Shown: positions 1 through 55,148 of the stretch, in pieces
Layout of the letters: every line of letters begins with the position of its first letter
Numbering within the stretch: position 1 is the stretch's first letter
Virus record (IMG/VR): IMGVR_UViG_3300032116_000256
Span: 1-55,148 of that record
Strand: one strand, 5' to 3'
Length of the DNA: 55,148 bases
Source: a virus
The notes under the pieces: model-generated
What the model saw: the letters and a program-made list of their open reading frames with translations, nothing else
What the model was told of the DNA's origin: nothing
Databases searched by the model: none
Position numbers and translations under genes: made by a program

Positions 1-119
1 CCCTTCGCCCCTGTCAGCAGGAGGAAGGGAAACTTCTGGGTCTTGGAGAAGGCGTCGAGGTAGAACCCCAACTTCTTCTTGACATCTTCTTGCCCGACTA
101 GTTCAGCAAAACGTTTCAT
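1..119 (-). CDS. RuvB-like AAA+ ATPase, N-terminal fragment
   Basis: Only the first 39 codons lie in the window; the gene runs off the left edge. The translation starts MKRFAELVGQEDVKKKLG and reaches LLLTGAKG just where a Walker A loop would begin. A FxxLVGQ opening, then a helix and a hydrophobic strand before a P-loop, is the usual start of RuvB-type and clamp-loader-type AAA+ proteins. RuvB branch-migration ATPase fits the spacing best, but the catalytic part is not visible, so a DnaX or other AAA+ protein remains possible. Confidence 0.55.
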   Translation of the reverse strand, partial: MKRFAELVGQEDVKKKLGFYLDAFSKTQKFPFLLLTGAK

Positions 120-133
120 TTTAGTATGTGGGT

Positions 134-373
134 TTAGAGCTTACTGATCTTGAACTCTACCTTGGGGGTCGAGTCCTCACCTTCAGCTTCTTGAATAGTG
201 CGGGTGATCGGCTGGATTGTCAAGCCCATCTTTTGAAGCCAGACACGCGACACAGGAATGGCACTAGCAGTGCCAACGAACTGGTCAAGGTCAGCGAGGC
301 TGACGTTAACGAAAGAGGTCGAACCCGCAGGGCGACCACGACCACGCTTGGTAACGGTAGATGTGTTATTCAT
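134..373 (-). CDS. Small AT-hook DNA-binding protein
   Basis: An 80-residue protein starting MNNTSTV. Residues 9-16 read KRGRGRPA, an AT-hook type motif (basic-GRP core) that binds the minor groove of AT-rich DNA. The rest is a short folded segment with no recognised domain. I chose the ATG at 371-373 over the ATG 7 codons upstream because a sigma70-like promoter (383-410) lies inside the longer version, and because several neighbours also begin MNN after an AATAAT context. Role not known: DNA organisation or transcription control would fit an AT-hook protein. Confidence 0.65.
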   Translation of the reverse strand: MNNTSTVTKRGRGRPAGSTSFVNVSLADLDQFVGTASAIPVSRVWLQKMGLTIQPITRTIQEAEGEDSTPKVEFKISKL

Positions 374-382
374 ACGAGGGAG

Positions 383-410
383 AATGTACCACATTTTAAT
401 CCACCGTCAA
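383..410 (-). promoter_or_regulatory. Sigma70-like promoter for AT-hook gene
   Basis: On the minus strand: -35 TTGACG (405-410), 16-bp spacer, -10 TACATT (383-388), followed 9 bases later by the ATG at 373. The leader would be only a few bases long. Confidence 0.45.
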
Positions 411-431
411 GCGATTTCTCGAATTTTTTTC

Positions 432-465
432 AAAAAAAAATCACCCTCAAGTTTCCAAGAGGGTG
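432..465 (-). terminator. Rho-independent terminator after lipoprotein gene
   Basis: Minus strand: CACCCTC stem, 10-base loop, GAGGGTG stem, then ATTTTTTTTT. A perfect 7-bp stem followed by a run of nine T, 30 bases past the stop of the lipoprotein gene at 495. Confidence 0.85.
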
Positions 466-494
466 AAGAAGGGGCGGCGATTTTTAATTAATTT

Positions 495-1139
495 TTAATC
501 CGCTTTGGCTTCAGGAGTTTTGTTGGCTGGATTTTCGGTTGCGGTTTCGGTTGCCACCTTGGGGGACTCTTGGGTTTGGGTTGGGGCTTCATTTTGAACC
601 TTCTTCTTAATGAAGAAGAAATATCCTACAGTTAAGATGAAGCCTAAGATAGCTAAGGTTGTCAAGATGAATGCAAAAACTGGGTGAATTGCCGGGGCAT
701 TAGATGGTTTTTCAGGTTCAACTACAGGAGCTAATTGTACAATCTTTGGCGTTAAATCAACTGATGTTGGCTCAACGATTTTTTTAATGTGGCTATCTAT
801 AGCTGCATCCAACTCCTTATTTGGTTGCTTCGCATTCGCGTTTGAATTTTTAATATTTAATAAAGCCTCATTCGTCTTTTGATTAACTAATATATTTAAA
901 TCTTTTTCTTTTACCATCACATAGTTTTCCGCATTGAATGAGACCTGCGCAGGTTTATTTGGCGTAACTGGATTCGTGTTTGGTTTATTTACCGGGTTCG
1001 CATTCGTGTTTGGAGTTACAAACATAGGGGCATTAGAGTTTATTCTTTCCCCTTTACTATCTGTTCTATTATTAGGAGTAAACATGTTGCAGCCAGATAA
1101 CAAAAGCACCAGGCATATATTTAGTCCGATCTTATTCAT
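495..1139 (-). CDS. Lipoprotein with C-terminal membrane anchor; possible u-spanin
   Basis: A 214-residue protein. Residues 1-16 (MNKIGLNICLVLLLSG then C) form a lipoprotein signal peptide with a good lipobox LLSGC. A long Asn/Pro/Lys-rich linker follows. Near residues 147-170 there is a clear transmembrane helix (FAFILTTLAILGFILTVGYF) followed by KKK and a Glu/Thr-rich tail. A lipid anchor at one end and a membrane helix at the other is the layout of unimolecular spanins such as T1 gp11, which link outer and inner membranes in lysis. The start is the ATG preceded by AAAGGGGG, not the upstream ORF start. It has its own promoter and terminator, so a moron-type surface or exclusion protein is the main alternative. 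Confidence 0.6.
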   Translation of the reverse strand: MNKIGLNICLVLLLSGCNMFTPNNRTDSKGERINSNAPMFVTPNTNANPVNKPNTNPVTPNKPAQVSFNAENYVMVKEKDLNILVNQKTNEALLNIKNSNANAKQPNKELDAAIDSHIKKIVEPTSVDLTPKIVQLAPVVEPEKPSNAPAIHPVFAFILTTLAILGFILTVGYFFFIKKKVQNEAPTQTQESPKVATETATENPANKTPEAKAD

Positions 1140-1152
1140 GTTTGCCCCCTTT

Positions 1153-1181
1153 ATTTTACATGAGATTCTAGCCTTTGTCAA
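1153..1181 (-). promoter_or_regulatory. Sigma70 promoter for lipoprotein gene
   Basis: Minus strand: -35 TTGACA (1176-1181, perfect), 17-bp spacer, -10 TAAAAT (1153-1158), then AAAGGGGG ribosome binding sequence and ATG at 1139. Confidence 0.7.
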
Positions 1182-1292
1182 TCCTTTTAGAGAAAAAAGT
1201 GCCCGGTCCTTACCAGGAAAACACTTCACTTTATATAAACCTTACATCTTCAACGCTTTACAAAAAACGCATATTTGGCCCAGTTTCTCTGC

Positions 1293-1520
1293 TCAAATGT
1301 CAATCGTGTTCTTTTTGATATTTTCTTTTACAGTTTTAGTTAAGGAATGTATTGACAAGAGGTTCTCTCTGTGTTCTAATATGTTCCTTAACGTCCCATT
1401 ACAGTAGGCCACAAACACAACTACCGTTGTGATAAGGCTTAACACAACTGCTATTGGAACAATAACAAACAAAAACAAAACCATTATAAGGAGAAACGAT
1501 GAGAGTCTAGCTAATAGCAT
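1293..1520 (-). CDS. Small membrane protein, unknown
   Basis: A 75-residue protein whose first 43 residues are almost all hydrophobic (LLIMVLFLFVIVPIAVVLSL), enough for one long or two tightly turned membrane helices. A charged tail follows (EHRENLL, KTVKENIKK). Size and layout would suit a holin or spanin partner, but nothing in the sequence proves that. It lies just upstream of the spanin-like lipoprotein, which is the main reason to consider lysis. Confidence 0.5.
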   Translation of the reverse strand: MLLARLSSFLLIMVLFLFVIVPIAVVLSLITTVVVFVAYCNGTLRNILEHRENLLSIHSLTKTVKENIKKNTIDI

Positions 1521-1688
1521 AAAAGTTTATTTAAAATTGCGAGAATGAATTAAAATTAATAAAAAATGGGGCCGCGCACATATGTATTCCAACTATCAAG
1601 CTTCTCTTAACAGTTCAACTATCTCTTCTTCTTCCTTACTGTATCTCTCTATTATCCTTACCTTATCTCTCTTATATCTTATGAGAGA

Positions 1689-1717
1689 AACTTACCCCTA
1701 TTTTTCTTACTTGTCAA
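1689..1717 (-). promoter_or_regulatory. Possible sigma70 promoter upstream of small membrane gene
   Basis: Minus strand: -35 TTGACA (1712-1717), 17-bp spacer, -10 TAAGTT (weak, 1689-1694). The -35 lies in the last codons of the upstream gene. The stretch from here to 1521 is purine-rich on the minus strand, with no convincing start codon, and looks like an untranslated leader. Confidence 0.35.
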
Positions 1718-1955
1718 GCCTCTTTTGGGCTTTTCTTTTGGTTTTGAAAGATTGGGGCTTTTTCACTGCTATTTCGACCTTAGATTCCTTCATTTTTCTT
1801 GATAAAATTTCGGCCTCGACGCGAGAGCATTCGTCCATCATTTTTTGGCGTGTTTTTTGGTCATATTCGAAGCTCTTTTTAAGCAGATAAACAGAGAATC
1901 CTATGACAAATAATAGGCCCGAAACTGGCAAAATAATGTCCATTAAAATATACAT
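1707..1955 (-). CDS. Small single-pass membrane protein
   Basis: 82 residues. Residues 5-25 (MDIILPVSGLLFVIGFSVYL) form a membrane helix; the rest is a highly charged, probably helical cytoplasmic or periplasmic part rich in Lys, Glu and Arg (MDECSRVEAEILSRKMKESK). An N-terminal anchor plus a coiled soluble part resembles i-spanins, but the match is to layout only. Start may also be the second Met (residue 5). Confidence 0.5.
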   Translation of the reverse strand: MYILMDIILPVSGLLFVIGFSVYLLKKSFEYDQKTRQKMMDECSRVEAEILSRKMKESKVEIAVKKPQSFKTKRKAQKRLDK

Positions 1956-2017
1956 ACAGTTTAAATTAATAATAATTAAGTGCGCCCATCAATTCTTTAT
2001 TAAAATACAAAGAAAAA

Positions 2018-2051
2018 CCCCCAAATTAGCGTTTGATTACCAATTTGGGGG
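2018..2051 (-). terminator. Rho-independent terminator
   Basis: Minus strand: CCCCCAAATT, 14-base loop, AATTTGGGGG, then TTTTTCTTTG. A perfect 10-bp stem, just after the stop at 2080. Confidence 0.85.
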
Positions 2052-2079
2052 CGTTAATGGGAGGAATTTTAATTAAGTT

Positions 2080-2382
2080 TTAGCTTGCGGCAGGGGTCTC
2101 AGACTCCTTGGCAGCTTGAACCAAAGGAGCAATGACGCTGAAACTTGCCTTCAGCGCCTCATGCTCCTCAACGGTAACAGTGGCGCGAGTATAAACTTGA
2201 AAGAAGTTGTTAAGGGCAGTATCAGGAGCCAGCTTAGATTCAGTCTTGTTGGCTGGGTTTGCCAGACCACCAAGAACTTGGAGGCTTTCCTTCAGAGCTT
2301 CATGCTGCTCAGGAAGAAGGCGCGATTGACGATGAAGTGCGGCAAAGTTTGCCAATGCTTGATCGGGAGTGATGTTATTCAT
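2080..2382 (-). CDS. Two-repeat small phage protein
   Basis: 100 residues made of two copies of a roughly 40-residue unit. Copy 1 begins ITPDQALANF and contains LLPEQHEALKESLQVL; copy 2 begins LAPDTALNNF and contains VTVEEHEALKASFSVI. Each copy looks like a helix pair sharing the EHEALK core. No known family recognised. The gene has its own strong promoter (2392-2420) and terminator (2018-2051), so it is made as a single-gene transcript, which suggests early or abundant expression. Confidence 0.75.
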   Translation of the reverse strand: MNNITPDQALANFAALHRQSRLLPEQHEALKESLQVLGGLANPANKTESKLAPDTALNNFFQVYTRATVTVEEHEALKASFSVIAPLVQAAKESETPAAS

Positions 2383-2391
2383 AGTTTGTAT

Positions 2392-2420
2392 ATATTATGT
2401 TTTTACGGAAAATTTGTCAA
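2392..2420 (-). promoter_or_regulatory. Sigma70 promoter for two-repeat gene
   Basis: Minus strand: TTGACA (2415-2420), 17-bp spacer, TAATAT (2392-2397), 9 bases before ATG at 2382. Confidence 0.65.
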
Positions 2421-2421
2421 T

Positions 2422-2973
2422 CTATTTCTTGAAGAATTTCAGCCCATTTCTTTGAATAGATCTGAAGATGAAATAGGGAAACCAGATGATTTTGGGAATT
2501 TTAATTATTCTAACATTAGGGGCGTTGATAAGCTGGGGTTTTTCTCCATGCCATATCCTGACCGTCACTTTGCCCCCGCCTTTAAGATTTACGTTTTCTA
2601 TGATACCATTGCGAGTGGGTGGAGTGGAAGGTGTCCAGTAGTTGTCGTACTGCCCGATTTCAATAGTGTATTCGGAACCTTCGCTATCAAATAAAATGTT
2701 TTTTAAATGCCAACCGTTGATGCTTCCTTTTAACGTGATGCCATTTTTTAATGGATAAAGGGTCAAATCTTGGAAAACATAGTTAGTTCCACGAACTGCA
2801 TCAATGCAATCTTCTTGCCCGCCAACTATCTCCACGCCTTTAACCAAAACATTTTCGCAATTGGAGAACTTCATAACGTCATCATAAATGCTTGGAACAT
2901 CAGGATTGCGCCAAGCATCTATAATTAAGTCCTTTTCAGCTACATAAGATTTAAAATTATTGTCTTTTTTCAT
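2422..2973 (-). CDS. Right-handed beta-helix (pectate-lyase-like) protein
   Basis: 183 residues with repeated short strands of the sort ENVLVKGVEIVGG, DAVRGTNYVFQDLTLYP, NGITLKGSINGWHLKNI, which is the rung pattern of parallel beta-helix proteins (pectate lyase or polygalacturonase fold). Phages use this fold in tailspikes and depolymerases, but this protein is short, lacks a clear tail-attachment domain and sits with a nuclease, so enzyme activity is unproven. It overlaps the upstream thermonuclease gene by ATGA, so the two are translated together. Confidence 0.6.
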   Translation of the reverse strand: MKKDNNFKSYVAEKDLIIDAWRNPDVPSIYDDVMKFSNCENVLVKGVEIVGGQEDCIDAVRGTNYVFQDLTLYPLKNGITLKGSINGWHLKNILFDSEGSEYTIEIGQYDNYWTPSTPPTRNGIIENVNLKGGGKVTVRIWHGEKPQLINAPNVRIIKIPKIIWFPYFIFRSIQRNGLKFFKK

Positions 2974-3389
2974 AAAGAAATTTCGCCGCGCTCTTTTAGC
3001 TTTTTGGCGTTTGCTATGTGGAGTTCTTGAACCTTGTCCTTGTTCTCACCATTGTAAGGAACAGCATAGCATTTCTCTACCATCCAATCATTTACGTTAA
3101 TTCCGCTTTCTGTTTCTATCCTACCGAGAATGCGCCCATACTTTTCTTCTGGGTCGATTTCTGTTTCTACTGTCAGGTATTTGGAATTGCAAAGAAGTTC
3201 GTTTAATTTAGTCTTGGATATTAGACCGCGAGCCTTTTCTTCTTTATTGCTTGTTCTGCTTTCTGGAGTGTCTATACCATAAAGACGAATTCTTTGGTTT
3301 CTCAGCCAAACTCCAAAACCCAGATCAAAGTCAACTTCAATTGTATCTCCGTCGATAACTTTGATCAATTGGGCTTTGTATTGGTACAT
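2970..3389 (-). CDS. Thermonuclease (SNase family)
   Basis: 139 residues covering a complete staphylococcal-nuclease OB-fold domain. Seen: IKVIDGDTIEV near residues 9-19, then RIRLYGIDTPESR (residues 33-45, with the catalytic Arg and Ca-binding Asp region) and EKYGRILGRI around 102-111, which holds the second conserved Arg. The family cleaves DNA or RNA next to phosphates using Ca2+. No signal peptide, so it should act in the cytoplasm, possibly on host nucleic acid. Coupled by ATGA to the downstream beta-helix gene. Confidence 0.85.
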   Translation of the reverse strand: MYQYKAQLIKVIDGDTIEVDFDLGFGVWLRNQRIRLYGIDTPESRTSNKEEKARGLISKTKLNELLCNSKYLTVETEIDPEEKYGRILGRIETESGINVNDWMVEKCYAVPYNGENKDKVQELHIANAKKLKERGEISL

Positions 3390-3401
3390 GGTAAATATAC
3401 T

Positions 3402-3500
3402 TTACATCAAAGCCGCTTCCATTTTGAACCTAAAAAGATTCTTGATTCCATACTTATTGGACAAAACTGTTAGTTCAGTTAAAAAATCTTTAATATTCAT
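3402..3500 (-). CDS. Very small ORF coupled to upstream gene
   Basis: A 32-residue reading frame starting MNIKDFLTELTVLSNKYGI, with ATG overlapping the TGA of the gene at 3497-3751 (sequence ATGA). The FLTELTxLSxKYGI pattern looks like a real amphipathic helix, and the coupling is the same as in the neighbouring gene pairs. It fills an otherwise empty 107-base gap. Function unknown. Confidence 0.45.
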   Translation of the reverse strand: MNIKDFLTELTVLSNKYGIKNLFRFKMEAALM

Positions 3501-3751
3501 TTTAAAACGATTCGATCTATTTCTTTTTTCATCCAATCTGGTAAACAACTAGGAATGAATCCATGCGGCGCATCTCCTCTGGAGTTCAGCACAACCGCCG
3601 CACCAAGATATGCCAGCGATCTTACTCTTTCGGGATCAAGAGTTTCGCCGTCATTGTGCGGGAAAGTGCATAAACAACCAATATCGTCGTTCATTTCCGA
3701 GAACATCATTGGATAGTTTATGTCTCGTAGGTAGTATTTGTCGCAGCCCAT
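3497..3751 (-). CDS. Hypothetical phage protein
   Basis: 84 residues, MGCDKYYLRDINYPMMFSEM at the start. It contains several Cys and a VRSLAYLGAAVVLNSRG helix. No recognised domain. It is separated by 2 bases from the upstream gene and overlaps the next small frame. Confidence 0.6.
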   Translation of the reverse strand: MGCDKYYLRDINYPMMFSEMNDDIGCLCTFPHNDGETLDPERVRSLAYLGAAVVLNSRGDAPHGFIPSCLPDWMKKEIDRIVLK

Positions 3752-3753
3752 AA

Positions 3754-4245
3754 CTATTTCTCCTCCCCAATTAAAATCTTAATAATCTTTTCTGCATTCT
3801 CCTGCATAGAAGGATAATGCAAAGTATTGAAAGACTCTCCATGCTTCTTGATAAACTTATCCCAATCTTTTTTCTCTTCTGGGGAGAGCGGCGTTTTGTT
3901 GGGACTAGCCTCGCAAGCCTTTCGGATAATATTTATCAGTTTATCTTCCATTAAACGAGCCGCAGCATGAATAGCGGCTTTGTCAGGATAGATTTCTTGG
4001 CGAATAGAAGTGCAACCATCTTTGACTTGAATTAGCCAAAAGCCATTGCGGAGACCATCATAAGCATATGGATCATTAACTGGCACGAACTTCTTGCCAA
4101 TCTTACGGTAAAGACGTTGATCTTCCTTAATGGCAATACGACTGCGATTAAGATCATCTTCAGATGAGTAGAGGTCACTGAACCGCATACTAAACATTCT
4201 GCGATAGCGTTCAGCTTCGTTCTTGTAGTGTTCTAGTTCTTTCAT
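3754..4245 (-). CDS. Hypothetical phage protein with N-terminal coiled coil
   Basis: 163 residues. The first 45 are charged and helical (MKELEHYKNEAERYRRMFSM), followed by a mixed domain containing NGFWLIQVKDGCTS and a helical C-terminus ending KILIGEEK. No known family. ATGA overlap with the upstream gene at 4242. Confidence 0.7.
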   Translation of the reverse strand: MKELEHYKNEAERYRRMFSMRFSDLYSSEDDLNRSRIAIKEDQRLYRKIGKKFVPVNDPYAYDGLRNGFWLIQVKDGCTSIRQEIYPDKAAIHAAARLMEDKLINIIRKACEASPNKTPLSPEEKKDWDKFIKKHGESFNTLHYPSMQENAEKIIKILIGEEK

Positions 4246-4829
4246 GCGTTTTGCTTGTTGGCTAATTTATATTCTTTATAATTCTCTCCCTTAGCAACTT
4301 CTTTGTTCAAAACTTTAAACCAACCTCTTCTTGAGTGCATTTGTCCCTCTGCGCCGCTCACTTCACAAGTTCTGCCAGATGCGATGTCGGCAAAGTGAAC
4401 TATTCCGTCAAAGTAATCAGCATACCGCTTATTGATAGCGTCAAGTTCTGGATACTTTTTCGTTTCAACTAGAGAAGTGTTACCCTCATCGTATTCAAGA
4501 TGGTAGTAAAAGCGAAGAGTACCAAACTTTTCTTTTACTTGGTCAGCTACTACTTGAGGAGGCTTTACATTAAAAAAATACCTATACCTAATCTCGCCGT
4601 CTTTATAAGAGTAAGGTTTAATACCTAAACGTTTGCCATCTTCTTCATCTACTTCAATAGCAGTAGTATAGGTATAGGTAAGAGCTTCGCAAAGCACATC
4701 GATAAGATTGTACCATCCGTCACCCACTTCCAAGCCGAAAGCCATGCAAGACTCTTGCGGAGACTTGTTGGCGTCTCCGAAAATTTTCGGATACTTGGCG
4801 AAAAGTTTTTGTTCTAGTTCTGTATTCAT
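4242..4829 (-). CDS. Conserved phage protein, unknown
   Basis: 195 residues. The segment VVADQVKEKFGTLRFYYHL followed by a C-terminal SRRGWFKVL resembles a family of uncharacterised proteins seen in phages and some bacteria (from memory). An excellent ribosome binding site, GGAGG, precedes the ATG within the end of the upstream gene. Overlaps both neighbours by 4 bases. Confidence 0.7.
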   Translation of the reverse strand: MNTELEQKLFAKYPKIFGDANKSPQESCMAFGLEVGDGWYNLIDVLCEALTYTYTTAIEVDEEDGKRLGIKPYSYKDGEIRYRYFFNVKPPQVVADQVKEKFGTLRFYYHLEYDEGNTSLVETKKYPELDAINKRYADYFDGIVHFADIASGRTCEVSGAEGQMHSRRGWFKVLNKEVAKGENYKEYKLANKQNA

Positions 4830-5035
4830 TTTAAATTTCCTCCATAAAAATCAAACGTTTTTTCTAAGTGATCTAGTGCCGAAACCACATCAGCAAACTC
4901 TTGCTTTTGACATTCGGTTAAACGCTTTTTCTTTTTAAGATACTTAATATCGTTACGAAGATAATTGATGGTTTCCCTTAAAGAACAAACCACAATACGA
5001 TCCGCTGTATCTCCATCGATTTCTACTTTATCCAT
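4826..5035 (-). CDS. Small phage protein, unknown
   Basis: 69 residues: a short strand segment (KVEIDGDTADRIVVCSLRE) then two helices with a KKKK turn. Similar small proteins recur in large phages (from memory), without a known role. Preceded by AGGAGAAATTTAAAATG. Confidence 0.7.
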   Translation of the reverse strand: MDKVEIDGDTADRIVVCSLRETINYLRNDIKYLKKKKRLTECQKQEFADVVSALDHLEKTFDFYGGNLK

Positions 5036-5036
5036 T

Positions 5037-5252
5037 TTAAATTTCTCCTAAAAGTGTAAGGGCGTCGTTGATTTCTGAACGAATATCGGCCAACTCTTTC
5101 TCGTATGAACTATCTTTGTCAAGACCGTATTTCAAAATACTTCTCAATCTAGTATCAATGTCATACAGAGCAGACCAAGCTGCGCCAGCATTAACAGCGC
5201 GAAGATGTTCGCTATTGTCTTCTGGCAAATTAAATTCTAATGTGGCTTTCAT
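5037..5252 (-). CDS. Small phage protein, unknown
   Basis: 71 residues beginning MKATLEFNLPEDNSEHLRAV and containing WSALYDIDTRLRSILKYG. The type (strand, then DxxLR helix with KYG) recurs in large phage genomes from memory, but its job is not known. TAATG overlap with the upstream gene. Confidence 0.7.
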   Translation of the reverse strand: MKATLEFNLPEDNSEHLRAVNAGAAWSALYDIDTRLRSILKYGLDKDSSYEKELADIRSEINDALTLLGEI

Positions 5253-5446
5253 TACTTTTCGAGTTCAACTGTCCAATGAGTATCGTTATAAACGTGATCA
5301 AAAAGAATTTCTTCTTCTGAAGAAGTCAGCATCATCTTGGATGCCAGTGCGGCGAACAACCTATCTTCGATCTCTCTGTTTTTAACTACAATCTTTTTGA
5401 AGTTTTTGACTAGCTTTTGGTTTTGCTTGCTGATCTTAAGTTTCAT
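5252..5446 (-). CDS. Small hypothetical protein
   Basis: 64 residues, Lys-rich at the start (MKLKISKQNQKLVKNFKKIV), acidic at the end. No domain recognised. Overlaps the upstream gene by ATGA. Confidence 0.6.
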   Translation of the reverse strand: MKLKISKQNQKLVKNFKKIVVKNREIEDRLFAALASKMMLTSSEEEILFDHVYNDTHWTVELEK

Positions 5447-5841
5447 GAATTTATAATGTTAAAAAATGATTCTGGCAGGATAACGTTTTCTGGAATGAAT
5501 TTACCTTTGAATAAATTTGCGATCTCCTCTTCTGAGTAACCAGCAAGACCGCAACCAATTTTCGTGACCAAGAACTCTGTGTCTGGGTATTCCATAACTT
5601 CACTGAGGAAAGAATAGATGTAGAATTCTATCTTGTCAAGAGAAAGTGTGCGAATAAACGTGTCTTTTGTAGGAATCGCAAAAGATTGGCCTTGTAAGCC
5701 ATAACCCATGCCCATTTTCGCTCCAAATTTTTCTACAGCTAATTTCGCTGCACCAGCACCGTGAATGCCAGCTTCATTGGAGCCAAACACAAATACTTGG
5801 TTTTTCTTGAGTTTTGTGATTTTATCTGGGGTGAATTTCAT
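5443..5841 (-). CDS. Macro-like phage non-structural protein (A1S_2505 type)
   Basis: 132 residues from MKFTPDKITKL. The segment NQVFVFGSNEAGIHGAGAA and, after a short loop, GLQGQSFAIPTKD match the phage A1S_2505-type family, whose Gly-rich loops and order look like a macro-domain fold (ADP-ribose-type ligand binding). The conserved VTKIGCGLAGY follows near the end. The longer reading frame upstream runs into tRNA-Leu, so the ATG at 5839-5841 is the real start. Substrate not known. Confidence 0.7.
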   Translation of the reverse strand: MKFTPDKITKLKKNQVFVFGSNEAGIHGAGAAKLAVEKFGAKMGMGYGLQGQSFAIPTKDTFIRTLSLDKIEFYIYSFLSEVMEYPDTEFLVTKIGCGLAGYSEEEIANLFKGKFIPENVILPESFFNIINS

Positions 5842-5848
5842 TGTAAAT

Positions 5849-5936
5849 TGGTAGCCGCAGTGGGATTCGAACCCACACGCTCTTACGAGCATTCGATTTT
5901 AAGTCGAATAGTGTCTGCCAGTTCCATCATGCGGCC
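5849..5936 (-). tRNA. tRNA-Leu (TAA)
   Basis: 88 nt with CCA encoded. Acceptor GGCCGCA pairs with TGCGGCT (one G-U). Anticodon loop CTTAAAA gives TAA (UUA codons). Long variable arm (type II) and T-arm GTGGGTTCGAATCCCAC. Confidence 0.95.
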
Positions 5937-5941
5937 AAAAG

Positions 5942-6286
5942 TTATTCCAGAACTATAGTCTTACGGTTCAAATAGTCAATGGCTTTTTTCAAAATTCGCT
6001 CATCGTCATTGAATCTGCCAAGAGCAAGATTGCAGTTATTACATATATAACCGCGAAACTCATGAGAGAAATGGCAATGATCCAATATCCAATCATGCGT
6101 ATAATTTGAGCAAATTGGGCATTCGCCAGCTTGAGGCGGGGGATTTTCATCTTTTAATTTTTTTCTGAGAACTGATAGTTCTTTGCAGCAAACTGTGCAA
6201 GTGTTTTTTCTGCCGCCAGTTGACGAGGCGAAGAATGGGAATTGTTCAATTTCTTTTTTCTCTCCGCACTTGCGGCAGCACTTCAT
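5942..6286 (-). CDS. Recombination endonuclease VII
   Basis: 114 residues. N-terminal zinc finger CRKCGEKKEIEQFPFF with a second CTVCC, then CPICSNYTHDWILDHCH and RGYICNNCNLALGRFNDDE, which carries the HNH-type His-Cys box and zinc Cys pairs of the T4 gp49 family. Such enzymes cut branched DNA (Holliday junctions) before packaging. The usual T4 protein is about 157 residues; this shorter form holds the catalytic core and the RFNDDERILKKAIDYL tail helix. It pairs functionally with the RuvB-like gene and the Pol III genes. Confidence 0.85.
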   Translation of the reverse strand: MKCCRKCGEKKEIEQFPFFASSTGGRKNTCTVCCKELSVLRKKLKDENPPPQAGECPICSNYTHDWILDHCHFSHEFRGYICNNCNLALGRFNDDERILKKAIDYLNRKTIVLE

Positions 6287-6292
6287 TGAATC

Positions 6293-6320
6293 ATGATAAT
6301 CTTTAGTTTGTAAATTTCAA
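6293..6320 (-). promoter_or_regulatory. Sigma70-like promoter for endonuclease VII gene
   Basis: Minus strand: TTGAAA (6315-6320), 16-bp spacer, TATCAT (6293-6298), 6 bases before ATG at 6286. Confidence 0.5.
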
Positions 6321-6324
6321 TCGG

Positions 6325-6433
6325 TGGCGCGCAAGGAATTGAACCTTGATGGCAGTTGCCCTGCCTTGTCCATGTCGGCTGCTAAACATCGGCCAAGATG
6401 ACGACGGAATCGAACCGTCTTAGCCCTACGCCA
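6325..6433 (-). ncRNA. tRNA-like structured RNA or recombined tRNA remnant
   Basis: About 109 nt lying between tRNA-Lys and endonuclease VII, set off by the same AAAATTGG-type spacer used between tRNAs. Minus-strand ends TGGCGTA and CGCGCCA can pair (five Watson-Crick and one G-U). Inside are two T-arm-like hairpins (6403-6419, GACGG/CCGTC, loop TTCGATT; 6332-6348, CAAGG/CCTTG, loop TTCAATT), a helix GGCTAA/TTGGCC enclosing the first, and GGCAG/CTGCC. A normal D-arm plus anticodon arm cannot be fitted. Either a fused remnant of two tRNAs or a distinct RNA. Confidence 0.4.
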
Positions 6434-6437
6434 AAAT

Positions 6438-6512
6438 TGGTGGTTCCACTGGGATTCGAACCCAGAACCAACGACTTAAAAGGACGCTGCTCTACCATTG
6501 AGCTATAGAACC
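6438..6512 (-). tRNA. tRNA-Lys (TTT)
   Basis: 75 nt including CCA. Acceptor GGTTCTA/TGGAACC, D-arm GCTC/GAGC, anticodon loop CTTTTAA, T-arm CTGGGTTCGAATCCCAG. One T-T mismatch in the anticodon stem (position 30-40). Confidence 0.92.
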
Positions 6513-6520
6513 GAAAATTG

Positions 6521-6644
6521 ACCCTCTCTCAATAGCGTCGTTGTGTAGTCAGATTACAAGTGTCTATTCCACCATGAATCTGATTCCATTGCTACCAAAC
6601 GCCCAGCATTCAATAGATTCGTGAATGCAGCTAAGGGAGAGGGT
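6521..6644 (-). ncRNA. Three-way-junction structured RNA in tRNA cluster
   Basis: A 124-nt gap between tRNA-Lys and tRNA-Ile that is not a tRNA but folds well by eye. Closing helix ACCCTCTC (6637-6644) with GAGAGGGT (6521-6528); inner helix TAGC/GCTA (6630-6633 with 6533-6536); hairpin GCATTCA/TGAATGC (6606-6628, 9-base loop); hairpin TCAGATT/AATCTGA (6549-6583, 21-base loop). Three perfect 7-8 bp helices in 124 nt are more than chance. No T-arm, no CCA, no ORF. Confidence 0.45.
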
Positions 6645-6683
6645 TTCTGGGTAATTACTCCCAAAAGTGTAAAGAACAAAAAT

Positions 6684-6760
6684 TGGTCGTCCCGCTGGGA
6701 TTCGAACCCAGAACCTAGCCCTTATAAAGAGCTTGCTCTAACCAGTTAAGCTACGGGACA
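6684..6760 (-). tRNA. tRNA-Ile (TAT)
   Basis: 77 nt including CCA. Acceptor TGTCCCG/CGGGACG, anticodon stem AGCTC/GGGCT with loop TTTATAA (anticodon TAT, reads AUA), T-arm CTGGGTTCGAATCCCAG. Confidence 0.92.
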
Positions 6761-6764
6761 AAAT

Positions 6765-6841
6765 TGGTGGGCGATGAGGGATTCGAACCCCCGATCAAAG
6801 AATTATGAGTTCTCTGCTTTGAACCACTAAGCTAACCGCCC
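6765..6841 (-). tRNA. tRNA-Met (CAT), or Ile2 (CAT)
   Basis: 77 nt including CCA. Acceptor GGGCGGT/ATCGCCC, anticodon loop CTCATAA. Elongator-type; if the host TilS adds lysidine it would read AUA instead of AUG, which cannot be decided here. Confidence 0.92.
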
Positions 6842-6843
6842 AT

Positions 6844-6920
6844 TGGCGCGAGGACCGAGAATCGAACTCGGAACCAACAGTTTAGAAAACTGTTGCTCTA
6901 TCCAGTTGAGCTATCCCCGC
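6844..6920 (-). tRNA. tRNA-Arg (TCT)
   Basis: 77 nt including CCA. Acceptor GCGGGGA/TCCTCGC, anticodon stem ACAGT/ACTGT with loop TTTCTAA (anticodon TCT, AGA codons). Confidence 0.95.
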
Positions 6921-6925
6921 GAAAT

Positions 6926-7000
6926 TGGAGCAGCAGATGGGACTCGAACCCACAACATCCAGCTTGGAAGGATGGCGCTCTACCGTTGAGCTACTGCTGC
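6926..7000 (-). tRNA. tRNA-Gly (TCC)
   Basis: 75 nt including CCA. Acceptor GCAGCAG/CTGCTGC, anticodon loop CTTCCAA (TCC, GGA codons), one T-C mismatch at 30-40 of the anticodon stem. Confidence 0.94.
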
Positions 7001-7009
7001 TAGTTTTAA

Positions 7010-7252
7010 TTAATTTAAAACCTGCTCTTGGGGTTGATTCTTTAGACGTTCACGCTCCCGATTAAGACGGCGCATTTGATTCTGATACTTGCGATCCTTC
7101 TTCTCGTCGTAATTAAGAGCAGCTTGAAACTCATCACGATACTTGGCAAGGATGAAGTTGTACGTCTTCATCGTGGAGGCGGCAACTGCCGCATCCGAAT
7201 ATCCGTTGAATGAATCAGCGGAACTACTAGGCAAGGGAGCGTTTTCGTCCAT
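7010..7252 (-). CDS. Small hypothetical protein
   Basis: 80 residues from MDENAPLPSSS, chosen because the longer frame would need a TTG. The N-terminal third is Ser/Ala-rich; the C-terminal half is a basic helix (KKDRKYQNQMRRLNRERERL), possibly nucleic-acid binding. No family recognised. Confidence 0.6.
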   Translation of the reverse strand: MDENAPLPSSSADSFNGYSDAAVAASTMKTYNFILAKYRDEFQAALNYDEKKDRKYQNQMRRLNRERERLKNQPQEQVLN

Positions 7253-7257
7253 GTTAA

Positions 7258-7548
7258 TCAAACAAAGGCTTGCTTGTCCTTGAAATACTTTTGGCAGCGG
7301 AATTTAAAAGCCTCGTAGCGTTCAAGCAACGACATTGGAATAGGAGCGGCACTGCACTTGCGAGACCGTTCATAAGCAATCTCGACTCCCCGCTTTGGAT
7401 CAAAACGATCTCCAAGTGAAAAATTGCAAAGCGACCAGCCTATGAAAACGGTCTCAGGCTGATGTTCATTAGCGACGGCGGCGAGAACGCCAATTCGCTG
7501 ATCCTTGTTGTCAAGGATGTAAACGTGGATTCCTTTTGGATTATTCAT
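7258..7548 (-). CDS. Hypothetical phage protein
   Basis: 96 residues from MNNPKGIHVYILDNKDQRIGV. An alternative TTG start 15 codons upstream exists, but ATTATTCAT just before the ATG is the same context as in neighbouring MNN genes. Compact alpha/beta character (HVYILDN, RIGVLAAV, TVFIGWSLC, then GVEIAYERSRK). No function recognised. Confidence 0.6.
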   Translation of the reverse strand: MNNPKGIHVYILDNKDQRIGVLAAVANEHQPETVFIGWSLCNFSLGDRFDPKRGVEIAYERSRKCSAAPIPMSLLERYEAFKFRCQKYFKDKQAFV

Positions 7549-7600
7549 GATTGTGGTTGATGACTTGATGGCGGTAAGGTACTCGATGGTCAACGTTTCG

Positions 7601-8272
7601 TCAAGGGTTTTCTGTGAGAATTTTGTAGTCGAATTCAGTCAAATGATCATAATTACCAATTTTGTGACGAATCATGGAATTGAAAGCAAGACTAATTCTC
7701 TTTGTTGAGGCTTGATTTGATGGAACCGAATGAGGCAAGTAAGATGCAAACAACAACAAATCACCGTTTTTCAAAGAAACAGGATGAGAATTATCAGCGT
7801 ATTTTCTTTCAACTTTTGGATTAGGCTTAATGAACAATGGTGGCTGAATAATATTTTTTCCTGAACCAATATCTTGGTTCAGGCGATGAAAAAAAATAAT
7901 ATTATTTTTAAACTCTTCTACCTGTAAGTACAAAATTCCAGAAACAATTGAATTAGGATGCGTATGCAAGTGGGTGTGTTCTTTTGGGTGATTCCAATTT
8001 ACCCAGCTTTGAGTAATTCCGCATTCTCCATCAATAGCCATTTTACTTTCCATGAAATTCTGAGTCCGTTCACGAATGAAATCTTTTAAGTTTCTATAAC
8101 GCTCATCATTCAAGATGTACCTATTTGCACTAAAATGATGGGAGGCGCGATTATTTTTTTCGGATGGATTCAAGTCATCATTTTTTAATGAATTAAATTC
8201 ATCCATAAACGTTTCCCCAAGATTTATTTTAGATACGGGAACTGGGAAAAGATCAATAGTTTCAGCGGTCAT
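7601..8272 (-). CDS. 2-oxoglutarate/Fe(II) oxygenase, phage type
   Basis: 223 residues. The double-stranded beta-helix motifs are visible: HTHLHTHPNSIVSGILYLQ (residues 99-117, iron-binding His region), then GDLLLFASYLPHSVPSN with the third iron His (H181) and TKRISLAFN with Arg192, the usual 2-oxoglutarate contact. The family hydroxylates proteins, nucleic acids or small molecules; similar enzymes (2OG-FeII_Oxy_5 type) are common in marine and freshwater phages, where the substrate is generally unknown. No signal peptide, so cytoplasmic. ATG lies in AATTAATTATG at the end of the upstream gene. Confidence 0.75.
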   Translation of the reverse strand: MTAETIDLFPVPVSKINLGETFMDEFNSLKNDDLNPSEKNNRASHHFSANRYILNDERYRNLKDFIRERTQNFMESKMAIDGECGITQSWVNWNHPKEHTHLHTHPNSIVSGILYLQVEEFKNNIIFFHRLNQDIGSGKNIIQPPLFIKPNPKVERKYADNSHPVSLKNGDLLLFASYLPHSVPSNQASTKRISLAFNSMIRHKIGNYDHLTEFDYKILTENP

Positions 8273-8274
8273 AA

Positions 8275-8544
8275 TTAATTGTTTGTAAGTTTATTATACT
8301 TGTCTTCTGCATCTTGTCTAGCATTTGGCCCGCCATAATACCAGCCTTTTGTGCCGAAATCTTCATCCTTGGGCAAATATTCTGCGGGGTCAATTTTAAT
8401 TCCTTTAATTTCGTAACCGTTGTGTTTTTGAACCAACACAACTTCAAAGCCACCGCACTTGGAATACATTGCAACTTTGTCGGTGCGCTTGATCTGTTTC
8501 ATGGAATAACCATGATTTTTCATTTCAATTGGGAGCAGTTTCAT
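8275..8544 (-). CDS. Hypothetical phage protein
   Basis: 89 residues starting MKLLPIEMKNHGYSMKQI. The ATG overlaps the stop of the zinc-ribbon gene (ATGA at 8541-8544); the longer frame would start with GTG inside that gene. Contains two beta strands around VAMYSKCGGFEVVLVQ and a WYYGGPNARQDAEDKYNKL helix. Unknown role. Confidence 0.65.
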   Translation of the reverse strand: MKLLPIEMKNHGYSMKQIKRTDKVAMYSKCGGFEVVLVQKHNGYEIKGIKIDPAEYLPKDEDFGTKGWYYGGPNARQDAEDKYNKLTNN

Positions 8545-8735
8545 TTCAGTCGATTGTTGAATACTTTTGAACACTGTTTCAAGCCATTTACTTTGAGATG
8601 AGCGTAAGCCCACTTTAATTGAAAGTTACAATCTTTGCAAACGTAACCAACGTCAATGTCTTGGTAACATTCTTCTACGTTAGGATCAAACTGGTGCTCG
8701 CAGCACTGGCAAATAACGATTGCTGGCGCGCTCAT
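8541..8735 (-). CDS. Small zinc-ribbon protein
   Basis: 64 residues from MSAPAIVICQCCEHQF. Two CxxC pairs (CQCC near residue 10 and CKDC near 34) would bind one zinc. The ATG overlaps the TGA of the gene upstream (ATGA at 8732-8735). Zinc ribbons of this size often bind nucleic acid or act as adaptors; no closer assignment. Confidence 0.6.
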   Translation of the reverse strand: MSAPAIVICQCCEHQFDPNVEECYQDIDVGYVCKDCNFQLKWAYAHLKVNGLKQCSKVFNNRLK

Positions 8736-9085
8736 TGCCAAATGCGATGCTTTTCAGCGATCCATTCATTGCCATCATATTCACACAAAATCCATTCTAC
8801 TTCAAATGGAATCTCAACCACTTTAACTGTGCAAAAGGTGCTGCTAAATCTTTCTGATCCAAGTTGCTCAAAAATTTCAATCATTATAGGATCGTCTCGC
8901 TTGAGATCGTGTTCGCTGAAGTATTCTCCATCAATATAAAAATAATACTTTTCATCGAAAAGGAATGAACGCCTTTCCTCTTTAGTGAAAGAGATCCCCT
9001 TTTTGGTAAGATAAAGCTCTTTAGCTTCATCACTAAGTCCAAAGCCACCGTAATCAGCGTTGATTAATATTTTGCGAGTTTTCAT
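8732..9085 (-). CDS. Conserved phage protein, unknown
   Basis: 117 residues. The start (MKTRKILINADYGGFGLSDEA) with a beta strand, YGGFGLS loop and KELYLTKKG helix resembles an uncharacterised family found in many large phages and some bacteria, from memory. The second half has KYYFYIDGEYF and a C-terminal VVEIPFEVEWILCEYDG strand pair. Directly follows tRNA-Thr and probably shares its promoter. Confidence 0.7.
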   Translation of the reverse strand: MKTRKILINADYGGFGLSDEAKELYLTKKGISFTKEERRSFLFDEKYYFYIDGEYFSEHDLKRDDPIMIEIFEQLGSERFSSTFCTVKVVEIPFEVEWILCEYDGNEWIAEKHRIWQ

Positions 9086-9089
9086 AATA

Positions 9090-9164
9090 TGGAGCCTCCA
9101 GTCGGATTCGAACCAACGACCTACAGTTTACAAAACTGTTGCACTACCACTGTGCTATAGAGGC
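9090..9164 (-). tRNA. tRNA-Thr (TGT)
   Basis: 75 nt including CCA. Acceptor GCCTCTA/TGGAGGC, anticodon stem ACAGT/ACTGT with loop TTTGTAA (TGT, ACA codons), T-arm GTTGGTTCGAATCCGAC. Separate from the main cluster and placed just after a promoter. Confidence 0.94.
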
Positions 9165-9195
9165 GAGTTATTTTTTAATGAAATAATTTGGTTTG

Positions 9196-9224
9196 TTGAG
9201 CAAATGTATGGTCAGCAATATGAA
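9196..9224 (+). promoter_or_regulatory. Weak sigma70-like sequence ahead of plus-strand gene
   Basis: TTGAGC (9196-9201), 17-bp spacer, TATGAA (9219-9224), upstream of the plus-strand ORF at 9267. Four of six matches in each box only, and it overlaps the better minus-strand promoter. Confidence 0.25.
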
Positions 9225-9252
9225 TAATACGATGCTGAATAGCGACATTCAA
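9224..9252 (-). promoter_or_regulatory. Sigma70-like promoter for tRNA-Thr and following genes
   Basis: Minus strand: TTGAAT (9247-9252), 17-bp spacer, TATTAT (9224-9229). The transcript would reach tRNA-Thr about 50 bases later. Confidence 0.5.
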
Positions 9253-9266
9253 GTGTAAAATAAAAC

Positions 9267-9530
9267 ATGGACAGTCCTCGTTTACTTCAAGCAGAGATTC
9301 ACAGTAATTTTAGCACAGTTTCTGGAGATTGGGCGGCGTACAAGACCCAAATAACTGGATTATATTCTGCAACTGGTTATGGTGCAAGTGGCAACGGAAC
9401 ATTCGGGGACTTCTCAGACCATTTGATTAGAGAATATAACGGAAAAATCATAGAGTTGGGTATGCCAACAGGACTGACAATCCAACCCTATGATGCCGGT
9501 TACAGATTAACTGGGATTAACCTGTCCTGA
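9267..9530 (+). CDS. Isolated plus-strand small protein
   Basis: 87 residues, MDSPRLLQAEIHSNFSTVSG, with a Gly/Ser/Thr-rich centre (TGLYSATGYGASGNGTFGDF). Composition looks like a phage structural or tail-associated protein rather than a shadow frame. It is the only plus-strand gene outside the tail module, and its end overlaps the convergent gene at 9507 by 24 bases. Function unknown; could still be a spurious frame. Confidence 0.45.
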   Translation: MDSPRLLQAEIHSNFSTVSGDWAAYKTQITGLYSATGYGASGNGTFGDFSDHLIREYNGKIIELGMPTGLTIQPYDAGYRLTGINLS

Positions 9531-9842
9531 TTCCTTGCTCTTGACGTAAGCTGACATAAGAACGCAGTAGTTCATAATATCAAGGATAGCGTCTTCGTAG
9601 CTTTCGTTTTTGACGGCGAGCTTGCCATCATTCGCGAAAGTTGAGAGTCGGGAAACCTTGTCAACGATCCTCACAAGGAACCCTTGCTCTGCGGAGCAAA
9701 CACCCATTGATTCGCATCGTTGGAAGTTTGCAAAGGGATTATCTCCCTTGCTGCCAGCATAATCATTGTTCTTCGCTCTCATAATGTCGAGTGCCTTGTT
9801 GGTCAACTCAGTATGGTGCGCGAACAGTTGCTCTCTGGTCAT
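9507..9842 (-). CDS. DUF1599-like (MazG-like) nucleotide-related protein
   Basis: 111 residues. ALDIMRAKNNDYAGSKGDNPFANFQRC followed by FLVRIVDKVSRLSTF and ESYEDAILDIMNYCVLM has the K-N-x-D-Y plus D-K-x-x-R and E-D-x-x-D layout of all-alpha NTP pyrophosphatase-type proteins (DUF1599, nucleotide modification associated domain). In phages these proteins may act on nucleotide pools. Activity is inferred from pattern only. Confidence 0.6.
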   Translation of the reverse strand: MTREQLFAHHTELTNKALDIMRAKNNDYAGSKGDNPFANFQRCESMGVCSAEQGFLVRIVDKVSRLSTFANDGKLAVKNESYEDAILDIMNYCVLMSAYVKSKESGQVNPS

Positions 9843-9850
9843 GTCGATTT

Positions 9851-10174
9851 TTAATTAATTGTTTTTAGTGCAGCGCGGAACTTATTCAGAACCGTATAGA
9901 ACTTAGTTTCCCTATCTGTAGGCTCTGGGATGATGGAGCGAACCATCTCTTTATCCTCACCAACAGTAGAGTGAACAATAACATAAGCGTCATCAGTGCG
10001 AGAACTCTCTTGAGAGAGGCATTGAAGCGCCCACGTTACTGAATTTTGCAGCGCAAGATCATAGAAGTTCACACAGCTTTTAAGTGAACCGTCTTGCTCA
10101 AGGCTCCAAATCTCAAACCAATTCAAGTTAGGCTTGATGTCTACGCTCAAAGGAGTAAATGTTTCTTCGTTCAT
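9851..10174 (-). CDS. Hypothetical phage protein
   Basis: 107 residues starting MNEETFTPLSVDIKPNLNWF. Contains WSLEQDGSLKSCVNFYDL and DDAYVIVHSTVGEDKEMVRS. No domain recognised. One-base overlap with the upstream gene (TAATG). Confidence 0.6.
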   Translation of the reverse strand: MNEETFTPLSVDIKPNLNWFEIWSLEQDGSLKSCVNFYDLALQNSVTWALQCLSQESSRTDDAYVIVHSTVGEDKEMVRSIIPEPTDRETKFYTVLNKFRAALKTIN

Positions 10175-10434
10175 TAGTTAGTGGGAGTGTGGAATTGCTT
10201 GGCGCGAGCCAGCATGAAATCGTGAATGAAGTGGCGAGTTTCCCTGTCGAGAAGTCGCCCATTCTCTTGAGGCAGTCCCTTGATGACCTCCTCAAAGTTC
10301 AGACCAAAAGCAAGGGCAAGACCCTTAATCTTTCGGTAGATACCGATTTCCTTGTACTTGAGTAGAGCAAATGCAACATCGAGTTCAGTCTCAGAAGCAT
10401 TCTCTAGCTTTTCAACGAGTGGATTTTTATTCAT
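10174..10434 (-). CDS. Hypothetical phage protein
   Basis: 86 residues, all-helical by composition (KLENASETELDVAFALLKY, IKGLALAFGLNFEEVIKGL, HFIHDFMLARAKQF). No family recognised. Start MNK after TTAATTATG, like neighbouring genes. Confidence 0.6.
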   Translation of the reverse strand: MNKNPLVEKLENASETELDVAFALLKYKEIGIYRKIKGLALAFGLNFEEVIKGLPQENGRLLDRETRHFIHDFMLARAKQFHTPTN

Positions 10435-10440
10435 AATTAA

Positions 10441-11538
10441 TCAAAATGAGGGAACAATTGCTACCTGACTATAAGGAATTTCAGAACCATCTTCATTAGC
10501 AAGTTGGCTGTGATCGTAATTTAACTCTTCAACAGCAATTTGAAAAATTTGATCACTAGAAAGATCGTAGCCCTTCATGCGGCTCTGAATCTGCTTCACA
10601 GTAGGATATTCGCCAATTGAATGCTTGGTGTCGATGTAATTGCGAATCTTCAGCTTAATAAAGTCGTTTTCAACTTCATCGTCTGGAACTTCATCATCAG
10701 TTTCGGTATCGAAATTATAATCAGGACTATAGTCTGGATCATAATCATCACCAGCATTTTCATTGTAAATGGCATCAGGGATTTCCTTGCGCTCAGGAGT
10801 GATGTCGCTCAAGACACGATACTTTGAGACGCGCAGCTTCTGGAAATTACAATCAGTCGGCACGCTGACAGCATCAGCAGGGTCAACCTCAACCACAAGG
10901 AGACGCCCATCAGAACCAGCCCAATTATTTGCATAATCGTAGCTGCCAACGTGCAGACCAAAAGAGCAGTGATTTTCTTTGTTATCATCGACAGAGCGGC
11001 GAGCAACCTCAATCATTTCGCCAACACCATTATAAATGGAACCATTAGCGGCAACATTGCCGCGCACAACAACAGTATCCTTGTTGCCCTGCTTCGAATA
11101 AAAATCATTATTAACTCCCTTGTAGGCGAGGAACTTTCCATCAGCAGTGATGGGAAGACTCTTGTACGAAAGGAAAGTATAGAGTTCGTTGACTGAATTC
11201 GCAGAGGGATTCTGCATCAGACGGTCAATGAAGTTGAGCAGAGGCTCGGCATCCTTCGCCCCCTCCTTCAGCATGGCGAATAGCTTGTCCACCACAACGC
11301 CATGAACCTCAACGCCGCTGTGGAATAGCTTGCCATCATAAATGTCGATGGCTCCATGAGTCATGTTCTTGATCTTATTCTCAATCGTGATCAACTCAGG
11401 AATGAGATCGTACTGAGCGTCAAGGATAGCTTGGCGCAAGGAAGAGAAGTTCGGGTGCGAACTCTCAACGGTGTGCGGCTTGCCATCAACGAAAACGGTG
11501 ATGGAATTGTCGCGCATGATGTAGGCTGGCTTATTCAT
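10441..11538 (-). CDS. rIIB: rIIB-like protein
   Basis: 365 residues. Motifs shared with T4 rIIB relatives in large phages: LLNFIDRLMQNPSANSVNEL, TFLSYKSLPITADGKFLAYK, CSFGLHVGSYDYA and VEVDPADAVSVPTDCNFQKL. An acidic linker (residues about 265-300) and a helical C-terminal domain follow. T4 rIIB works with rIIA against phage exclusion (Rex) and affects lysis inhibition; the biochemical role is still unclear. It lies directly downstream of the rIIA-like gene in the same order as in T4. Confidence 0.85.
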   Translation of the reverse strand: MNKPAYIMRDNSITVFVDGKPHTVESSHPNFSSLRQAILDAQYDLIPELITIENKIKNMTHGAIDIYDGKLFHSGVEVHGVVVDKLFAMLKEGAKDAEPLLNFIDRLMQNPSANSVNELYTFLSYKSLPITADGKFLAYKGVNNDFYSKQGNKDTVVVRGNVAANGSIYNGVGEMIEVARRSVDDNKENHCSFGLHVGSYDYANNWAGSDGRLLVVEVDPADAVSVPTDCNFQKLRVSKYRVLSDITPERKEIPDAIYNENAGDDYDPDYSPDYNFDTETDDEVPDDEVENDFIKLKIRNYIDTKHSIGEYPTVKQIQSRMKGYDLSSDQIFQIAVEELNYDHSQLANEDGSEIPYSQVAIVPSF

Positions 11539-11560
11539 AACTAGGATATATTATTGTGGT

Positions 11561-13672
11561 TTAGGACTTACGATTATCAACTAAATTAATGTAGTCAAGG
11601 AGAAGTTTAGCGGCACTTTTGACACCGTAGAAGGAACCGTAACGCCCCTCAAACAGTGCGAACATCATCGGATAAGACTGGTTGATTGTCAAGACTTCTT
11701 GCTTGATTTTTTCAGAAATTTTCGAGTCGAGAGTACAAATGTTACCATCGACGCAGTGGCGAGGAAAATCTCCCAAAACGTGAAACTCTTTGATTTGCTC
11801 TGGAGTGAAGCCATAGTCACCCATGTCGTCGCTTTTATTCCAAGCGTCGAAATAAACTGAAATCGGGTGATTGTCAGGCAAAGCTTTCCTCAGATCACTG
11901 AGGTGAGAAATCATAGGGAAAGAGCTTGTGCGAAATGACTTCTCCTCTTTGGCATTAAAAATTGATTTAAATTGAGCAATTGCCGCATTGAATTTGGGCA
12001 TGAGGGCATCATGCAAATTAATAGCGTGAGCGGGGAGATCAGTCCTATCCAAGACGCCATAAACATTGTCATAATTGATGCCAAAATGCTTTGCAATCTT
12101 CCAGATAGTTCTGAAGTCGTGCATCTGAAAGTTTTTGTGATCACCGAAAACAATATCGTAATTGTTGCCGCCGTTATGCTTGATGTCAACATAATAGAAA
12201 GGATCGCTAGGCATTGGAACCTTTTCCTTGAAACTGTAGCTGTAATGGCTGTTGGAAAAGATTTTGCGTACATTGTTGAACTCTTTACTCTTGGATGAAA
12301 CAGGAGTGAGTTTAGAAGCGAGGTGAATATGATCGCAAGAGTTATGCTTGTAAAGCAGTTTGCTTTCGGCGTCAGCAAGGGAAACTACATAGATTATCCC
12401 ATCGATTCCCTTGGAACTCATTAATCCATTAACGCGATCATGAATGTTTTTAACGTTATCATTGATAACGATACGCCAATTGTTTCCACCAGCATAAAAC
12501 ATCTTGGCACTGATAGTCTTTTGGACGTTCTGGGCCTTCTTTGACAACCGCACAAGATTGCGAGTGCTGCGAGACTTTTTGTAAATAGCCAACGGGACAA
12601 TCGGATCACCGTTGATTTTAATTACATTTTTATTGGCATCAGTGAAGTTATAATTAGCGTCGCAGCAAAGCGACTCAAGGTTATTGGAGCCGCTCAAAAG
12701 ATACAGCTTTTTGAAAAACTCTGCTGAGTCAGAAATCGCATCGATTTCTTTTTGAACTTGCGCTTTGATTTCCGTCTCCAACTTAGAGATGGCGCGAGCA
12801 ATGAAGTTCTTGGTCTGCGCGTTGTATTCTAGATTCTCGCGAGAGTGGTGCAGCGCAACCGAGCCAACTGGAAAGAAAAAGACGAAGAAATTAGAAAGGT
12901 AAGAGTTGGAGAATGCCTTGTAAATATTTGACGAGGCAATTGGATGATTCGCAAGATTGTCAAGATTCAGTGGGTAAGAAATGCCACCCATCACAATGAT
13001 AGGATCGGAGCGTCTGTTCCTCTCCATTCCCCAATCAGCGTTCTTAATCACCCACTCTGGGACCAAACGCGAAAAACCTTTGCAGACAAACCTCTCGTCA
13101 GAGAAGCGAATGACATTGTTGATTTCGCATTCGAAGTTGGAAATGTCCTCGCTTTTGATTGCAACAGAAATCTCAACGCCACTCGGCTCAGAAGTGGAAG
13201 TGTCAGAGAGCTTGGTGAAACGAGTGTCGCCATGCTCGTCAACATAAACAGAGATGACGATCTCAGTTCCATTGTGACGAGAACTAACCGTAAATGAATC
13301 AGTATACGACAGCGGAGCGAAACGACCAATGCCGAAACCGCCGATTGAATCGTTGTCGCTGCGCTTGGTTGAGCGACCATACTTGGTGTAGAGACCAAAG
13401 AGGTCAGACTCGGAAAGACCCGCGCCAAAGTCACGCACAACGAAAGTGGGACTCAGGCGAGTGGGAGCAGTGATCTCAACGTGACGGGACGAACCCTTGT
13501 TCGCGTCAACCGCATTGGCGATAGTTTCGCGTGCAGTTGCCAAGATGACATTGGAATAATTATTCCGCAAAAGCGACGAGATGTAGCGCATCTCATTCGC
13601 ATCAATGGTCGCGATTTCAGATTTGAAATCGTGAGATTCAACAACGTTTCGCTGGATGGATTTGACAATCAT
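11561..13672 (-). CDS. rIIA: rIIA-like GHKL ATPase
   Basis: 703 residues from MIVKSIQRNVVESHDF. The N-terminal part is a GHKL ATP-binding domain: ETIANAVDA (N-box), then VVRDFGAGLS (DxGxG) and IGGFGIGRFAPLSYTDSF (GxGxxG lid). T4 rIIA belongs to the same class. The C-terminal 450 residues have no recognised domain. A TTG eight codons upstream is possible, but ATG is preferred because T4-type rIIA also begins close to the VVESH segment. Acts with rIIB, presumably at the membrane or in defence against exclusion. Confidence 0.85.
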   Translation of the reverse strand: MIVKSIQRNVVESHDFKSEIATIDANEMRYISSLLRNNYSNVILATARETIANAVDANKGSSRHVEITAPTRLSPTFVVRDFGAGLSESDLFGLYTKYGRSTKRSDNDSIGGFGIGRFAPLSYTDSFTVSSRHNGTEIVISVYVDEHGDTRFTKLSDTSTSEPSGVEISVAIKSEDISNFECEINNVIRFSDERFVCKGFSRLVPEWVIKNADWGMERNRRSDPIIVMGGISYPLNLDNLANHPIASSNIYKAFSNSYLSNFFVFFFPVGSVALHHSRENLEYNAQTKNFIARAISKLETEIKAQVQKEIDAISDSAEFFKKLYLLSGSNNLESLCCDANYNFTDANKNVIKINGDPIVPLAIYKKSRSTRNLVRLSKKAQNVQKTISAKMFYAGGNNWRIVINDNVKNIHDRVNGLMSSKGIDGIIYVVSLADAESKLLYKHNSCDHIHLASKLTPVSSKSKEFNNVRKIFSNSHYSYSFKEKVPMPSDPFYYVDIKHNGGNNYDIVFGDHKNFQMHDFRTIWKIAKHFGINYDNVYGVLDRTDLPAHAINLHDALMPKFNAAIAQFKSIFNAKEEKSFRTSSFPMISHLSDLRKALPDNHPISVYFDAWNKSDDMGDYGFTPEQIKEFHVLGDFPRHCVDGNICTLDSKISEKIKQEVLTINQSYPMMFALFEGRYGSFYGVKSAAKLLLDYINLVDNRKS

Positions 13673-13711
13673 GGGAGCAATTTGATTTACAGGCAAAGAA
13701 TGCCACAGGGA

Positions 13712-13957
13712 TCACTGTTCGTCAACTACTTTTTCAAACTTTCTTTCGACAATTTTTAAAGTCTCTTCCCTCAACCAGTTACGCTCTTCTTCAGAAGCGT
13801 CGTCCACAGAGAGAGAAAACTCTCGCGAAGAAGAGAAAGTGGTGATTCGGAATTCTGCGGCAAACTTGAATTTCTTCAAGAACTCGCCATTCAAAATTTC
13901 GTAGAGCTTGTAAACTTCTGTTACGTTGATTGAAGAAAACAAAAGGATGCGATTCAT
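13712..13957 (-). CDS. Hypothetical small protein
   Basis: 81 residues, MNRILLFSSINVTEVYKLYE, ending in a charged helix (DDASEEERNWLREETLKIVE). No family recognised. Sits upstream of rIIA. Confidence 0.6.
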   Translation of the reverse strand: MNRILLFSSINVTEVYKLYEILNGEFLKKFKFAAEFRITTFSSSREFSLSVDDASEEERNWLREETLKIVERKFEKVVDEQ

Positions 13958-13967
13958 TTTAATTAAT

Positions 13968-14303
13968 TTAAATTGCGTGGGACTGCTTGAATACTTCCAC
14001 GAAGTTAGACTGTTTCAACAAGTGAATCCAGATTTTTCCATGCTCTTCGATGTAAGCGTCATCGTGACCTTCAGAGATGAGATGAGAAACCAGCTTGTCG
14101 TTGAAGATTAAATATTCTGGGCGCTTGTTTTTAAAATTAGGAACAATGCAGCCTATTAGATTACTTGCAACGATTTTATATCCGGTCAACTTTGTGGAAA
14201 GATCCTCCTTTTCAATATCCATGTCTTCTACGGAGAATTCGATGCCGAGTTCATTGAGCTTACTGACAATTTGGTCTCTAACCTTATTGATTTTTGTTTG
14301 CAT
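13968..14303 (-). CDS. Hypothetical phage protein
   Basis: 111 residues from MQTKINKVRDQIVSKLNELG. An ATG eight codons upstream (14327) would extend the overlap with the UV endonuclease gene from 20 to 44 bases; the choice is uncertain. Contains a PEYLIFNDKLVSHLISEG segment. Function unknown. Confidence 0.6.
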   Translation of the reverse strand: MQTKINKVRDQIVSKLNELGIEFSVEDMDIEKEDLSTKLTGYKIVASNLIGCIVPNFKNKRPEYLIFNDKLVSHLISEGHDDAYIEEHGKIWIHLLKQSNFVEVFKQSHAI

Positions 14304-15189
14304 TGTTGAGGATGTGATAAATTGCATGGTCTTTGCCTTTGAGTTCTACGTCGAAGAATACAGGCTTGCCATAGTTATTGGGTGAATTGACGGGCATCAT
14401 AGCGTGTTTGCGCGTGTTGTCAATACCTTCTGAGTAATGAAACAAAGGAATTGTGGGCCAAGTGGAGTAGGCAAGGTGAAAATCTGCGGCGTCATCGTTA
14501 CCGTGATTGCAGAACTGACGATGCAGAGAATCGTAGGTAATTGGAATGCCAGCAGGGACAAAAAAATATTTGTGCAAGTTGGAGACGGACCAAGTGCCAC
14601 TGACGTTATCGTTCACCTCTAGAACAAGACGAGAGCGAACATTGGCTGGCAAGCGATTGAAGTTAGAAAGAAAACGGGCAGAGATAACAGCAGGGTCGCC
14701 GTCTTGACGGCAATGAATGTTGAGCGGTGAACGATAGTCAAGCGGAAGGTCGAGCAAGTCGAAAAGATCAGCGTGAGCAGTAAGGTCACGAATGCTGTTG
14801 GTGATGGCGGCGTCGTCGGTGCTGGTAAGAGTGATGAATTCTGAAGGATGCGCGGAGATGCGAACACCAGTGCGCTTGACGGTGGCGGCGATAGTGTCGA
14901 GAGCAGCGCGGAGGTCAGACCAATTGGGCAACTGGTCGAGACGAAGATTAACGTCAGGATGGTCGATGACAGGAGTAAGAGTGGACGACAAACGATAACC
15001 AGCAATGCCAGTGTCGGCACAGTGCTGAATGATGCGGTTGGTAACAACGAAGTTGTTGAGGATGCGGTCACTGAGAATGCGAATAGCGTCGGCACGAGGC
15101 AGCGACAAGAAACGAGTCAAGGTCATGGTCTGGAACTTGTGACCTTGCTCGGCAAGAACGTTGGAGATGCAGCAGAGTGCGAGTTGCAT
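14284..15189 (-). CDS. UV-damage endonuclease (UVDE family)
   Basis: 301 residues. TIM-barrel UVDE features in order: LALCCISNVLAEQ at the start, RILNNFVVTNRIIQHCADTG, GYRLSSTLTPVIDHPDV, RISAHPSEFITL, RLVLEVNDNVSG, IPITYDSLHRQFCNHG and HYSEGIDN. His, Glu and Asp residues of the metal site are in place. UVDE cuts DNA 5' of UV photoproducts and other lesions, starting excision repair. The gene has clearly higher GC in its first two-thirds than its neighbours and uses different codons, which suggests recent acquisition. A possible TTGACG -35 lies 28 bases upstream of ATG, with a poor -10. Confidence 0.85.
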   Translation of the reverse strand: MQLALCCISNVLAEQGHKFQTMTLTRFLSLPRADAIRILSDRILNNFVVTNRIIQHCADTGIAGYRLSSTLTPVIDHPDVNLRLDQLPNWSDLRAALDTIAATVKRTGVRISAHPSEFITLTSTDDAAITNSIRDLTAHADLFDLLDLPLDYRSPLNIHCRQDGDPAVISARFLSNFNRLPANVRSRLVLEVNDNVSGTWSVSNLHKYFFVPAGIPITYDSLHRQFCNHGNDDAADFHLAYSTWPTIPLFHYSEGIDNTRKHAMMPVNSPNNYGKPVFFDVELKGKDHAIYHILNNANKNQ

Positions 15190-15230
15190 GGTTCTACTGT
15201 GACACAGAATGCACAGGCGTCAAGAGTTTT

Positions 15231-15755
15231 TTAAGATTTAAAATCTTTCATCCCAAACTTACCGTCTTTGAAGAAAGCAAGCGTCTTTGACATTTGATCT
15301 GCATTAACGCACCAATTATCCACTTGAGTATGTTTTTTATGATATTTTAATTGATCAAATTTTTTTCTTGAGATTGACCCAACGAATTCAACGGTAGTGT
15401 AATTCTTGTCGATTCTTGCCAGAATGTAAACCAAGGGATTTTTCTTTTGGTATTCTTCAAAAGGAATTTTTAATTCAATATCTTTATGGGGCCAAGTAGA
15501 AGCCTTAATCTCAACCCCATCAAAATCAATTTGATCTCCAAGATCATAGATATTGGTATCGATTTCTTGATCTGTTAAATCTGCGTAAGCGATTTCGACA
15601 GAGATACCGAGAATATGCCAATAACAGCGTTCTTTTTTAATTTTGAACCTGTCTCTATTGCGAAACGATTCGTGTTTTGCGTTGTTGCGAGTCATGCCAA
15701 GTTTTTCAGCAAGTTCACGCTGCTCCTTGGACAACTTATAAATATTATTAATCAT
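15231..15755 (-). CDS. Possible PD-(D/E)XK-type nuclease-like protein
   Basis: 174 residues. IDFDGVEIKAST around residues 77-88 has the spacing of the nuclease core (acid, then E-x-K on the next strand), followed by NPLVYILARID and TTVEFVGSISRKKF strands, as in small restriction-like folds. No catalytic proof; it may be a structural relative only. N-terminal basic helix (KESFRNRDRFKIKKE type) could bind DNA. Confidence 0.4.
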   Translation of the reverse strand: MINNIYKLSKEQRELAEKLGMTRNNAKHESFRNRDRFKIKKERCYWHILGISVEIAYADLTDQEIDTNIYDLGDQIDFDGVEIKASTWPHKDIELKIPFEEYQKKNPLVYILARIDKNYTTVEFVGSISRKKFDQLKYHKKHTQVDNWCVNADQMSKTLAFFKDGKFGMKDFKS

Positions 15756-16007
15756 TTAAATAGTAATGATTGTTTTGCTCACTGAATCGCCGCATTGACC
15801 GCACTTTGGCCCAACTTCATGCGAATCGTATTGAAAATGCTCCATGATTCCTTCAAACGCCATATGATTATTAAGGACATGCTCTTTCACCTTTGCGAGA
15901 ACATAATCAATAATTTTTGCTTTTTCTTCAGCAGGAAGATCGTGATATCGCTTCCCGTCCACAGAAAAATCATATGCGGTACACCCCTGACTGATCTCAA
16001 ATTTCAT
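15756..16007 (-). CDS. Small hypothetical protein with CxxC
   Basis: 83 residues, MKFEISQGCTAYDFSVDGKR, helical centre, ends with GPKCGQCGDSVSKTIITI, one CxxC. Its upstream promoter (16047-16074) lies inside the end of the cyclase gene. Confidence 0.6.
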   Translation of the reverse strand: MKFEISQGCTAYDFSVDGKRYHDLPAEEKAKIIDYVLAKVKEHVLNNHMAFEGIMEHFQYDSHEVGPKCGQCGDSVSKTIITI

Positions 16008-16029
16008 ACTTATTTGCGGTTAAGTTGTT

Positions 16030-18087
16030 CTACTTTGAAGTAGCAACATATACCCCATCCCAATTTTTTGTCAAGCCTTTTTCGCGCAATTCGCCGATTC
16101 TTTCTATCATCATGTCGTAATATTTTTTCAGTTCTGGGTTATTCTTCTTGAGGCTTTCGGCTAAGGTAATCGCATTGTCCCAGTTTTGGGCGCGGTAATC
16201 ACAAATGAATCCATCGTGCATTCTGTAAATATGTTTTATTTTATCTTCATCGTGCTTGTTTTCAAGCACTGTGAATATTTTAACGCCTTCTTTCTTGCCC
16301 TTAACCGCAATCAAATCTAATTCAAGTGTCTGGTAATCATTTTTGATATGCTCTGCGGTTCTGGGGCCAACTATGATTCTAACACCGTAAGGCTTAGATT
16401 GCCCTTCTAATCTAGAGGCGAGATTAACATGATCACCCAAGCAAGTGTAATCGAAACGCTGAGTGCTACCCATATTGCCAACGACAACGCTCCCAGTATT
16501 GATTCCGAGTCCCATGCCGAATGGCGGGACACCTTCTTTTGAGATTTCTTCATTGAAAGAGTCGAGACGTTTAAGCATCTCTAATGCTGTCTTTACAGCA
16601 TTTTTCGCGTGATTAGCGTCATCAAGCGGCGCATTCCAGAACGCCATTTGAGCATCGCCAATGTACTTATCCAAAGTGCCATCGTTTTTCAATATCGATT
16701 CGGTCATTGCTGTCATGTAGCGATTCATAATCATTGTTAAGCCTTGTACATTTTTACCATAGTGTTCTGAGATTGTAGTAAAGCCACGAACATCTGTGAA
16801 CATGATAGAAAGCTCGCGTTCATCTCCACCTAAACGAAGCAAACCTGGGTTTTTTTGCAACTTCTCTACGAGTGCTGGCGCAAGATAAGTGCCGAATTGT
16901 TTTTTAATTAATTGTTTTTGTTTGAATTCGCTAATGAATCTCAAGAACGCGGATAACATGAACATCACTGATATTGCAATAATTATCCAACTGTAATCGA
17001 ATAATTGCCCCTTGGAAAACGATACGAATCCGAATTTAATTGGCGCAGCCACCAAAGCAATATAAAAAAGCCCAGTCAACCAATAAGGGCCACTAATGAG
17101 TATTAATATTACGGCTAATCCTGCTAATGATCCATAAAGCAATTCATATAAATTAAATTGGCTAGGTCTTTCTAACCTAGCCTCATCTGCCAACATCTGA
17201 GCGGCGAACAATGGAATTTCATATCCATATCTTATATTTACGGAGGTCGCAACAGTGTTTGATAACCCTTCAGCAGTCGGCGCAATCATAACAACTTTAT
17301 CTTTAACTTTGCTCCAGTTGTGGTCGGCAAAAGATAATGAACTGAATTCATATTTAAAATTAATCCAGACGCGCCCATGCTCATCTGTTTTTATTGTTTT
17401 AAATTGCGGAATTCTAACCGCATCTATTCCAGCTTGATTTATTCTTGCTTGATAGCTTGGGTCGCCAGCTAAAACACGAAGCATTTCAAGCGGTATAGTT
17501 GGATATATTTCTTTGTTTATTTGTACGATTAGCGGTAGCCTTCTAACTACACCGTCAACTTCTGGCGCAGTCAAAAGCATTCCAACGCCAGCCGCAGCTT
17601 CACCGAGTTGTTTCGTCGGACCAATCGCCGCATTATATTCAAATAACCATTCATTTATGCCCTCTCCAATTGTTGCGACGCCTCTTGGAACTGGTTGGCC
17701 TTTTCCTTTATTTGCCGCAGACTGACTCAAGATTACAGGGTAAGTTTTTAACACTTCTGTTAGTTCATCATCTCCATTGAATCGATCTTTCTCCGCAAAG
17801 ATCACTGGCAGCACAACTAACTGAGCTTGGTTATCGAATGCTTTTTTGATTGCTTTTGCAATAACTTGTCTTGGAAAGGGCCATTGACCTTCTTTCTCCA
17901 AAGTTTTTTCGTCTATTTCCACTACAATAATATTTTCACTTATTTGCTTTGGTTGAGTTCGTTGATAATAATCAATAGTCTTGAGTCTGGCGGTCTCAAT
18001 AAAAAATGGATCGTTTATGCGCAGCACAACAAGTCCAATCAGCACAGCGAATGAAAATAAAAAAGAATATAATTTATATTTGCTCAT
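16030..18087 (-). CDS. CHASE2-class III adenylate cyclase
   Basis: 685 residues. TM helix 5-23, extracytoplasmic CHASE2 sensor domain about 28-310, three TM helices about 315-385, then a class III cyclase domain 415-610. Seen in the catalytic part: FTDVRGFTT with first metal Asp432, LDKYIGDAQMAFW with Lys474 and second metal Asp478, DYTCLGDHVNLASRLE with Thr548, Asn555 and Arg559. Lys plus Thr/Asp at the base-recognition sites and intact metal and transition-state residues point to an active ATP cyclase (class IIIb type). The gene overlaps the FecR-domain gene by ATGA and ends the curli-like operon. CHASE2 cyclases beside FecR-type proteins are known in bacteria; one in a phage is unusual. 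It would sit in the inner membrane and raise cAMP in response to a periplasmic signal. Confidence 0.9.
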   Translation of the reverse strand: MSKYKLYSFLFSFAVLIGLVVLRINDPFFIETARLKTIDYYQRTQPKQISENIIVVEIDEKTLEKEGQWPFPRQVIAKAIKKAFDNQAQLVVLPVIFAEKDRFNGDDELTEVLKTYPVILSQSAANKGKGQPVPRGVATIGEGINEWLFEYNAAIGPTKQLGEAAAGVGMLLTAPEVDGVVRRLPLIVQINKEIYPTIPLEMLRVLAGDPSYQARINQAGIDAVRIPQFKTIKTDEHGRVWINFKYEFSSLSFADHNWSKVKDKVVMIAPTAEGLSNTVATSVNIRYGYEIPLFAAQMLADEARLERPSQFNLYELLYGSLAGLAVILILISGPYWLTGLFYIALVAAPIKFGFVSFSKGQLFDYSWIIIAISVMFMLSAFLRFISEFKQKQLIKKQFGTYLAPALVEKLQKNPGLLRLGGDERELSIMFTDVRGFTTISEHYGKNVQGLTMIMNRYMTAMTESILKNDGTLDKYIGDAQMAFWNAPLDDANHAKNAVKTALEMLKRLDSFNEEISKEGVPPFGMGLGINTGSVVVGNMGSTQRFDYTCLGDHVNLASRLEGQSKPYGVRIIVGPRTAEHIKNDYQTLELDLIAVKGKKEGVKIFTVLENKHDEDKIKHIYRMHDGFICDYRAQNWDNAITLAESLKKNNPELKKYYDMMIERIGELREKGLTKNWDGVYVATSK
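16047..16074 (-). promoter_or_regulatory. Sigma70-like promoter within end of cyclase gene
   Basis: Minus strand: TTGACA (16069-16074), 16-bp spacer, TATATG (16047-16052), 40 bases before ATG at 16007. Would start a separate transcript for 15756-16007 and the genes beyond. Confidence 0.5.
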
Positions 18088-19226
18088 TTTTGAATAATGT
18101 TTACTTTTGATTTCTCTCCAAAATTTAATACATAAGGTTCGCCGTTTACATTGACGCTCACGTTGTCGCCAAGTCTAGCGGTATAAACTATTACGCTTTT
18201 TTCTGTTCGTAATTCAAGTGTGGCAGTTTTGCCATCATTTGACTTAAATCCTTTGCTAACTGCTACATTAGGAGTTAATGTTGCTGTGGGCTGAACAATA
18301 GCTGGGGCAGTTTGATTTGATTTAGCTATTGCTTCCTCTGCCGCAGCTTGAACAACTTGGGGCTGGATTGCATTGATATCCAGTTTAGTTTCTGGAACTT
18401 GCACTGGCGTTTCAGTTGTTGCGGTTTGTGCAACTACTGCTTCTGCTGGAGCTTCACTAGGCTTATCTACTTGAGCAACTTCAGTTTTGCCCTCTTTCTT
18501 TTTATTTGGCTCGTCATCTTTCTTTCCGTCATCAGTTTTTTCTTTGCCTTCTTTCTTTGTAGTTTTGCTGCCTTGAGTAACTGATTTTGGGGACTCAAGC
18601 AAAATCATATTATTGATTTTTGATTCATCTTGGAAATTTAAAATAACAGGTTGAGTGGGGGCATTGAATCCAGAGCTAACAAATGTTGCTTGGTAAGGTT
18701 GGTTCATGACAACTTTGCCCCCAGCATTCTCCACTTCAATAGATCCTACAACTGGCTTTATGCCAGATGCTAGTGGGATGGACGGCAAAAGAACAATTAA
18801 ACTCTTGCCGTCCTCCGATACTGTCATTGAAAAGTCCGTGCCTCTTACAGAAACAACTGCTGTAGGAGTTTGAACTTTTATGTTTTCTCTGCTATTCTTT
18901 GCTATTAATCCTGACGCATATCTAACTGTGCCAGATGTTGCTTTCATGTTCAGTTTGCCTTTACCACTGGCAGGGTCATAGACAAACTCGTCTATCCTCA
19001 ACTTGGAAAACTCTGTAATTTGAACTTTGGTATTGTCTTCAAAGGTAATGCCAGCGCGACCTCGCAATGTTTCTATAACGTCATTCATTTCGACGCCAAC
19101 GCTGACTTTACCTTCAATCTTTTCGGTCTTTCTGGTTATTTGTGTCGGCCCAGTTATTTCAGTAAGTTGACCAGAAGAGGCGAAGCAAGATAAAGCCGCT
19201 AATAAAAATATAGCGGCTATTCTCAT
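18084..19226 (-). CDS. Secreted FecR-domain protein
   Basis: 380 residues. Sec signal peptide (MRIAAIFLLAALSCFASSG). Residues about 20-140 form a FecR domain: SVGVEMNDVIETLRGRAGI, ITFEDNTKVQITEFSKLRID, GKLNMKATSGTVRYASG, VQTPTAVVSVRGTDFS. A Lys/Glu/Asp-rich low-complexity linker about 220-270 follows, then an Ala/Val/Pro-rich stretch and a last strand domain (SVIVYTARLGDNVSVNVNGE). FecR domains sense or relay signals in the periplasm. Its gene overlaps both neighbours (TAATG with the curlin-like gene, ATGA with the cyclase), so it probably reports an envelope state to the CHASE2 cyclase. Confidence 0.8.
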   Translation of the reverse strand: MRIAAIFLLAALSCFASSGQLTEITGPTQITRKTEKIEGKVSVGVEMNDVIETLRGRAGITFEDNTKVQITEFSKLRIDEFVYDPASGKGKLNMKATSGTVRYASGLIAKNSRENIKVQTPTAVVSVRGTDFSMTVSEDGKSLIVLLPSIPLASGIKPVVGSIEVENAGGKVVMNQPYQATFVSSGFNAPTQPVILNFQDESKINNMILLESPKSVTQGSKTTKKEGKEKTDDGKKDDEPNKKKEGKTEVAQVDKPSEAPAEAVVAQTATTETPVQVPETKLDINAIQPQVVQAAAEEAIAKSNQTAPAIVQPTATLTPNVAVSKGFKSNDGKTATLELRTEKSVIVYTARLGDNVSVNVNGEPYVLNFGEKSKVNIIQK

Positions 19227-20032
19227 TAATTAGTCGGTGGGGCAATTGTTGCTGTTGTTTGAGCCGCTCCAGCGACACCGTTTTGGTTATTGCTATTCAA
19301 TGTCATCAATGGTGAAAAAGCTGTAGTGGTCTGAACAATGCGAACAGTATTGTTGCTACCAGTTAAATTATAATTAAAAAGCTGTTTCTCTAAGCCAGCT
19401 TGGTAAATAGTCAAATCATTAGATCCACCTGTGATTGTAACAGTTTGTTCATGACCATCTTTAGTCGCTGTACCACCAGCCACTAAACCAATTTGGGTAG
19501 ACTTAATTGTATTTGAACTGCCAGTTACTTCGTAATCAATATAATTATATTTACCATTCTCGATGCCGAATTTAAATACGTTTGAGTTGCCAGTTACATT
19601 GAACTTAAAGTCGCTGTAACTAACGGTGGCTTTTGACGTATCTGTATCAGATGTATGGTCAACGGTAACATCTTTATTGAGCAGGAATGAATTATTGTTT
19701 CCGTTAAAAAGCAAGTTCATATTGTTGTTTGATCCGCTCATAAAAATCTTTTGAGTATTCGCGTTGCCATTAAATACCGAAACTAATTTTAGATTGTTTG
19801 CATCGATAATTGAGAAATCCGTATTGTTGTTATTTCCCATTTGTCTCATTTCAAAAAGGATGTTATCTCCAGTGATATTACTGGGTGTTTGAGACGAACC
19901 TACTTTATTGAGAGATCCAACCTGTACAAAGGTTGTATTTCCCGAGGTTGTAATCTGATTAACGTAAAGCTGGTTCTGCCCGAAGGCGAGGGAAACCAAC
20001 GTTACGAATAACGCGATCAGTTTAATCTTCAT
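19226..20032 (-). CDS. Curlin-repeat (CsgA/CsgB-like) secreted protein
   Basis: 268 residues. Signal peptide MKIKLIALFVTLVSLAFG, then repeats of the form xxGxxNxxxxxQxG: MGNNNNTDFSI, MSGSNNNMNLLF, VTGNSNVFKFGI, VTGSSNTIKSTQIG, ITGGSNDLTIYQAG, LTGSNNTVRIVQT. Gly-Asn-rich, evenly spaced units with Gln or hydrophobic partners are the signature of curlin amyloid strands. More divergent than E. coli CsgA and longer. Coupled between CsgG-like and FecR genes. Likely exported through the phage CsgG-like pore. Confidence 0.75.
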   Translation of the reverse strand: MKIKLIALFVTLVSLAFGQNQLYVNQITTSGNTTFVQVGSLNKVGSSQTPSNITGDNILFEMRQMGNNNNTDFSIIDANNLKLVSVFNGNANTQKIFMSGSNNNMNLLFNGNNNSFLLNKDVTVDHTSDTDTSKATVSYSDFKFNVTGNSNVFKFGIENGKYNYIDYEVTGSSNTIKSTQIGLVAGGTATKDGHEQTVTITGGSNDLTIYQAGLEKQLFNYNLTGSNNTVRIVQTTTAFSPLMTLNSNNQNGVAGAAQTTATIAPPTN

Positions 20033-20825
20033 TGTTTTGGGGTTGAGGTTTTAGTTTCCAAAGTTTACACTCTTGGCCTTGTTTAATGATTTCTATTACT
20101 GCTTGTTCTATCGCACTTCTAACCGCAATAGTATTAGGTTCGTTTGCAGTGAAACCAAGCTCTGATTCTGCTGGTGTTACTCCGTGTTCGTAAAATTTAA
20201 ACAAGTTGCCCGAAGCTGCCACACTGGAAATTGTTTTTGTAACTGCAACACTCAGAATGATTTCGCCAGTTTGTACACTGACAAATCGTAATGAAACAGT
20301 TACAACATCTTTGCGATATTGGGTGCTGCCAGATATACCAAGAAGGCTGGCACCGGCACCACCAGTTAAGATATTAGTATCGTAGCCAATAATTCCTCCT
20401 TCTGCAATTATGCCCGCAAATAACATTGGCATCAGTTTTTCTGCGTCTTTGCCTTGAAATGACTCTCTGGTTTGATTTATAAGTTGACGCTCTCTTATAA
20501 CATTATCTAAATTAGAGCGTTCCAAAACTTGGAACCATTTGCCATCTCCTGCAATTCGCAAAGCATCTATGAGCCAACTTTCTGCGCCTTGAGTTACTGC
20601 TGACGAAAAGGAGGCGTAGGCGTCAACTGTTTTACGTTGTCCAGTTTTATCGGCAAACGCATAAACTGCGATTGTCATTCTGGGGTTGTCTGGCTCAGGT
20701 AAATTTTTAAGCTGCTCTTCAAGCGGAGAAGTCTGCAACTTGGGCAAAGTTATGATAGCTGGCTTCTCTGGCAGAGAGGCGCATCCAACTAGACTAAGCA
20801 ATAAAAGGCTTGCCAGCCATTTCAT
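20022..20825 (-). CDS. csgG: CsgG-like outer-membrane secretion lipoprotein
   Basis: 267 residues, close to E. coli CsgG in length. Lipoprotein signal MKWLASLLLLSLVG then C15. Family segments in order: MTIAVYAFADKTGQRK, AVTQGAESWLIDALRIAG, WFQVLERSNLDNVIRERQLI, GIIAEGGIIGYDTNILTGG, YRKDVVTVSLRFVSVQTGEII. CsgG forms the nonameric outer-membrane pore that exports curli subunits. CsgG-like genes without the rest of curli are known in some marine phages; here the gene sits in a fuller set. The C-terminal Lys/Gln tail is not typical. Confidence 0.88.
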   Translation of the reverse strand: MKWLASLLLLSLVGCASLPEKPAIITLPKLQTSPLEEQLKNLPEPDNPRMTIAVYAFADKTGQRKTVDAYASFSSAVTQGAESWLIDALRIAGDGKWFQVLERSNLDNVIRERQLINQTRESFQGKDAEKLMPMLFAGIIAEGGIIGYDTNILTGGAGASLLGISGSTQYRKDVVTVSLRFVSVQTGEIILSVAVTKTISSVAASGNLFKFYEHGVTPAESELGFTANEPNTIAVRSAIEQAVIEIIKQGQECKLWKLKPQPQNNED

Positions 20826-21277
20826 TAAGGAGTTGGAGCTAAGACGCCAACAGGAACTTGTATTTGAGTTGTGTTTCCTGTGGCGGGGTCAACAATAAAA
20901 AGAGTAACCATATCTCCGTTTTTCTGCCATGTAACAGTCGCTCCTCCTTGTAAATTAATTATCCCAAAATTTGCGCCTCCTGCGTTAAAAATTTGATCGG
21001 TAACTTGAGAAGCAAGCTGAGAGTAAATTCTTGCCTGTAAGTTGTTTATAAAATTATTTAATGGAGTGTTTTGAGATTGTATTTTTTCTTGTTCAAGCTC
21101 TGCTTTGGCAATATCTTTTATCGATTGTTTTCTGGTTCTAGCTAAATTTTCAATCGTAATAATGTGACCAGAAAAATTTACTCCATTAAACGCTGGAGAT
21201 TTAAAAGAATAAACCATGTCACTGCCAAATGCGTTGGTAGCGCAAACTAAAAAGAGTAATATTTTAGCGAGATTCAC
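20825..21277 (-). CDS. csgF: CsgF-like curli accessory protein
   Basis: 150 residues from a GTG start. Signal peptide MNLAKILLFLVCATNAFG, then MVYSFKSPAFNGVNFSG, which matches the CsgF start (FxFxNPxFGGN type), a helix (LNNFINNLQARIYSQLAS) and a C-terminal strand pair GDMVTLFIVDPATGNTTQIQVP as in CsgF (RKTGQTSTIQV). CsgF sits in the CsgG pore and helps nucleate curli at the surface. First gene of the five-gene operon; its stop overlaps the csgG start (TAATG). Confidence 0.78.
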   Translation of the reverse strand: MNLAKILLFLVCATNAFGSDMVYSFKSPAFNGVNFSGHIITIENLARTRKQSIKDIAKAELEQEKIQSQNTPLNNFINNLQARIYSQLASQVTDQIFNAGGANFGIINLQGGATVTWQKNGDMVTLFIVDPATGNTTQIQVPVGVLAPTP

Positions 21278-21293
21278 TAAAAGATATTACACT

Positions 21294-21944
21294 TTATTCT
21301 TTTTTAAATTGATAAAAGTAATCCCAATTGTCACCGGCAATCCATTTGCCTTCTCCTTCGCAGGTAAACTCTTGAGTAAAGACTTGCCAATCAGGTTTCT
21401 CTAACTTTTTAGAGATAAAAGCCCCACCATCTTTCCATACAACTCTGTTATTTGGTTGCAAAAACAATTGGTTTACAGGCTTGCCATCTTTATCTTTCAG
21501 CCCCCAAATAACATGACCACACTTATGACCGCCAGCCATTTCAGAGTATCCGTAAGAAGCGTCTGGATTGTCGCGCCAGTCAATAGTAAAAAGATATTTA
21601 CCCTCGACCCACTCATGGTTCTTTAGCTGAATATTAACTCTCGCATTTTTATGATACTCCCATCGGGTAACTGAAATGTCATAAGAGAAACAGTCCCACA
21701 ACTGCAACCAATCTAAGGGTAAATTAGAATGTTGTGGCTCGTTTACCAAAAAATGAATTGGAACACGATCATGACGCGAGCCATATTCCGTCATGACTTG
21801 AAACGTTAAACATCTTCTGGTTAAGCTGGTAACCCCAAAAACTTCACAAAGAACGTATTCTGTTTTTTTGTTCTCGTTGTTATAGAGGAAGTCGCTTTTT
21901 AAATAAGCTGGAAATACAGGGATGTTTGCATTAAGGTGAGGCAT
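21294..21944 (-). CDS. Conserved phage protein, unknown
   Basis: 216 residues, MPHLNANIPVFPAYLKSDFL, rich in aromatic residues (WLQLWDCFSYDISVTRWEY, HVIWGLKDKDGK, DNWDYFYQF). Similar proteins appear in T4-like and cyanophage genomes from memory. No function known. No signal peptide, so it is not part of the curli machinery despite lying beside it. Confidence 0.7.
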   Translation of the reverse strand: MPHLNANIPVFPAYLKSDFLYNNENKKTEYVLCEVFGVTSLTRRCLTFQVMTEYGSRHDRVPIHFLVNEPQHSNLPLDWLQLWDCFSYDISVTRWEYHKNARVNIQLKNHEWVEGKYLFTIDWRDNPDASYGYSEMAGGHKCGHVIWGLKDKDGKPVNQLFLQPNNRVVWKDGGAFISKKLEKPDWQVFTQEFTCEGEGKWIAGDNWDYFYQFKKE

Positions 21945-22132
21945 TATTGTTCGTCGTAATATTCGTTTAATTGTTCATTAGCAGAACGCTTTCTTTTTTT
22001 ATTGGAATATGATCTATTATTTTCGCAATACTTGCAAGAACCATGATTCCTGCAACTCCGATCAAAACTTTTTGATCCTTGATACGGTTTTCTTTTTTCC
22101 TTGCCGTGCTTTATTGCTTTTTCTAGGCTCAT
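21944..22132 (-). CDS. Small basic Cys-containing protein
   Basis: 62 residues, MSLEKAIKHGKEKRKPYQGS, then CRNHGSCKYCENNRSYSNKKRKR. The CxxxxxCxxC cluster and very basic tail resemble a small phage protein seen elsewhere (from memory) and suggest nucleic-acid contact. It starts inside the end of the upstream gene in another frame. Confidence 0.6.
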   Translation of the reverse strand: MSLEKAIKHGKEKRKPYQGSKSFDRSCRNHGSCKYCENNRSYSNKKRKRSANEQLNEYYDEQ

Positions 22133-22745
22133 TTTTATTATTAATAAACTCTTCCATATTCTCGACTGTCATTACGTCAAGTTTAGTAGTAATATGTTGA
22201 TAAAAATCAGGGAAATTTTCTTTTAGCATAATTAAATTATTTAAAGATGATTGCATCGATGGGCGACTGAATGAGTGATACAATGCTTTAACCGCAACTT
22301 CATCGCCATCAATAACGGCTTGCCTTAAAGCTGGAGACATAAAATAAGCCGAGAAACAATCTGATAAACTTTTAGCCATCATGGCGACAGATAACTGATA
22401 AGCCTCTTCTTTGGAGCAGAAGACATCTATTGGTATGTTCCACGCAGTCAAAGGTTTGTCTTTGTACGAAATGCAAATTTTAATATTTTTGTCGGTAATA
22501 CTCTGCCAAATGACTTCTCCGAGAAATTGCTGACAAACAGAAAAGAAATTTTGAATCTTTTCTTGAGAGTCTATCGAAAGCTGAGATAAGACATCTCCCT
22601 TGTTAGCGGCTCTCTTGGTCATTTCTATAATAGCTTTTTTATAGTTCGTCTTTGTTACTTTGAAACCGACGATGGTTTCCATTTCAGATTTGACTTTTAC
22701 TATTTCTTCAAAAACTTTATCTTCTTGCTCTTTTAAAGTCATCAT
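22062..22745 (-). CDS. Hypothetical phage protein
   Basis: 227 residues, mostly helical, ending in a Lys-rich tail (EPRKSNKARQGKKKTVSRIK). Starts with two Met codons; ATGA overlap with upstream gene. No domain recognised. Confidence 0.65.
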   Translation of the reverse strand: MMTLKEQEDKVFEEIVKVKSEMETIVGFKVTKTNYKKAIIEMTKRAANKGDVLSQLSIDSQEKIQNFFSVCQQFLGEVIWQSITDKNIKICISYKDKPLTAWNIPIDVFCSKEEAYQLSVAMMAKSLSDCFSAYFMSPALRQAVIDGDEVAVKALYHSFSRPSMQSSLNNLIMLKENFPDFYQHITTKLDVMTVENMEEFINNKNEPRKSNKARQGKKKTVSRIKKF

Positions 22746-22972
22746 AAATCATTCACCTCCACAAGATGCGCTAAATGTTTTTTTTCTATTTTTAGTAACC
22801 ATCCATCATGAGTGGCCCAATATTCACAATCCGCATCGAACAAATCTTTCTGCTTGTTCCATACAGAGAACTCTTCATCTTCATGAAGATAAATAGACTG
22901 TGATCTTGCATTAGGATAATAATAATTATCAGCAATTACTTCAAAAGTGCATAAAGGCTTGTACCATTTCAT
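22742..22972 (-). CDS. Small hypothetical protein
   Basis: 76 residues, MKWYKPLCTFEVIADNYYYP, Trp/Tyr-rich, single small domain with several strands (WLLKIEKKHLAHLVEVN). Overlaps both neighbours by ATGA. Confidence 0.6.
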   Translation of the reverse strand: MKWYKPLCTFEVIADNYYYPNARSQSIYLHEDEEFSVWNKQKDLFDADCEYWATHDGWLLKIEKKHLAHLVEVNDL

Positions 22973-23760
22973 CAGTAAAATTTTTTGAAGATTTTTGAAA
23001 AAAATTCTCTCATGCTACCGTTATCTCTACCAGCATCAGTTCGATAATTATGCATAAGATTCCGTGCCGCATCAAATAGATATTGATCTTCCATATACAA
23101 ACACTCAATCTCTGGTTGAATTAAATTTCTTGGAATAGGAATATATTGGGCTATAGGAGTTCCAGCTTTAACTAATTCGCGTCCTTCAAGGACGTTCCAA
23201 TATAAAAATACATTAACCTGATTTGAAATCAATGGATCTAATATTCCAGATGGAGATGTGAATCTCGGTTCATTGTTGTAATATACAGAAGTTACCAAAA
23301 ATAAATAATCTTTTGGACAAACCATATTCCATCCAGTAGTAATTTTTAATGCTTTTTTTACAGAATTTAAAGGCATGGCTGAATATGGGTCCATCTGTGA
23401 TTCTGGATGGACGGAAACTTTAAATTTATCTCCTTCAACTGGAGGATTTATAGCAGCGACTTCAATTCTAGAGCGATCTCCATAAGTTTCAACATAAAAA
23501 TCTACTGGATTTGTAATGATGTATCCAGTATTCATAAACTGTCGAATACCAGGACACCTTGAGATAAACGCTGAATTTCCCACTACATCACGCAATTTAG
23601 AAATAGGACATTTCTTTACATTATCTAAGAATTCGCCCAAATCTTTTCCATTTTTTTCAAGCCAAGGTCTTTTAACATTTTTCGCTTCAATAATTGGATA
23701 TGTTTCAGCTATGCTTGGTATCCTATTATAAAATTTAATTTTATTTTTTTTAGAAAACAT
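22972..23760 (-). CDS. Conserved phage protein, unknown
   Basis: 262 residues: IPSIAETYPIIEAKNVKRPW near the start, TGYIITNPVDFYVETYGD, GWNMVCPKDYLFLVTSVYYN, PRFTSPSGILDP, VNVFLYWNVLEGRELVKAGTPIAQYIPIPR. A repeated set of strands and a conserved proline-rich end look like a family found in large phages (from memory). Function not known. Confidence 0.65.
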   Translation of the reverse strand: MFSKKNKIKFYNRIPSIAETYPIIEAKNVKRPWLEKNGKDLGEFLDNVKKCPISKLRDVVGNSAFISRCPGIRQFMNTGYIITNPVDFYVETYGDRSRIEVAAINPPVEGDKFKVSVHPESQMDPYSAMPLNSVKKALKITTGWNMVCPKDYLFLVTSVYYNNEPRFTSPSGILDPLISNQVNVFLYWNVLEGRELVKAGTPIAQYIPIPRNLIQPEIECLYMEDQYLFDAARNLMHNYRTDAGRDNGSMREFFSKIFKKFY

Positions 23761-23764
23761 ATTC

Positions 23765-24028
23765 TTAATCGTTATAAAGTTCAGCTACACATTGGCACAA
23801 ATATTCAGAATTATAATTTAACCAGCCATGAAATACCATTCTGTTATTAATAAAGTTAATTTCCTTTACCTCCATGACAAAAATTGAATTAAATTCGACA
23901 ACGTATATTGATACAAAATTTTGTAGAGAAGCCTGACTTTGAACACTGCATAAATAACGTTTTTTTAAATCTATCCCGATTTTTTTGGCGGAAGCCTCAG
24001 TAACTGAAAATTGGATAAAAAATTTCAT
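23765..24028 (-). CDS. Small hypothetical protein
   Basis: 87 residues, MKFFIQFSVTEASAKKIGID, beta-rich by composition. No family recognised. ATGA overlap with the upstream gene. Confidence 0.55.
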   Translation of the reverse strand: MKFFIQFSVTEASAKKIGIDLKKRYLCSVQSQASLQNFVSIYVVEFNSIFVMEVKEINFINNRMVFHGWLNYNSEYLCQCVAELYND

Positions 24029-25017
24029 TTGATAAATTCCTTTATTTGGTTAATTGCCGTTAGTTTTTCGTCCATTGCCTGATCGAAGAACGTTTGTTGA
24101 TACATCAGATTCGTTTGAAAAGCAAGAGATTCCGCGTAATTAACCACTCCATTTTTGAGTTTTTTGTCATCAAGGATGAGGCATTCTGGAATAACATAGC
24201 CACATTGCTTTATGGTATTGGAGCAATCAGCATCAAACAACATCACAACATCAGACATTAAAGACTCATAGAAACGATTGGCAAGGAAAGCGTAGTGGGT
24301 ATGAGTATGTTCATCTTCAATATAAATTGAATATTTAAACTTTCTCAAATCTTCATTGTTCTTTTGCCACTCAAGTTTAGGTATGTAGTTGCACTTACAG
24401 CCGAGAGCCTCAAACTTCTTCCAATTTTTATTAGAAGCAGAAAGAAATACTCCTTCAATTAGAAATTTTTTGAATGATTCTGCGCGCCACTTACGGTAAG
24501 TCCCATAATAAATAACTCCATTCTTTTGTGAAATGTCAACTGGAGTTCTGGCATCATCCATAATTAATGAATTTAAATTAACAGTAAGCCACTTGTTAAT
24601 AAAATCATTAAGTTTCTTATTTGCGATGTTCTTGTTCAGTATCCAGTGCCTGTAGCCCTCTCTGGGGTTGTTACAGATCATGTCATAGCTGAGATTCATG
24701 TTCTGAATGCCCCAACGCAAAAGTTGATTGTCTTCAACATCGTGATCATTTACTAGCCAAATGTAGCGAGCCTTGGGATTCTTTTCTAGAATCTGACGAT
24801 ACGGTACATGAGGCATGTACGGCGAAGCGTAGCAACAAATGATAACGTCATACTGCTTCTTCAAGACTTCTGGCAGGAAGTATTCGCCGTCAAGAAGGTC
24901 TGCGCCCAAAGCCTTCTTTAAGATCAAGCTATTTCGACAGTGAACAATTGATGTGTCACTATAGTCTTCTGCAAGAGGCTTTCGCTTACTGGTCGCTTCG
25001 ATTATCAGAATGTTCAT
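24025..25017 (-). CDS. Glycosyltransferase-like (GT-B) protein
   Basis: 330 residues. N-terminal Rossmann-like part: MNILIIEATSK, KQYDVIICCYASPYMPHVPY, ARYIWLVNDHDVED. C-terminal part: GVIYYGTYRKWRAESFKKFL, KFKYSIYIEDEHTHTHYAFLANRFYESLMSDVVMLFDADC, the last being the usual donor-binding loop region with Glu of GT-B enzymes. Substrate unknown; could modify phage DNA or a surface polymer. Not a close match to a named family. Confidence 0.45.
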   Translation of the reverse strand: MNILIIEATSKRKPLAEDYSDTSIVHCRNSLILKKALGADLLDGEYFLPEVLKKQYDVIICCYASPYMPHVPYRQILEKNPKARYIWLVNDHDVEDNQLLRWGIQNMNLSYDMICNNPREGYRHWILNKNIANKKLNDFINKWLTVNLNSLIMDDARTPVDISQKNGVIYYGTYRKWRAESFKKFLIEGVFLSASNKNWKKFEALGCKCNYIPKLEWQKNNEDLRKFKYSIYIEDEHTHTHYAFLANRFYESLMSDVVMLFDADCSNTIKQCGYVIPECLILDDKKLKNGVVNYAESLAFQTNLMYQQTFFDQAMDEKLTAINQIKEFIK

Positions 25018-25312
25018 TGTCTAGTAATTTTAAATGGTTAAGAAATTGACGTTTTGCGCGCTCTTCACTTGAGTAAGGCCCATAACAATTATTTCTGGTT
25101 ACATTCCAGAAATACCAACCAGCACCAGCCCAACCAAAACGCTCAAGATCAGAATCGTGATCTGATAGCATTTCGATTGAATCGCACCAGCATTGCGATT
25201 TACCGGGCCGTACAATATGCAAGCCACAATCTTCATTAAAATTGCATTTGTACCAGATATTTCCGAAACCATCATCTAGTTTATTTGGATCTTTCGAATT
25301 CGCCTTGCTCAT
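24986..25312 (-). CDS. Hypothetical protein with Cys motifs
   Basis: 108 residues. WYKCNFNEDCGLHIVRPGKS then QCWCDSIEM: four or more Cys that could hold a metal; then WAGAGWYFWNVTRNNCYGPYSSEERAKR, an aromatic strand and helix. Function unknown. Overlaps the deaminase gene by 32 bases. Confidence 0.55.
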   Translation of the reverse strand: MSKANSKDPNKLDDGFGNIWYKCNFNEDCGLHIVRPGKSQCWCDSIEMLSDHDSDLERFGWAGAGWYFWNVTRNNCYGPYSSEERAKRQFLNHLKLLDNEHSDNRSDQ

Positions 25313-25658
25313 TAGAATAGAATATTTCTTTAAAGTCTACGTCTTTCAATAGTTTTTGACAGTGCTTGCATGGCTTACCCATAGCGATTTTATCATTTCT
25401 GTCAATACGAAATGTGACCAAAGTGTGTCTTGAGTGGTCAATGCGACCAGATTTAATTATCGCACAAGCTTCCGCGTGTAAGCCGCTGCCATCAAAATAA
25501 CCGTATTTTTGATTAATTGGATGAGACTTCTTGGAGTTTTTGCCAATCGAAACGATTTTATTCTTATTTAAGATAAAAGCGAAGTGTCGGCAGCGCAACT
25601 CAATATCGTCATAAATGATGAGATTTCTGGCAAGCTGGATAAGCCTTTCAAATTTCAT
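25281..25658 (-). CDS. Zinc-dependent deaminase-like protein (CDA fold)
   Basis: 125 residues. Zinc motifs of the cytidine/deoxycytidylate deaminase fold: GLHAEACAIIKSG (His61, Glu63) and GKPCKHCQKLLKD (Cys97, Cys100). All four key residues present. Shorter than T4-type dCMP deaminase and lacking its N-terminal extras, so the substrate (dCMP, a modified base or tRNA) is not clear. A sigma70-like promoter lies 7 bases upstream. Confidence 0.72.
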   Translation of the reverse strand: MKFERLIQLARNLIIYDDIELRCRHFAFILNKNKIVSIGKNSKKSHPINQKYGYFDGSGLHAEACAIIKSGRIDHSRHTLVTFRIDRNDKIAMGKPCKHCQKLLKDVDFKEIFYSNEQGEFERSK

Positions 25659-25664
25659 TAACTA

Positions 25665-25693
25665 AACTTACTTGGGTTTTTTTATCCTGTCAA
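25665..25693 (-). promoter_or_regulatory. Sigma70-like promoter for deaminase gene
   Basis: Minus strand: TTGACA (25688-25693), 17-bp spacer, TAAGTT (weak, 25665-25670), ATG at 25658. Confidence 0.4.
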
Positions 25694-26172
25694 GTCTTTT
25701 TGTACCTTAATTTCCAAAAAACATCATTTTCTTCTACAAGTTCAATGAATCCGTACATTTTCATTAATTTTAAATACCTATCGCTGTTCTTTCTGCTTTT
25801 TAAAATCTTAGTATAAAACTCATTAAATTTTGTTTTCTTTAATTCCGCATGAAAAGCTTTTAACATTTCTTGAGTTAAAACATAATTAGAATCAAAATAG
25901 GATGTAACTACATAGGCGCTAACATTGGTTATTTCTTTAATAATAGTTGCCCCAAAGACAGTTCCGTCTGTGGTTTTAAGAACAAATGAATTTTTAATGT
26001 TTTGATCTATCATTTGCCCTATTTTATTAAAAAAAATAGTTGGACTTTGTATAGATGCAACTTTATGATTAAGGTGGGCCTTTAATGCTATTTTCAATAC
26101 TGCGTTCTTATCTAACTTGGACATTTTATGTATTTCAAACGAATCTATTTTTATTTTGTTTTTAATGTCCAT
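25690..26172 (-). CDS. Hypothetical protein, possibly GNAT-like
   Basis: 160 residues. DRYLKLMKMYGFIELVEENDVFW at the end looks like the last strand pair of acetyltransferases (YxxxGF), and KNSFVLKTTDGTVFGATIIKE fits a middle strand, but the acetyl-CoA loop is not clear. Its ATG is only 30 bases from the divergent tail operon start. Confidence 0.4.
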   Translation of the reverse strand: MDIKNKIKIDSFEIHKMSKLDKNAVLKIALKAHLNHKVASIQSPTIFFNKIGQMIDQNIKNSFVLKTTDGTVFGATIIKEITNVSAYVVTSYFDSNYVLTQEMLKAFHAELKKTKFNEFYTKILKSRKNSDRYLKLMKMYGFIELVEENDVFWKLRYKKT

Positions 26173-26181
26173 GAGTGTAAA

Positions 26182-26187
26182 TATAAT
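26182..26187 (+). promoter_or_regulatory. -10 box ahead of tail module
   Basis: TATAAT (perfect) 15 bases before ATG 26203, in the 30-bp space between divergent genes. No good -35 17 bp upstream, so it may be a phage-type late promoter. Followed by GAGG and AAGGA ribosome binding sequence. Confidence 0.4.
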
Positions 26188-26202
26188 CTGAGGTAAAAGG
26201 AA

Positions 26203-27735
26203 ATGTCAAGGGAATCTAATCATAAAGTAAATGCGGAGCTTTTTTCGCTTGAGCCTACGGCCTTGCTTGAATTCTTCGTGATTTATTATGATTATGTTAA
26301 TAGACCAGACGAAAAACTCTACATTCATGGTGGCACAAACGGCATAAATGGCTCAGTTTGGTGGCAAGGTCAGGAATATTCTCCATTTCCCATACAGAGT
26401 TCTGGTTTCGAATCAAAGGGGGATGGTTCTTTACCTAGACCAAAGTTAATGGTATCAAACCAAGACTTTTTCATGTCGAACTTGATTCGTCGATATGATA
26501 ACCTTATTGGTGCCAAGATAGTTAGAAAAAGAACTTTCGTCAAATTTTTAGATAACAAAAACTTTTCTGGGTCAGTTCATCCTTATGGATCTGCTGATCC
26601 AAGTGCAGGTTTGGAAGATCAGGTATTTTATATCTTAAGAAAATCTTCTGAGAACAGATCAATTGTGGAGTTTGAGTTAGCTTCGCCGTTAGAGCTTGAT
26701 AATGTCACTTTCCCTAAAAGAATTGTAATGGCGAGATATTGTTCATTTCATTACAGAGGTATAGGTTGCAGGTACTCTGGCCCACCAATAGCAGATGAAA
26801 ATGACGTTAAAATATCTTCTCCTACCGATGTTAGAAACGGCTTAATTAAACGTAGATATGATAAAGCTGGCCTTGTACTGCCAACAAATACAGCGACCTT
26901 TATATCTGGCATTAGTTCAGTAACAACAGCAACAGAATCTGTTGTGTCAAATATATCTGTAGATAACGAAGATAATTTCTATCTTGAGTTTCTTGGGTTT
27001 TTCAAAGTTGGTAAAGGACAAGCAGGAGAATACATATTTGGAGTTAATAATGACGAATCTGTAGAGTTCATTTTAAATAATAATATCATTGTAAAAGATT
27101 ATGGACCCGGCCCGCAAGACCCTGCGTCAAAGCCAAAATGGTCTGGCAGAGTAGAATATTTAAGCGAAGGGTATCATAGATTATTAATTAGATATGCGGA
27201 ATCAACTGGTGCTCAAGGACTTGCATTATATTACAAAACTCCAAATTCAGCTAATATGTCTCTCGCTGTTGATTCAGCTTCTTGGGTAGCATTGCCAGCG
27301 TCGAGACTTTATTACGACATAGATGAAGTTGGCAAGTTGGCAGCAAATCAAAACTTCAGTTCTAATATCTCTTTGAGCAGAACAGTGTCATTAAATCAAA
27401 GCTCTCTTGGAGATGGAGTAACAATTGATCGTGGAAGATGGGTAACTAAAAGTAATTATAAGGTAGGCGACTTTGTTTATGTCGAAAACCATAACGTAAA
27501 AATTCCTAAAGACAATATAAATGCAATTCCAAATTGGGAGCCGTTACAAAAGATTTATATATGCCTTAAAGATCATACCAGTTCGCCAACCAATGCGCCT
27601 TATTTAAATAAAACATTATGGGTGGCAGATCAATGCTCTAAAACTTTAAGTGGATGTAAATTAAGATTTGGGCGCGAAGCATCTTTACCTTTTGGTGGAT
27701 TCCCAGGAACAGAAGAATACTCAATAAACGGATAA
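26203..27735 (+). CDS. Tail tip protein L (lambda gpL-like) with PA14 insertion
   Basis: 510 residues. GSLPRPKLMVSNQD, GAKIVRKRTFVKFLD, DQVFYILRKSSENRSIVEFEL and LPKR-type C-terminal start match gpL. C180 and C189 (ARYCSFHYRGIGC) and C478 and C485 (DQCSKTLSGC) reproduce the four-cysteine pattern that holds an iron-sulfur cluster in lambda gpL. Between the two pairs lies an insertion of about 290 residues containing a PA14-like sugar-binding domain (YLEFLGFFKVGKG, DESVEFILNNN, GYHRLLIRYAE) and a WxxxxxYxVGDxVY carbohydrate-binding-like segment. Structural part of the tail tip. First gene of the plus-strand tail operon. Confidence 0.85.
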   Translation: MSRESNHKVNAELFSLEPTALLEFFVIYYDYVNRPDEKLYIHGGTNGINGSVWWQGQEYSPFPIQSSGFESKGDGSLPRPKLMVSNQDFFMSNLIRRYDNLIGAKIVRKRTFVKFLDNKNFSGSVHPYGSADPSAGLEDQVFYILRKSSENRSIVEFELASPLELDNVTFPKRIVMARYCSFHYRGIGCRYSGPPIADENDVKISSPTDVRNGLIKRRYDKAGLVLPTNTATFISGISSVTTATESVVSNISVDNEDNFYLEFLGFFKVGKGQAGEYIFGVNNDESVEFILNNNIIVKDYGPGPQDPASKPKWSGRVEYLSEGYHRLLIRYAESTGAQGLALYYKTPNSANMSLAVDSASWVALPASRLYYDIDEVGKLAANQNFSSNISLSRTVSLNQSSLGDGVTIDRGRWVTKSNYKVGDFVYVENHNVKIPKDNINAIPNWEPLQKIYICLKDHTSSPTNAPYLNKTLWVADQCSKTLSGCKLRFGREASLPFGGFPGTEEYSING

Positions 27736-27736
27736 T

Positions 27737-28099
27737 ATGAAATCAATTGTAGAACACGCATCAACATCTAATCTTGAAGTTTGTGGATTTGTATTTGTGG
27801 AAAATGGAGAATTAAAAACTGAACCTGCAAAGAACATCGCAGTTTATCAAAATGATTTGTTTGAGATACATCCATTAGAAATACTGCGCCATATGAAAAG
27901 TGGTAAATTAGCCGCTATTTACCACACTCATCCAGAGACAGGCGATAATGAATCAGAGTTTGACAAGTTTAATTGCGAGAATTCTTGTATTCCTTATGTC
28001 ATTTATAGCAAAAAAACAGAATCATTTAATCTTTTAGTGCCAAGAAAACCTCATGTAAATAAACAGTATATAGAATTATTAAAACAAAAATATGACTAA
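27737..28099 (+). CDS. Tail assembly JAMM peptidase (gpK-like, N-terminal domain)
   Basis: 120 residues. JAB/MPN domain: EVCGFVFVENG, IYHTHPETGDNESEFD with HxH and downstream acidic residues of a JAMM zinc site. Lambda gpK has this domain plus an NlpC/P60 peptidase; the second is missing here, so this is the short form. Takes part in tail tip assembly. Ends overlapping the start of the next gene (8 bases). Confidence 0.82.
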   Translation: MKSIVEHASTSNLEVCGFVFVENGELKTEPAKNIAVYQNDLFEIHPLEILRHMKSGKLAAIYHTHPETGDNESEFDKFNCENSCIPYVIYSKKTESFNLLVPRKPHVNKQYIELLKQKYD

Positions 28100-30581
28100 T
28101 GTTTATCTATATGGTGAGTTGCGAAACAAATTTGGATCAGAATTTAAATTTCACATAAATTCTGGCAAAGAAGTTTTTTTGGCGATTAATGCCAATAGAA
28201 AAGGATTTTTTGATGAAGTAAAAAAATTAGCCGCAAAAAATATTCATTATAGAATAGTTGTTGACGATCAAGTTGTAGAAAACCCAAATGAATTTTTAAT
28301 AACAAAAGCTCCTAAAGAAGTTCATATAATTCCTGCTGTATGGGGGGCTGGCGGCAATGGTGTTGTTCAAACGGTAGTAGGCGCTTTATTAATCGCCGCA
28401 TCATTTTTACCTATTCCTGGTGCTCAATTTTTAGCTTATATCGGAAGTGCATTACTGGTTCAAGGCGTAATGACGCTTCTTTTCCCTCCTCCAAAACCAG
28501 ACTTTAATCAAGAAGTTGCGGCAGGAGGCAAATCTTATCTCTTCGGACAAAAACCGCCAAACACATCACAAGGGCAAGCTGTGCCAGTTGGATATGGAAG
28601 ACTACTAGTAGAGTCTTCGCAAATTAGCTTTGGCATTAATCATTATCCTCTAAAGACTGACATTAAAACTTTGATGGCCCCAGTTGATAGACCAATTGAT
28701 GATTTTCTTGAACTTGAATATAAGAATGAAGATTCGCCAAGTATCACTCTTGACAGTTTTTATACTAATCAGGCAATGGGAATGGATGAGCCACTTTCAT
28801 TTGCTTCCGTAAATATATTAAATTCTTATATTAATATTGTTACAAATGCAACATCAAAAGTAACTACTGAGCCAGTAGAAGTAGTAGTCAAGAGAGATGG
28901 AGAAGTAGTATCTAATCCAAACTTAACTACTTTTGACGAAGACATTGAATATCAATGGTCAAACATGAATGCTGATGGAGGCAAGCCAAAGATAAGAATT
29001 GAGAATCCATATTCGTTTGATGCTGGATTAGTTTATAGATCTTATCAAGCTCCCGATTTCGCGCTCAACCCAGATTTGAATGTTAAAAATACTGACGCTT
29101 CATTCTTTGCGAGCTACAAACAAAATCAATATGTTAAATATGGTCCAATGCAATTTAAAAATCTTAAATTCGCTATATGGGATTCAACTTATACATATGT
29201 AAGCGGCGAACTTATTTCTTTTAATGATAAGTATTATCAATCGATAGCAGGCAATTCAAATCAATTACCAACTGGAGTTGGAGGTATAACAAATACAACA
29301 TATTGGCAGCAGGTAACATCTCCAGATACTGAAAGTTTATATTATGCTTTGTCTGATAATTCTAGATTTCTTCCTACGGATGTTGTTAAATGGCAAAGAA
29401 TAGCAACTTCTCCACAAACCAGCGGAGATATGAATGAAAGATTTGATCGTTTTGGCGCTCCCAAAAATCTTGATGATAAAATTTATCTTGGTGATTTTAA
29501 AAATATAAATGAAAATAGTGTCGGCGATAGTAATGCAAATGTTGATAACTATGGAATGGAATTTTTAGGTTATTTCCATGTGCCATTAGTGAGAGATAGA
29601 TTAATTAGCGTAATGGATGCTACAGCAGATGTAATGTATGAGATAGTAAAAGTTGGTACTTTTAATCAATGGGCTAGTATAGGATTAACCGGAGAAAATG
29701 GCGCGGCAATAGCTCCAGTACCGGGTATGACATTCAAAAAGAATTCTACGGTGGTAGTTGGAGATGGTCAAGTTTATCCAGTTGTTAAATATAGATTTAA
29801 ATTAGATTCGGATGACGCTTCTGATTTCTTTATTGATGGTTGGACTGGAAGTTCATACTACGGCAATCACGGAATGTATTCTGGATTTGCGAATCCCAAT
29901 AATCCAACTCAATCCGAGATTGCAGCTTTACCATCTCTGGTAACAGAAGCTTTATTAACAGTTGGCTATCATAGAATGTATGCAAGATTTCAGGATGATC
30001 TGGGCGGGGAAGGCATAACGGTTTATTATCAATATGATAGTAATTGGGATGGAACTTATTCAAATTATGCTCCAATACCATCATCTGCACTTTTCCATAA
30101 AAAATCTACAGATTTGATTATACCCAAGAACCAGAAGTTTATGTCCAAAACCCAACTTATTCCTGCAACAAGTATGGTCACGGGCAAAAAATATAAAATT
30201 GTTAAATTGGGAACTGTAAACTGGGGCAAGTTAGGAGCAAGTTCTCCTGTAGTTGGTTCAGTATTTATTAAGATAGCAACTCCTGGTGGTTATACAATTC
30301 CCGCAGATGGATTTGTTTACGAGGATACTTTCAGTTATTACGAAGGTAAATCCGCCAATTCAAATAGAATTATTAGATTTGTCGCTGACAGACCAACAGA
30401 TATAGATAAGGTTGACGAAGGTTTATCGTTCTATCAGGTAAAATATAAATGCAATGTCAAACTTGATAGAGTAACTTTAAACACATCGCCTGTAAAGGTT
30501 AATATTAAATTCCTCCCAACAGAAACTAAATTTAATGGAACTGTTGGCATAGCACTTCCACCGCAGGTAAACTCAATCTAA
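28092..30581 (+). CDS. gpI-like tail assembly protein with PA14-type extension
   Basis: 829 residues. The first 190 match lambda gpI: VYLYGELRNKFGSEFKF, VHIIPAVWGAGGNGVVQTVVGALLIAA, LAYIGSALLVQGVMTLL and GQAVPVGYGRLLVESSQI. gpI alone is about 220 residues; here a long extension carries a WxxxxTYxxGELISFNDKYYQS carbohydrate-module-like repeat, a PA14-like domain (MEFLGYFHVPL, GYHRMYARFQDDLGGEGITVYYQ) and YEIVKVG / YKIVKLGTVNWGKLG modules that recur in the gpJ gene. Probably both an assembly factor and a receptor-contact protein. Confidence 0.78.
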   Translation: MTNVYLYGELRNKFGSEFKFHINSGKEVFLAINANRKGFFDEVKKLAAKNIHYRIVVDDQVVENPNEFLITKAPKEVHIIPAVWGAGGNGVVQTVVGALLIAASFLPIPGAQFLAYIGSALLVQGVMTLLFPPPKPDFNQEVAAGGKSYLFGQKPPNTSQGQAVPVGYGRLLVESSQISFGINHYPLKTDIKTLMAPVDRPIDDFLELEYKNEDSPSITLDSFYTNQAMGMDEPLSFASVNILNSYINIVTNATSKVTTEPVEVVVKRDGEVVSNPNLTTFDEDIEYQWSNMNADGGKPKIRIENPYSFDAGLVYRSYQAPDFALNPDLNVKNTDASFFASYKQNQYVKYGPMQFKNLKFAIWDSTYTYVSGELISFNDKYYQSIAGNSNQLPTGVGGITNTTYWQQVTSPDTESLYYALSDNSRFLPTDVVKWQRIATSPQTSGDMNERFDRFGAPKNLDDKIYLGDFKNINENSVGDSNANVDNYGMEFLGYFHVPLVRDRLISVMDATADVMYEIVKVGTFNQWASIGLTGENGAAIAPVPGMTFKKNSTVVVGDGQVYPVVKYRFKLDSDDASDFFIDGWTGSSYYGNHGMYSGFANPNNPTQSEIAALPSLVTEALLTVGYHRMYARFQDDLGGEGITVYYQYDSNWDGTYSNYAPIPSSALFHKKSTDLIIPKNQKFMSKTQLIPATSMVTGKKYKIVKLGTVNWGKLGASSPVVGSVFIKIATPGGYTIPADGFVYEDTFSYYEGKSANSNRIIRFVADRPTDIDKVDEGLSFYQVKYKCNVKLDRVTLNTSPVKVNIKFLPTETKFNGTVGIALPPQVNSI

Positions 30582-30582
30582 A

Positions 30583-31515
30583 ATGAAAATATTGAATTCA
30601 TATAGATTCGGCAAAGGCGCAAAAGATGACGAATCACAAATTCCTGCTTTGATTCCGCCCAAAGACCAGAAGTTAAACAAATCTATATCTATTGCCGAAA
30701 GCATTGATATTATATGCGAAGGCCCGATCTATGGCTTGGTAGATCAATTCGGCAAAAAGGTTTATGGCTTGGATATGTTGAAAGGAATTTATTTAAATGG
30801 AAATGCGGTAATGAATTCAAAGGGTGAATATAACTATAGAAACATATTGATGGAGATTAATCTAGGTACAGAGAATCAAAAACCACTTCCAAGTTTTAAA
30901 TATGTAAGTATACCGAAAGCCGTTAATTTTAAATTATTAGGTCCAATTAAAAATTCATACGCTAGTGGTCAAAACCCAGATGTAAAAACAGGCCCAAATC
31001 CAGACCAAGTAAGAGACTTTGTTCGTTGGGGAAGAGCGCCAAAAGGCGACTGGCCTAGTGAAGACAAAGATCCATTTGTATTTATTCATAAGATAAGAAA
31101 CCGAGATGTTTCAAAAGTTAAAATAAGTCTTTTAGTAGAAAAATTAAATGACACTGTAGATATAGGCGAAAAAGGTAAAGCTGGAAGTATTGGCACGATT
31201 GCACAAACATCAATTACTTTAAGAATAAAGCATGGTTTAGAAAGTTCTAATATAGTAACTTGCCAAGATGTTACAATATGGGGAAGTGCAACAAGCCCAT
31301 TTGCTTATATGTTAGGAGAAAATGAAGAAACCTATTCTGCTCCTTGGGTGACCGATTTGGGAAGATCTTCTTCGGTTGGAGGTATGGGACCAATCGGAGG
31401 AACAACATCTTCAGCTTCTGCATCTGCTACAAGATCATTGCCATCATCAATTGGAAGCGATGCTGATTGGTTATCTAGACTGCCACAAGCTCCAACAATA
31501 GGTCAATACGTTTAA
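30583..31515 (+). CDS. gpJ-like tail tip protein, N-terminal part
   Basis: 310 residues starting MKILNSYRFGKGAKDD. SISIAESIDIICEGPIYGLV and GLDMLKGIYLNGNAVMNSKG are the N-terminal motifs of J-type tip proteins. The protein then runs into KVKISLLVEKLND and ends in a Ser/Ala-rich tail, without the central J domain, which is found in the gene at 32094. So J is divided into separate genes, as judged by domain order. Confidence 0.75.
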   Translation: MKILNSYRFGKGAKDDESQIPALIPPKDQKLNKSISIAESIDIICEGPIYGLVDQFGKKVYGLDMLKGIYLNGNAVMNSKGEYNYRNILMEINLGTENQKPLPSFKYVSIPKAVNFKLLGPIKNSYASGQNPDVKTGPNPDQVRDFVRWGRAPKGDWPSEDKDPFVFIHKIRNRDVSKVKISLLVEKLNDTVDIGEKGKAGSIGTIAQTSITLRIKHGLESSNIVTCQDVTIWGSATSPFAYMLGENEETYSAPWVTDLGRSSSVGGMGPIGGTTSSASASATRSLPSSIGSDADWLSRLPQAPTIGQYV

Positions 31516-31519
31516 TAAA

Positions 31520-32083
31520 ATGCCAATATTAAAAACACAAGAGGAGATATTAGCTTCTAAAATAAATCCAAGAAATAATACTTCGGCTCTTGGAGTCATT
31601 TATTATTTAAAAAATAGAAGCTTTGCTGATTATGTTCCGTCGTCGCCAGACAGAATAGTTTGGGGATTTAGTTTACCTGGTTATGGCGCTGGAACTGTTA
31701 AAACATTTACTGGCATATATAATACAAGTAACGTAGAAACATCTACATTTGCTAGAGGGGCAACAATAGTTTTAAAAGGGCAAGCTACATATTTATTAAG
31801 TAGCGCCAATTCTAATATAATTAAACCTGTTTTGGGGATAACTGCCCAAATAGATATAGATGGCACAACAACATCTTTTCCGAGCAAACAAGTTTTAGCG
31901 GCTGCTACAGAAATTCAAAGTGACGGTCAGTTTGCTTTTAATATACCGTCTTCAATTACTTCTTTAATGGCGGTTGGTAGACATTCTGTTTATTTAGACG
32001 GCTTTTCGCCAAAAGGAACTGTAAGATTAGCTGTCGCGAATTCAACTGATGACGTAAGATATTTTAATATAACGGCATCTTAA
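31520..32083 (+). CDS. Tail module protein, unknown
   Basis: 187 residues, Ser/Thr/Ile-rich beta protein (IVLKGQATYLLSSANSN, AQIDIDGTTTSFPSKQ, GRHSVYLDGFSPKGTVRLAV). No known family; location between two pieces of gpJ suggests a tail tip decoration or a receptor contact. Confidence 0.65.
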   Translation: MPILKTQEEILASKINPRNNTSALGVIYYLKNRSFADYVPSSPDRIVWGFSLPGYGAGTVKTFTGIYNTSNVETSTFARGATIVLKGQATYLLSSANSNIIKPVLGITAQIDIDGTTTSFPSKQVLAAATEIQSDGQFAFNIPSSITSLMAVGRHSVYLDGFSPKGTVRLAVANSTDDVRYFNITAS

Positions 32084-32093
32084 TTTATAATAA

Positions 32094-35000
32094 ATGATGA
32101 AAATTTTAAATCCAAATAGATTTGCCAAGGGAGCAGAAGACCCAGGTGAAGGCAGCAACTCTGATCCCACAGTTGATTTGACAAATCAGTCAACAAAGAT
32201 TGGCGAGATTGTATTGCCGCCATCTGTTGATGGGAAAGATAGATTTATATCGATTGAGAAATTAACCCCAGAAACAATATCTCCATTAGTGTCTAAAGAT
32301 GTTAGCGTTGAAGGTATAATTGAAGTTGTAGACAGATCATTTTCATATCCATTGACTGCTCACGTTGGATTAAAAATTGATTCAAGAACATTTTCGAATA
32401 TTCCAGAAAAGAAATTCGATGTTAAGATGAAGAAGGTAAAAGTACCTTCAAATTATTTTGGTATTGGCGGTAATGGATTAGACAGAAGATATGTATATTC
32501 AAATCCGAATTATGATGGCGATCCCAATAATTTAGATTTGGTATTTGTTATTGATCAGAACTTAAATTTAGCAAATAGAAGGCTGATTAAAAGAAATTTA
32601 AAAGAGATGTTGGGTAAACTTTGTTCTGGATATACTTATATCAGAGCATCGATATGGCAAACATCAGCGGATAAAAATACAGTAATAAATCAAAAAACTG
32701 GTGAAACTATAACTAATTTCACCCATTACGAAACATATGAATTTTTTGAGGTTGAGACGCCAGATTCATCTGGAAATAATAATACAAATCTTTATACAAA
32801 ATTAAATGCTGCTCTTGATGACGCCAACAAAATTAGCATAAATGAAAGTTTAGTAAACGATGCCGTTATTGCATCTTTCTTTTTAAGAAGAAGCCAATTT
32901 GGTCTTTCTGATGAGGCGGGAGTTGTTTCAGAAGAGAAGGTTTTAAAAACAATCTGGAACAATACTGTAAGAAAAGTTATATATATATCTGGCACAAATC
33001 CAGATCAAGTTATTTCTGGTTATAATACTATGCTTAATTTTGCCAGAGAAAACGCCATTCAGTTTTACTTTTTATTCTCTGACGCACAAGACTCTAACAC
33101 AAATACTTTAAGAGAATTCGCGATTGATACTGGTGGCGGTAAATTCAATATGATGCACAAATCGGATATTGAATTGCAGCAATTTTTCGACGAGCAGTTT
33201 TACGACAACAATAGAATCTATTATGGAGATTGGGATGGAACATTTAAAATTGCATGGACAGATAATCCAGCTTGGATTCTTTATGATATTCTCACTAACG
33301 CAAACTATGGTTTAGGAAATCATATTGATCAATCTTCCATAGATAAATGGACTCTTTATGATGTTGGTAGATACTGCGACGCAGTAGATGATAAAGGCAG
33401 ATTCCAAGGAGTGCCAGATGGCAAAGGCGGTCTTGAGCCAAGATATACATGTAATATCATTTTCTACAATAAGGACGAAGCTTATAAGGTAATAAAAGAC
33501 ATAAGCGCAATTTTTAAAGGCATAACTTATTGGAATACAGAAGGATTCTCATTCTTTGCCGATAGGCCAAAAGATCCTGTAATGTTTTTTGGAAATGCCG
33601 ATGTGCTTGATGGAGCTTTCAATTATAGTGAGACGGCTAAAAATACAAGACATACGAGTGTCGAAGTTGTATATAATGATAAATACGACGGCTATAAAAC
33701 AAAAATAGAGTTCATCGAAGATGTCGATGGCATTAAAAAGTTTGGACTCAATCCATTTAAAATTAATGCGGCTGGATGCACATCAAGATCAGAAGCTAGA
33801 AGAATAGGGCGATATGTTCTTTATTCTTCAATGTTTGAAGCTGATACCGTTGCGTTTACCGCTGGATTAAATGCGGCTTATCTGCAACCTGGTGATGTAT
33901 TTGGAGTTAGCGACGAAGTTAAAAATGTTGCGAGAACATTTGGAAGAGTATTGAATGTCGATGAAGTAGCAAATCAAATTAGAATTGATAGTGAGTTTGC
34001 TCAAGGATTATCTTCTGGTATTTTCTTGCACGTTCCATCTGGAAATTTTGCAGTTTCAGATTTAAATTCAATGACTGGAAGCAATGGAGGCTTCACTGGC
34101 AACATAGAAACTATTCGCGCAAGAAGACAATCTCAGGTAAGAAAATTTAATATTCATACTGTAGAAGAAGAAGTCGGCAATTCATATGGAGCATTATTAA
34201 CTGTAACAGGAGATTTTCTTTTAAAGTCAGGAGTCATTGACGTTTACGTTGAAGAGGGAAGAGTTTCAGGTTCCAATCAAATTACTGGAGAGAGCGAATT
34301 GACTGGCTTGGTATATACATTCCCACAAAATACAGTTATAGAGGGAAATCCTCGTTGGGATGTTGCAAAATTCTCAAGCTTGTCTGGCGTTTTAAATGAT
34401 CTTAAAATTGAATTTGATGTTTCTGGAACCGCTGGTACTGGTCAATTGATAGCAAACGAAACTAATTGGGAGTGTTTATTGTCTTATGGTATATCTACTC
34501 CATCTACAATTTCGGTTAATAATGTTCAAGTTCAGACCGTAACTACAAATAAAATTAAGGTATCATTTTTTAATACTCTTGGAGTTCACCAGCAATCTAC
34601 AGAAGTAGACGACCTCAATGATATATGGTCTGGTTCTGCATTTAGTGCAGCCAATGCAGATGGCGTAATAACAGTGGTGTCTAATGGAGCGAAAATCTCT
34701 AATAGTTTTGTACCAAATTCTAACTGGAATAATTATGCGGCAACGGAGGTATTTAAAATAGGCAAAGATGTAAGTTCAACAACTACATCTTTTGGCTACA
34801 CTGCCGCATTTATAAAAGGTGGAAGCAGAATAATTGAAAGAGCTTCCAAGGGAATGAACGATTACGGTAGATTAAAATTTAGATATAGAGACTTACTAGC
34901 TTTAAGTAAATTAAGACCTTATTATACTTTCCTTCAGGCTGACATAGGAAACAGAAGGGAATCGTTTTACGAAAACTGGACAAGCAATAGATATTACGAA

Positions 35001-37952
35001 GTAGGTAATATTGTTAAAAAGGATGATGTAGTTTACACATGCAGAGTAAACCATTATTCAAGCGATACTTTTACTAATGATTATTTATCGGCAGATGCGA
35101 CGAGAACAAAGTGGGCGCTTGGAGCTAACTTTGGGTATTCTACAATAGCGTTTCCAAAGAACTTTTTCGGATCAGATAAAGTTCCAGTTACAACCGCATT
35201 GACTTCAACTCATGTCGCTAACGCATTAAAGTCTCTAGGTATAGAGGCTTATGTAGGTGGTGGAACTTTAGGTCAAAGCGATGTTAAAACATTAGCTTCT
35301 TCAAATGGAGTCGGATATAGCGGTCTAGTTTATGGAACTGGATATGAAAAAGGATTTTATTCTTTATCAGTAGATACTTTACCAAAAAATCTTGATTTAA
35401 TAAATGAGGGAAGCCTTTATGTGTTAAGCGGATCTGGAGTTGAACCAAAGCTATATAAAACAATATCGACAAAAGAGGAAGAGGCAAATCAATACTCTGT
35501 AATGGGTATTGAATATATAAAGAATAAAGAAGACTTCATTGAGAAGGATATGATCGATACATCGCCAGATTTATATGTTAAATCTGTTTATGATGTTGTT
35601 TTGAAGCCAGATGCCCCATCAACATTATTATCCATTGGCACGCTTTTGAATGGAAGCAATAAACCAACTGGCATTTATGCAACTTGGTCGCCTGTTACAA
35701 CAACTCCGATCACTGGATATAAAATATATCTTAGCAGACCAGACTATTCTTCTTCAAGTGTCTCATCTTTAACTGAGGCGTTATTTGTAGAATCTGGCGC
35801 TGCTCAAAAATATATTCAAGCAGCCGTTAATGATAATTGGGGCCAATATGATATTAATATTTATTCTCAAGGCCCATCCCCTTATAAATTCTTATCTGAA
35901 GATAACTTAGGAGCATCAATCCAAGTGTTGCCACCAGCAAGTTTATCTGTTGGTGGGCAAACTATGCAATCTGTTTTCGTAAGCGGAATGTACGTTGAAA
36001 CAGCAGATACTGATAGTCTTAAGTATTCCGTTTCTCATAATGGCACAACTCATGTTGGAGCAGGAAATGGTAACTTTACTTCAAGGGATTTAGTTTTCAG
36101 ATGGGCTTATATGGACCCAACTGGAGGAGTTATTAATTCAGTCGAGTCTATGCGTAAAAATCCTTTCTTGAATTTTACGCCAAAAGTAAAGATTTCTGTT
36201 CTAGATATTGGCGGAAATGTTTTACATCAAGAACAAAATTATCAGGGCTTTTCTTATAAGATAGATATCAATGATAATAAAAAGTTTATAAATAGAGAAG
36301 ACAGCAATTGGGAAACTGTTGAAGATTCAAGAAACTTTGGTTTAAGAGTTGAAGTGACAGATATAAATAATAAAACTTTTACTGGAACCTATAATGCGTA
36401 CAACATTCCGCCAGAGTATTCTGATATTGAAGTTGTAGATTGCTTCCAAAATTCACCTTACTATATACTGACAGGGATATATGGCAATCAAACATTTGCA
36501 AGAACAGCGGTTTGGAATAGTGGAACTGATGGTATTGTAACTGGTTCTGGTTTAAGAAATTATTCAAACGGAGCATTACTCAGAAGCGAAGATGAAACAA
36601 GAATTCCCATCTATGAAGATATTGTAGCTGCTTTCGCTTATGCTAAAGGATTGGCTGGCAATGGATCTGTTGTTGATAACGGCATAACCATTAACAAAAA
36701 GGGAGTTGGAACTGATAATGATTATGCCGCCTATGTCTTTTCTTATGAAGATCTAACTAATTATTATTATGACGATGTTTTAAAGAGAGATAAAAATGCA
36801 ACGCCAGAGAGCTTTGGTAAAGAACATTATCAAGCTTTTGGTCAAACTGAAGGCAGAATTATACCAAAAACAAAAGGTAATATATTAGGTATATCTGACT
36901 TATCAACAATTCCATCTAATCAAACTGGCTTTTCTGGATTAGCTTTTACTATCTTCCCAGAAAAAGTAGCTGATGGTAGAATAGAATTTAATTGTTATTC
37001 AGCGGCTTCAAACAAAGATGTTCTATCTGTAGAATTATATACTGGAGTAGGTTATCCAGATATTATAACTATCGTTAATGGTCAATCCATGACATTAGGC
37101 CAAACTTATGAAATAACAAGTTTAGGCGCAACAGTAAACTGGACTGCAATGGGAGCGCCAATAGCAGAACTTGGAGTTGAATTTATTTACAATGGGACAA
37201 CTCCAGCGGGGTCAAATGGTAAAGTAAAAAGAGTTTTTGATGTCGATTTGACCTCTCAGGCTGGCAAGTCAAAGACATTCTTTAAAAATATTCAATTGCA
37301 AAACACAAGATCATATGTTAATTCGTTTTCGGTTGACGAATTAGATGGATTAGAATCTCCAGAAACAGGAAATTGGTATTATTTTAGATTGCTTGCAAAA
37401 GATGATTTCGGCTACGGCCCAATTTCAAATGTTGTAAGTGGCTTCCTAAAGCCATCTCCAAAAGAAATTGCTGGCGTACTACATACAAGAGTTACGCTTG
37501 ATGGCGGCGCTGATGAAGAAACAATCCAGATAGACCCAGATGATATGACAAAGAATTACAATTATAAAATTGTAAGTCTTGGGCAATCTGTAAACTGGAC
37601 TGCAATTGGCGCTGGAGATGCGGCATTAAATACAGTATTTCAATATAATGGTGTTACGACAATTGGCACAAATGGCAAAGTTGTTCGTATAGAAAGTCCA
37701 TATTATGTTACTGAAAATGACTTAGGCAGAAGAATAATTGTATTCGATACTCAAAGCAACTCAACGGTAATCTTGCCAAGTTCAGTTCCAACAAACTTAA
37801 CTTATACCTTTATTAACAAGGGCCAGCACTTAATCTATATAAAATATAAGGATGGAGAATTGATCTCCATCCTTAGAAAAGATGAGCGCGTAACTCTTAT
37901 TAACGATGAAAACGGTTGGACAGATCCAAGAGGAAGTGTCCTGAGCGTTTAA
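32094..37952 (+). CDS. gpJ-like tip attachment protein, central and C-terminal parts, with vWA-like insertion
   Basis: 1952 residues. Start MMKILNPNRFAKGAED repeats the start of the gene at 30583. Residues 60-122 carry the J motifs FSYPLTAHVGLKIDSRTF and KVKVPSNYFG; 147-368 is a vWA-like domain (LDLVFVIDQNLNLANRR); then J continues: RIYYGDWDGTFKIAWTDNPA, YGLGNHIDQSSIDKW, CTSRSEARRIGRYVLY, GDVFGVSDE. The C-terminal 1200 residues include fibronectin-like strands, YYEVGNIVKKDDVVYTCR (chitin-binding-like), a DVLKRDKNATPE-type segment, and two copies of YxIxSLGxxVNWTAxGA. It is the likely host-recognition protein. Confidence 0.85.
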   Translation: MMKILNPNRFAKGAEDPGEGSNSDPTVDLTNQSTKIGEIVLPPSVDGKDRFISIEKLTPETISPLVSKDVSVEGIIEVVDRSFSYPLTAHVGLKIDSRTFSNIPEKKFDVKMKKVKVPSNYFGIGGNGLDRRYVYSNPNYDGDPNNLDLVFVIDQNLNLANRRLIKRNLKEMLGKLCSGYTYIRASIWQTSADKNTVINQKTGETITNFTHYETYEFFEVETPDSSGNNNTNLYTKLNAALDDANKISINESLVNDAVIASFFLRRSQFGLSDEAGVVSEEKVLKTIWNNTVRKVIYISGTNPDQVISGYNTMLNFARENAIQFYFLFSDAQDSNTNTLREFAIDTGGGKFNMMHKSDIELQQFFDEQFYDNNRIYYGDWDGTFKIAWTDNPAWILYDILTNANYGLGNHIDQSSIDKWTLYDVGRYCDAVDDKGRFQGVPDGKGGLEPRYTCNIIFYNKDEAYKVIKDISAIFKGITYWNTEGFSFFADRPKDPVMFFGNADVLDGAFNYSETAKNTRHTSVEVVYNDKYDGYKTKIEFIEDVDGIKKFGLNPFKINAAGCTSRSEARRIGRYVLYSSMFEADTVAFTAGLNAAYLQPGDVFGVSDEVKNVARTFGRVLNVDEVANQIRIDSEFAQGLSSGIFLHVPSGNFAVSDLNSMTGSNGGFTGNIETIRARRQSQVRKFNIHTVEEEVGNSYGALLTVTGDFLLKSGVIDVYVEEGRVSGSNQITGESELTGLVYTFPQNTVIEGNPRWDVAKFSSLSGVLNDLKIEFDVSGTAGTGQLIANETNWECLLSYGISTPSTISVNNVQVQTVTTNKIKVSFFNTLGVHQQSTEVDDLNDIWSGSAFSAANADGVITVVSNGAKISNSFVPNSNWNNYAATEVFKIGKDVSSTTTSFGYTAAFIKGGSRIIERASKGMNDYGRLKFRYRDLLALSKLRPYYTFLQADIGNRRESFYENWTSNRYYEVGNIVKKDDVVYTCRVNHYSSDTFTNDYLSADATRTKWALGANFGYSTIAFPKNFFGSDKVPVTTALTSTHVANALKSLGIEAYVGGGTLGQSDVKTLASSNGVGYSGLVYGTGYEKGFYSLSVDTLPKNLDLINEGSLYVLSGSGVEPKLYKTISTKEEEANQYSVMGIEYIKNKEDFIEKDMIDTSPDLYVKSVYDVVLKPDAPSTLLSIGTLLNGSNKPTGIYATWSPVTTTPITGYKIYLSRPDYSSSSVSSLTEALFVESGAAQKYIQAAVNDNWGQYDINIYSQGPSPYKFLSEDNLGASIQVLPPASLSVGGQTMQSVFVSGMYVETADTDSLKYSVSHNGTTHVGAGNGNFTSRDLVFRWAYMDPTGGVINSVESMRKNPFLNFTPKVKISVLDIGGNVLHQEQNYQGFSYKIDINDNKKFINREDSNWETVEDSRNFGLRVEVTDINNKTFTGTYNAYNIPPEYSDIEVVDCFQNSPYYILTGIYGNQTFARTAVWNSGTDGIVTGSGLRNYSNGALLRSEDETRIPIYEDIVAAFAYAKGLAGNGSVVDNGITINKKGVGTDNDYAAYVFSYEDLTNYYYDDVLKRDKNATPESFGKEHYQAFGQTEGRIIPKTKGNILGISDLSTIPSNQTGFSGLAFTIFPEKVADGRIEFNCYSAASNKDVLSVELYTGVGYPDIITIVNGQSMTLGQTYEITSLGATVNWTAMGAPIAELGVEFIYNGTTPAGSNGKVKRVFDVDLTSQAGKSKTFFKNIQLQNTRSYVNSFSVDELDGLESPETGNWYYFRLLAKDDFGYGPISNVVSGFLKPSPKEIAGVLHTRVTLDGGADEETIQIDPDDMTKNYNYKIVSLGQSVNWTAIGAGDAALNTVFQYNGVTTIGTNGKVVRIESPYYVTENDLGRRIIVFDTQSNSTVILPSSVPTNLTYTFINKGQHLIYIKYKDGELISILRKDERVTLINDENGWTDPRGSVLSV

Positions 37953-39004
37953 AACTTAATATCGAATACGGATTCGTCAATCTTACTGTCTACGCCTTTT
38001 ACATAAGAAGAGATTTCAGTCTCTTGTGGAGCAACTTGAATCTTCTTGCTGTCATAGAAGCTGTCCAACCATCCAGCAATAGGATTACCTTTAGCGTTGT
38101 AAAGCTTCTTGTATCCCATTGAAGTAAGGCGATTATCAGCAAGCCATTCAACATAATGTTTGAGGGAATCAGCAGTAAGACCGATCAAGCTTCCCTTTGA
38201 GAACAAGTAATCGGCCCAGTCTTTTTCTGCATCTACGGCCATACGATAAGCTTCATAGATACGATCTTCATTCTTTTTAAAGATATCTTGGAAGCCTTCC
38301 TTTGGCTGATCACGAAGAATCTTCATGATGTTCTGAGTGATCGCAACGTGAAGATTTTCATCACGCGAAATTAAATTAATAATTTTAGCGTTCCCTTCCA
38401 TCTTTCCGCGATACCCAAAGTAAAATGAGCAAGCGAATGAAACATAAAAGGTTACCCCTTCGGTGATCTGGGTTGAAAGAAGCGCATCGAAGATTTGCTG
38501 CCTTGGATCATTGCTCTTGGTATTAAGCAAAGCGTCGTATTTATTGGAGATAAACTGCGCCCTCTTGACGATCTCCTTATCATCCAAAATAGAGTCGAAG
38601 AACTTTGTGGCGTCAGGATGAACGTTCTGCAAGATATATGTATAACTATTGCTGTGAATAGTTTCAAAGAATGACCAAACATTCATGCAGATCTCAAGTT
38701 CTGGATTGCTGACGTAATCAGAAAGAGAGTTAATGCTACGGGATAGCATTGAATCTGTCATAGTTTGGAAGCGCAGATTGCTGTCGAAAACAAACTTCTC
38801 TTCTGGAGAAAGGTTCTTGTAATCAGCCGCATCCTTTGTAAGATTAACTTCTTGTGGTCGCCAGAAGAAATTAATCTGTTGATCATAAAGATCATAGAAC
38901 TTGGGATACTTTAAGCGATCATACCTTTGAATCGCCAAGTCTTCGCCAAGGAAGAGCGGTTGTTTAAGTGAGTCCACGTTTACAGTGTTAAGTACGGTTT
39001 TCAT
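37949..39004 (-). CDS. nrdB: Class I ribonucleotide reductase, small subunit
   Basis: 351 residues from MKTVLNTVNVD; the longer frame would use TTG. Diiron-site segments: DLYDQQINFFWRPQEVNL, SPEEKFVFDSNLRFQTMTDS, ELEICMNVWSFFETIHSNSY, ITEGVTFYVSFACSFYFGY, RDENLHVAITQNIM. These carry the Asp/Glu/His ligands and the region of the radical Tyr in NrdB. With nrdA it makes dNTPs from NDPs. Its 3' end overlaps the tail gene by 4 bases in convergent orientation, with no terminator in between. Confidence 0.92.
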   Translation of the reverse strand: MKTVLNTVNVDSLKQPLFLGEDLAIQRYDRLKYPKFYDLYDQQINFFWRPQEVNLTKDAADYKNLSPEEKFVFDSNLRFQTMTDSMLSRSINSLSDYVSNPELEICMNVWSFFETIHSNSYTYILQNVHPDATKFFDSILDDKEIVKRAQFISNKYDALLNTKSNDPRQQIFDALLSTQITEGVTFYVSFACSFYFGYRGKMEGNAKIINLISRDENLHVAITQNIMKILRDQPKEGFQDIFKKNEDRIYEAYRMAVDAEKDWADYLFSKGSLIGLTADSLKHYVEWLADNRLTSMGYKKLYNAKGNPIAGWLDSFYDSKKIQVAPQETEISSYVKGVDSKIDESVFDIKF

Positions 39005-39006
39005 TT

Positions 39007-41307
39007 TTATAGGGTGCAAGCTCCACCCGCGCAGCCTTGGGTGTCATCTTGCGGTTCTTCGATTTTTACTTCTTGTTTAACTTCTTGTTTCGTATGTAAT
39101 GCGGTCTGCGTGTCGCCGTCAAACGTATTTGTGTAGTAAAGATTTTTAATACCATACTTATAAGCCAACATTAAGTCTCCAACAAGTTCTCCTTGGCTTG
39201 GAATTTTATTTGGATAGCGAGTGGCGTTGTAATAAAGGTTAGTTGAAATGCTCATGTCAACAAACTTTTGAAGAGCAGCAACTACTTTTAAATATCCTTG
39301 ATTGTTCGGCATTTCAAATGCAAGAGTATAATTATCCTTGTTATTTTTGATATGAGGAACAACAACAGGAATAACACCAGCCTTTGAACGCTTATAAGAA
39401 ATCAATGAGCGTGGAGGCTCAATGCCATTAGTTGATGATTGAATTACAGAACTAGATTCGACAGGCATCAAAGCAGTCAAAGTGCTGTGACGCATACCGT
39501 GAGCTTTGATTTCCTTTCGCAGATCTTCCCAATCGCAATGAAGCTTTTCAGTAACGAACTCATCAATATTCTTGCAATAAGTGTCAATTGGCAGAACGCC
39601 CTTTGAGAACTTTGTTTCAGAGAACAAAGCGCATGGACCCTTTTCTTGAGCCATCTTAACTGAAGCCTTGATGAGATTATAACTCACAAGTTCCATGATA
39701 GCGGCAGCTTTGTTGGCAGCATTCTTATCGGTATACTTAACTCCAATATTAGCAAGATAGCCAGCGAGATTACTGACGCCAACTCCAAGACTGCGACGAT
39801 TCTTGGCAAAATTAGCAGCGGCAGGAACGAAATAATTTTGATGATCGATTAGGGCGTCAAGCATACGAACAATAATTTCGCATACAGATTCCATCTCATC
39901 CTTAACTACTTCAAGAAGATTAACGGCAGATAAAATACAAACGCCGATTTCTCCATTAGGATCATTCAAATCTTTGATTGGCTTGAGCGGATGATTAACC
40001 TCAAGGCAAAGATTGCTGGTATCTACTTGGGCATTCCAAGAGCCATGTGAATTTGCATGGTCAACATTCATCAAATAAATGCGGCCAGTTTCTACACGCT
40101 CCTTAGAGAACAAGAAGAACAGATCGCGAGCATTTACTATCTTTTTAAACTTGAGAGACTTATTCTTTTCTGCCGCTTCGTAAAGCTCTTTAAACTCGGG
40201 CATACCAAAGCTATTCCAAAGTTCTGGAACCTCATGATAAGAGAAAAGAGTGATGCTTTCGTTTTTAATTAGACGATCATAAAATGTACGATCAAACCCA
40301 ATGCAGTAATCAAGCTTACGAACTCGGTTATCATCAGTGCCAGCGTTATTCTTTAGAACAAGAATGTCTTCAATATCATGATGGAACCAAGCCATATTCA
40401 CTGTTGCCGAGCCACCACGAATGCCGTTCTGATGGCAAGACTTCACGGTAGACTCAAACATCTTAAGGAATGGAACTGGTCCAGTATGACTAACCATGCC
40501 ACCCTTAACTGGCGCATTGACGGCGCGAAGACGACTTGCGTTAATACCGATGCCATAACGATTTGCAGTAGCAAAACCAATGGCGCTATTATTAGCGAAG
40601 ATAGAATCCAACGAATCATCTACGCTGAACAAGGCACAAGAAGCATAAGACTTTAGAGTTGTTCTAACTCCAGCCATGATTGGCGTGGGAAGATTAATCT
40701 TATGTTGGCTAAAATAATTGTAAGCCTTCTTGATATAATTAGTCCGATCACCCTTATAATCCTTGAACAAGGTCATTGCAATAAGCATATAGGCGAATTG
40801 CGGGGTTTCGTATAGCTTCTTGGTAGTTCTGTTCTGAACTAGATACTTTTCACAAAGCTGCTTAATGCCAGCGTATGTAAAAATAAAATCACGATCATGA
40901 CGAAGGCATTCATCGAACTTATGAAACTCACGCTCATCATACCATTCAAGAATGGCGGGATCATAAACTTTATTTTTAATATTATCTTTTACGAAATCAA
41001 TAAGCTTGGGGGCATTTTTGCCGCCCCAAACTTCTTTGCGTAATTGATAATTTAAAAGACGAGAAGCAACATATTGATACTGAGGCTTTTCTTCAGAAAT
41101 TAATCCAGCAGCAGCTTCAATCAATGTGTTGTGGATATCTCTAGATGAGATTCCATCAAAGAAAGAAAGGTTTGCATTCATAGCAACTTCCTCAAAAGAG
41201 GTATCGTTGATGCCAGTGCAAGCCCATTCAAGAACTTTATTGATTTTATCGGCGTCGAACTTCTCAATTTCTCCGCTTCTCTTCTTTACTGTCATTAATT
41301 TTTTCAT
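39007..41307 (-). CDS. nrdA: Class I ribonucleotide reductase, large subunit
   Basis: 766 residues from MKKLMTVKKRSGEIEK (a second Met four codons in is also possible). ATP-cone-like start, then YASCALFSVDDSLDSIF, NRYGIGINASRLRAVNAP, GSWNAQVDTSNLCLEVNHP (active-site Cys region), NLAGYLANIGVKY, TALMPVESSSVIQSSTNG, and C-terminal GCAGGACTL with the redox CxxxxC pair that receives electrons from glutaredoxin or thioredoxin. Normal full length, no intein. Two bases from nrdB. Confidence 0.93.
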   Translation of the reverse strand: MKKLMTVKKRSGEIEKFDADKINKVLEWACTGINDTSFEEVAMNANLSFFDGISSRDIHNTLIEAAAGLISEEKPQYQYVASRLLNYQLRKEVWGGKNAPKLIDFVKDNIKNKVYDPAILEWYDEREFHKFDECLRHDRDFIFTYAGIKQLCEKYLVQNRTTKKLYETPQFAYMLIAMTLFKDYKGDRTNYIKKAYNYFSQHKINLPTPIMAGVRTTLKSYASCALFSVDDSLDSIFANNSAIGFATANRYGIGINASRLRAVNAPVKGGMVSHTGPVPFLKMFESTVKSCHQNGIRGGSATVNMAWFHHDIEDILVLKNNAGTDDNRVRKLDYCIGFDRTFYDRLIKNESITLFSYHEVPELWNSFGMPEFKELYEAAEKNKSLKFKKIVNARDLFFLFSKERVETGRIYLMNVDHANSHGSWNAQVDTSNLCLEVNHPLKPIKDLNDPNGEIGVCILSAVNLLEVVKDEMESVCEIIVRMLDALIDHQNYFVPAAANFAKNRRSLGVGVSNLAGYLANIGVKYTDKNAANKAAAIMELVSYNLIKASVKMAQEKGPCALFSETKFSKGVLPIDTYCKNIDEFVTEKLHCDWEDLRKEIKAHGMRHSTLTALMPVESSSVIQSSTNGIEPPRSLISYKRSKAGVIPVVVPHIKNNKDNYTLAFEMPNNQGYLKVVAALQKFVDMSISTNLYYNATRYPNKIPSQGELVGDLMLAYKYGIKNLYYTNTFDGDTQTALHTKQEVKQEVKIEEPQDDTQGCAGGACTL

Positions 41308-41379
41308 AAAAAGTAAAATAGGGTAAATGGTTTTACATGAAAACCACAATCAGCCATGAAAGAAAATTTCTGGCTAGAA

Positions 41380-41850
41380 TTATTTGTAACGCTTAACAAA
41401 AGTTAGTGTATCCAAACTAAATCCGTTGTTCATATAAAACATTTGGATTCTTGGATCACCGCCATTAGACATATAATGGCACGACAAAAAGTCAATACCT
41501 TTTGCAACGATATGTTTTTCAACAGCTTCAATTACTCTGAAGCCTCCAATGCCTGACTTGCTAGTTGAGACCCAAATGATTTCATTTAGACCCATTTTAC
41601 CGCAAGCCCAATCTTGGGTAATTATACCTACAAAAATAGATGTAGGTTTGTCATTTTCAAAATGAACAAAGACAACAGCATTTTCCTTGAAAGATAAAAG
41701 GATCTGATATATCTGATCTTTCAGATGATCGATGTTCCAATCCCCAGCAACATGACGCTGCTTTTTAAGAACCTTTTGCAGAAGATCACCCTGCTCCATC
41801 TCAGTTAAGATGGAGCGGAGTTCCTTGATATCCATTATTCTCTTAACCAT
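41380..41850 (-). CDS. GNAT-type acetyltransferase-like protein
   Basis: 156 residues. ENAVVFVHFENDKPTSIFVG, NEIIWVSTSKSGIGGFRVIEAVEKHIVAKG and MFYMNNGFSLDTLTFVKRY follow the order of GNAT strand 4, acetyl-CoA loop (unusual SGIGG rather than R/QxxGxG/A) and the YxxxGF end. Substrate unknown. The start overlaps the upstream stop by one base. Confidence 0.6.
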   Translation of the reverse strand: MVKRIMDIKELRSILTEMEQGDLLQKVLKKQRHVAGDWNIDHLKDQIYQILLSFKENAVVFVHFENDKPTSIFVGIITQDWACGKMGLNEIIWVSTSKSGIGGFRVIEAVEKHIVAKGIDFLSCHYMSNGGDPRIQMFYMNNGFSLDTLTFVKRYK

Positions 41851-42611
41851 TATTTAATGAATTTAAGAAGTGCGCGAGCTTCTTTCGAAGGGATATCTGA
41901 CCAAGACTTCCAATTGGCTGCATCTTCATTTCGATAAGATTCGTCTTTCCAAAGTTCACGAAGCCACTTTTTGAAGTCTGAGAATTCGCCTCCAGTTTCA
42001 GCAAATTTTTTGCTAAGAATTCCTTGCGGAGAAACATCAGCAGATCCATCTACAGTTAGAGCGGAGGCTTTGGCTCCATTGCCTTTGGCAATTTCATCTT
42101 CACCAACGATATGAATTCCAAGATAATTTCTTACTGTGCGAACAAAGGAACGGTTTGCCGCAATAGTCTCAAGAAACTTTTGCCCAAAGCCATCTGTATT
42201 TTCAAAAGTTGCATTTGCAACATCCATAGACGAAATCGTAGTCCATTCATCTTCTGAGCTATTAACATTAGTTTCGAAATTATTGATCCAATCAATAGAA
42301 CATGAAGCTACGACATAATCACGCTCCAGCTTTGGAAACTGGAATTGAACGCGAGAATAGCCACGAAGCTTTGCGACCTCCTTGATTCCCCCCAGCTTAA
42401 TCAGAAGCTGTTCGTCGCGAAGACCATCGCCTGTCTCTGGAACAGGTTGGTTTCTACGATTGAACCAATCTTTATTTGGGTAAAGGTGCGTAGGGTTGAC
42501 CATTGCGCGCCAATTTACTGTACCATCTTTATTAAAGATGTAGTTTACATTGTTGATAAGTCCGCGTTCATCACGAACTGATGGCCTGTCGATTTTTGGT
42601 GTTTCGCTCAT
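41850..42611 (-). CDS. Conserved phage protein, possible single-strand annealing factor
   Basis: 253 residues from MSETPKIDRPS. The centre VASCSIDWINNFET, ANATFENTDGFGQKFLETIAANRSFVRTVRNYLGI is like the A-x-x-R-A-x-x-R-A-I-R-N-x-L-G-I helix of Rad52/Erf-type annealing proteins. That is only a pattern resemblance. Ends with FKKWLRELWKDE. Overlaps the GT9 gene start region by 41 bases. Confidence 0.4.
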   Translation of the reverse strand: MSETPKIDRPSVRDERGLINNVNYIFNKDGTVNWRAMVNPTHLYPNKDWFNRRNQPVPETGDGLRDEQLLIKLGGIKEVAKLRGYSRVQFQFPKLERDYVVASCSIDWINNFETNVNSSEDEWTTISSMDVANATFENTDGFGQKFLETIAANRSFVRTVRNYLGIHIVGEDEIAKGNGAKASALTVDGSADVSPQGILSKKFAETGGEFSDFKKWLRELWKDESYRNEDAANWKSWSDIPSKEARALLKFIK

Positions 42612-43767
42612 CTTTAAGAATATAGAAGTGTTCTGCCTCTTCCCAGAAGTCAGGATGATCAACTACTTTTGAATATCTGTCAACCTTTGGTTGATCATTT
42701 TTCCATGATAGTTTTGAAGCGTAAATTTTTCCATCCGAAATAACAATTTTTTCTGATGAGAAAATGCAGTCTTCATTTACCTGATCTGAGTTTTCTATAT
42801 CCTTTTTACCAAAAAAATCTTCTTTGTCAAGCCCAAAGTCAAAGAATTTTTCAGCAAGCCGTCCCCAATCTTGATTATCTTCTGCAATTAAAATTAATTT
42901 AATACCCAAAGATTTGATTTCTTCTAGGTAAGAAACGGAAATCTTGTCTGAAGCGATGATTGTGAGCGCAGCGATTTTTGTTTTTATCTTGCTGATGATG
43001 TCAAGAGAAATTTCTTGATCAGTAATTAAATTTAAAAAGCAAACAGTAGCTAACGATGGGATGAATTTTTCATTAAAAAATAAATCCATTCTAATATTGC
43101 AAATCTTATCTTTGATCACTGCTGGCAGCGGCCCACCATTTGGAATGATTTCTATAACTGGAGTGTGATAACTGTCACCAATAAAAAGAGTTTTTACTTT
43201 TTCTAAGTCATTAATAACTCCTAGCTTATCCAGTGCAGCTTTTGCTATCGCTTCTGGCATGATCGTATTTATCTTTTTATCTTTTTCCTTCAAAGAGAAA
43301 GATGGTTTGCCATGTTTCTCCCAATCAACTTCAATCAAAGATTTGTTTTCCTCGCTGCCCCAAATTGGATAACAGTTTTGAGCGTAGCAGTAAGAATAAA
43401 GAGTTACCATTTTTCGATCAAAAAATCCAGCAAAATGCGCAGACAAGCTATCAACTCCAAGATAAAGAGACGAATTTTTAATCACAAACGCAAGTTGTTT
43501 GATGTTTGTCTTGCCTCTTATGTCTAAGTCTACATTTGCCACAGATTGATCCTCTGGCAATCCCACATGAACGATTTTATATTCAGGAGCGTATTCCTTA
43601 ATAAAAGCAAAGACTTTAGGCCAATAGTCATATTGCCGAGAGTTTCCTTTGCCGCTGGTTTGAAACACTATGTATTTATCCAGTGGGATTGGATAATAAG
43701 CCTCAAAAATAAACGGCTTTGTTATTTTTACCCCGCATGAAAGAGCGTACCTGTCTAATAAATGCAT
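42571..43767 (-). CDS. GT9 (heptosyltransferase-like) C-terminal half plus extra domain
   Basis: 398 residues starting MHLLDRYALSCGVKI. YIVFQTSGKGNSRQYDYWPK, YKIVHVGLPEDQ, FVIKNSSLYLGVDSLSAHFAGFF and KMVTLYSYC are the C-terminal Rossmann half of GT9 enzymes; the N-terminal half is at the end of the gene just upstream. From residue about 185 a second region (VKTLFIGDSYHTPVIEIIPNGG, TIIASDKISVSYLEEIKSL) looks like another Rossmann-type domain of unknown use. One base separates its ATG from the upstream TAA. Confidence 0.7.
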   Translation of the reverse strand: MHLLDRYALSCGVKITKPFIFEAYYPIPLDKYIVFQTSGKGNSRQYDYWPKVFAFIKEYAPEYKIVHVGLPEDQSVANVDLDIRGKTNIKQLAFVIKNSSLYLGVDSLSAHFAGFFDRKMVTLYSYCYAQNCYPIWGSEENKSLIEVDWEKHGKPSFSLKEKDKKINTIMPEAIAKAALDKLGVINDLEKVKTLFIGDSYHTPVIEIIPNGGPLPAVIKDKICNIRMDLFFNEKFIPSLATVCFLNLITDQEISLDIISKIKTKIAALTIIASDKISVSYLEEIKSLGIKLILIAEDNQDWGRLAEKFFDFGLDKEDFFGKKDIENSDQVNEDCIFSSEKIVISDGKIYASKLSWKNDQPKVDRYSKVVDHPDFWEEAEHFYILKDERNTKNRQAISS

Positions 43768-43768
43768 T

Positions 43769-45670
43769 TTAGTTTCTTGTGTTAAGTTCTATTACGTCCT
43801 TGCCGTTATGTTGATAATCAAATATCTTTTGAGTTCCGATGTAAGGTAAGTAAGCGATATCGAAATATCCGTCTCCATTGGCGTGACCTTCCATAGTCAA
43901 AAGATTTTCCATGAAAGAATTAAAAACAAGTTTCTTATGGACAAATGGATTAAAGTCTAGGATGTCGAAATATTCTTGCTTGGTGGCAAAATAAATATTA
44001 TAGTCTGGATAAAGTTTTTTAATTGATGGCAGCAATGAGGTTGACATGAAAACGTCTCCTGCACTTTGCGGCATCACAAATAATATTCTTTTACCTTTGT
44101 CGTCTTTATCAAGTAAGTCGGAAAATTCAACTTTAGCGTTTTCATTATTCTCCTTAATGGCGACCTTTTTAAAATACTCAAGCACTTGATCTCTAGTTCT
44201 TCCATTTTTAATTTGATCAAGCCAGCCTTTCACACCGTCATCATTGGCATCCACTGTCATAAGCAATATGTTTTTATATATATTTATGAGCCAGTCTGTA
44301 TCTGATTCGATTTCGGGTGGATTATAATTAGCGTTTCTCTGTTGGAATTCTGAATTATAATTCCATTCAACGCTTGGGGCATTATCAATAATCTCTTCCA
44401 GCTTCTTGCCTATGACCTCCGCTGATAGATTATCCAGAACAAACTGTCTTGCAGTTTTGCCCATATCCTTTCTTTTGGAAGCTGGCATCTTATAAACTCT
44501 TTCCAGCTTTTCGCAAATTGATTCTGGCAAGGTTGTAGCTTTAATGAAATTAGTTCCTGGTTCGTAGTAGGGTTTCCAATTAAGAGCCAAGCCGCCGCTT
44601 TCTTCAGTGCAGAAATCTTCTCCGCATGAATAATTTGTTACCAAAGTAATTAATTCAGTTAGCTTCGCTTCAGTGACTGGAATCTCTTGACCACCACTTG
44701 TGAATGGGTGGCAGTAAACGTCCATCAAATTATAAACTTCATTAAGTTGGGCTTCGCTTACGCCATTAGTTACATTCGTAGTTTCTACGGTATCTTTACC
44801 TCCACAAAATTTGCAAGAGATCTTTTGCCCTTCGAATGGCTTGATTTCAAACTGTTTGCACTTTTTGCAAAAATACGTTGTTAAAATATCCTCATTTTTT
44901 AAACCATTGTCCTTTATGAGTTTTTGAATATCCCAGCCTTCAGACCAATGGGTGTGCAATAGCAACTTGGCTTTTGATTTTGGATTTTTTTCCTTAAAGA
45001 GCTTGAACCCCTGCAAGAGATTAGGGACGCTTTTTCTCAATTGATTTCTGAAAACGAAACCAATAATGAATTCATCTGTCAGTTTAAACTCTGACCTTAA
45101 AGCTTTTCTAGCTTCATCTGGCAGTCTATAAAACGACGATGTTTCAGTTGCACCTCTTAATGTTTTAATAGATCCTGCTGGATAACCTAGACGCTCAACC
45201 TCTTTTGATGCGAAAGAGGCCCAAGCATAATAATGATTAACCTTTGGAATGATTTTCACCGCATCTTGATAGAGCGGCAAAGAATCTAAAGTAGTCCAAA
45301 TCATGCAATTTTTATTCCACCATTTCTTTTCAACCAATGGTGACAACGCCCAAATGTCTTCTATGCCAATATAAAAATCAGGTCGGAACTCTTTGATGAG
45401 AGAATCTATCTCCATCAATCCATAGGTAGCGGTTCTAAGTTTACCCTGATCAGAGGAAAATTCTTGAAGCTTTGAAGATTCTGGTAGTGTTCCAACAGCT
45501 TTCCACGGTAGAGTTTCAAGCTCTGGAGCTTCTTTTTCTCTGGTGTTAGCGAATTCAATTAAGTTATATTTCCCAGTTCTATAAAGATACCTGAGAATAT
45601 TTTTCATATTCTTACCGAATCCAGTAAAGATTCGGCTATGATTACTGTGGAAAACTACGGTCTTTTTCAT
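43769..45670 (-). CDS. GT4-type glycosyltransferase fused to N-terminal half of a GT9 domain
   Basis: 633 residues. Residues about 1-440: GT-B enzyme of GT4 type (FVFRNQLRKSVPNLLQGFKL, KAKLLLHTHWSEGWDIQ, MDVYCHPFTSGGQEIPVTEAKL with donor-site Glu, ARQFVLDNLSAEV). A zinc ribbon is inserted (CKKC 268-271, CKFC 286-289). Residues about 530-633: RILFVMPQSAGDVFMSTSLL and YNIYFATKQEYFDIL, the N-terminal half of GT9, ending just before the MHLLDRY segment of the next gene. Adds sugars to an unknown target (DNA, capsid or envelope). Confidence 0.75.
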   Translation of the reverse strand: MKKTVVFHSNHSRIFTGFGKNMKNILRYLYRTGKYNLIEFANTREKEAPELETLPWKAVGTLPESSKLQEFSSDQGKLRTATYGLMEIDSLIKEFRPDFYIGIEDIWALSPLVEKKWWNKNCMIWTTLDSLPLYQDAVKIIPKVNHYYAWASFASKEVERLGYPAGSIKTLRGATETSSFYRLPDEARKALRSEFKLTDEFIIGFVFRNQLRKSVPNLLQGFKLFKEKNPKSKAKLLLHTHWSEGWDIQKLIKDNGLKNEDILTTYFCKKCKQFEIKPFEGQKISCKFCGGKDTVETTNVTNGVSEAQLNEVYNLMDVYCHPFTSGGQEIPVTEAKLTELITLVTNYSCGEDFCTEESGGLALNWKPYYEPGTNFIKATTLPESICEKLERVYKMPASKRKDMGKTARQFVLDNLSAEVIGKKLEEIIDNAPSVEWNYNSEFQQRNANYNPPEIESDTDWLINIYKNILLMTVDANDDGVKGWLDQIKNGRTRDQVLEYFKKVAIKENNENAKVEFSDLLDKDDKGKRILFVMPQSAGDVFMSTSLLPSIKKLYPDYNIYFATKQEYFDILDFNPFVHKKLVFNSFMENLLTMEGHANGDGYFDIAYLPYIGTQKIFDYQHNGKDVIELNTRN

Positions 45671-46128
45671 TCTGAAACTTCGAAGCTTTTGCGAAGATAA
45701 TTTTCCAGATACTGAGCTACGAGTTCAGCTTCTCCAAGTTCAAAGCCAATAAGAAAAGACTGTTCGCCCTTTTTAATAGAAAAAGAAAATGCATTATCGC
45801 CACTCTTCTTAACGTAAGGGCCGAACATGATTGATGTAGTAGATCCTTGATAAGCATGAACAGTGGAGAACTTTGCAGACTCTCTTACTGCACGAATCAT
45901 TGACGCAGCCTCAACTTGATTAAGTTTCAACGCCGCAGTCTTCTCTGGATTTTTAGCGTTCTCGGAAAAAGACCCCTTCTTTGTCTCGTCATTCCATCCA
46001 GCTTGCTTCACGAAACTTACATAAAGATCTGGGGTCTCGCCTTTTGTTTGATCCTTTGGAGGCGCAACATTGAAAGAAAGAGCAGTTCCTGTATTTGACT
46101 TATTGGGTTTATAAAAGTTAAGGCGCAT
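45667..46128 (-). CDS. Hypothetical phage protein
   Basis: 153 residues from MRLNFYKPNKSNTGT. The core (LYVSFVKQAGWND, KTAALKLNQVEAASMIRAV, SFSIKKGEQSFLIGFELGEAEL) looks like a small beta-sheet plus helix fold, of the kind seen in single-strand-binding proteins, but I cannot assign it. ATG preferred over an upstream TTG. ATGA overlap with the GT gene. Confidence 0.6.
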   Translation of the reverse strand: MRLNFYKPNKSNTGTALSFNVAPPKDQTKGETPDLYVSFVKQAGWNDETKKGSFSENAKNPEKTAALKLNQVEAASMIRAVRESAKFSTVHAYQGSTTSIMFGPYVKKSGDNAFSFSIKKGEQSFLIGFELGEAELVAQYLENYLRKSFEVSE

Positions 46129-46138
46129 GTTAGTCAAA

Positions 46139-46144
46139 ATTATA
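46139..46144 (-). promoter_or_regulatory. -10 box upstream of 45667-46128
   Basis: TATAAT on the minus strand, 10 bases before ATG at 46128; no good -35. Just downstream of the terminator at 46184-46201. Confidence 0.3.
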
Positions 46145-46174
46145 AACTAACAGCTATAAAATTAAACTTAAATA

Positions 46175-46204
46175 AACAAAAAAGGCGCACTAAAGTGCGC
46201 CTTT
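46175..46204 (-). terminator. Rho-independent terminator
   Basis: Minus strand: AAAGGCGCAC, loop TTTA, GTGCGCCTTT then TTTGTTTA. A 10-bp stem after the stop at 46226. It could also work weakly in the other direction. Confidence 0.85.
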
Positions 46205-46225
46205 AAAGTCTATTTAGATTTTGTA

Positions 46226-46606
46226 TTAAACAGGGAATGAACCAGAAACACCAATTTGTTTACGGACAATTGGAGGATTCTTTTGACGCTCAATCTCTGC
46301 GACAAGGCCAGACTGAAGGCCAAATTCGCCAGTTACATTAATCTTTGAAGAGACCCATTCTGCGGCCATTCCAGTAGTAACTGCATCAAATGCAACGAAG
46401 GCTCCAGAGTCGGTTACGGGATCAAGAGATACAGTGCCAATGCTGGAAGCGAAATAATATTCGGGAGATTCGCCACTAGCGAGTTCTCCGGTATTCTTTG
46501 GCTCAATGGCAGTGATTCTCCAGTGAATTGTTTTAATTACATCAGCTAATCCACTCTCAAGTGGAGCGCAGTCTAAAGCGGGGAATTCCCATCTATAAGT
46601 AATCAT
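46226..46606 (-). CDS. Small structural-region protein, paralogue A
   Basis: 126 residues: YRWEFPALDCAPLESGLADV, IKTIHWRITAIEP and ending ERQKNPPIVRKQIGVSG. Close in layout to the next gene (46629) and to a family of small phage proteins (DUF7936-like, from memory) with a WxIxxLDC start and INPP-type end. Probably virion-associated. Own terminator follows. Confidence 0.7.
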   Translation of the reverse strand: MITYRWEFPALDCAPLESGLADVIKTIHWRITAIEPKNTGELASGESPEYYFASSIGTVSLDPVTDSGAFVAFDAVTTGMAAEWVSSKINVTGEFGLQSGLVAEIERQKNPPIVRKQIGVSGSFPV

Positions 46607-46628
46607 GGTAGTTTAAATTTTTTATATA

Positions 46629-47000
46629 TTAACTAATTGCTTCGTATCCAGTAACGCCAATTTGTTTACGAATAATTGAAGGATTTTTTTGTTTTTCTAT
46701 TCGATCCGAAAGGCCAGAATAAATGCCACCAACTCCAGAAATATTTAATTTTGCTTCTAGCCAATTAAAAACTATTCCAGTATTGAGTAAATCAAATGGG
46801 ATAAATGTTCCAGAAGGAGATATAGGATCAATTTGAGTTGCTCCTGCCTCTATGGCGGTGTAATAGCCAAGATCAGGATCTTCGAAGTTTTTAAGTTCAG
46901 ACGCTTTAATTTGCCAATGAATCGTTTGCACAACATTAGAAAATTCATTTTGCAATGGAATACAATCTAAACTGGAAATTTTTATTTTAAAATCAATCAT
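46629..47000 (-). CDS. Small structural-region protein, paralogue B
   Basis: 123 residues: FKIKISSLDCIPLQNEFSNV, QTIHWQIKASE, IEKQKNPSIIRKQIGVTG. Same length, same motif order and same C-terminal segment as the protein at 46226, so the two are a tandem duplication that has since diverged. Confidence 0.7.
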   Translation of the reverse strand: MIDFKIKISSLDCIPLQNEFSNVVQTIHWQIKASELKNFEDPDLGYYTAIEAGATQIDPISPSGTFIPFDLLNTGIVFNWLEAKLNISGVGGIYSGLSDRIEKQKNPSIIRKQIGVTGYEAIS

Positions 47001-47043
47001 TGTTGATTTGAATTAAGATTTACCTATATTATTGTCTACTTAC

Positions 47044-47256
47044 TCACTCTATGATAACTTTAGAAACATCATTTTCATCCCATTTTGTTTCGTCCATAGA
47101 ACCTTCGGTCTTTTTCTTTTTACGACGGAACTGAGAATAGCAGATAGCTGCTCTTTGTTTTTGATTTGGGTATTCTTTCAGCATTGTCTCAGAAGACATG
47201 CATGAAGCAATAAACTCATCCTCTTCTTGGTTCTTTTTCGGTGTTGGGATTGGCAT
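47044..47256 (-). CDS. Small protein resembling prohead/minor head N-terminal motif
   Basis: 70 residues. MPIPTPKKNQEEDEFIASCM then EYPNQKQRAAICYSQF. This opening (P-rich start, acidic, FxxxCM, EYPxxxQRxAxC) is found at the N-terminus of phage head-maturation proteins; here it stands alone with a Lys-rich tail and no protease domain. Role uncertain. Confidence 0.6.
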   Translation of the reverse strand: MPIPTPKKNQEEDEFIASCMSSETMLKEYPNQKQRAAICYSQFRRKKKKTEGSMDETKWDENDVSKVIIE

Positions 47257-47280
47257 ATTTATATTTACACAAATATTTAA

Positions 47281-47307
47281 TAAAAAACCCCCGATTTCTC
47301 GGGGGTT
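47281..47307 (-). terminator. Rho-independent terminator
   Basis: Minus strand: AACCCCCGA, short loop, TCGGGGGTT then TTTTTA. A 9-bp GC-rich stem just after the stop at 47312. Confidence 0.88.
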
Positions 47308-47311
47308 ATTG

Positions 47312-47536
47312 TTATCGGGAGCTTGTATACCTTGATCCTCGAAAGGTCACAGCCTTTACCTGATTCTTTGCGAATCGACGATTGCGGCCAGTATTGCGGT
47401 CCTCTACGGTGAGGAAAGAGGAGCCAAAGTTGACAAGACGAGCATTGATGACCTCGGTAGAGGTCTCAAGGCCAAAGAAACGTCCACTAGTGAGACGAAT
47501 CGTGTTAAGTGCGCGATTAGAACGTGTATTATTCAT
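47312..47536 (-). CDS. Small basic protein with own promoter
   Basis: 74 residues from MNNTRSNRALNTIRLTSGRF. Several Arg (RNTGRNRRFAKNQVKAVTFRG) and short strands suggest RNA or DNA binding. The ATG overlaps the TGA of the kinase-like gene upstream. It has a perfect-consensus sigma70 promoter (47548-47576) and a strong terminator, so it is expressed as a separate single-gene unit, probably early. Confidence 0.72.
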   Translation of the reverse strand: MNNTRSNRALNTIRLTSGRFFGLETSTEVINARLVNFGSSFLTVEDRNTGRNRRFAKNQVKAVTFRGSRYTSSR

Positions 47537-48522
47537 AATTTCCAAGCATTATAGATGTAGGTAATATTTTTGTCAAGCGTTTTTGAAACAAAAAGCTTAT
47601 CCTTTACTCTTTCGTACATCTCCCCTGCTTTATTAATTAATAATTTTAATTTAATTGTATCTCTTAATCCAAAGGTCATATATTCAGCTACGATTTTTGA
47701 ATTGAAGTAGGCAAAGTTAAACATATCTGCGGCATCAAGATAATCTTTGATTTCTTCCTTACTTATACCGTAAAATTGAGTAAAAAGATCAAACGAAGCA
47801 TCTGATGCGTTCAAAGTCTCTTTGGCGAGTAATAAATCAATTATATAGTTACCATTTGCAGAGTATTCAAAATCAATGAATTTAAATTCGTCAACGGTAT
47901 CAATTATACTGTCACCAGTTAAATTAAAATGGCAAAGACCTAATCTATCTGTAGAAGGTTTATAAGCTTGAGCAAAGGCGACCTTAACTTCAGAAAAAAG
48001 CTCAACTGTAGGATATTTATTCCATATCATCGAAGACTCAATTGGCAACATACTATTTAATATATCTGCTGTGCAATCAACGTCTTTTAACTTTACTGAA
48101 TGCATCTTTTTTAAAGACGACGCAAACTTTCTTTGAAGATTTAACTTGGGAGCTAAAATATAATTAGATATATCAGACGCAAACATTCCTTTGGGCATTT
48201 CATAACAAATATATTTATACTCGTCCTCTTCTTTTGAATAAGAAACTATCTTAGGATGGAACTCAAAGTTATTTGAGCATAGTTCTTTCCAGAAGTTTGG
48301 CAGGTCTGGAGAAAGATTTATTTTTAATAAATATGGCTTATCGTTAGCCACGATAAGATACGAGTCATATAAAGGTTGGGCATCGACCTTTTCTTTATAC
48401 GAAACCTTTACTTTGCCATCCCTCTCTATTCTTTCGCAAACGAAGCAGAGCATTTCATGCTCTATGGGTAAAATAGTATTATCTTTTACCGCATGTCGCA
48501 AAAGATTTCTTTGTCTTTCCAT
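47533..48522 (-). CDS. Choline-kinase/APH-type phosphotransferase-like protein
   Basis: 329 residues from MERQRNLLRHAVKDN (alternative Met at 48453). PYLLKINLSPDLPNFWKE fits the N-terminal lobe; LGLCHFNLTGDSIID and FKFIDFEYSANGNYIIDLLL fit the catalytic loop and the metal loop (DFEY). In active enzymes the loop reads HxDxxxxN; here it is HFNLTGDS, so the catalytic Asp is replaced by Asn and activity is doubtful. Overlaps the Clp gene end by 44 bases. Substrate unknown. Confidence 0.6.
   Translation of the reverse strand: MERQRNLLRHAVKDNTILPIEHEMLCFVCERIERDGKVKVSYKEKVDAQPLYDSYLIVANDKPYLLKINLSPDLPNFWKELCSNNFEFHPKIVSYSKEEDEYKYICYEMPKGMFASDISNYILAPKLNLQRKFASSLKKMHSVKLKDVDCTADILNSMLPIESSMIWNKYPTVELFSEVKVAFAQAYKPSTDRLGLCHFNLTGDSIIDTVDEFKFIDFEYSANGNYIIDLLLAKETLNASDASFDLFTQFYGISKEEIKDYLDAADMFNFAYFNSKIVAEYMTFGLRDTIKLKLLINKAGEMYERVKDKLFVSKTLDKNITYIYNAWKL
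47548..47576 (-). promoter_or_regulatory. Perfect sigma70 promoter
   Basis: Minus strand: TTGACA (47571-47576), 17-bp spacer, TATAAT (47548-47553). It lies inside the last codons of the kinase-like gene and ends 11 bases before the ATG at 47536. Confidence 0.8.
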
Positions 48523-50893
48523 CGATATGAATTTGATTATTTTTAACTGATACTCTAATTTGATTATAATTATTAATTGATAGAATATCAACTATCTTGG
48601 TTTTTAGTTCGTTTTCGATGAAAAAGATAATCTTTCTGGCGCCAGTATTGCTGTCTTTTGTATTATTAATAATAAAGTCAATCAAATCAGCGGAATAAGA
48701 AATAGATGTTTCGTTTTGTTTTAAAGAGTCCTTGATCAAACTAAACTCAGTCTCAGCAATTTTAATTAAAGATTCTTTCTTCAGTTCATCAAATATAACA
48801 ATATCATTAAGTCTGGCTAGGAATTCTGGTCTAAAAAATCTTTTCAGATTTTCCATTACAGTTTCTTTGCTTGGCTTTTCGTTGGGTGTGGCTCCAAATC
48901 CAATCTTTTTATTGTCATTGACTTGGAACCCAACATTGCCAGTCATAATAATGATAGAATTTTTGAAACTCATCTTTCTACCAGTAGAGTCTGTAAGTTG
49001 ACCGCTATCCATGATTTGCAAAAGAACATTAACTACATCAGGATGCGCCTTTTCAATTTCATCAAATAAGAATACTGAAGATGGATGCTTATCAAGATGC
49101 GACCATAAAATGCTTGACTCTCCATGACCGACATAACCTGGAGGTGAACCAATAAGCTTAGAAACAGAATGCTGCTCCATGAATTCAGACATATCAATCA
49201 CGCAAAGATTAGCCTCGTCTCCAAACCCTTGTTTAGCTAACGTTCTTGCCAAGTGGGTCTTGCCAGATCCAGTTGGGCCAATGAACATAAAGTTACCAAG
49301 CGGTTTAGTTGTCTTGGCTAGGCCGAATGAACTTCTAAGAACGCAGTCAGAAATCTTTTTAAGAGCTTCGTCCTGACCAAAGACATGCTTTTTTAGATTG
49401 GACAGAATGTTTTTGATTCCGTCATTGTCTGACTTGTTGTCGATGAACTTGCCAATCTTATCGGATAAAGCCTCATAAACGTCTTTAGTCTTAGCCTTAA
49501 AGACCTTTCCTTTTACTGACTCTACCCAAGTATCATACTTGGCTTCATAATCATGAATAATGTTAGTAAGGTGATTTTCTTTAACATCGTCTGGGGCCAG
49601 TTTTTCAAACTCAACAATTAATTTCTCAACGTCCTTAATTTCCTTGGGGCGAGAAAACGATCTGATCTTTACCTTAGATCCTACTTGATCCATCAAATCA
49701 ATAGCCTTGTCTGGAAACCTACGAGACGGAATATACTTTTCGCAAACATTAACGATATCGGTGATCACGTTATCGCTATAATGAATCATATGAAACTTCT
49801 CATAAAATCCCTTTAGCGACTTTAAGATTTTAAAAGTTTCTTCCTTAGAAGGTTCTGACACGAAGATGGGTTCAAAGCGGCGATTCATTGCACCATCTTT
49901 AACAAAGTATTTCTCGTATTCGGTTTGAGTTGTGGCGGCAATAAAAGCTAACTCATCAGCAGTTAAGTACTGCTTGAGAATATTAGCGGCATCCATAGAA
50001 CCAGCATCATTACCCATGCCTATGACATTGTGAACCTCGTCAATAAACACGATTACATTGCCCATGTTTTTGATCTCGTTCATCGTCTTAACTAATCTTT
50101 CCTCAAACTCGCCGCGTAATTTAGTACCAGCAATAAGATTAGATAGATTGAGAGATATGATCTTTTTATTCAGCAAGAACTCTGTGCATTCGCAAGAAAC
50201 AATCTTCTTAGCCAAAAGACCAACAACGGCGCTTTTGCCAACACCGGGTTCTCCAATTAAAATTACATTCTTTTTCTGTTTTCTGCAAAGAACCTCTGAC
50301 ATTTTTGCAACTTCCTTTTCCCTGAAGAAAATATTATCAAACCCATTGTCTACCGCCATCTGATTATAGTCAGAACAAAAAGCAGAAATTAAATTATCTT
50401 GTTGAGATTGGCCTCTTTGTTGGACTGGTTTCTTAACAGGATTAGAAAGCATCTTGCATTCTTTCTCTACTTTCTCGGAAATAAATCCGACATCGACGCC
50501 ATTCTTTTTAAAGAACTTCTTTATGTTGTCTGAATTTCTCAATAGAGCAAGAAACACATGCTCTATTCCAGTATAGTTCTGCTTAAAACTTTGAGATATA
50601 GCGTAAGACTCGTTGACAATTTTAATTACGTTTTGGCTATACTTGATCGAAGTTGCAGATATCTTCTTCTTGTTTGAAGGAAGAGTTTTAGATAAGGCGA
50701 AGATAACGTCTTTGATTTCAATCGAAAGCGATTGAAATACCATGTTGACGATCATCGATTCTGAAAAAAGAATCGCGTGTAGCAAAAACTCGTCAGTAAT
50801 TTCTTGCTGATTATTTTCTGCACAACGCTGCTTGGCGACATCTAAAGCTCTTCTTACTTTAGGAGTGAAGTTAATATCTTGCACTGTATTCAT
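48479..50893 (-). CDS. ClpA/ClpC-type AAA+ unfoldase
   Basis: 804 residues. Clp-N repeats 1-145, first AAA+ 190-400 with GEPGVGKS (214-221) and VIVFIDE (280-286), middle region without a long ClpB-type coiled coil, second AAA+ 500-710 with GPTGSGKT (539-546), VFLFDE (607-612) and sensor MTGN. Residues 664-666 IGF lie in the loop where ClpA, ClpC and ClpX carry their ClpP-binding tripeptide, so the protein can probably dock to host ClpP. A phage ClpP is not in the window. It may redirect host proteolysis or remodel phage proteins. Confidence 0.87.
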   Translation of the reverse strand: MNTVQDINFTPKVRRALDVAKQRCAENNQQEITDEFLLHAILFSESMIVNMVFQSLSIEIKDVIFALSKTLPSNKKKISATSIKYSQNVIKIVNESYAISQSFKQNYTGIEHVFLALLRNSDNIKKFFKKNGVDVGFISEKVEKECKMLSNPVKKPVQQRGQSQQDNLISAFCSDYNQMAVDNGFDNIFFREKEVAKMSEVLCRKQKKNVILIGEPGVGKSAVVGLLAKKIVSCECTEFLLNKKIISLNLSNLIAGTKLRGEFEERLVKTMNEIKNMGNVIVFIDEVHNVIGMGNDAGSMDAANILKQYLTADELAFIAATTQTEYEKYFVKDGAMNRRFEPIFVSEPSKEETFKILKSLKGFYEKFHMIHYSDNVITDIVNVCEKYIPSRRFPDKAIDLMDQVGSKVKIRSFSRPKEIKDVEKLIVEFEKLAPDDVKENHLTNIIHDYEAKYDTWVESVKGKVFKAKTKDVYEALSDKIGKFIDNKSDNDGIKNILSNLKKHVFGQDEALKKISDCVLRSSFGLAKTTKPLGNFMFIGPTGSGKTHLARTLAKQGFGDEANLCVIDMSEFMEQHSVSKLIGSPPGYVGHGESSILWSHLDKHPSSVFLFDEIEKAHPDVVNVLLQIMDSGQLTDSTGRKMSFKNSIIIMTGNVGFQVNDNKKIGFGATPNEKPSKETVMENLKRFFRPEFLARLNDIVIFDELKKESLIKIAETEFSLIKDSLKQNETSISYSADLIDFIINNTKDSNTGARKIIFFIENELKTKIVDILSINNYNQIRVSVKNNQIHIDGKTKKSFATCGKR

Positions 50894-50901
50894 TTTTACA
50901 C

Positions 50902-53466
50902 TTAAGTTTCGATCTGTGATAACTTTGTGTATATCTTTTCTGTGAGGATTGTCAAGCCATTTAGGAAAATTGAGTCATCGGCTTTTGAGCCGTAAACCAC
51001 AACGATATCATCTTCCTTTGGAGTTTTGCCTCCACCTTCATAGTACTGGGTAAACTTATCGTCTCTGCCGCCATCAGTCAAGCGGCAGGTCATTTGACCA
51101 TACTCATCTGAAATTTTAACCAATAAATATGGACGACCAGCCCTACTAACTTTTTTACGAGACTCTTTGACGACGCCTACCATTTTAACATTTTGGCGAA
51201 CTTCTACTTGGGAAGCCTCGTAGGTATTGTGAAGTCTATCCTCTCCGTCATTAAAAACTTCTTTTAATTTATGAGTGTAGCTATAGCCAAGAAGACGCTT
51301 TTCAAAAAACCAATTAGCGAACTTCTCGTATTTTTTATTCATGTCGTAAATCTTTTTGTACGGCTCATACTTATTTTTAAATGTTTCATAACGACTTTCC
51401 TTCATGAATGGCTTACCGTCATCTCCAACTGATTTGTTTTTAACTAAATCAGCGATAGAGTTGAGAACATCGTAATTATATTTTGACCCCACTAGCTTAA
51501 CATTACGCTTTTCTCTGTCTGTTAGAATATTATAAGTCTGAGCTTCAAGAACCAAACGGCATCGTTTTTCGCTGAAGCTAGAAAGCGTACCAGCTTGAAT
51601 CAACGACGAAAGAACACCGATATTGACACCAGCTTCTTTTGCTCCATCAAAACAGTCGATTTTATTGGCAAACTCTTCTTGTCTAAACTCAAGAAGATGG
51701 GTCAATACTTTATCAGATACGCCTTTGATTGCATTAAGACCAAAGCGAATATTATCTCCCTCAATTTCAAAGTCTGCCTTGGACTTAGAAAGATCTGGTG
51801 GCAGAAGTCTGATATTAAAGAAAGATAGTTCCTGAGAAATCGACTCAATCTCTTCGTGTGGATTTGGCTCATGCTTGGAAGACCTAAGCAAAGCGAGAAA
51901 GAATTCTTTTGGATGATTAAACTTAAGATAAGTAGTTAATGCAGAAAGAGTAGCATAAGATACGGCGTGAGAAGCATTGAATGAATAGTTGGCGCTGTCT
52001 TCTGCCACCTTCCAAAGTACATCTGCAACACTAGCTTCAAGATTATTGGTGGCGACTTTTTCTCTGATCTTCTGCTGCCACGCTGGCATCTCACTTACTT
52101 TCTTTTTGCCTACAATACGACGAACAGTTTCAGCCTCATCAAGAGTAAAACCTACCTTTACAATCATCTTCATCAACTGCTCTTGGAAGATAGGAATGCC
52201 GCCAGTGATACCTAGAATATCATCAAAGAATGGATGAACAGATTGGAATTGTCCAGTAGCAATATATCGGGCATATTGATCCAAGAAATCCAATGCGCCA
52301 GGTCGGGCTAGAGACAAAACGCATGCAAGTTCAAGCATGTTTCTTGGCTTTACCTTTTTACAAACATGGAAGTTGGTATTAGCCTCAATCTGAAACAAGC
52401 CCTTGGGATTAGACAAATCCTGCAAGAATTTATATGTTGAACCATTATCAAAATCAAGATTCTTGAAGTCTAACCCAAGTCTTTGACAAGTATCATAAAC
52501 AACAGTTAATGTTCTCAGTCCAAGAATATCGAACTTAACAGTAATCTCCGACACGTTATTCATATCATAAGCGGAGACGATCTCGCCGTCACCTGTCTTT
52601 TGCAACGGCATGATTTCTTCATTATTGTAATAAGAAATAGAAATACCAGATGGGTGAACGCCAGTATTTTTATTTAGACCTTCGATCTTCTTGGCGATCT
52701 TATAAATCTTTGGGTTCTTATCGCAAAACGCCCTGAATTGTTCACTTTCTTCATAAGCATCTTTAAGGGCAAAGACCTTACCAAATTGCTTTGGGATAAT
52801 ATCGCTTACGGCATTAACTTCATCTTCTGACATTTCGCCAACAATCTTGCCGCACTCCTTAATGCAAAGTTTGCCAGTAAGAGTATTCATTGTAAGAATC
52901 TTACAAGTCTTACCTGAGTACTTTGTTTTAATATAATTAATAACTTCCTGACGCTTTGAAAACTCAATATCGTTATCAACATCAGGCATCAGCGACCCAT
53001 CAAGATAAGTAATTCCATCTACAATGATCTTCTTGGCGCGACTCTTTGAGACGAATCGCTCAAAAAACAATCCGTTCTTGATAGGGTCTACATTCGTGAC
53101 GCCGATTAAAAAAAGAATGAGAGAGCCAGCCGCAGAACCACGCCCATAACCAGTAGGAATATTATGCTCATGAGCATAATTAAGAATGTCCCAGTTAAGC
53201 AGAACGTAATCAACGAAACCAAGTTCTTCAAAGATTGCCAATTCGTATTTTGCTCGTTCATAATAGTCTTTTTTATTAGGTAGTTTATCTATGCCCTTTG
53301 TTCTTACGGCCCTCAAGCAAAGCTGCCGCAAAAACTCTACGTTTGAAACTGATGGATCGATGCCAAGCTCTTGATAATAGCGAGCATCGATCTTAATCTC
53401 TGGGAGACGAACACCAGGGGGAACAGGATGCTCGTACTTTTGAAACGAATTTAATAAGTTGTTCAT
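50902..53466 (-). CDS. dnaE: DNA polymerase III alpha-type catalytic subunit, lacking PHP
   Basis: 854 residues. Starts in the palm/thumb: IPTGYGRGSAAGSLILFLIG (GRGSAAGS 108-115), LMPDVDNDIEFSKRQEV with catalytic Asp164 and Asp166, HPSGISIS, VKFDILGLRTLTVVYD with third Asp313. Then GLFQIEANTNFHV, ARPGALD, FNASHAVSYATLSALTTYLK and a C-terminal OB-fold (VKMVGVVKESRKKVSRAG). The bacterial enzyme is about 1160 residues because it begins with a PHP domain; here that part is in a separate gene. ATGA overlap with the exonuclease gene. Confidence 0.9.
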   Translation of the reverse strand: MNNLLNSFQKYEHPVPPGVRLPEIKIDARYYQELGIDPSVSNVEFLRQLCLRAVRTKGIDKLPNKKDYYERAKYELAIFEELGFVDYVLLNWDILNYAHEHNIPTGYGRGSAAGSLILFLIGVTNVDPIKNGLFFERFVSKSRAKKIIVDGITYLDGSLMPDVDNDIEFSKRQEVINYIKTKYSGKTCKILTMNTLTGKLCIKECGKIVGEMSEDEVNAVSDIIPKQFGKVFALKDAYEESEQFRAFCDKNPKIYKIAKKIEGLNKNTGVHPSGISISYYNNEEIMPLQKTGDGEIVSAYDMNNVSEITVKFDILGLRTLTVVYDTCQRLGLDFKNLDFDNGSTYKFLQDLSNPKGLFQIEANTNFHVCKKVKPRNMLELACVLSLARPGALDFLDQYARYIATGQFQSVHPFFDDILGITGGIPIFQEQLMKMIVKVGFTLDEAETVRRIVGKKKVSEMPAWQQKIREKVATNNLEASVADVLWKVAEDSANYSFNASHAVSYATLSALTTYLKFNHPKEFFLALLRSSKHEPNPHEEIESISQELSFFNIRLLPPDLSKSKADFEIEGDNIRFGLNAIKGVSDKVLTHLLEFRQEEFANKIDCFDGAKEAGVNIGVLSSLIQAGTLSSFSEKRCRLVLEAQTYNILTDREKRNVKLVGSKYNYDVLNSIADLVKNKSVGDDGKPFMKESRYETFKNKYEPYKKIYDMNKKYEKFANWFFEKRLLGYSYTHKLKEVFNDGEDRLHNTYEASQVEVRQNVKMVGVVKESRKKVSRAGRPYLLVKISDEYGQMTCRLTDGGRDDKFTQYYEGGGKTPKEDDIVVVYGSKADDSIFLNGLTILTEKIYTKLSQIET
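50928..50955 (-). promoter_or_regulatory. Sigma70-like promoter for Clp gene
   Basis: Minus strand: TTGACA (50950-50955), 16-bp spacer, TATACA (50928-50933), 34 bases before ATG at 50893, inside the end of the polymerase gene. Confidence 0.5.
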
Positions 53467-54089
53467 ACGTCAACCTGCATGATTAGCTTGCGGAAAATCT
53501 TATAATTCATTTGGATATCATACAAAGCATCGTGGAGCTTTGAAGGATCATGGTCAATACTAAACTGCTTAAGCAAAAAGCCCTGACTTGTTTTAAGTCC
53601 TTTCTCTCTATGGTTCATCAGTTTCATTTGCCAAGGCAGCAAGTCTCCAGACGGCTTTATGTCCTTGAATAATGCAGTGGCTAAAGCCTTGGTGTCAAGC
53701 ATCCTTTCAACGAAACTCCAATCATTCTGGATGCCAATGCCACGCATCATAGTATTTAAAATATAAATATCGTAGCCAAGAATATTCTGCCCAACTAAAA
53801 TATTATCTTTGTCGTACAGGTAATTAGCAAACCTTTTCCAAACCTCCATAGGTGGCTTTGCTCTGGAAAGATATTTCTCTTTGTTGAATCCAGTTATCTT
53901 GGCGGCGTCTTCAGATACGTTCAAATCATCATACAGAACAAACTCATCATGCTCTTCAAGAATCTCTTCTCCTTTACAAACGATCCAAGACAATTGCCAA
54001 GGACGAGAGTCGGTCAAAGACAAGCCTTCTGTTTCAGTATCAAACACTACGAACTTTTGATTAATTTTTTGTTTTAAAAGGTTGTTCAT
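53463..54089 (-). CDS. DnaQ-like 3'-5' exonuclease
   Basis: 208 residues from MNNLLKQKINQ. DEDDh exonuclease motifs: VVFDTETEGLSL (Asp17, Glu19), LVGQNILGYDIYIL (second Asp) and KLHDALYDIQMNY (His, Asp). Provides proofreading for the adjacent polymerase. The ATG overlaps the stop of the PHP gene and its stop overlaps the start of the polymerase gene, both as ATGA, so the three are translated as a set. Confidence 0.88.
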   Translation of the reverse strand: MNNLLKQKINQKFVVFDTETEGLSLTDSRPWQLSWIVCKGEEILEEHDEFVLYDDLNVSEDAAKITGFNKEKYLSRAKPPMEVWKRFANYLYDKDNILVGQNILGYDIYILNTMMRGIGIQNDWSFVERMLDTKALATALFKDIKPSGDLLPWQMKLMNHREKGLKTSQGFLLKQFSIDHDPSKLHDALYDIQMNYKIFRKLIMQVDV

Positions 54090-54823
54090 GATGCTTCCTT
54101 CCAAGATTGGAAACTGAATTCTTTGCTGCCACATCCTCCAAGCTCTGGAGCCGAAAGGCTTTGGTTTTTACCCATATTTCTATTACAAGCTATCTTGTAA
54201 GTTACCCAAGCAGGAAAGTCGTCGCGATTTTTGTAATAAATACTTTTAGCTTCAGCGATATTTTCTTTACCGCTAGACTCAATAAACTGCTTGGTAATTT
54301 TATCAAATGGCAATTTATTGTCTTCAGTAAAATAAACTACATCTTTTTTATCAAGAAAATCAGGCATACAATTAGAGAATGTATATCTGTTCTTCCAAAC
54401 ATACGAGTCATAAAACGGAACGCCAATTAAAATATTATCTGTTAGGCGCTCTACTAAATCAAAATTAGCAATTACCGAGTTTTTTTCAGTATTTGTAAAA
54501 GTATAGATTTTATTAATATCCTTAAACCCACAATCATTTAAGGCAAAAAGAATAAGCTTGCTAGTAGAGGAGTCAATAGACTCATAACTATTACAGATAT
54601 TAATCCTGAGACCAAACTTTAGCTGGATATTATACTTATTGCAATTCTTAAAAGCGGTCAAGAATCCAGTTAAAGAGTCTTCGACAAGATAAAGCTGTTT
54701 CAATCCATTTTCAATGGCAATTGAAATGATGCTGTCTGGACCGTCTTGTTTCTGCTTCTCTGGTTCATTTAGAGTAAGAATGCTTTTCCCAAAGGAAAAG
54801 TGAGACTTGAATAGCGGGATCAT
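54086..54823 (-). CDS. PHP-domain protein (N-terminal part of Pol III alpha)
   Basis: 245 residues. IPLFKSHFSFGKSILTL at the start, NGLKQLYLVEDSLTGFLTAF, YNIQLKFGLRINI and SKLILFALNDCGFKDINKIYT follow the order of the DnaE PHP domain (HxDySxLDG, lTDxxxxxG, ikpixGxE, vxLaxxxxGyxnL). Several metal-binding His and Asp of the active PHP are replaced, so it is probably a structural domain. It would associate with the polymerase gene product encoded downstream. Confidence 0.7.
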   Translation of the reverse strand: MIPLFKSHFSFGKSILTLNEPEKQKQDGPDSIISIAIENGLKQLYLVEDSLTGFLTAFKNCNKYNIQLKFGLRINICNSYESIDSSTSKLILFALNDCGFKDINKIYTFTNTEKNSVIANFDLVERLTDNILIGVPFYDSYVWKNRYTFSNCMPDFLDKKDVVYFTEDNKLPFDKITKQFIESSGKENIAEAKSIYYKNRDDFPAWVTYKIACNRNMGKNQSLSAPELGGCGSKEFSFQSWKEAS

Positions 54824-54829
54824 ACCCCA

Positions 54830-54857
54830 ATCCTAACACTTCTGTCTAGGATGTCAA
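54830..54857 (-). promoter_or_regulatory. Sigma70-like promoter for split replicase operon
   Basis: Minus strand: TTGACA (54852-54857), 16-bp spacer, TAGGAT (54830-54835), 6 bases before the PHP gene ATG. Confidence 0.5.
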
Positions 54858-55148
54858 GTGCTTTGGGCATCCTAAGTAAGCTTCTTTGGTAACTTTTTCT
54901 TCTGTTTTGGCAATTTTAAACGCCTCATTCATGTCTTCCTCTAGGAAAGTTTTAATTATTTTATTATCCTTATCTCTTAAGGCATAATAATTAAATCCAA
55001 ATTTATATGGACAATGCCACATTGGATTACCGTCTTTCTTCAACTGGCCCTTATATTTGGCGAAACCACAAGCCAGTTTGCCGCTAAATGAACCATCTGA
55101 AGGCATCGGTTTATCTGCTGCAAAATTAGAATAAGCGTCAGGTTCAGA
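54846..55148 (-). CDS. C-terminal fragment of unknown protein
   Basis: Open through the right edge of the window, so only the last 100 residues are seen. A Met at 55106 could be internal. CGFAKYKGQLKKDG, WHCPYKFGFNYYALRDKDN and a final LGCPKHLTS give three to four Cys/His residues that may bind zinc. No family recognised. Confidence 0.5.
   Translation of the reverse strand, partial: SEPDAYSNFAADKPMPSDGSFSGKLACGFAKYKGQLKKDGNPMWHCPYKFGFNYYALRDKDNKIIKTFLEEDMNEAFKIAKTEEKVTKEAYLGCPKHLTS

Follow-up and report, generated by a model that had tools for sequence, protein, structure and literature searches.

The window analysed here, a 55,148-nucleotide stretch of viral DNA (IMG/VR record IMGVR_UViG_3300032116_000256), carries at positions 16030-21277 five overlapping minus-strand open reading frames, with gene-to-gene overlaps of 1, 11, 1 and 4 bases (Table 1). 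An initial annotation made from the letters alone had read them as CsgF-like, CsgG-like, curlin-repeat, FecR-domain and CHASE2-cyclase genes. This assignment holds: Pfam identifies four of the products, CsgG and CsgF among them, and the curlin-like product is recognized by its repeats. All five genes are under strong purifying selection in the lineage of the window (dN/dS 0.03-0.09 between close pairs), and the set of reading frames is therefore not a product of chance. The phrog_3704 gene directly upstream likely shares a transcription unit with the operon, which it adjoins in most contigs of the lineage (L005-L031); its family is common in cyanophages, HTVC008M and Flavobacterium phages. Sigma-70-like promoter matches around the operon were as numerous as expected by chance, and an Rfam search of the window returned tRNAs only and no riboswitch.

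Table 1. Genes and domains of the curli operon and its phage surroundings, in window coordinates.
Feature	Position	Strand	Size and support
CHASE2 - class III nucleotide cyclase gene	16030..18087	-	685 aa; Pfam CHASE2 2.3e-39, Guanylate_cyc 9.6e-22
Cyclase domain	16273-16815	-	Pfam Guanylate_cyc 9.6e-22
CHASE2 domain	17152-18039	-	Pfam 2.3e-39
FecR-domain protein gene	18084..19226	-	380 aa; Pfam FecR 2.3e-10
Curlin-repeat (CsgA/B-type) gene	19226..20032	-	268 aa; repeat pattern GxxN/QxGxxN
csgG-like outer-membrane pore lipoprotein gene	20022..20825	-	267 aa; Pfam CsgG 1.9e-51
csgF-like gene	20825..21277	-	150 aa, GTG start; Pfam CsgF 9.7e-19
phrog_3704 gene (aquatic-phage family), directly upstream of operon	21294..21944	-	phrog_3704 3.1e-50; 16-bp gap
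rIIB and rIIA, other side of operon	10441..13696	-	phrog_609 1.8e-63, phrog_612 6.1e-87
Lambda-type tail-tip genes gpL, gpK, gpI?, gpJ	26203..37952	+	phrog_18, 32, 1727, 31

Export signals and transmembrane segments were judged by hydropathy and inspection. On this basis the first four products have the signal-type ends that had been claimed for them, with a lipobox in the CsgG-like protein, and the cyclase has the transmembrane segments of a membrane protein. The CsgF-like protein begins with a signal-type hydrophobic segment, and near its mature N terminus lies FKSPAFNG (21182-21205); the motif FxxPxFxG is present in 37 of 56 viral CsgF proteins, and the N terminus that bears it is the predicted CsgG-binding peptide. 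A phmmer comparison of the window CsgF with PDB sequences gave no meaningful match. CsgF makes a second constriction on CsgG and the plug of the E. coli pore is CsgE, so that the earlier description of CsgF as a pore plug was imprecise. Residues 9-264 of the CsgG-like protein align to the E. coli CsgG structures 3x2r, 4q79 and 6l7a (E 5e-44), and its lipobox, LVGC, contains Cys15, which together with Gly14 is invariant across nine viral CsgG proteins. The constriction residues Y51 and N55 of E. coli CsgG are replaced in the alignment by V and S, which weighs against a working exporter. CsgE (PF10627) was found in none of 19 records, mostly fragments, that comprised the window, 15 further viral records, Hyphomonas, HTVC008M and Melnitz, and the E. 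coli control was positive. Since CsgE is also missing from the alphaproteobacterial and phage modules described previously (PMC9599517), we do not take its absence as decisive.

The curlin-like protein starts with a hydrophobic, signal-type end and continues with some 9-10 degenerate repeats that follow a GxxN/QxGxxN pattern; its C-terminal tail is disordered. The protein contains 11 GxxN where 3.5 are expected, a count reached by 0 of 5000 shuffled sequences, and among 30 relatives almost every invariant column is a Q, G or N of the QxGxxN or GxxN motif. A Pfam search with the window protein gave no significant match, Curlin_rpt included; relatives exceed the cut-off of this profile (L065, for example, at 5.6e-7). 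The AlphaFold2 model (pLDDT 78, pTM 0.74) shows strands and turns that are short and regular; Foldseek returned for it weak matches to beta-helix proteins of the PDB, none of them significant. The mature protein opens in its first repeat and a CsgA-type N22 secretion segment is not obvious, which also counts against a functional secretion module.

The FecR protein comprises a FecR domain (residues 50-144), a Lys/Glu-rich linker predicted with low confidence (pLDDT about 30) and a small C-terminal beta domain; besides the N-terminal signal, only a weak stretch at 142-161 is hydrophobic. Foldseek matched its poor model best to 5ix9, labelled a ‘cell surface anchoring domain’, with E 9e-3 and a target-based TM of 0.77 across 70 columns; this is a lead only. 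The layout of the FecR anti-sigma regulator of ferric citrate transport, in which a cytoplasmic N-terminal domain and one transmembrane helix precede the periplasmic FecR domain and a FecI sigma factor is the partner, was not seen here: the protein opens with a signal peptide and lacks any further clear transmembrane helix, and no FecI was found among the neighbouring genes checked, so ‘iron regulator’ is an unfit name for it. The cyclase has an N-terminal transmembrane segment and a cluster of such segments at 311-388. The metal, base and transition-state residues D432, K474, D478, T548, N555 and R559 are all present, four of the six are invariant among 47 viral homologues, and the nearest structures include CyaB/CyaC-type adenylate cyclases. 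From the Lys and Thr at the base-selecting positions, we infer that its product is probably cAMP and not cGMP. A cNMP receptor was not found in the lineage of the window; two jumbo-type relatives, G015 (297 kb) and G019, encode, some 14-15 kb downstream of the operon, a cNMP-binding protein that may sit in the membrane.

Both flanks of the operon consist of phage genes, namely lambda-type tail genes, rIIA/rIIB, NrdAB and pol III alpha. The lineage of the window is defined by the lambda-type tail-tip genes, which also adjoin curli genes in L006-L031 and in L246, L249 and L253. Curli genes occupy the locus in all 12 lineage contigs that reach it, and one contig of the lineage is of freshwater lake origin. 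Classification of the window as T4-like was rejected: its tail genes are of the lambda type, and no T4 structural gene match was found in the lineage contigs. A siphovirus type is tentatively read from the tail tip (gpL, gpK and gpJ); the head and tail-tube genes lie beyond the window. Shine-Dalgarno-like motifs precede 16% of the window genes as opposed to 48% in HTVC008M and Melnitz, a low share that may point to a host whose translation is SD-poor but names none. The cyanophage markers psbA and psbD were found in none of 27 viral records. A stretch of four tRNA genes has its best match in a Cyanobacteriota genome (80% over 114 bp), with other phyla close, and the nearest relatives of the window NrdB are those of cyanophages, at an identity (46%) too distant for naming a host.

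The initial annotation had proposed a search for the same gene order in other phages, and in our sample of 80 viral loci the five genes are ordered and uninterrupted in 49, with 3 further loci holding the ordered set plus a second curlin gene. The cyclase is inverted in 8 of the 80. The GenBank annotations of the cultured phages Melnitz and HTVC008M show the same five-gene order, and CsgF-CsgG-CsgA/B-FecR-adenylate cyclase was reported in 2022 from SAR11 myo- and podophages (PMC9599517), which overturns the earlier view that such a set had not been described; that paper also put forward the roles suggested in the initial annotation. The window follows the order given there for the phage type VIII secretion system (T8SS), CsgF-CsgG-CsgA/B-FecR-(CsgA/B)-cyclase, and shares both genes and order with the SAR11-phage systems (HTVC023P-type podophages and pelagimyophages, including Pelagibacter phage HTVC008M and Methylophilales phage Melnitz), their CsgG proteins being 48-50% identical to its own. 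Whereas those phages have T4-like or podovirus genomes and marine hosts, the window has lambda-type tail genes and one member of its lineage is from fresh water. The T8SS phages often have a second curlin gene and the window has one; the podophages among them carry a histidine kinase, and none was seen in the window genes checked beside the operon. What is new here is that a distinct lineage, marked by lambda-type tail genes, has the curli module, so that the phage module reaches beyond marine SAR11/OM43 T4-like phages and podoviruses. We set aside a Salmonella phage S.Kent record with CsgG (H7), an unverified contig of 1.5 kb.

Viral CsgG proteins form one clade (support 100/99), inside which fall Hyphomonas sp. 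TMED17 (L090) and contigs from metagenome-assembled genomes, some with T4 genes. Within this clade the siphovirus sequences branch from among T4-like contigs, a pattern suggestive of transfer between phage types; the CsgG and cyclase trees recover the same siphovirus clade, and the module appears to have moved as a unit. On the Hyphomonas chromosome the five genes recur in identical order, though between TonB-receptor and metabolic genes and with a curlin of 504 aa; its FecR turned up in a single one of 105 genomes from its family. FecR and cyclase are absent nearby at 70 other bacterial loci. With the E. coli system (csgBAC-csgDEFG) the phage operon shares the CsgG pore lipoprotein, CsgF and a curlin-repeat subunit; in contrast to it, no CsgD, CsgC or CsgE was seen in the operon, the repeats are degenerate, an N22 segment is not obvious, and the CsgG constriction residues differ. 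An independent precedent for the remaining two genes comes from Campylobacterota, where genes for CHASE2 cyclases lie clustered with one for an outer-membrane protein that has a FecR domain, although these clusters have phosphodiesterase and TPR partners and curli are not mentioned (PMC9239204). Together with the Hyphomonas version, this precedent suggests that the unit is an exporter with an envelope sensor and that the iron-regulator label of FecR is misleading.

We consider it fairly probable that this phage locus works as a type VIII (curli) secretion module equipped with a sensor arm that leads from the envelope to cAMP. The carrier would be a siphovirus infecting a host with an outer membrane. 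Produced in the course of infection, the CsgG lipoprotein would assemble into a pore in that membrane, the N-terminal peptide of CsgF would bind the pore, and the curlin-repeat protein would exit through it and polymerise into surface fibres. The FecR-domain protein, in the periplasm, would relay the state of envelope, pore or cargo by contact with the CHASE2 domain, upon which the inner-membrane cyclase would make cAMP and host cAMP receptors would act. Candidate purposes include blocking other phages and holding cells together; we consider it most likely that infected cells are given a surface coat. Sibling capture and the exclusion of other phages have been proposed before (PMC7029224, PMC9599517); clumping of Melnitz-infected cells was not observed by its authors (PMC9004378), which weighs against our reading. 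The defined set of parts makes the roles proposed in 2020-2022 testable.

The FecR-CHASE2 cyclase might instead be the main function, with cAMP reprogramming the host and curli serving as signal source or anchor, as could be argued from bacterial FecR genes near CHASE2 cyclases without curli (PMC9239204; FecR in 3 of 29 alphaproteobacterial loci) and from the cNMP-binding protein that two relatives encode close to the operon. The inverted cyclase at a few loci, where CsgF, CsgG, curlin and FecR remain together, makes the cyclase the loosest member and not the core, and we regard this explanation as rather unlikely. Holins act on the inner membrane and CsgG sits in the outer membrane; we regard it as improbable that the CsgG(-CsgF) pore is a pinholin-like lysis trigger to which the remaining genes are accessory, even with the viral constriction loop altered. 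Such a lysis role has been proposed for CsgG in Melnitz (PMC9004378), but the riboswitch of that model was not found in the window by Rfam, and purifying selection is just as strong on the genes for curlin, FecR and cyclase, whose order is conserved. Similarly doubtful is an uptake device, suggested before (PMC7029224, PMC9599517), in which a CsgG channel left ungated, in line with the CsgE gate not being found, admits larger nutrients or cofactors to the infected cell; the conserved CsgF, repeat protein and sensor would not be needed for it. Mis-assembly or a bacterial island has next to no probability despite bacterial homologues that include the full Hyphomonas set, since phage genes lie on both sides, the same junctions recur in many contigs of the lineage and cultured phages carry the module.

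Within a curli secretion module with a sensor arm, the FecR-CHASE2 cyclase could form a portable phage circuit that monitors the pore and its amyloid cargo, and in G015 and G019 the phage-encoded cNMP-binding protein could read the resulting cAMP. We put this forward tentatively, as a possibility on the unlikely side; if true, viruses of the G015/G019 type would bring both the maker and the receptor of a second messenger.

The presence of a type VIII (curli) secretion module in a phage lineage with lambda-type tail genes is the new element of this analysis, and we found no siphovirus case of this module in open-access papers. The initial annotation went further and took the whole five-gene set to be undescribed. 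The CsgF, CsgG, curlin-repeat, FecR and CHASE2 cyclase genes that it described are confirmed and its reading of them is supported in part, but the novelty does not hold, since the module order, including FecR and adenylate cyclase, has been published (PMC9599517). Superinfection exclusion and sibling capture were also proposed there; pelagimyophage CsgF/CsgG, again with sibling capture, appear in PMC7029224, and a lysis pore in PMC9004378, where infected cells were reported not to clump.

The operon is a real gene set maintained by selection. Its five minus-strand reading frames lie where first annotated, overlapping by 1, 11, 1 and 4 bases, and the proposed CsgF, CsgG, FecR and CHASE2 plus class III cyclase identities were confirmed well above the Pfam cut-off. 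Compared with the close relatives L007, L008 and L009, each of the five genes has a dN/dS of 0.03-0.09 where dS is unsaturated. Viral PHROGs families match four of the five proteins, all four labelled 'unknown function'. The third, curlin-like protein has no significant Pfam match, and one of its homologues passes Pfam Curlin_rpt. It carries 11 GxxN motifs versus 3.5 in shuffles (0 of 5000 shuffles), and the curlin signature residues Q, G or N make up nearly all invariant columns in an alignment of 30 relatives. In its predicted structure, short strands and turns stack regularly, and the model has no significant match in the PDB. CsgG has a lipobox and aligns almost end to end with its E. coli counterpart, with Y51 and N55 replaced by V and S and F56 conserved. 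E. coli CsgF binds CsgG through the region directly after its signal peptide, and this is where the phage CsgF carries an FxxPxFxG motif.

The window, an IMG/VR virus record of 55,148 bases, encodes lambda-type tail-tip gpL, gpK and gpJ, pol III alpha, rIIA/rIIB, NrdAB, a ClpA-like protein, UvdE and seven tRNAs. T4-like phages are where phage curli genes were first seen, and the tail-tip genes therefore place this virus outside them; we infer a siphovirus, as the head genes fall outside the window. A gpL scan found about 22 loci of the lineage (53-100% identity). Twelve of them reach far enough to show the neighbouring region, and every one has curli genes at a distance of about 5 kb from gpL. 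The UvdE-type UV endonuclease gene also stays near the operon across the lineage. One lineage contig, the only one for which freshwater origin is shown, comes from a Lake Erken metagenome (IMG 3300020160; PMC7527133); the operon was absent from the freshwater SAR11 myophages examined in 2020 (PMC7029224).

SD-like motifs precede only 12-18% of genes in the window and compared contigs L244-L251, L256-L257 and L261-L262, versus 48% in the cultured phages HTVC008M and Melnitz, which suggests hosts with SD-poor translation. None of the window's operon genes has one. The best genomic match of a four-tRNA stretch, in a Cyanobacteriota genome (80% over 114 bp), may serve as a host clue only.

Scanning IMG/VR with a single protein as query returned 299 stretches containing a CsgG relative, from which 80 loci were fetched. 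The gene order, which the initial annotation proposed seeking in other phages, recurs uninterrupted in 49. Three have a second curlin gene, and in eight (L066-L069, L071, L080, L082 and L083; some contigs 138-364 kb) the cyclase is encoded on the other strand and faces the exporter genes; the remaining 20 sets are incomplete, most visibly cut by a contig end. On the 297-kb contig L046, a partial second cyclase fragment comes after the cyclase. Melnitz and HTVC008M share the order CsgF-CsgG-curlin-FecR-second curlin/hypothetical-cyclase. T4 capsid gp23 occurs in 5 of 34 curli-bearing viral records, including contigs of 286-364 kb, and T4 replication genes adjoin the operon in many others.

In a 93-row CsgG tree, viral sequences form one clade (100/99) separate from ordinary bacterial CsgG, the sole exception being L004, an unverified 1.5-kb record. 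The siphovirus CsgG sequences group in a single clade (97/95) that is nested among other contigs, the identified ones being T4-like, and the cyclase tree recovers the same siphovirus clade. This pattern fits one event in which a T4-like phage passed the complete module to the siphovirus lineage; a reported myo-to-podovirus transfer is a parallel case (PMC9599517).

Neither FecR nor cyclase was found near CsgG in 70 of 80 bacterial loci, searched within up to 8 kb of DNA with HMMs from the viral proteins, which may miss distant versions. Ten loci remain. Nine are contigs inside the viral CsgG clade, with the module whole or cut by contig ends. Four of these nine (L086, L096, L123 and L132, which are MAG contigs assigned to Flavobacteriaceae, Sphingobacteriales and Synechococcus) have T4-type phage genes beside it and are probably phage contigs binned with bacteria. 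A bacterial version does exist, since Hyphomonas sp. TMED17 (L090, a 705-kb contig) carries all five genes, including a 504-aa curlin protein, flanked by TonB-receptor and metabolic genes. In the family to which this bacterium belongs, its FecR was found in just one of 105 genomes; the set may be the source of the viral module or a return transfer.

Locations of features discussed in the text
Feature	Sequence	Position
Four-tRNA stretch	window	6684-7000
UvdE-type UV endonuclease	window	14284-15189
Five-gene curli operon (minus strand)	window	16030-21277
Five-gene set of Hyphomonas sp. TMED17	L090	7471-13494
Cyclase and partial cyclase fragment	L046	12791-15667
218-aa cNMP-binding protein, at ~23.3 kb in G019	L304	1266-1922
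218-aa cNMP-binding protein, at ~97.2 kb in G015	L305	1098-1754

The operon probably combines an exporter with an envelope-to-cAMP sensor. The cyclase runs from an N-terminal TM segment through a CHASE2 domain and a TM cluster to a cyclase domain in which all six catalytic positions are filled. FecR carries a signal peptide but shows no clear TM helix, so it is not an iron regulator of the FecI/FecR type. Alphaproteobacteria commonly carry CHASE2-type cyclases (120 of 385 sampled genomes), and FecR adjoins them at 3 of 29 loci; in Campylobacterota such cyclases are clustered with an outer-membrane protein that bears a FecR domain (PMC9239204). The window lineage yielded no cNMP-binding protein. 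In two curli phages of jumbo or T4-like type, G015 (297 kb) and G019, a gene 14-15 kb downstream of the curli/cyclase operon encodes a 218-aa protein that combines a cNMP-binding domain with a hydrophobic stretch, a possible phage-encoded cAMP receptor.
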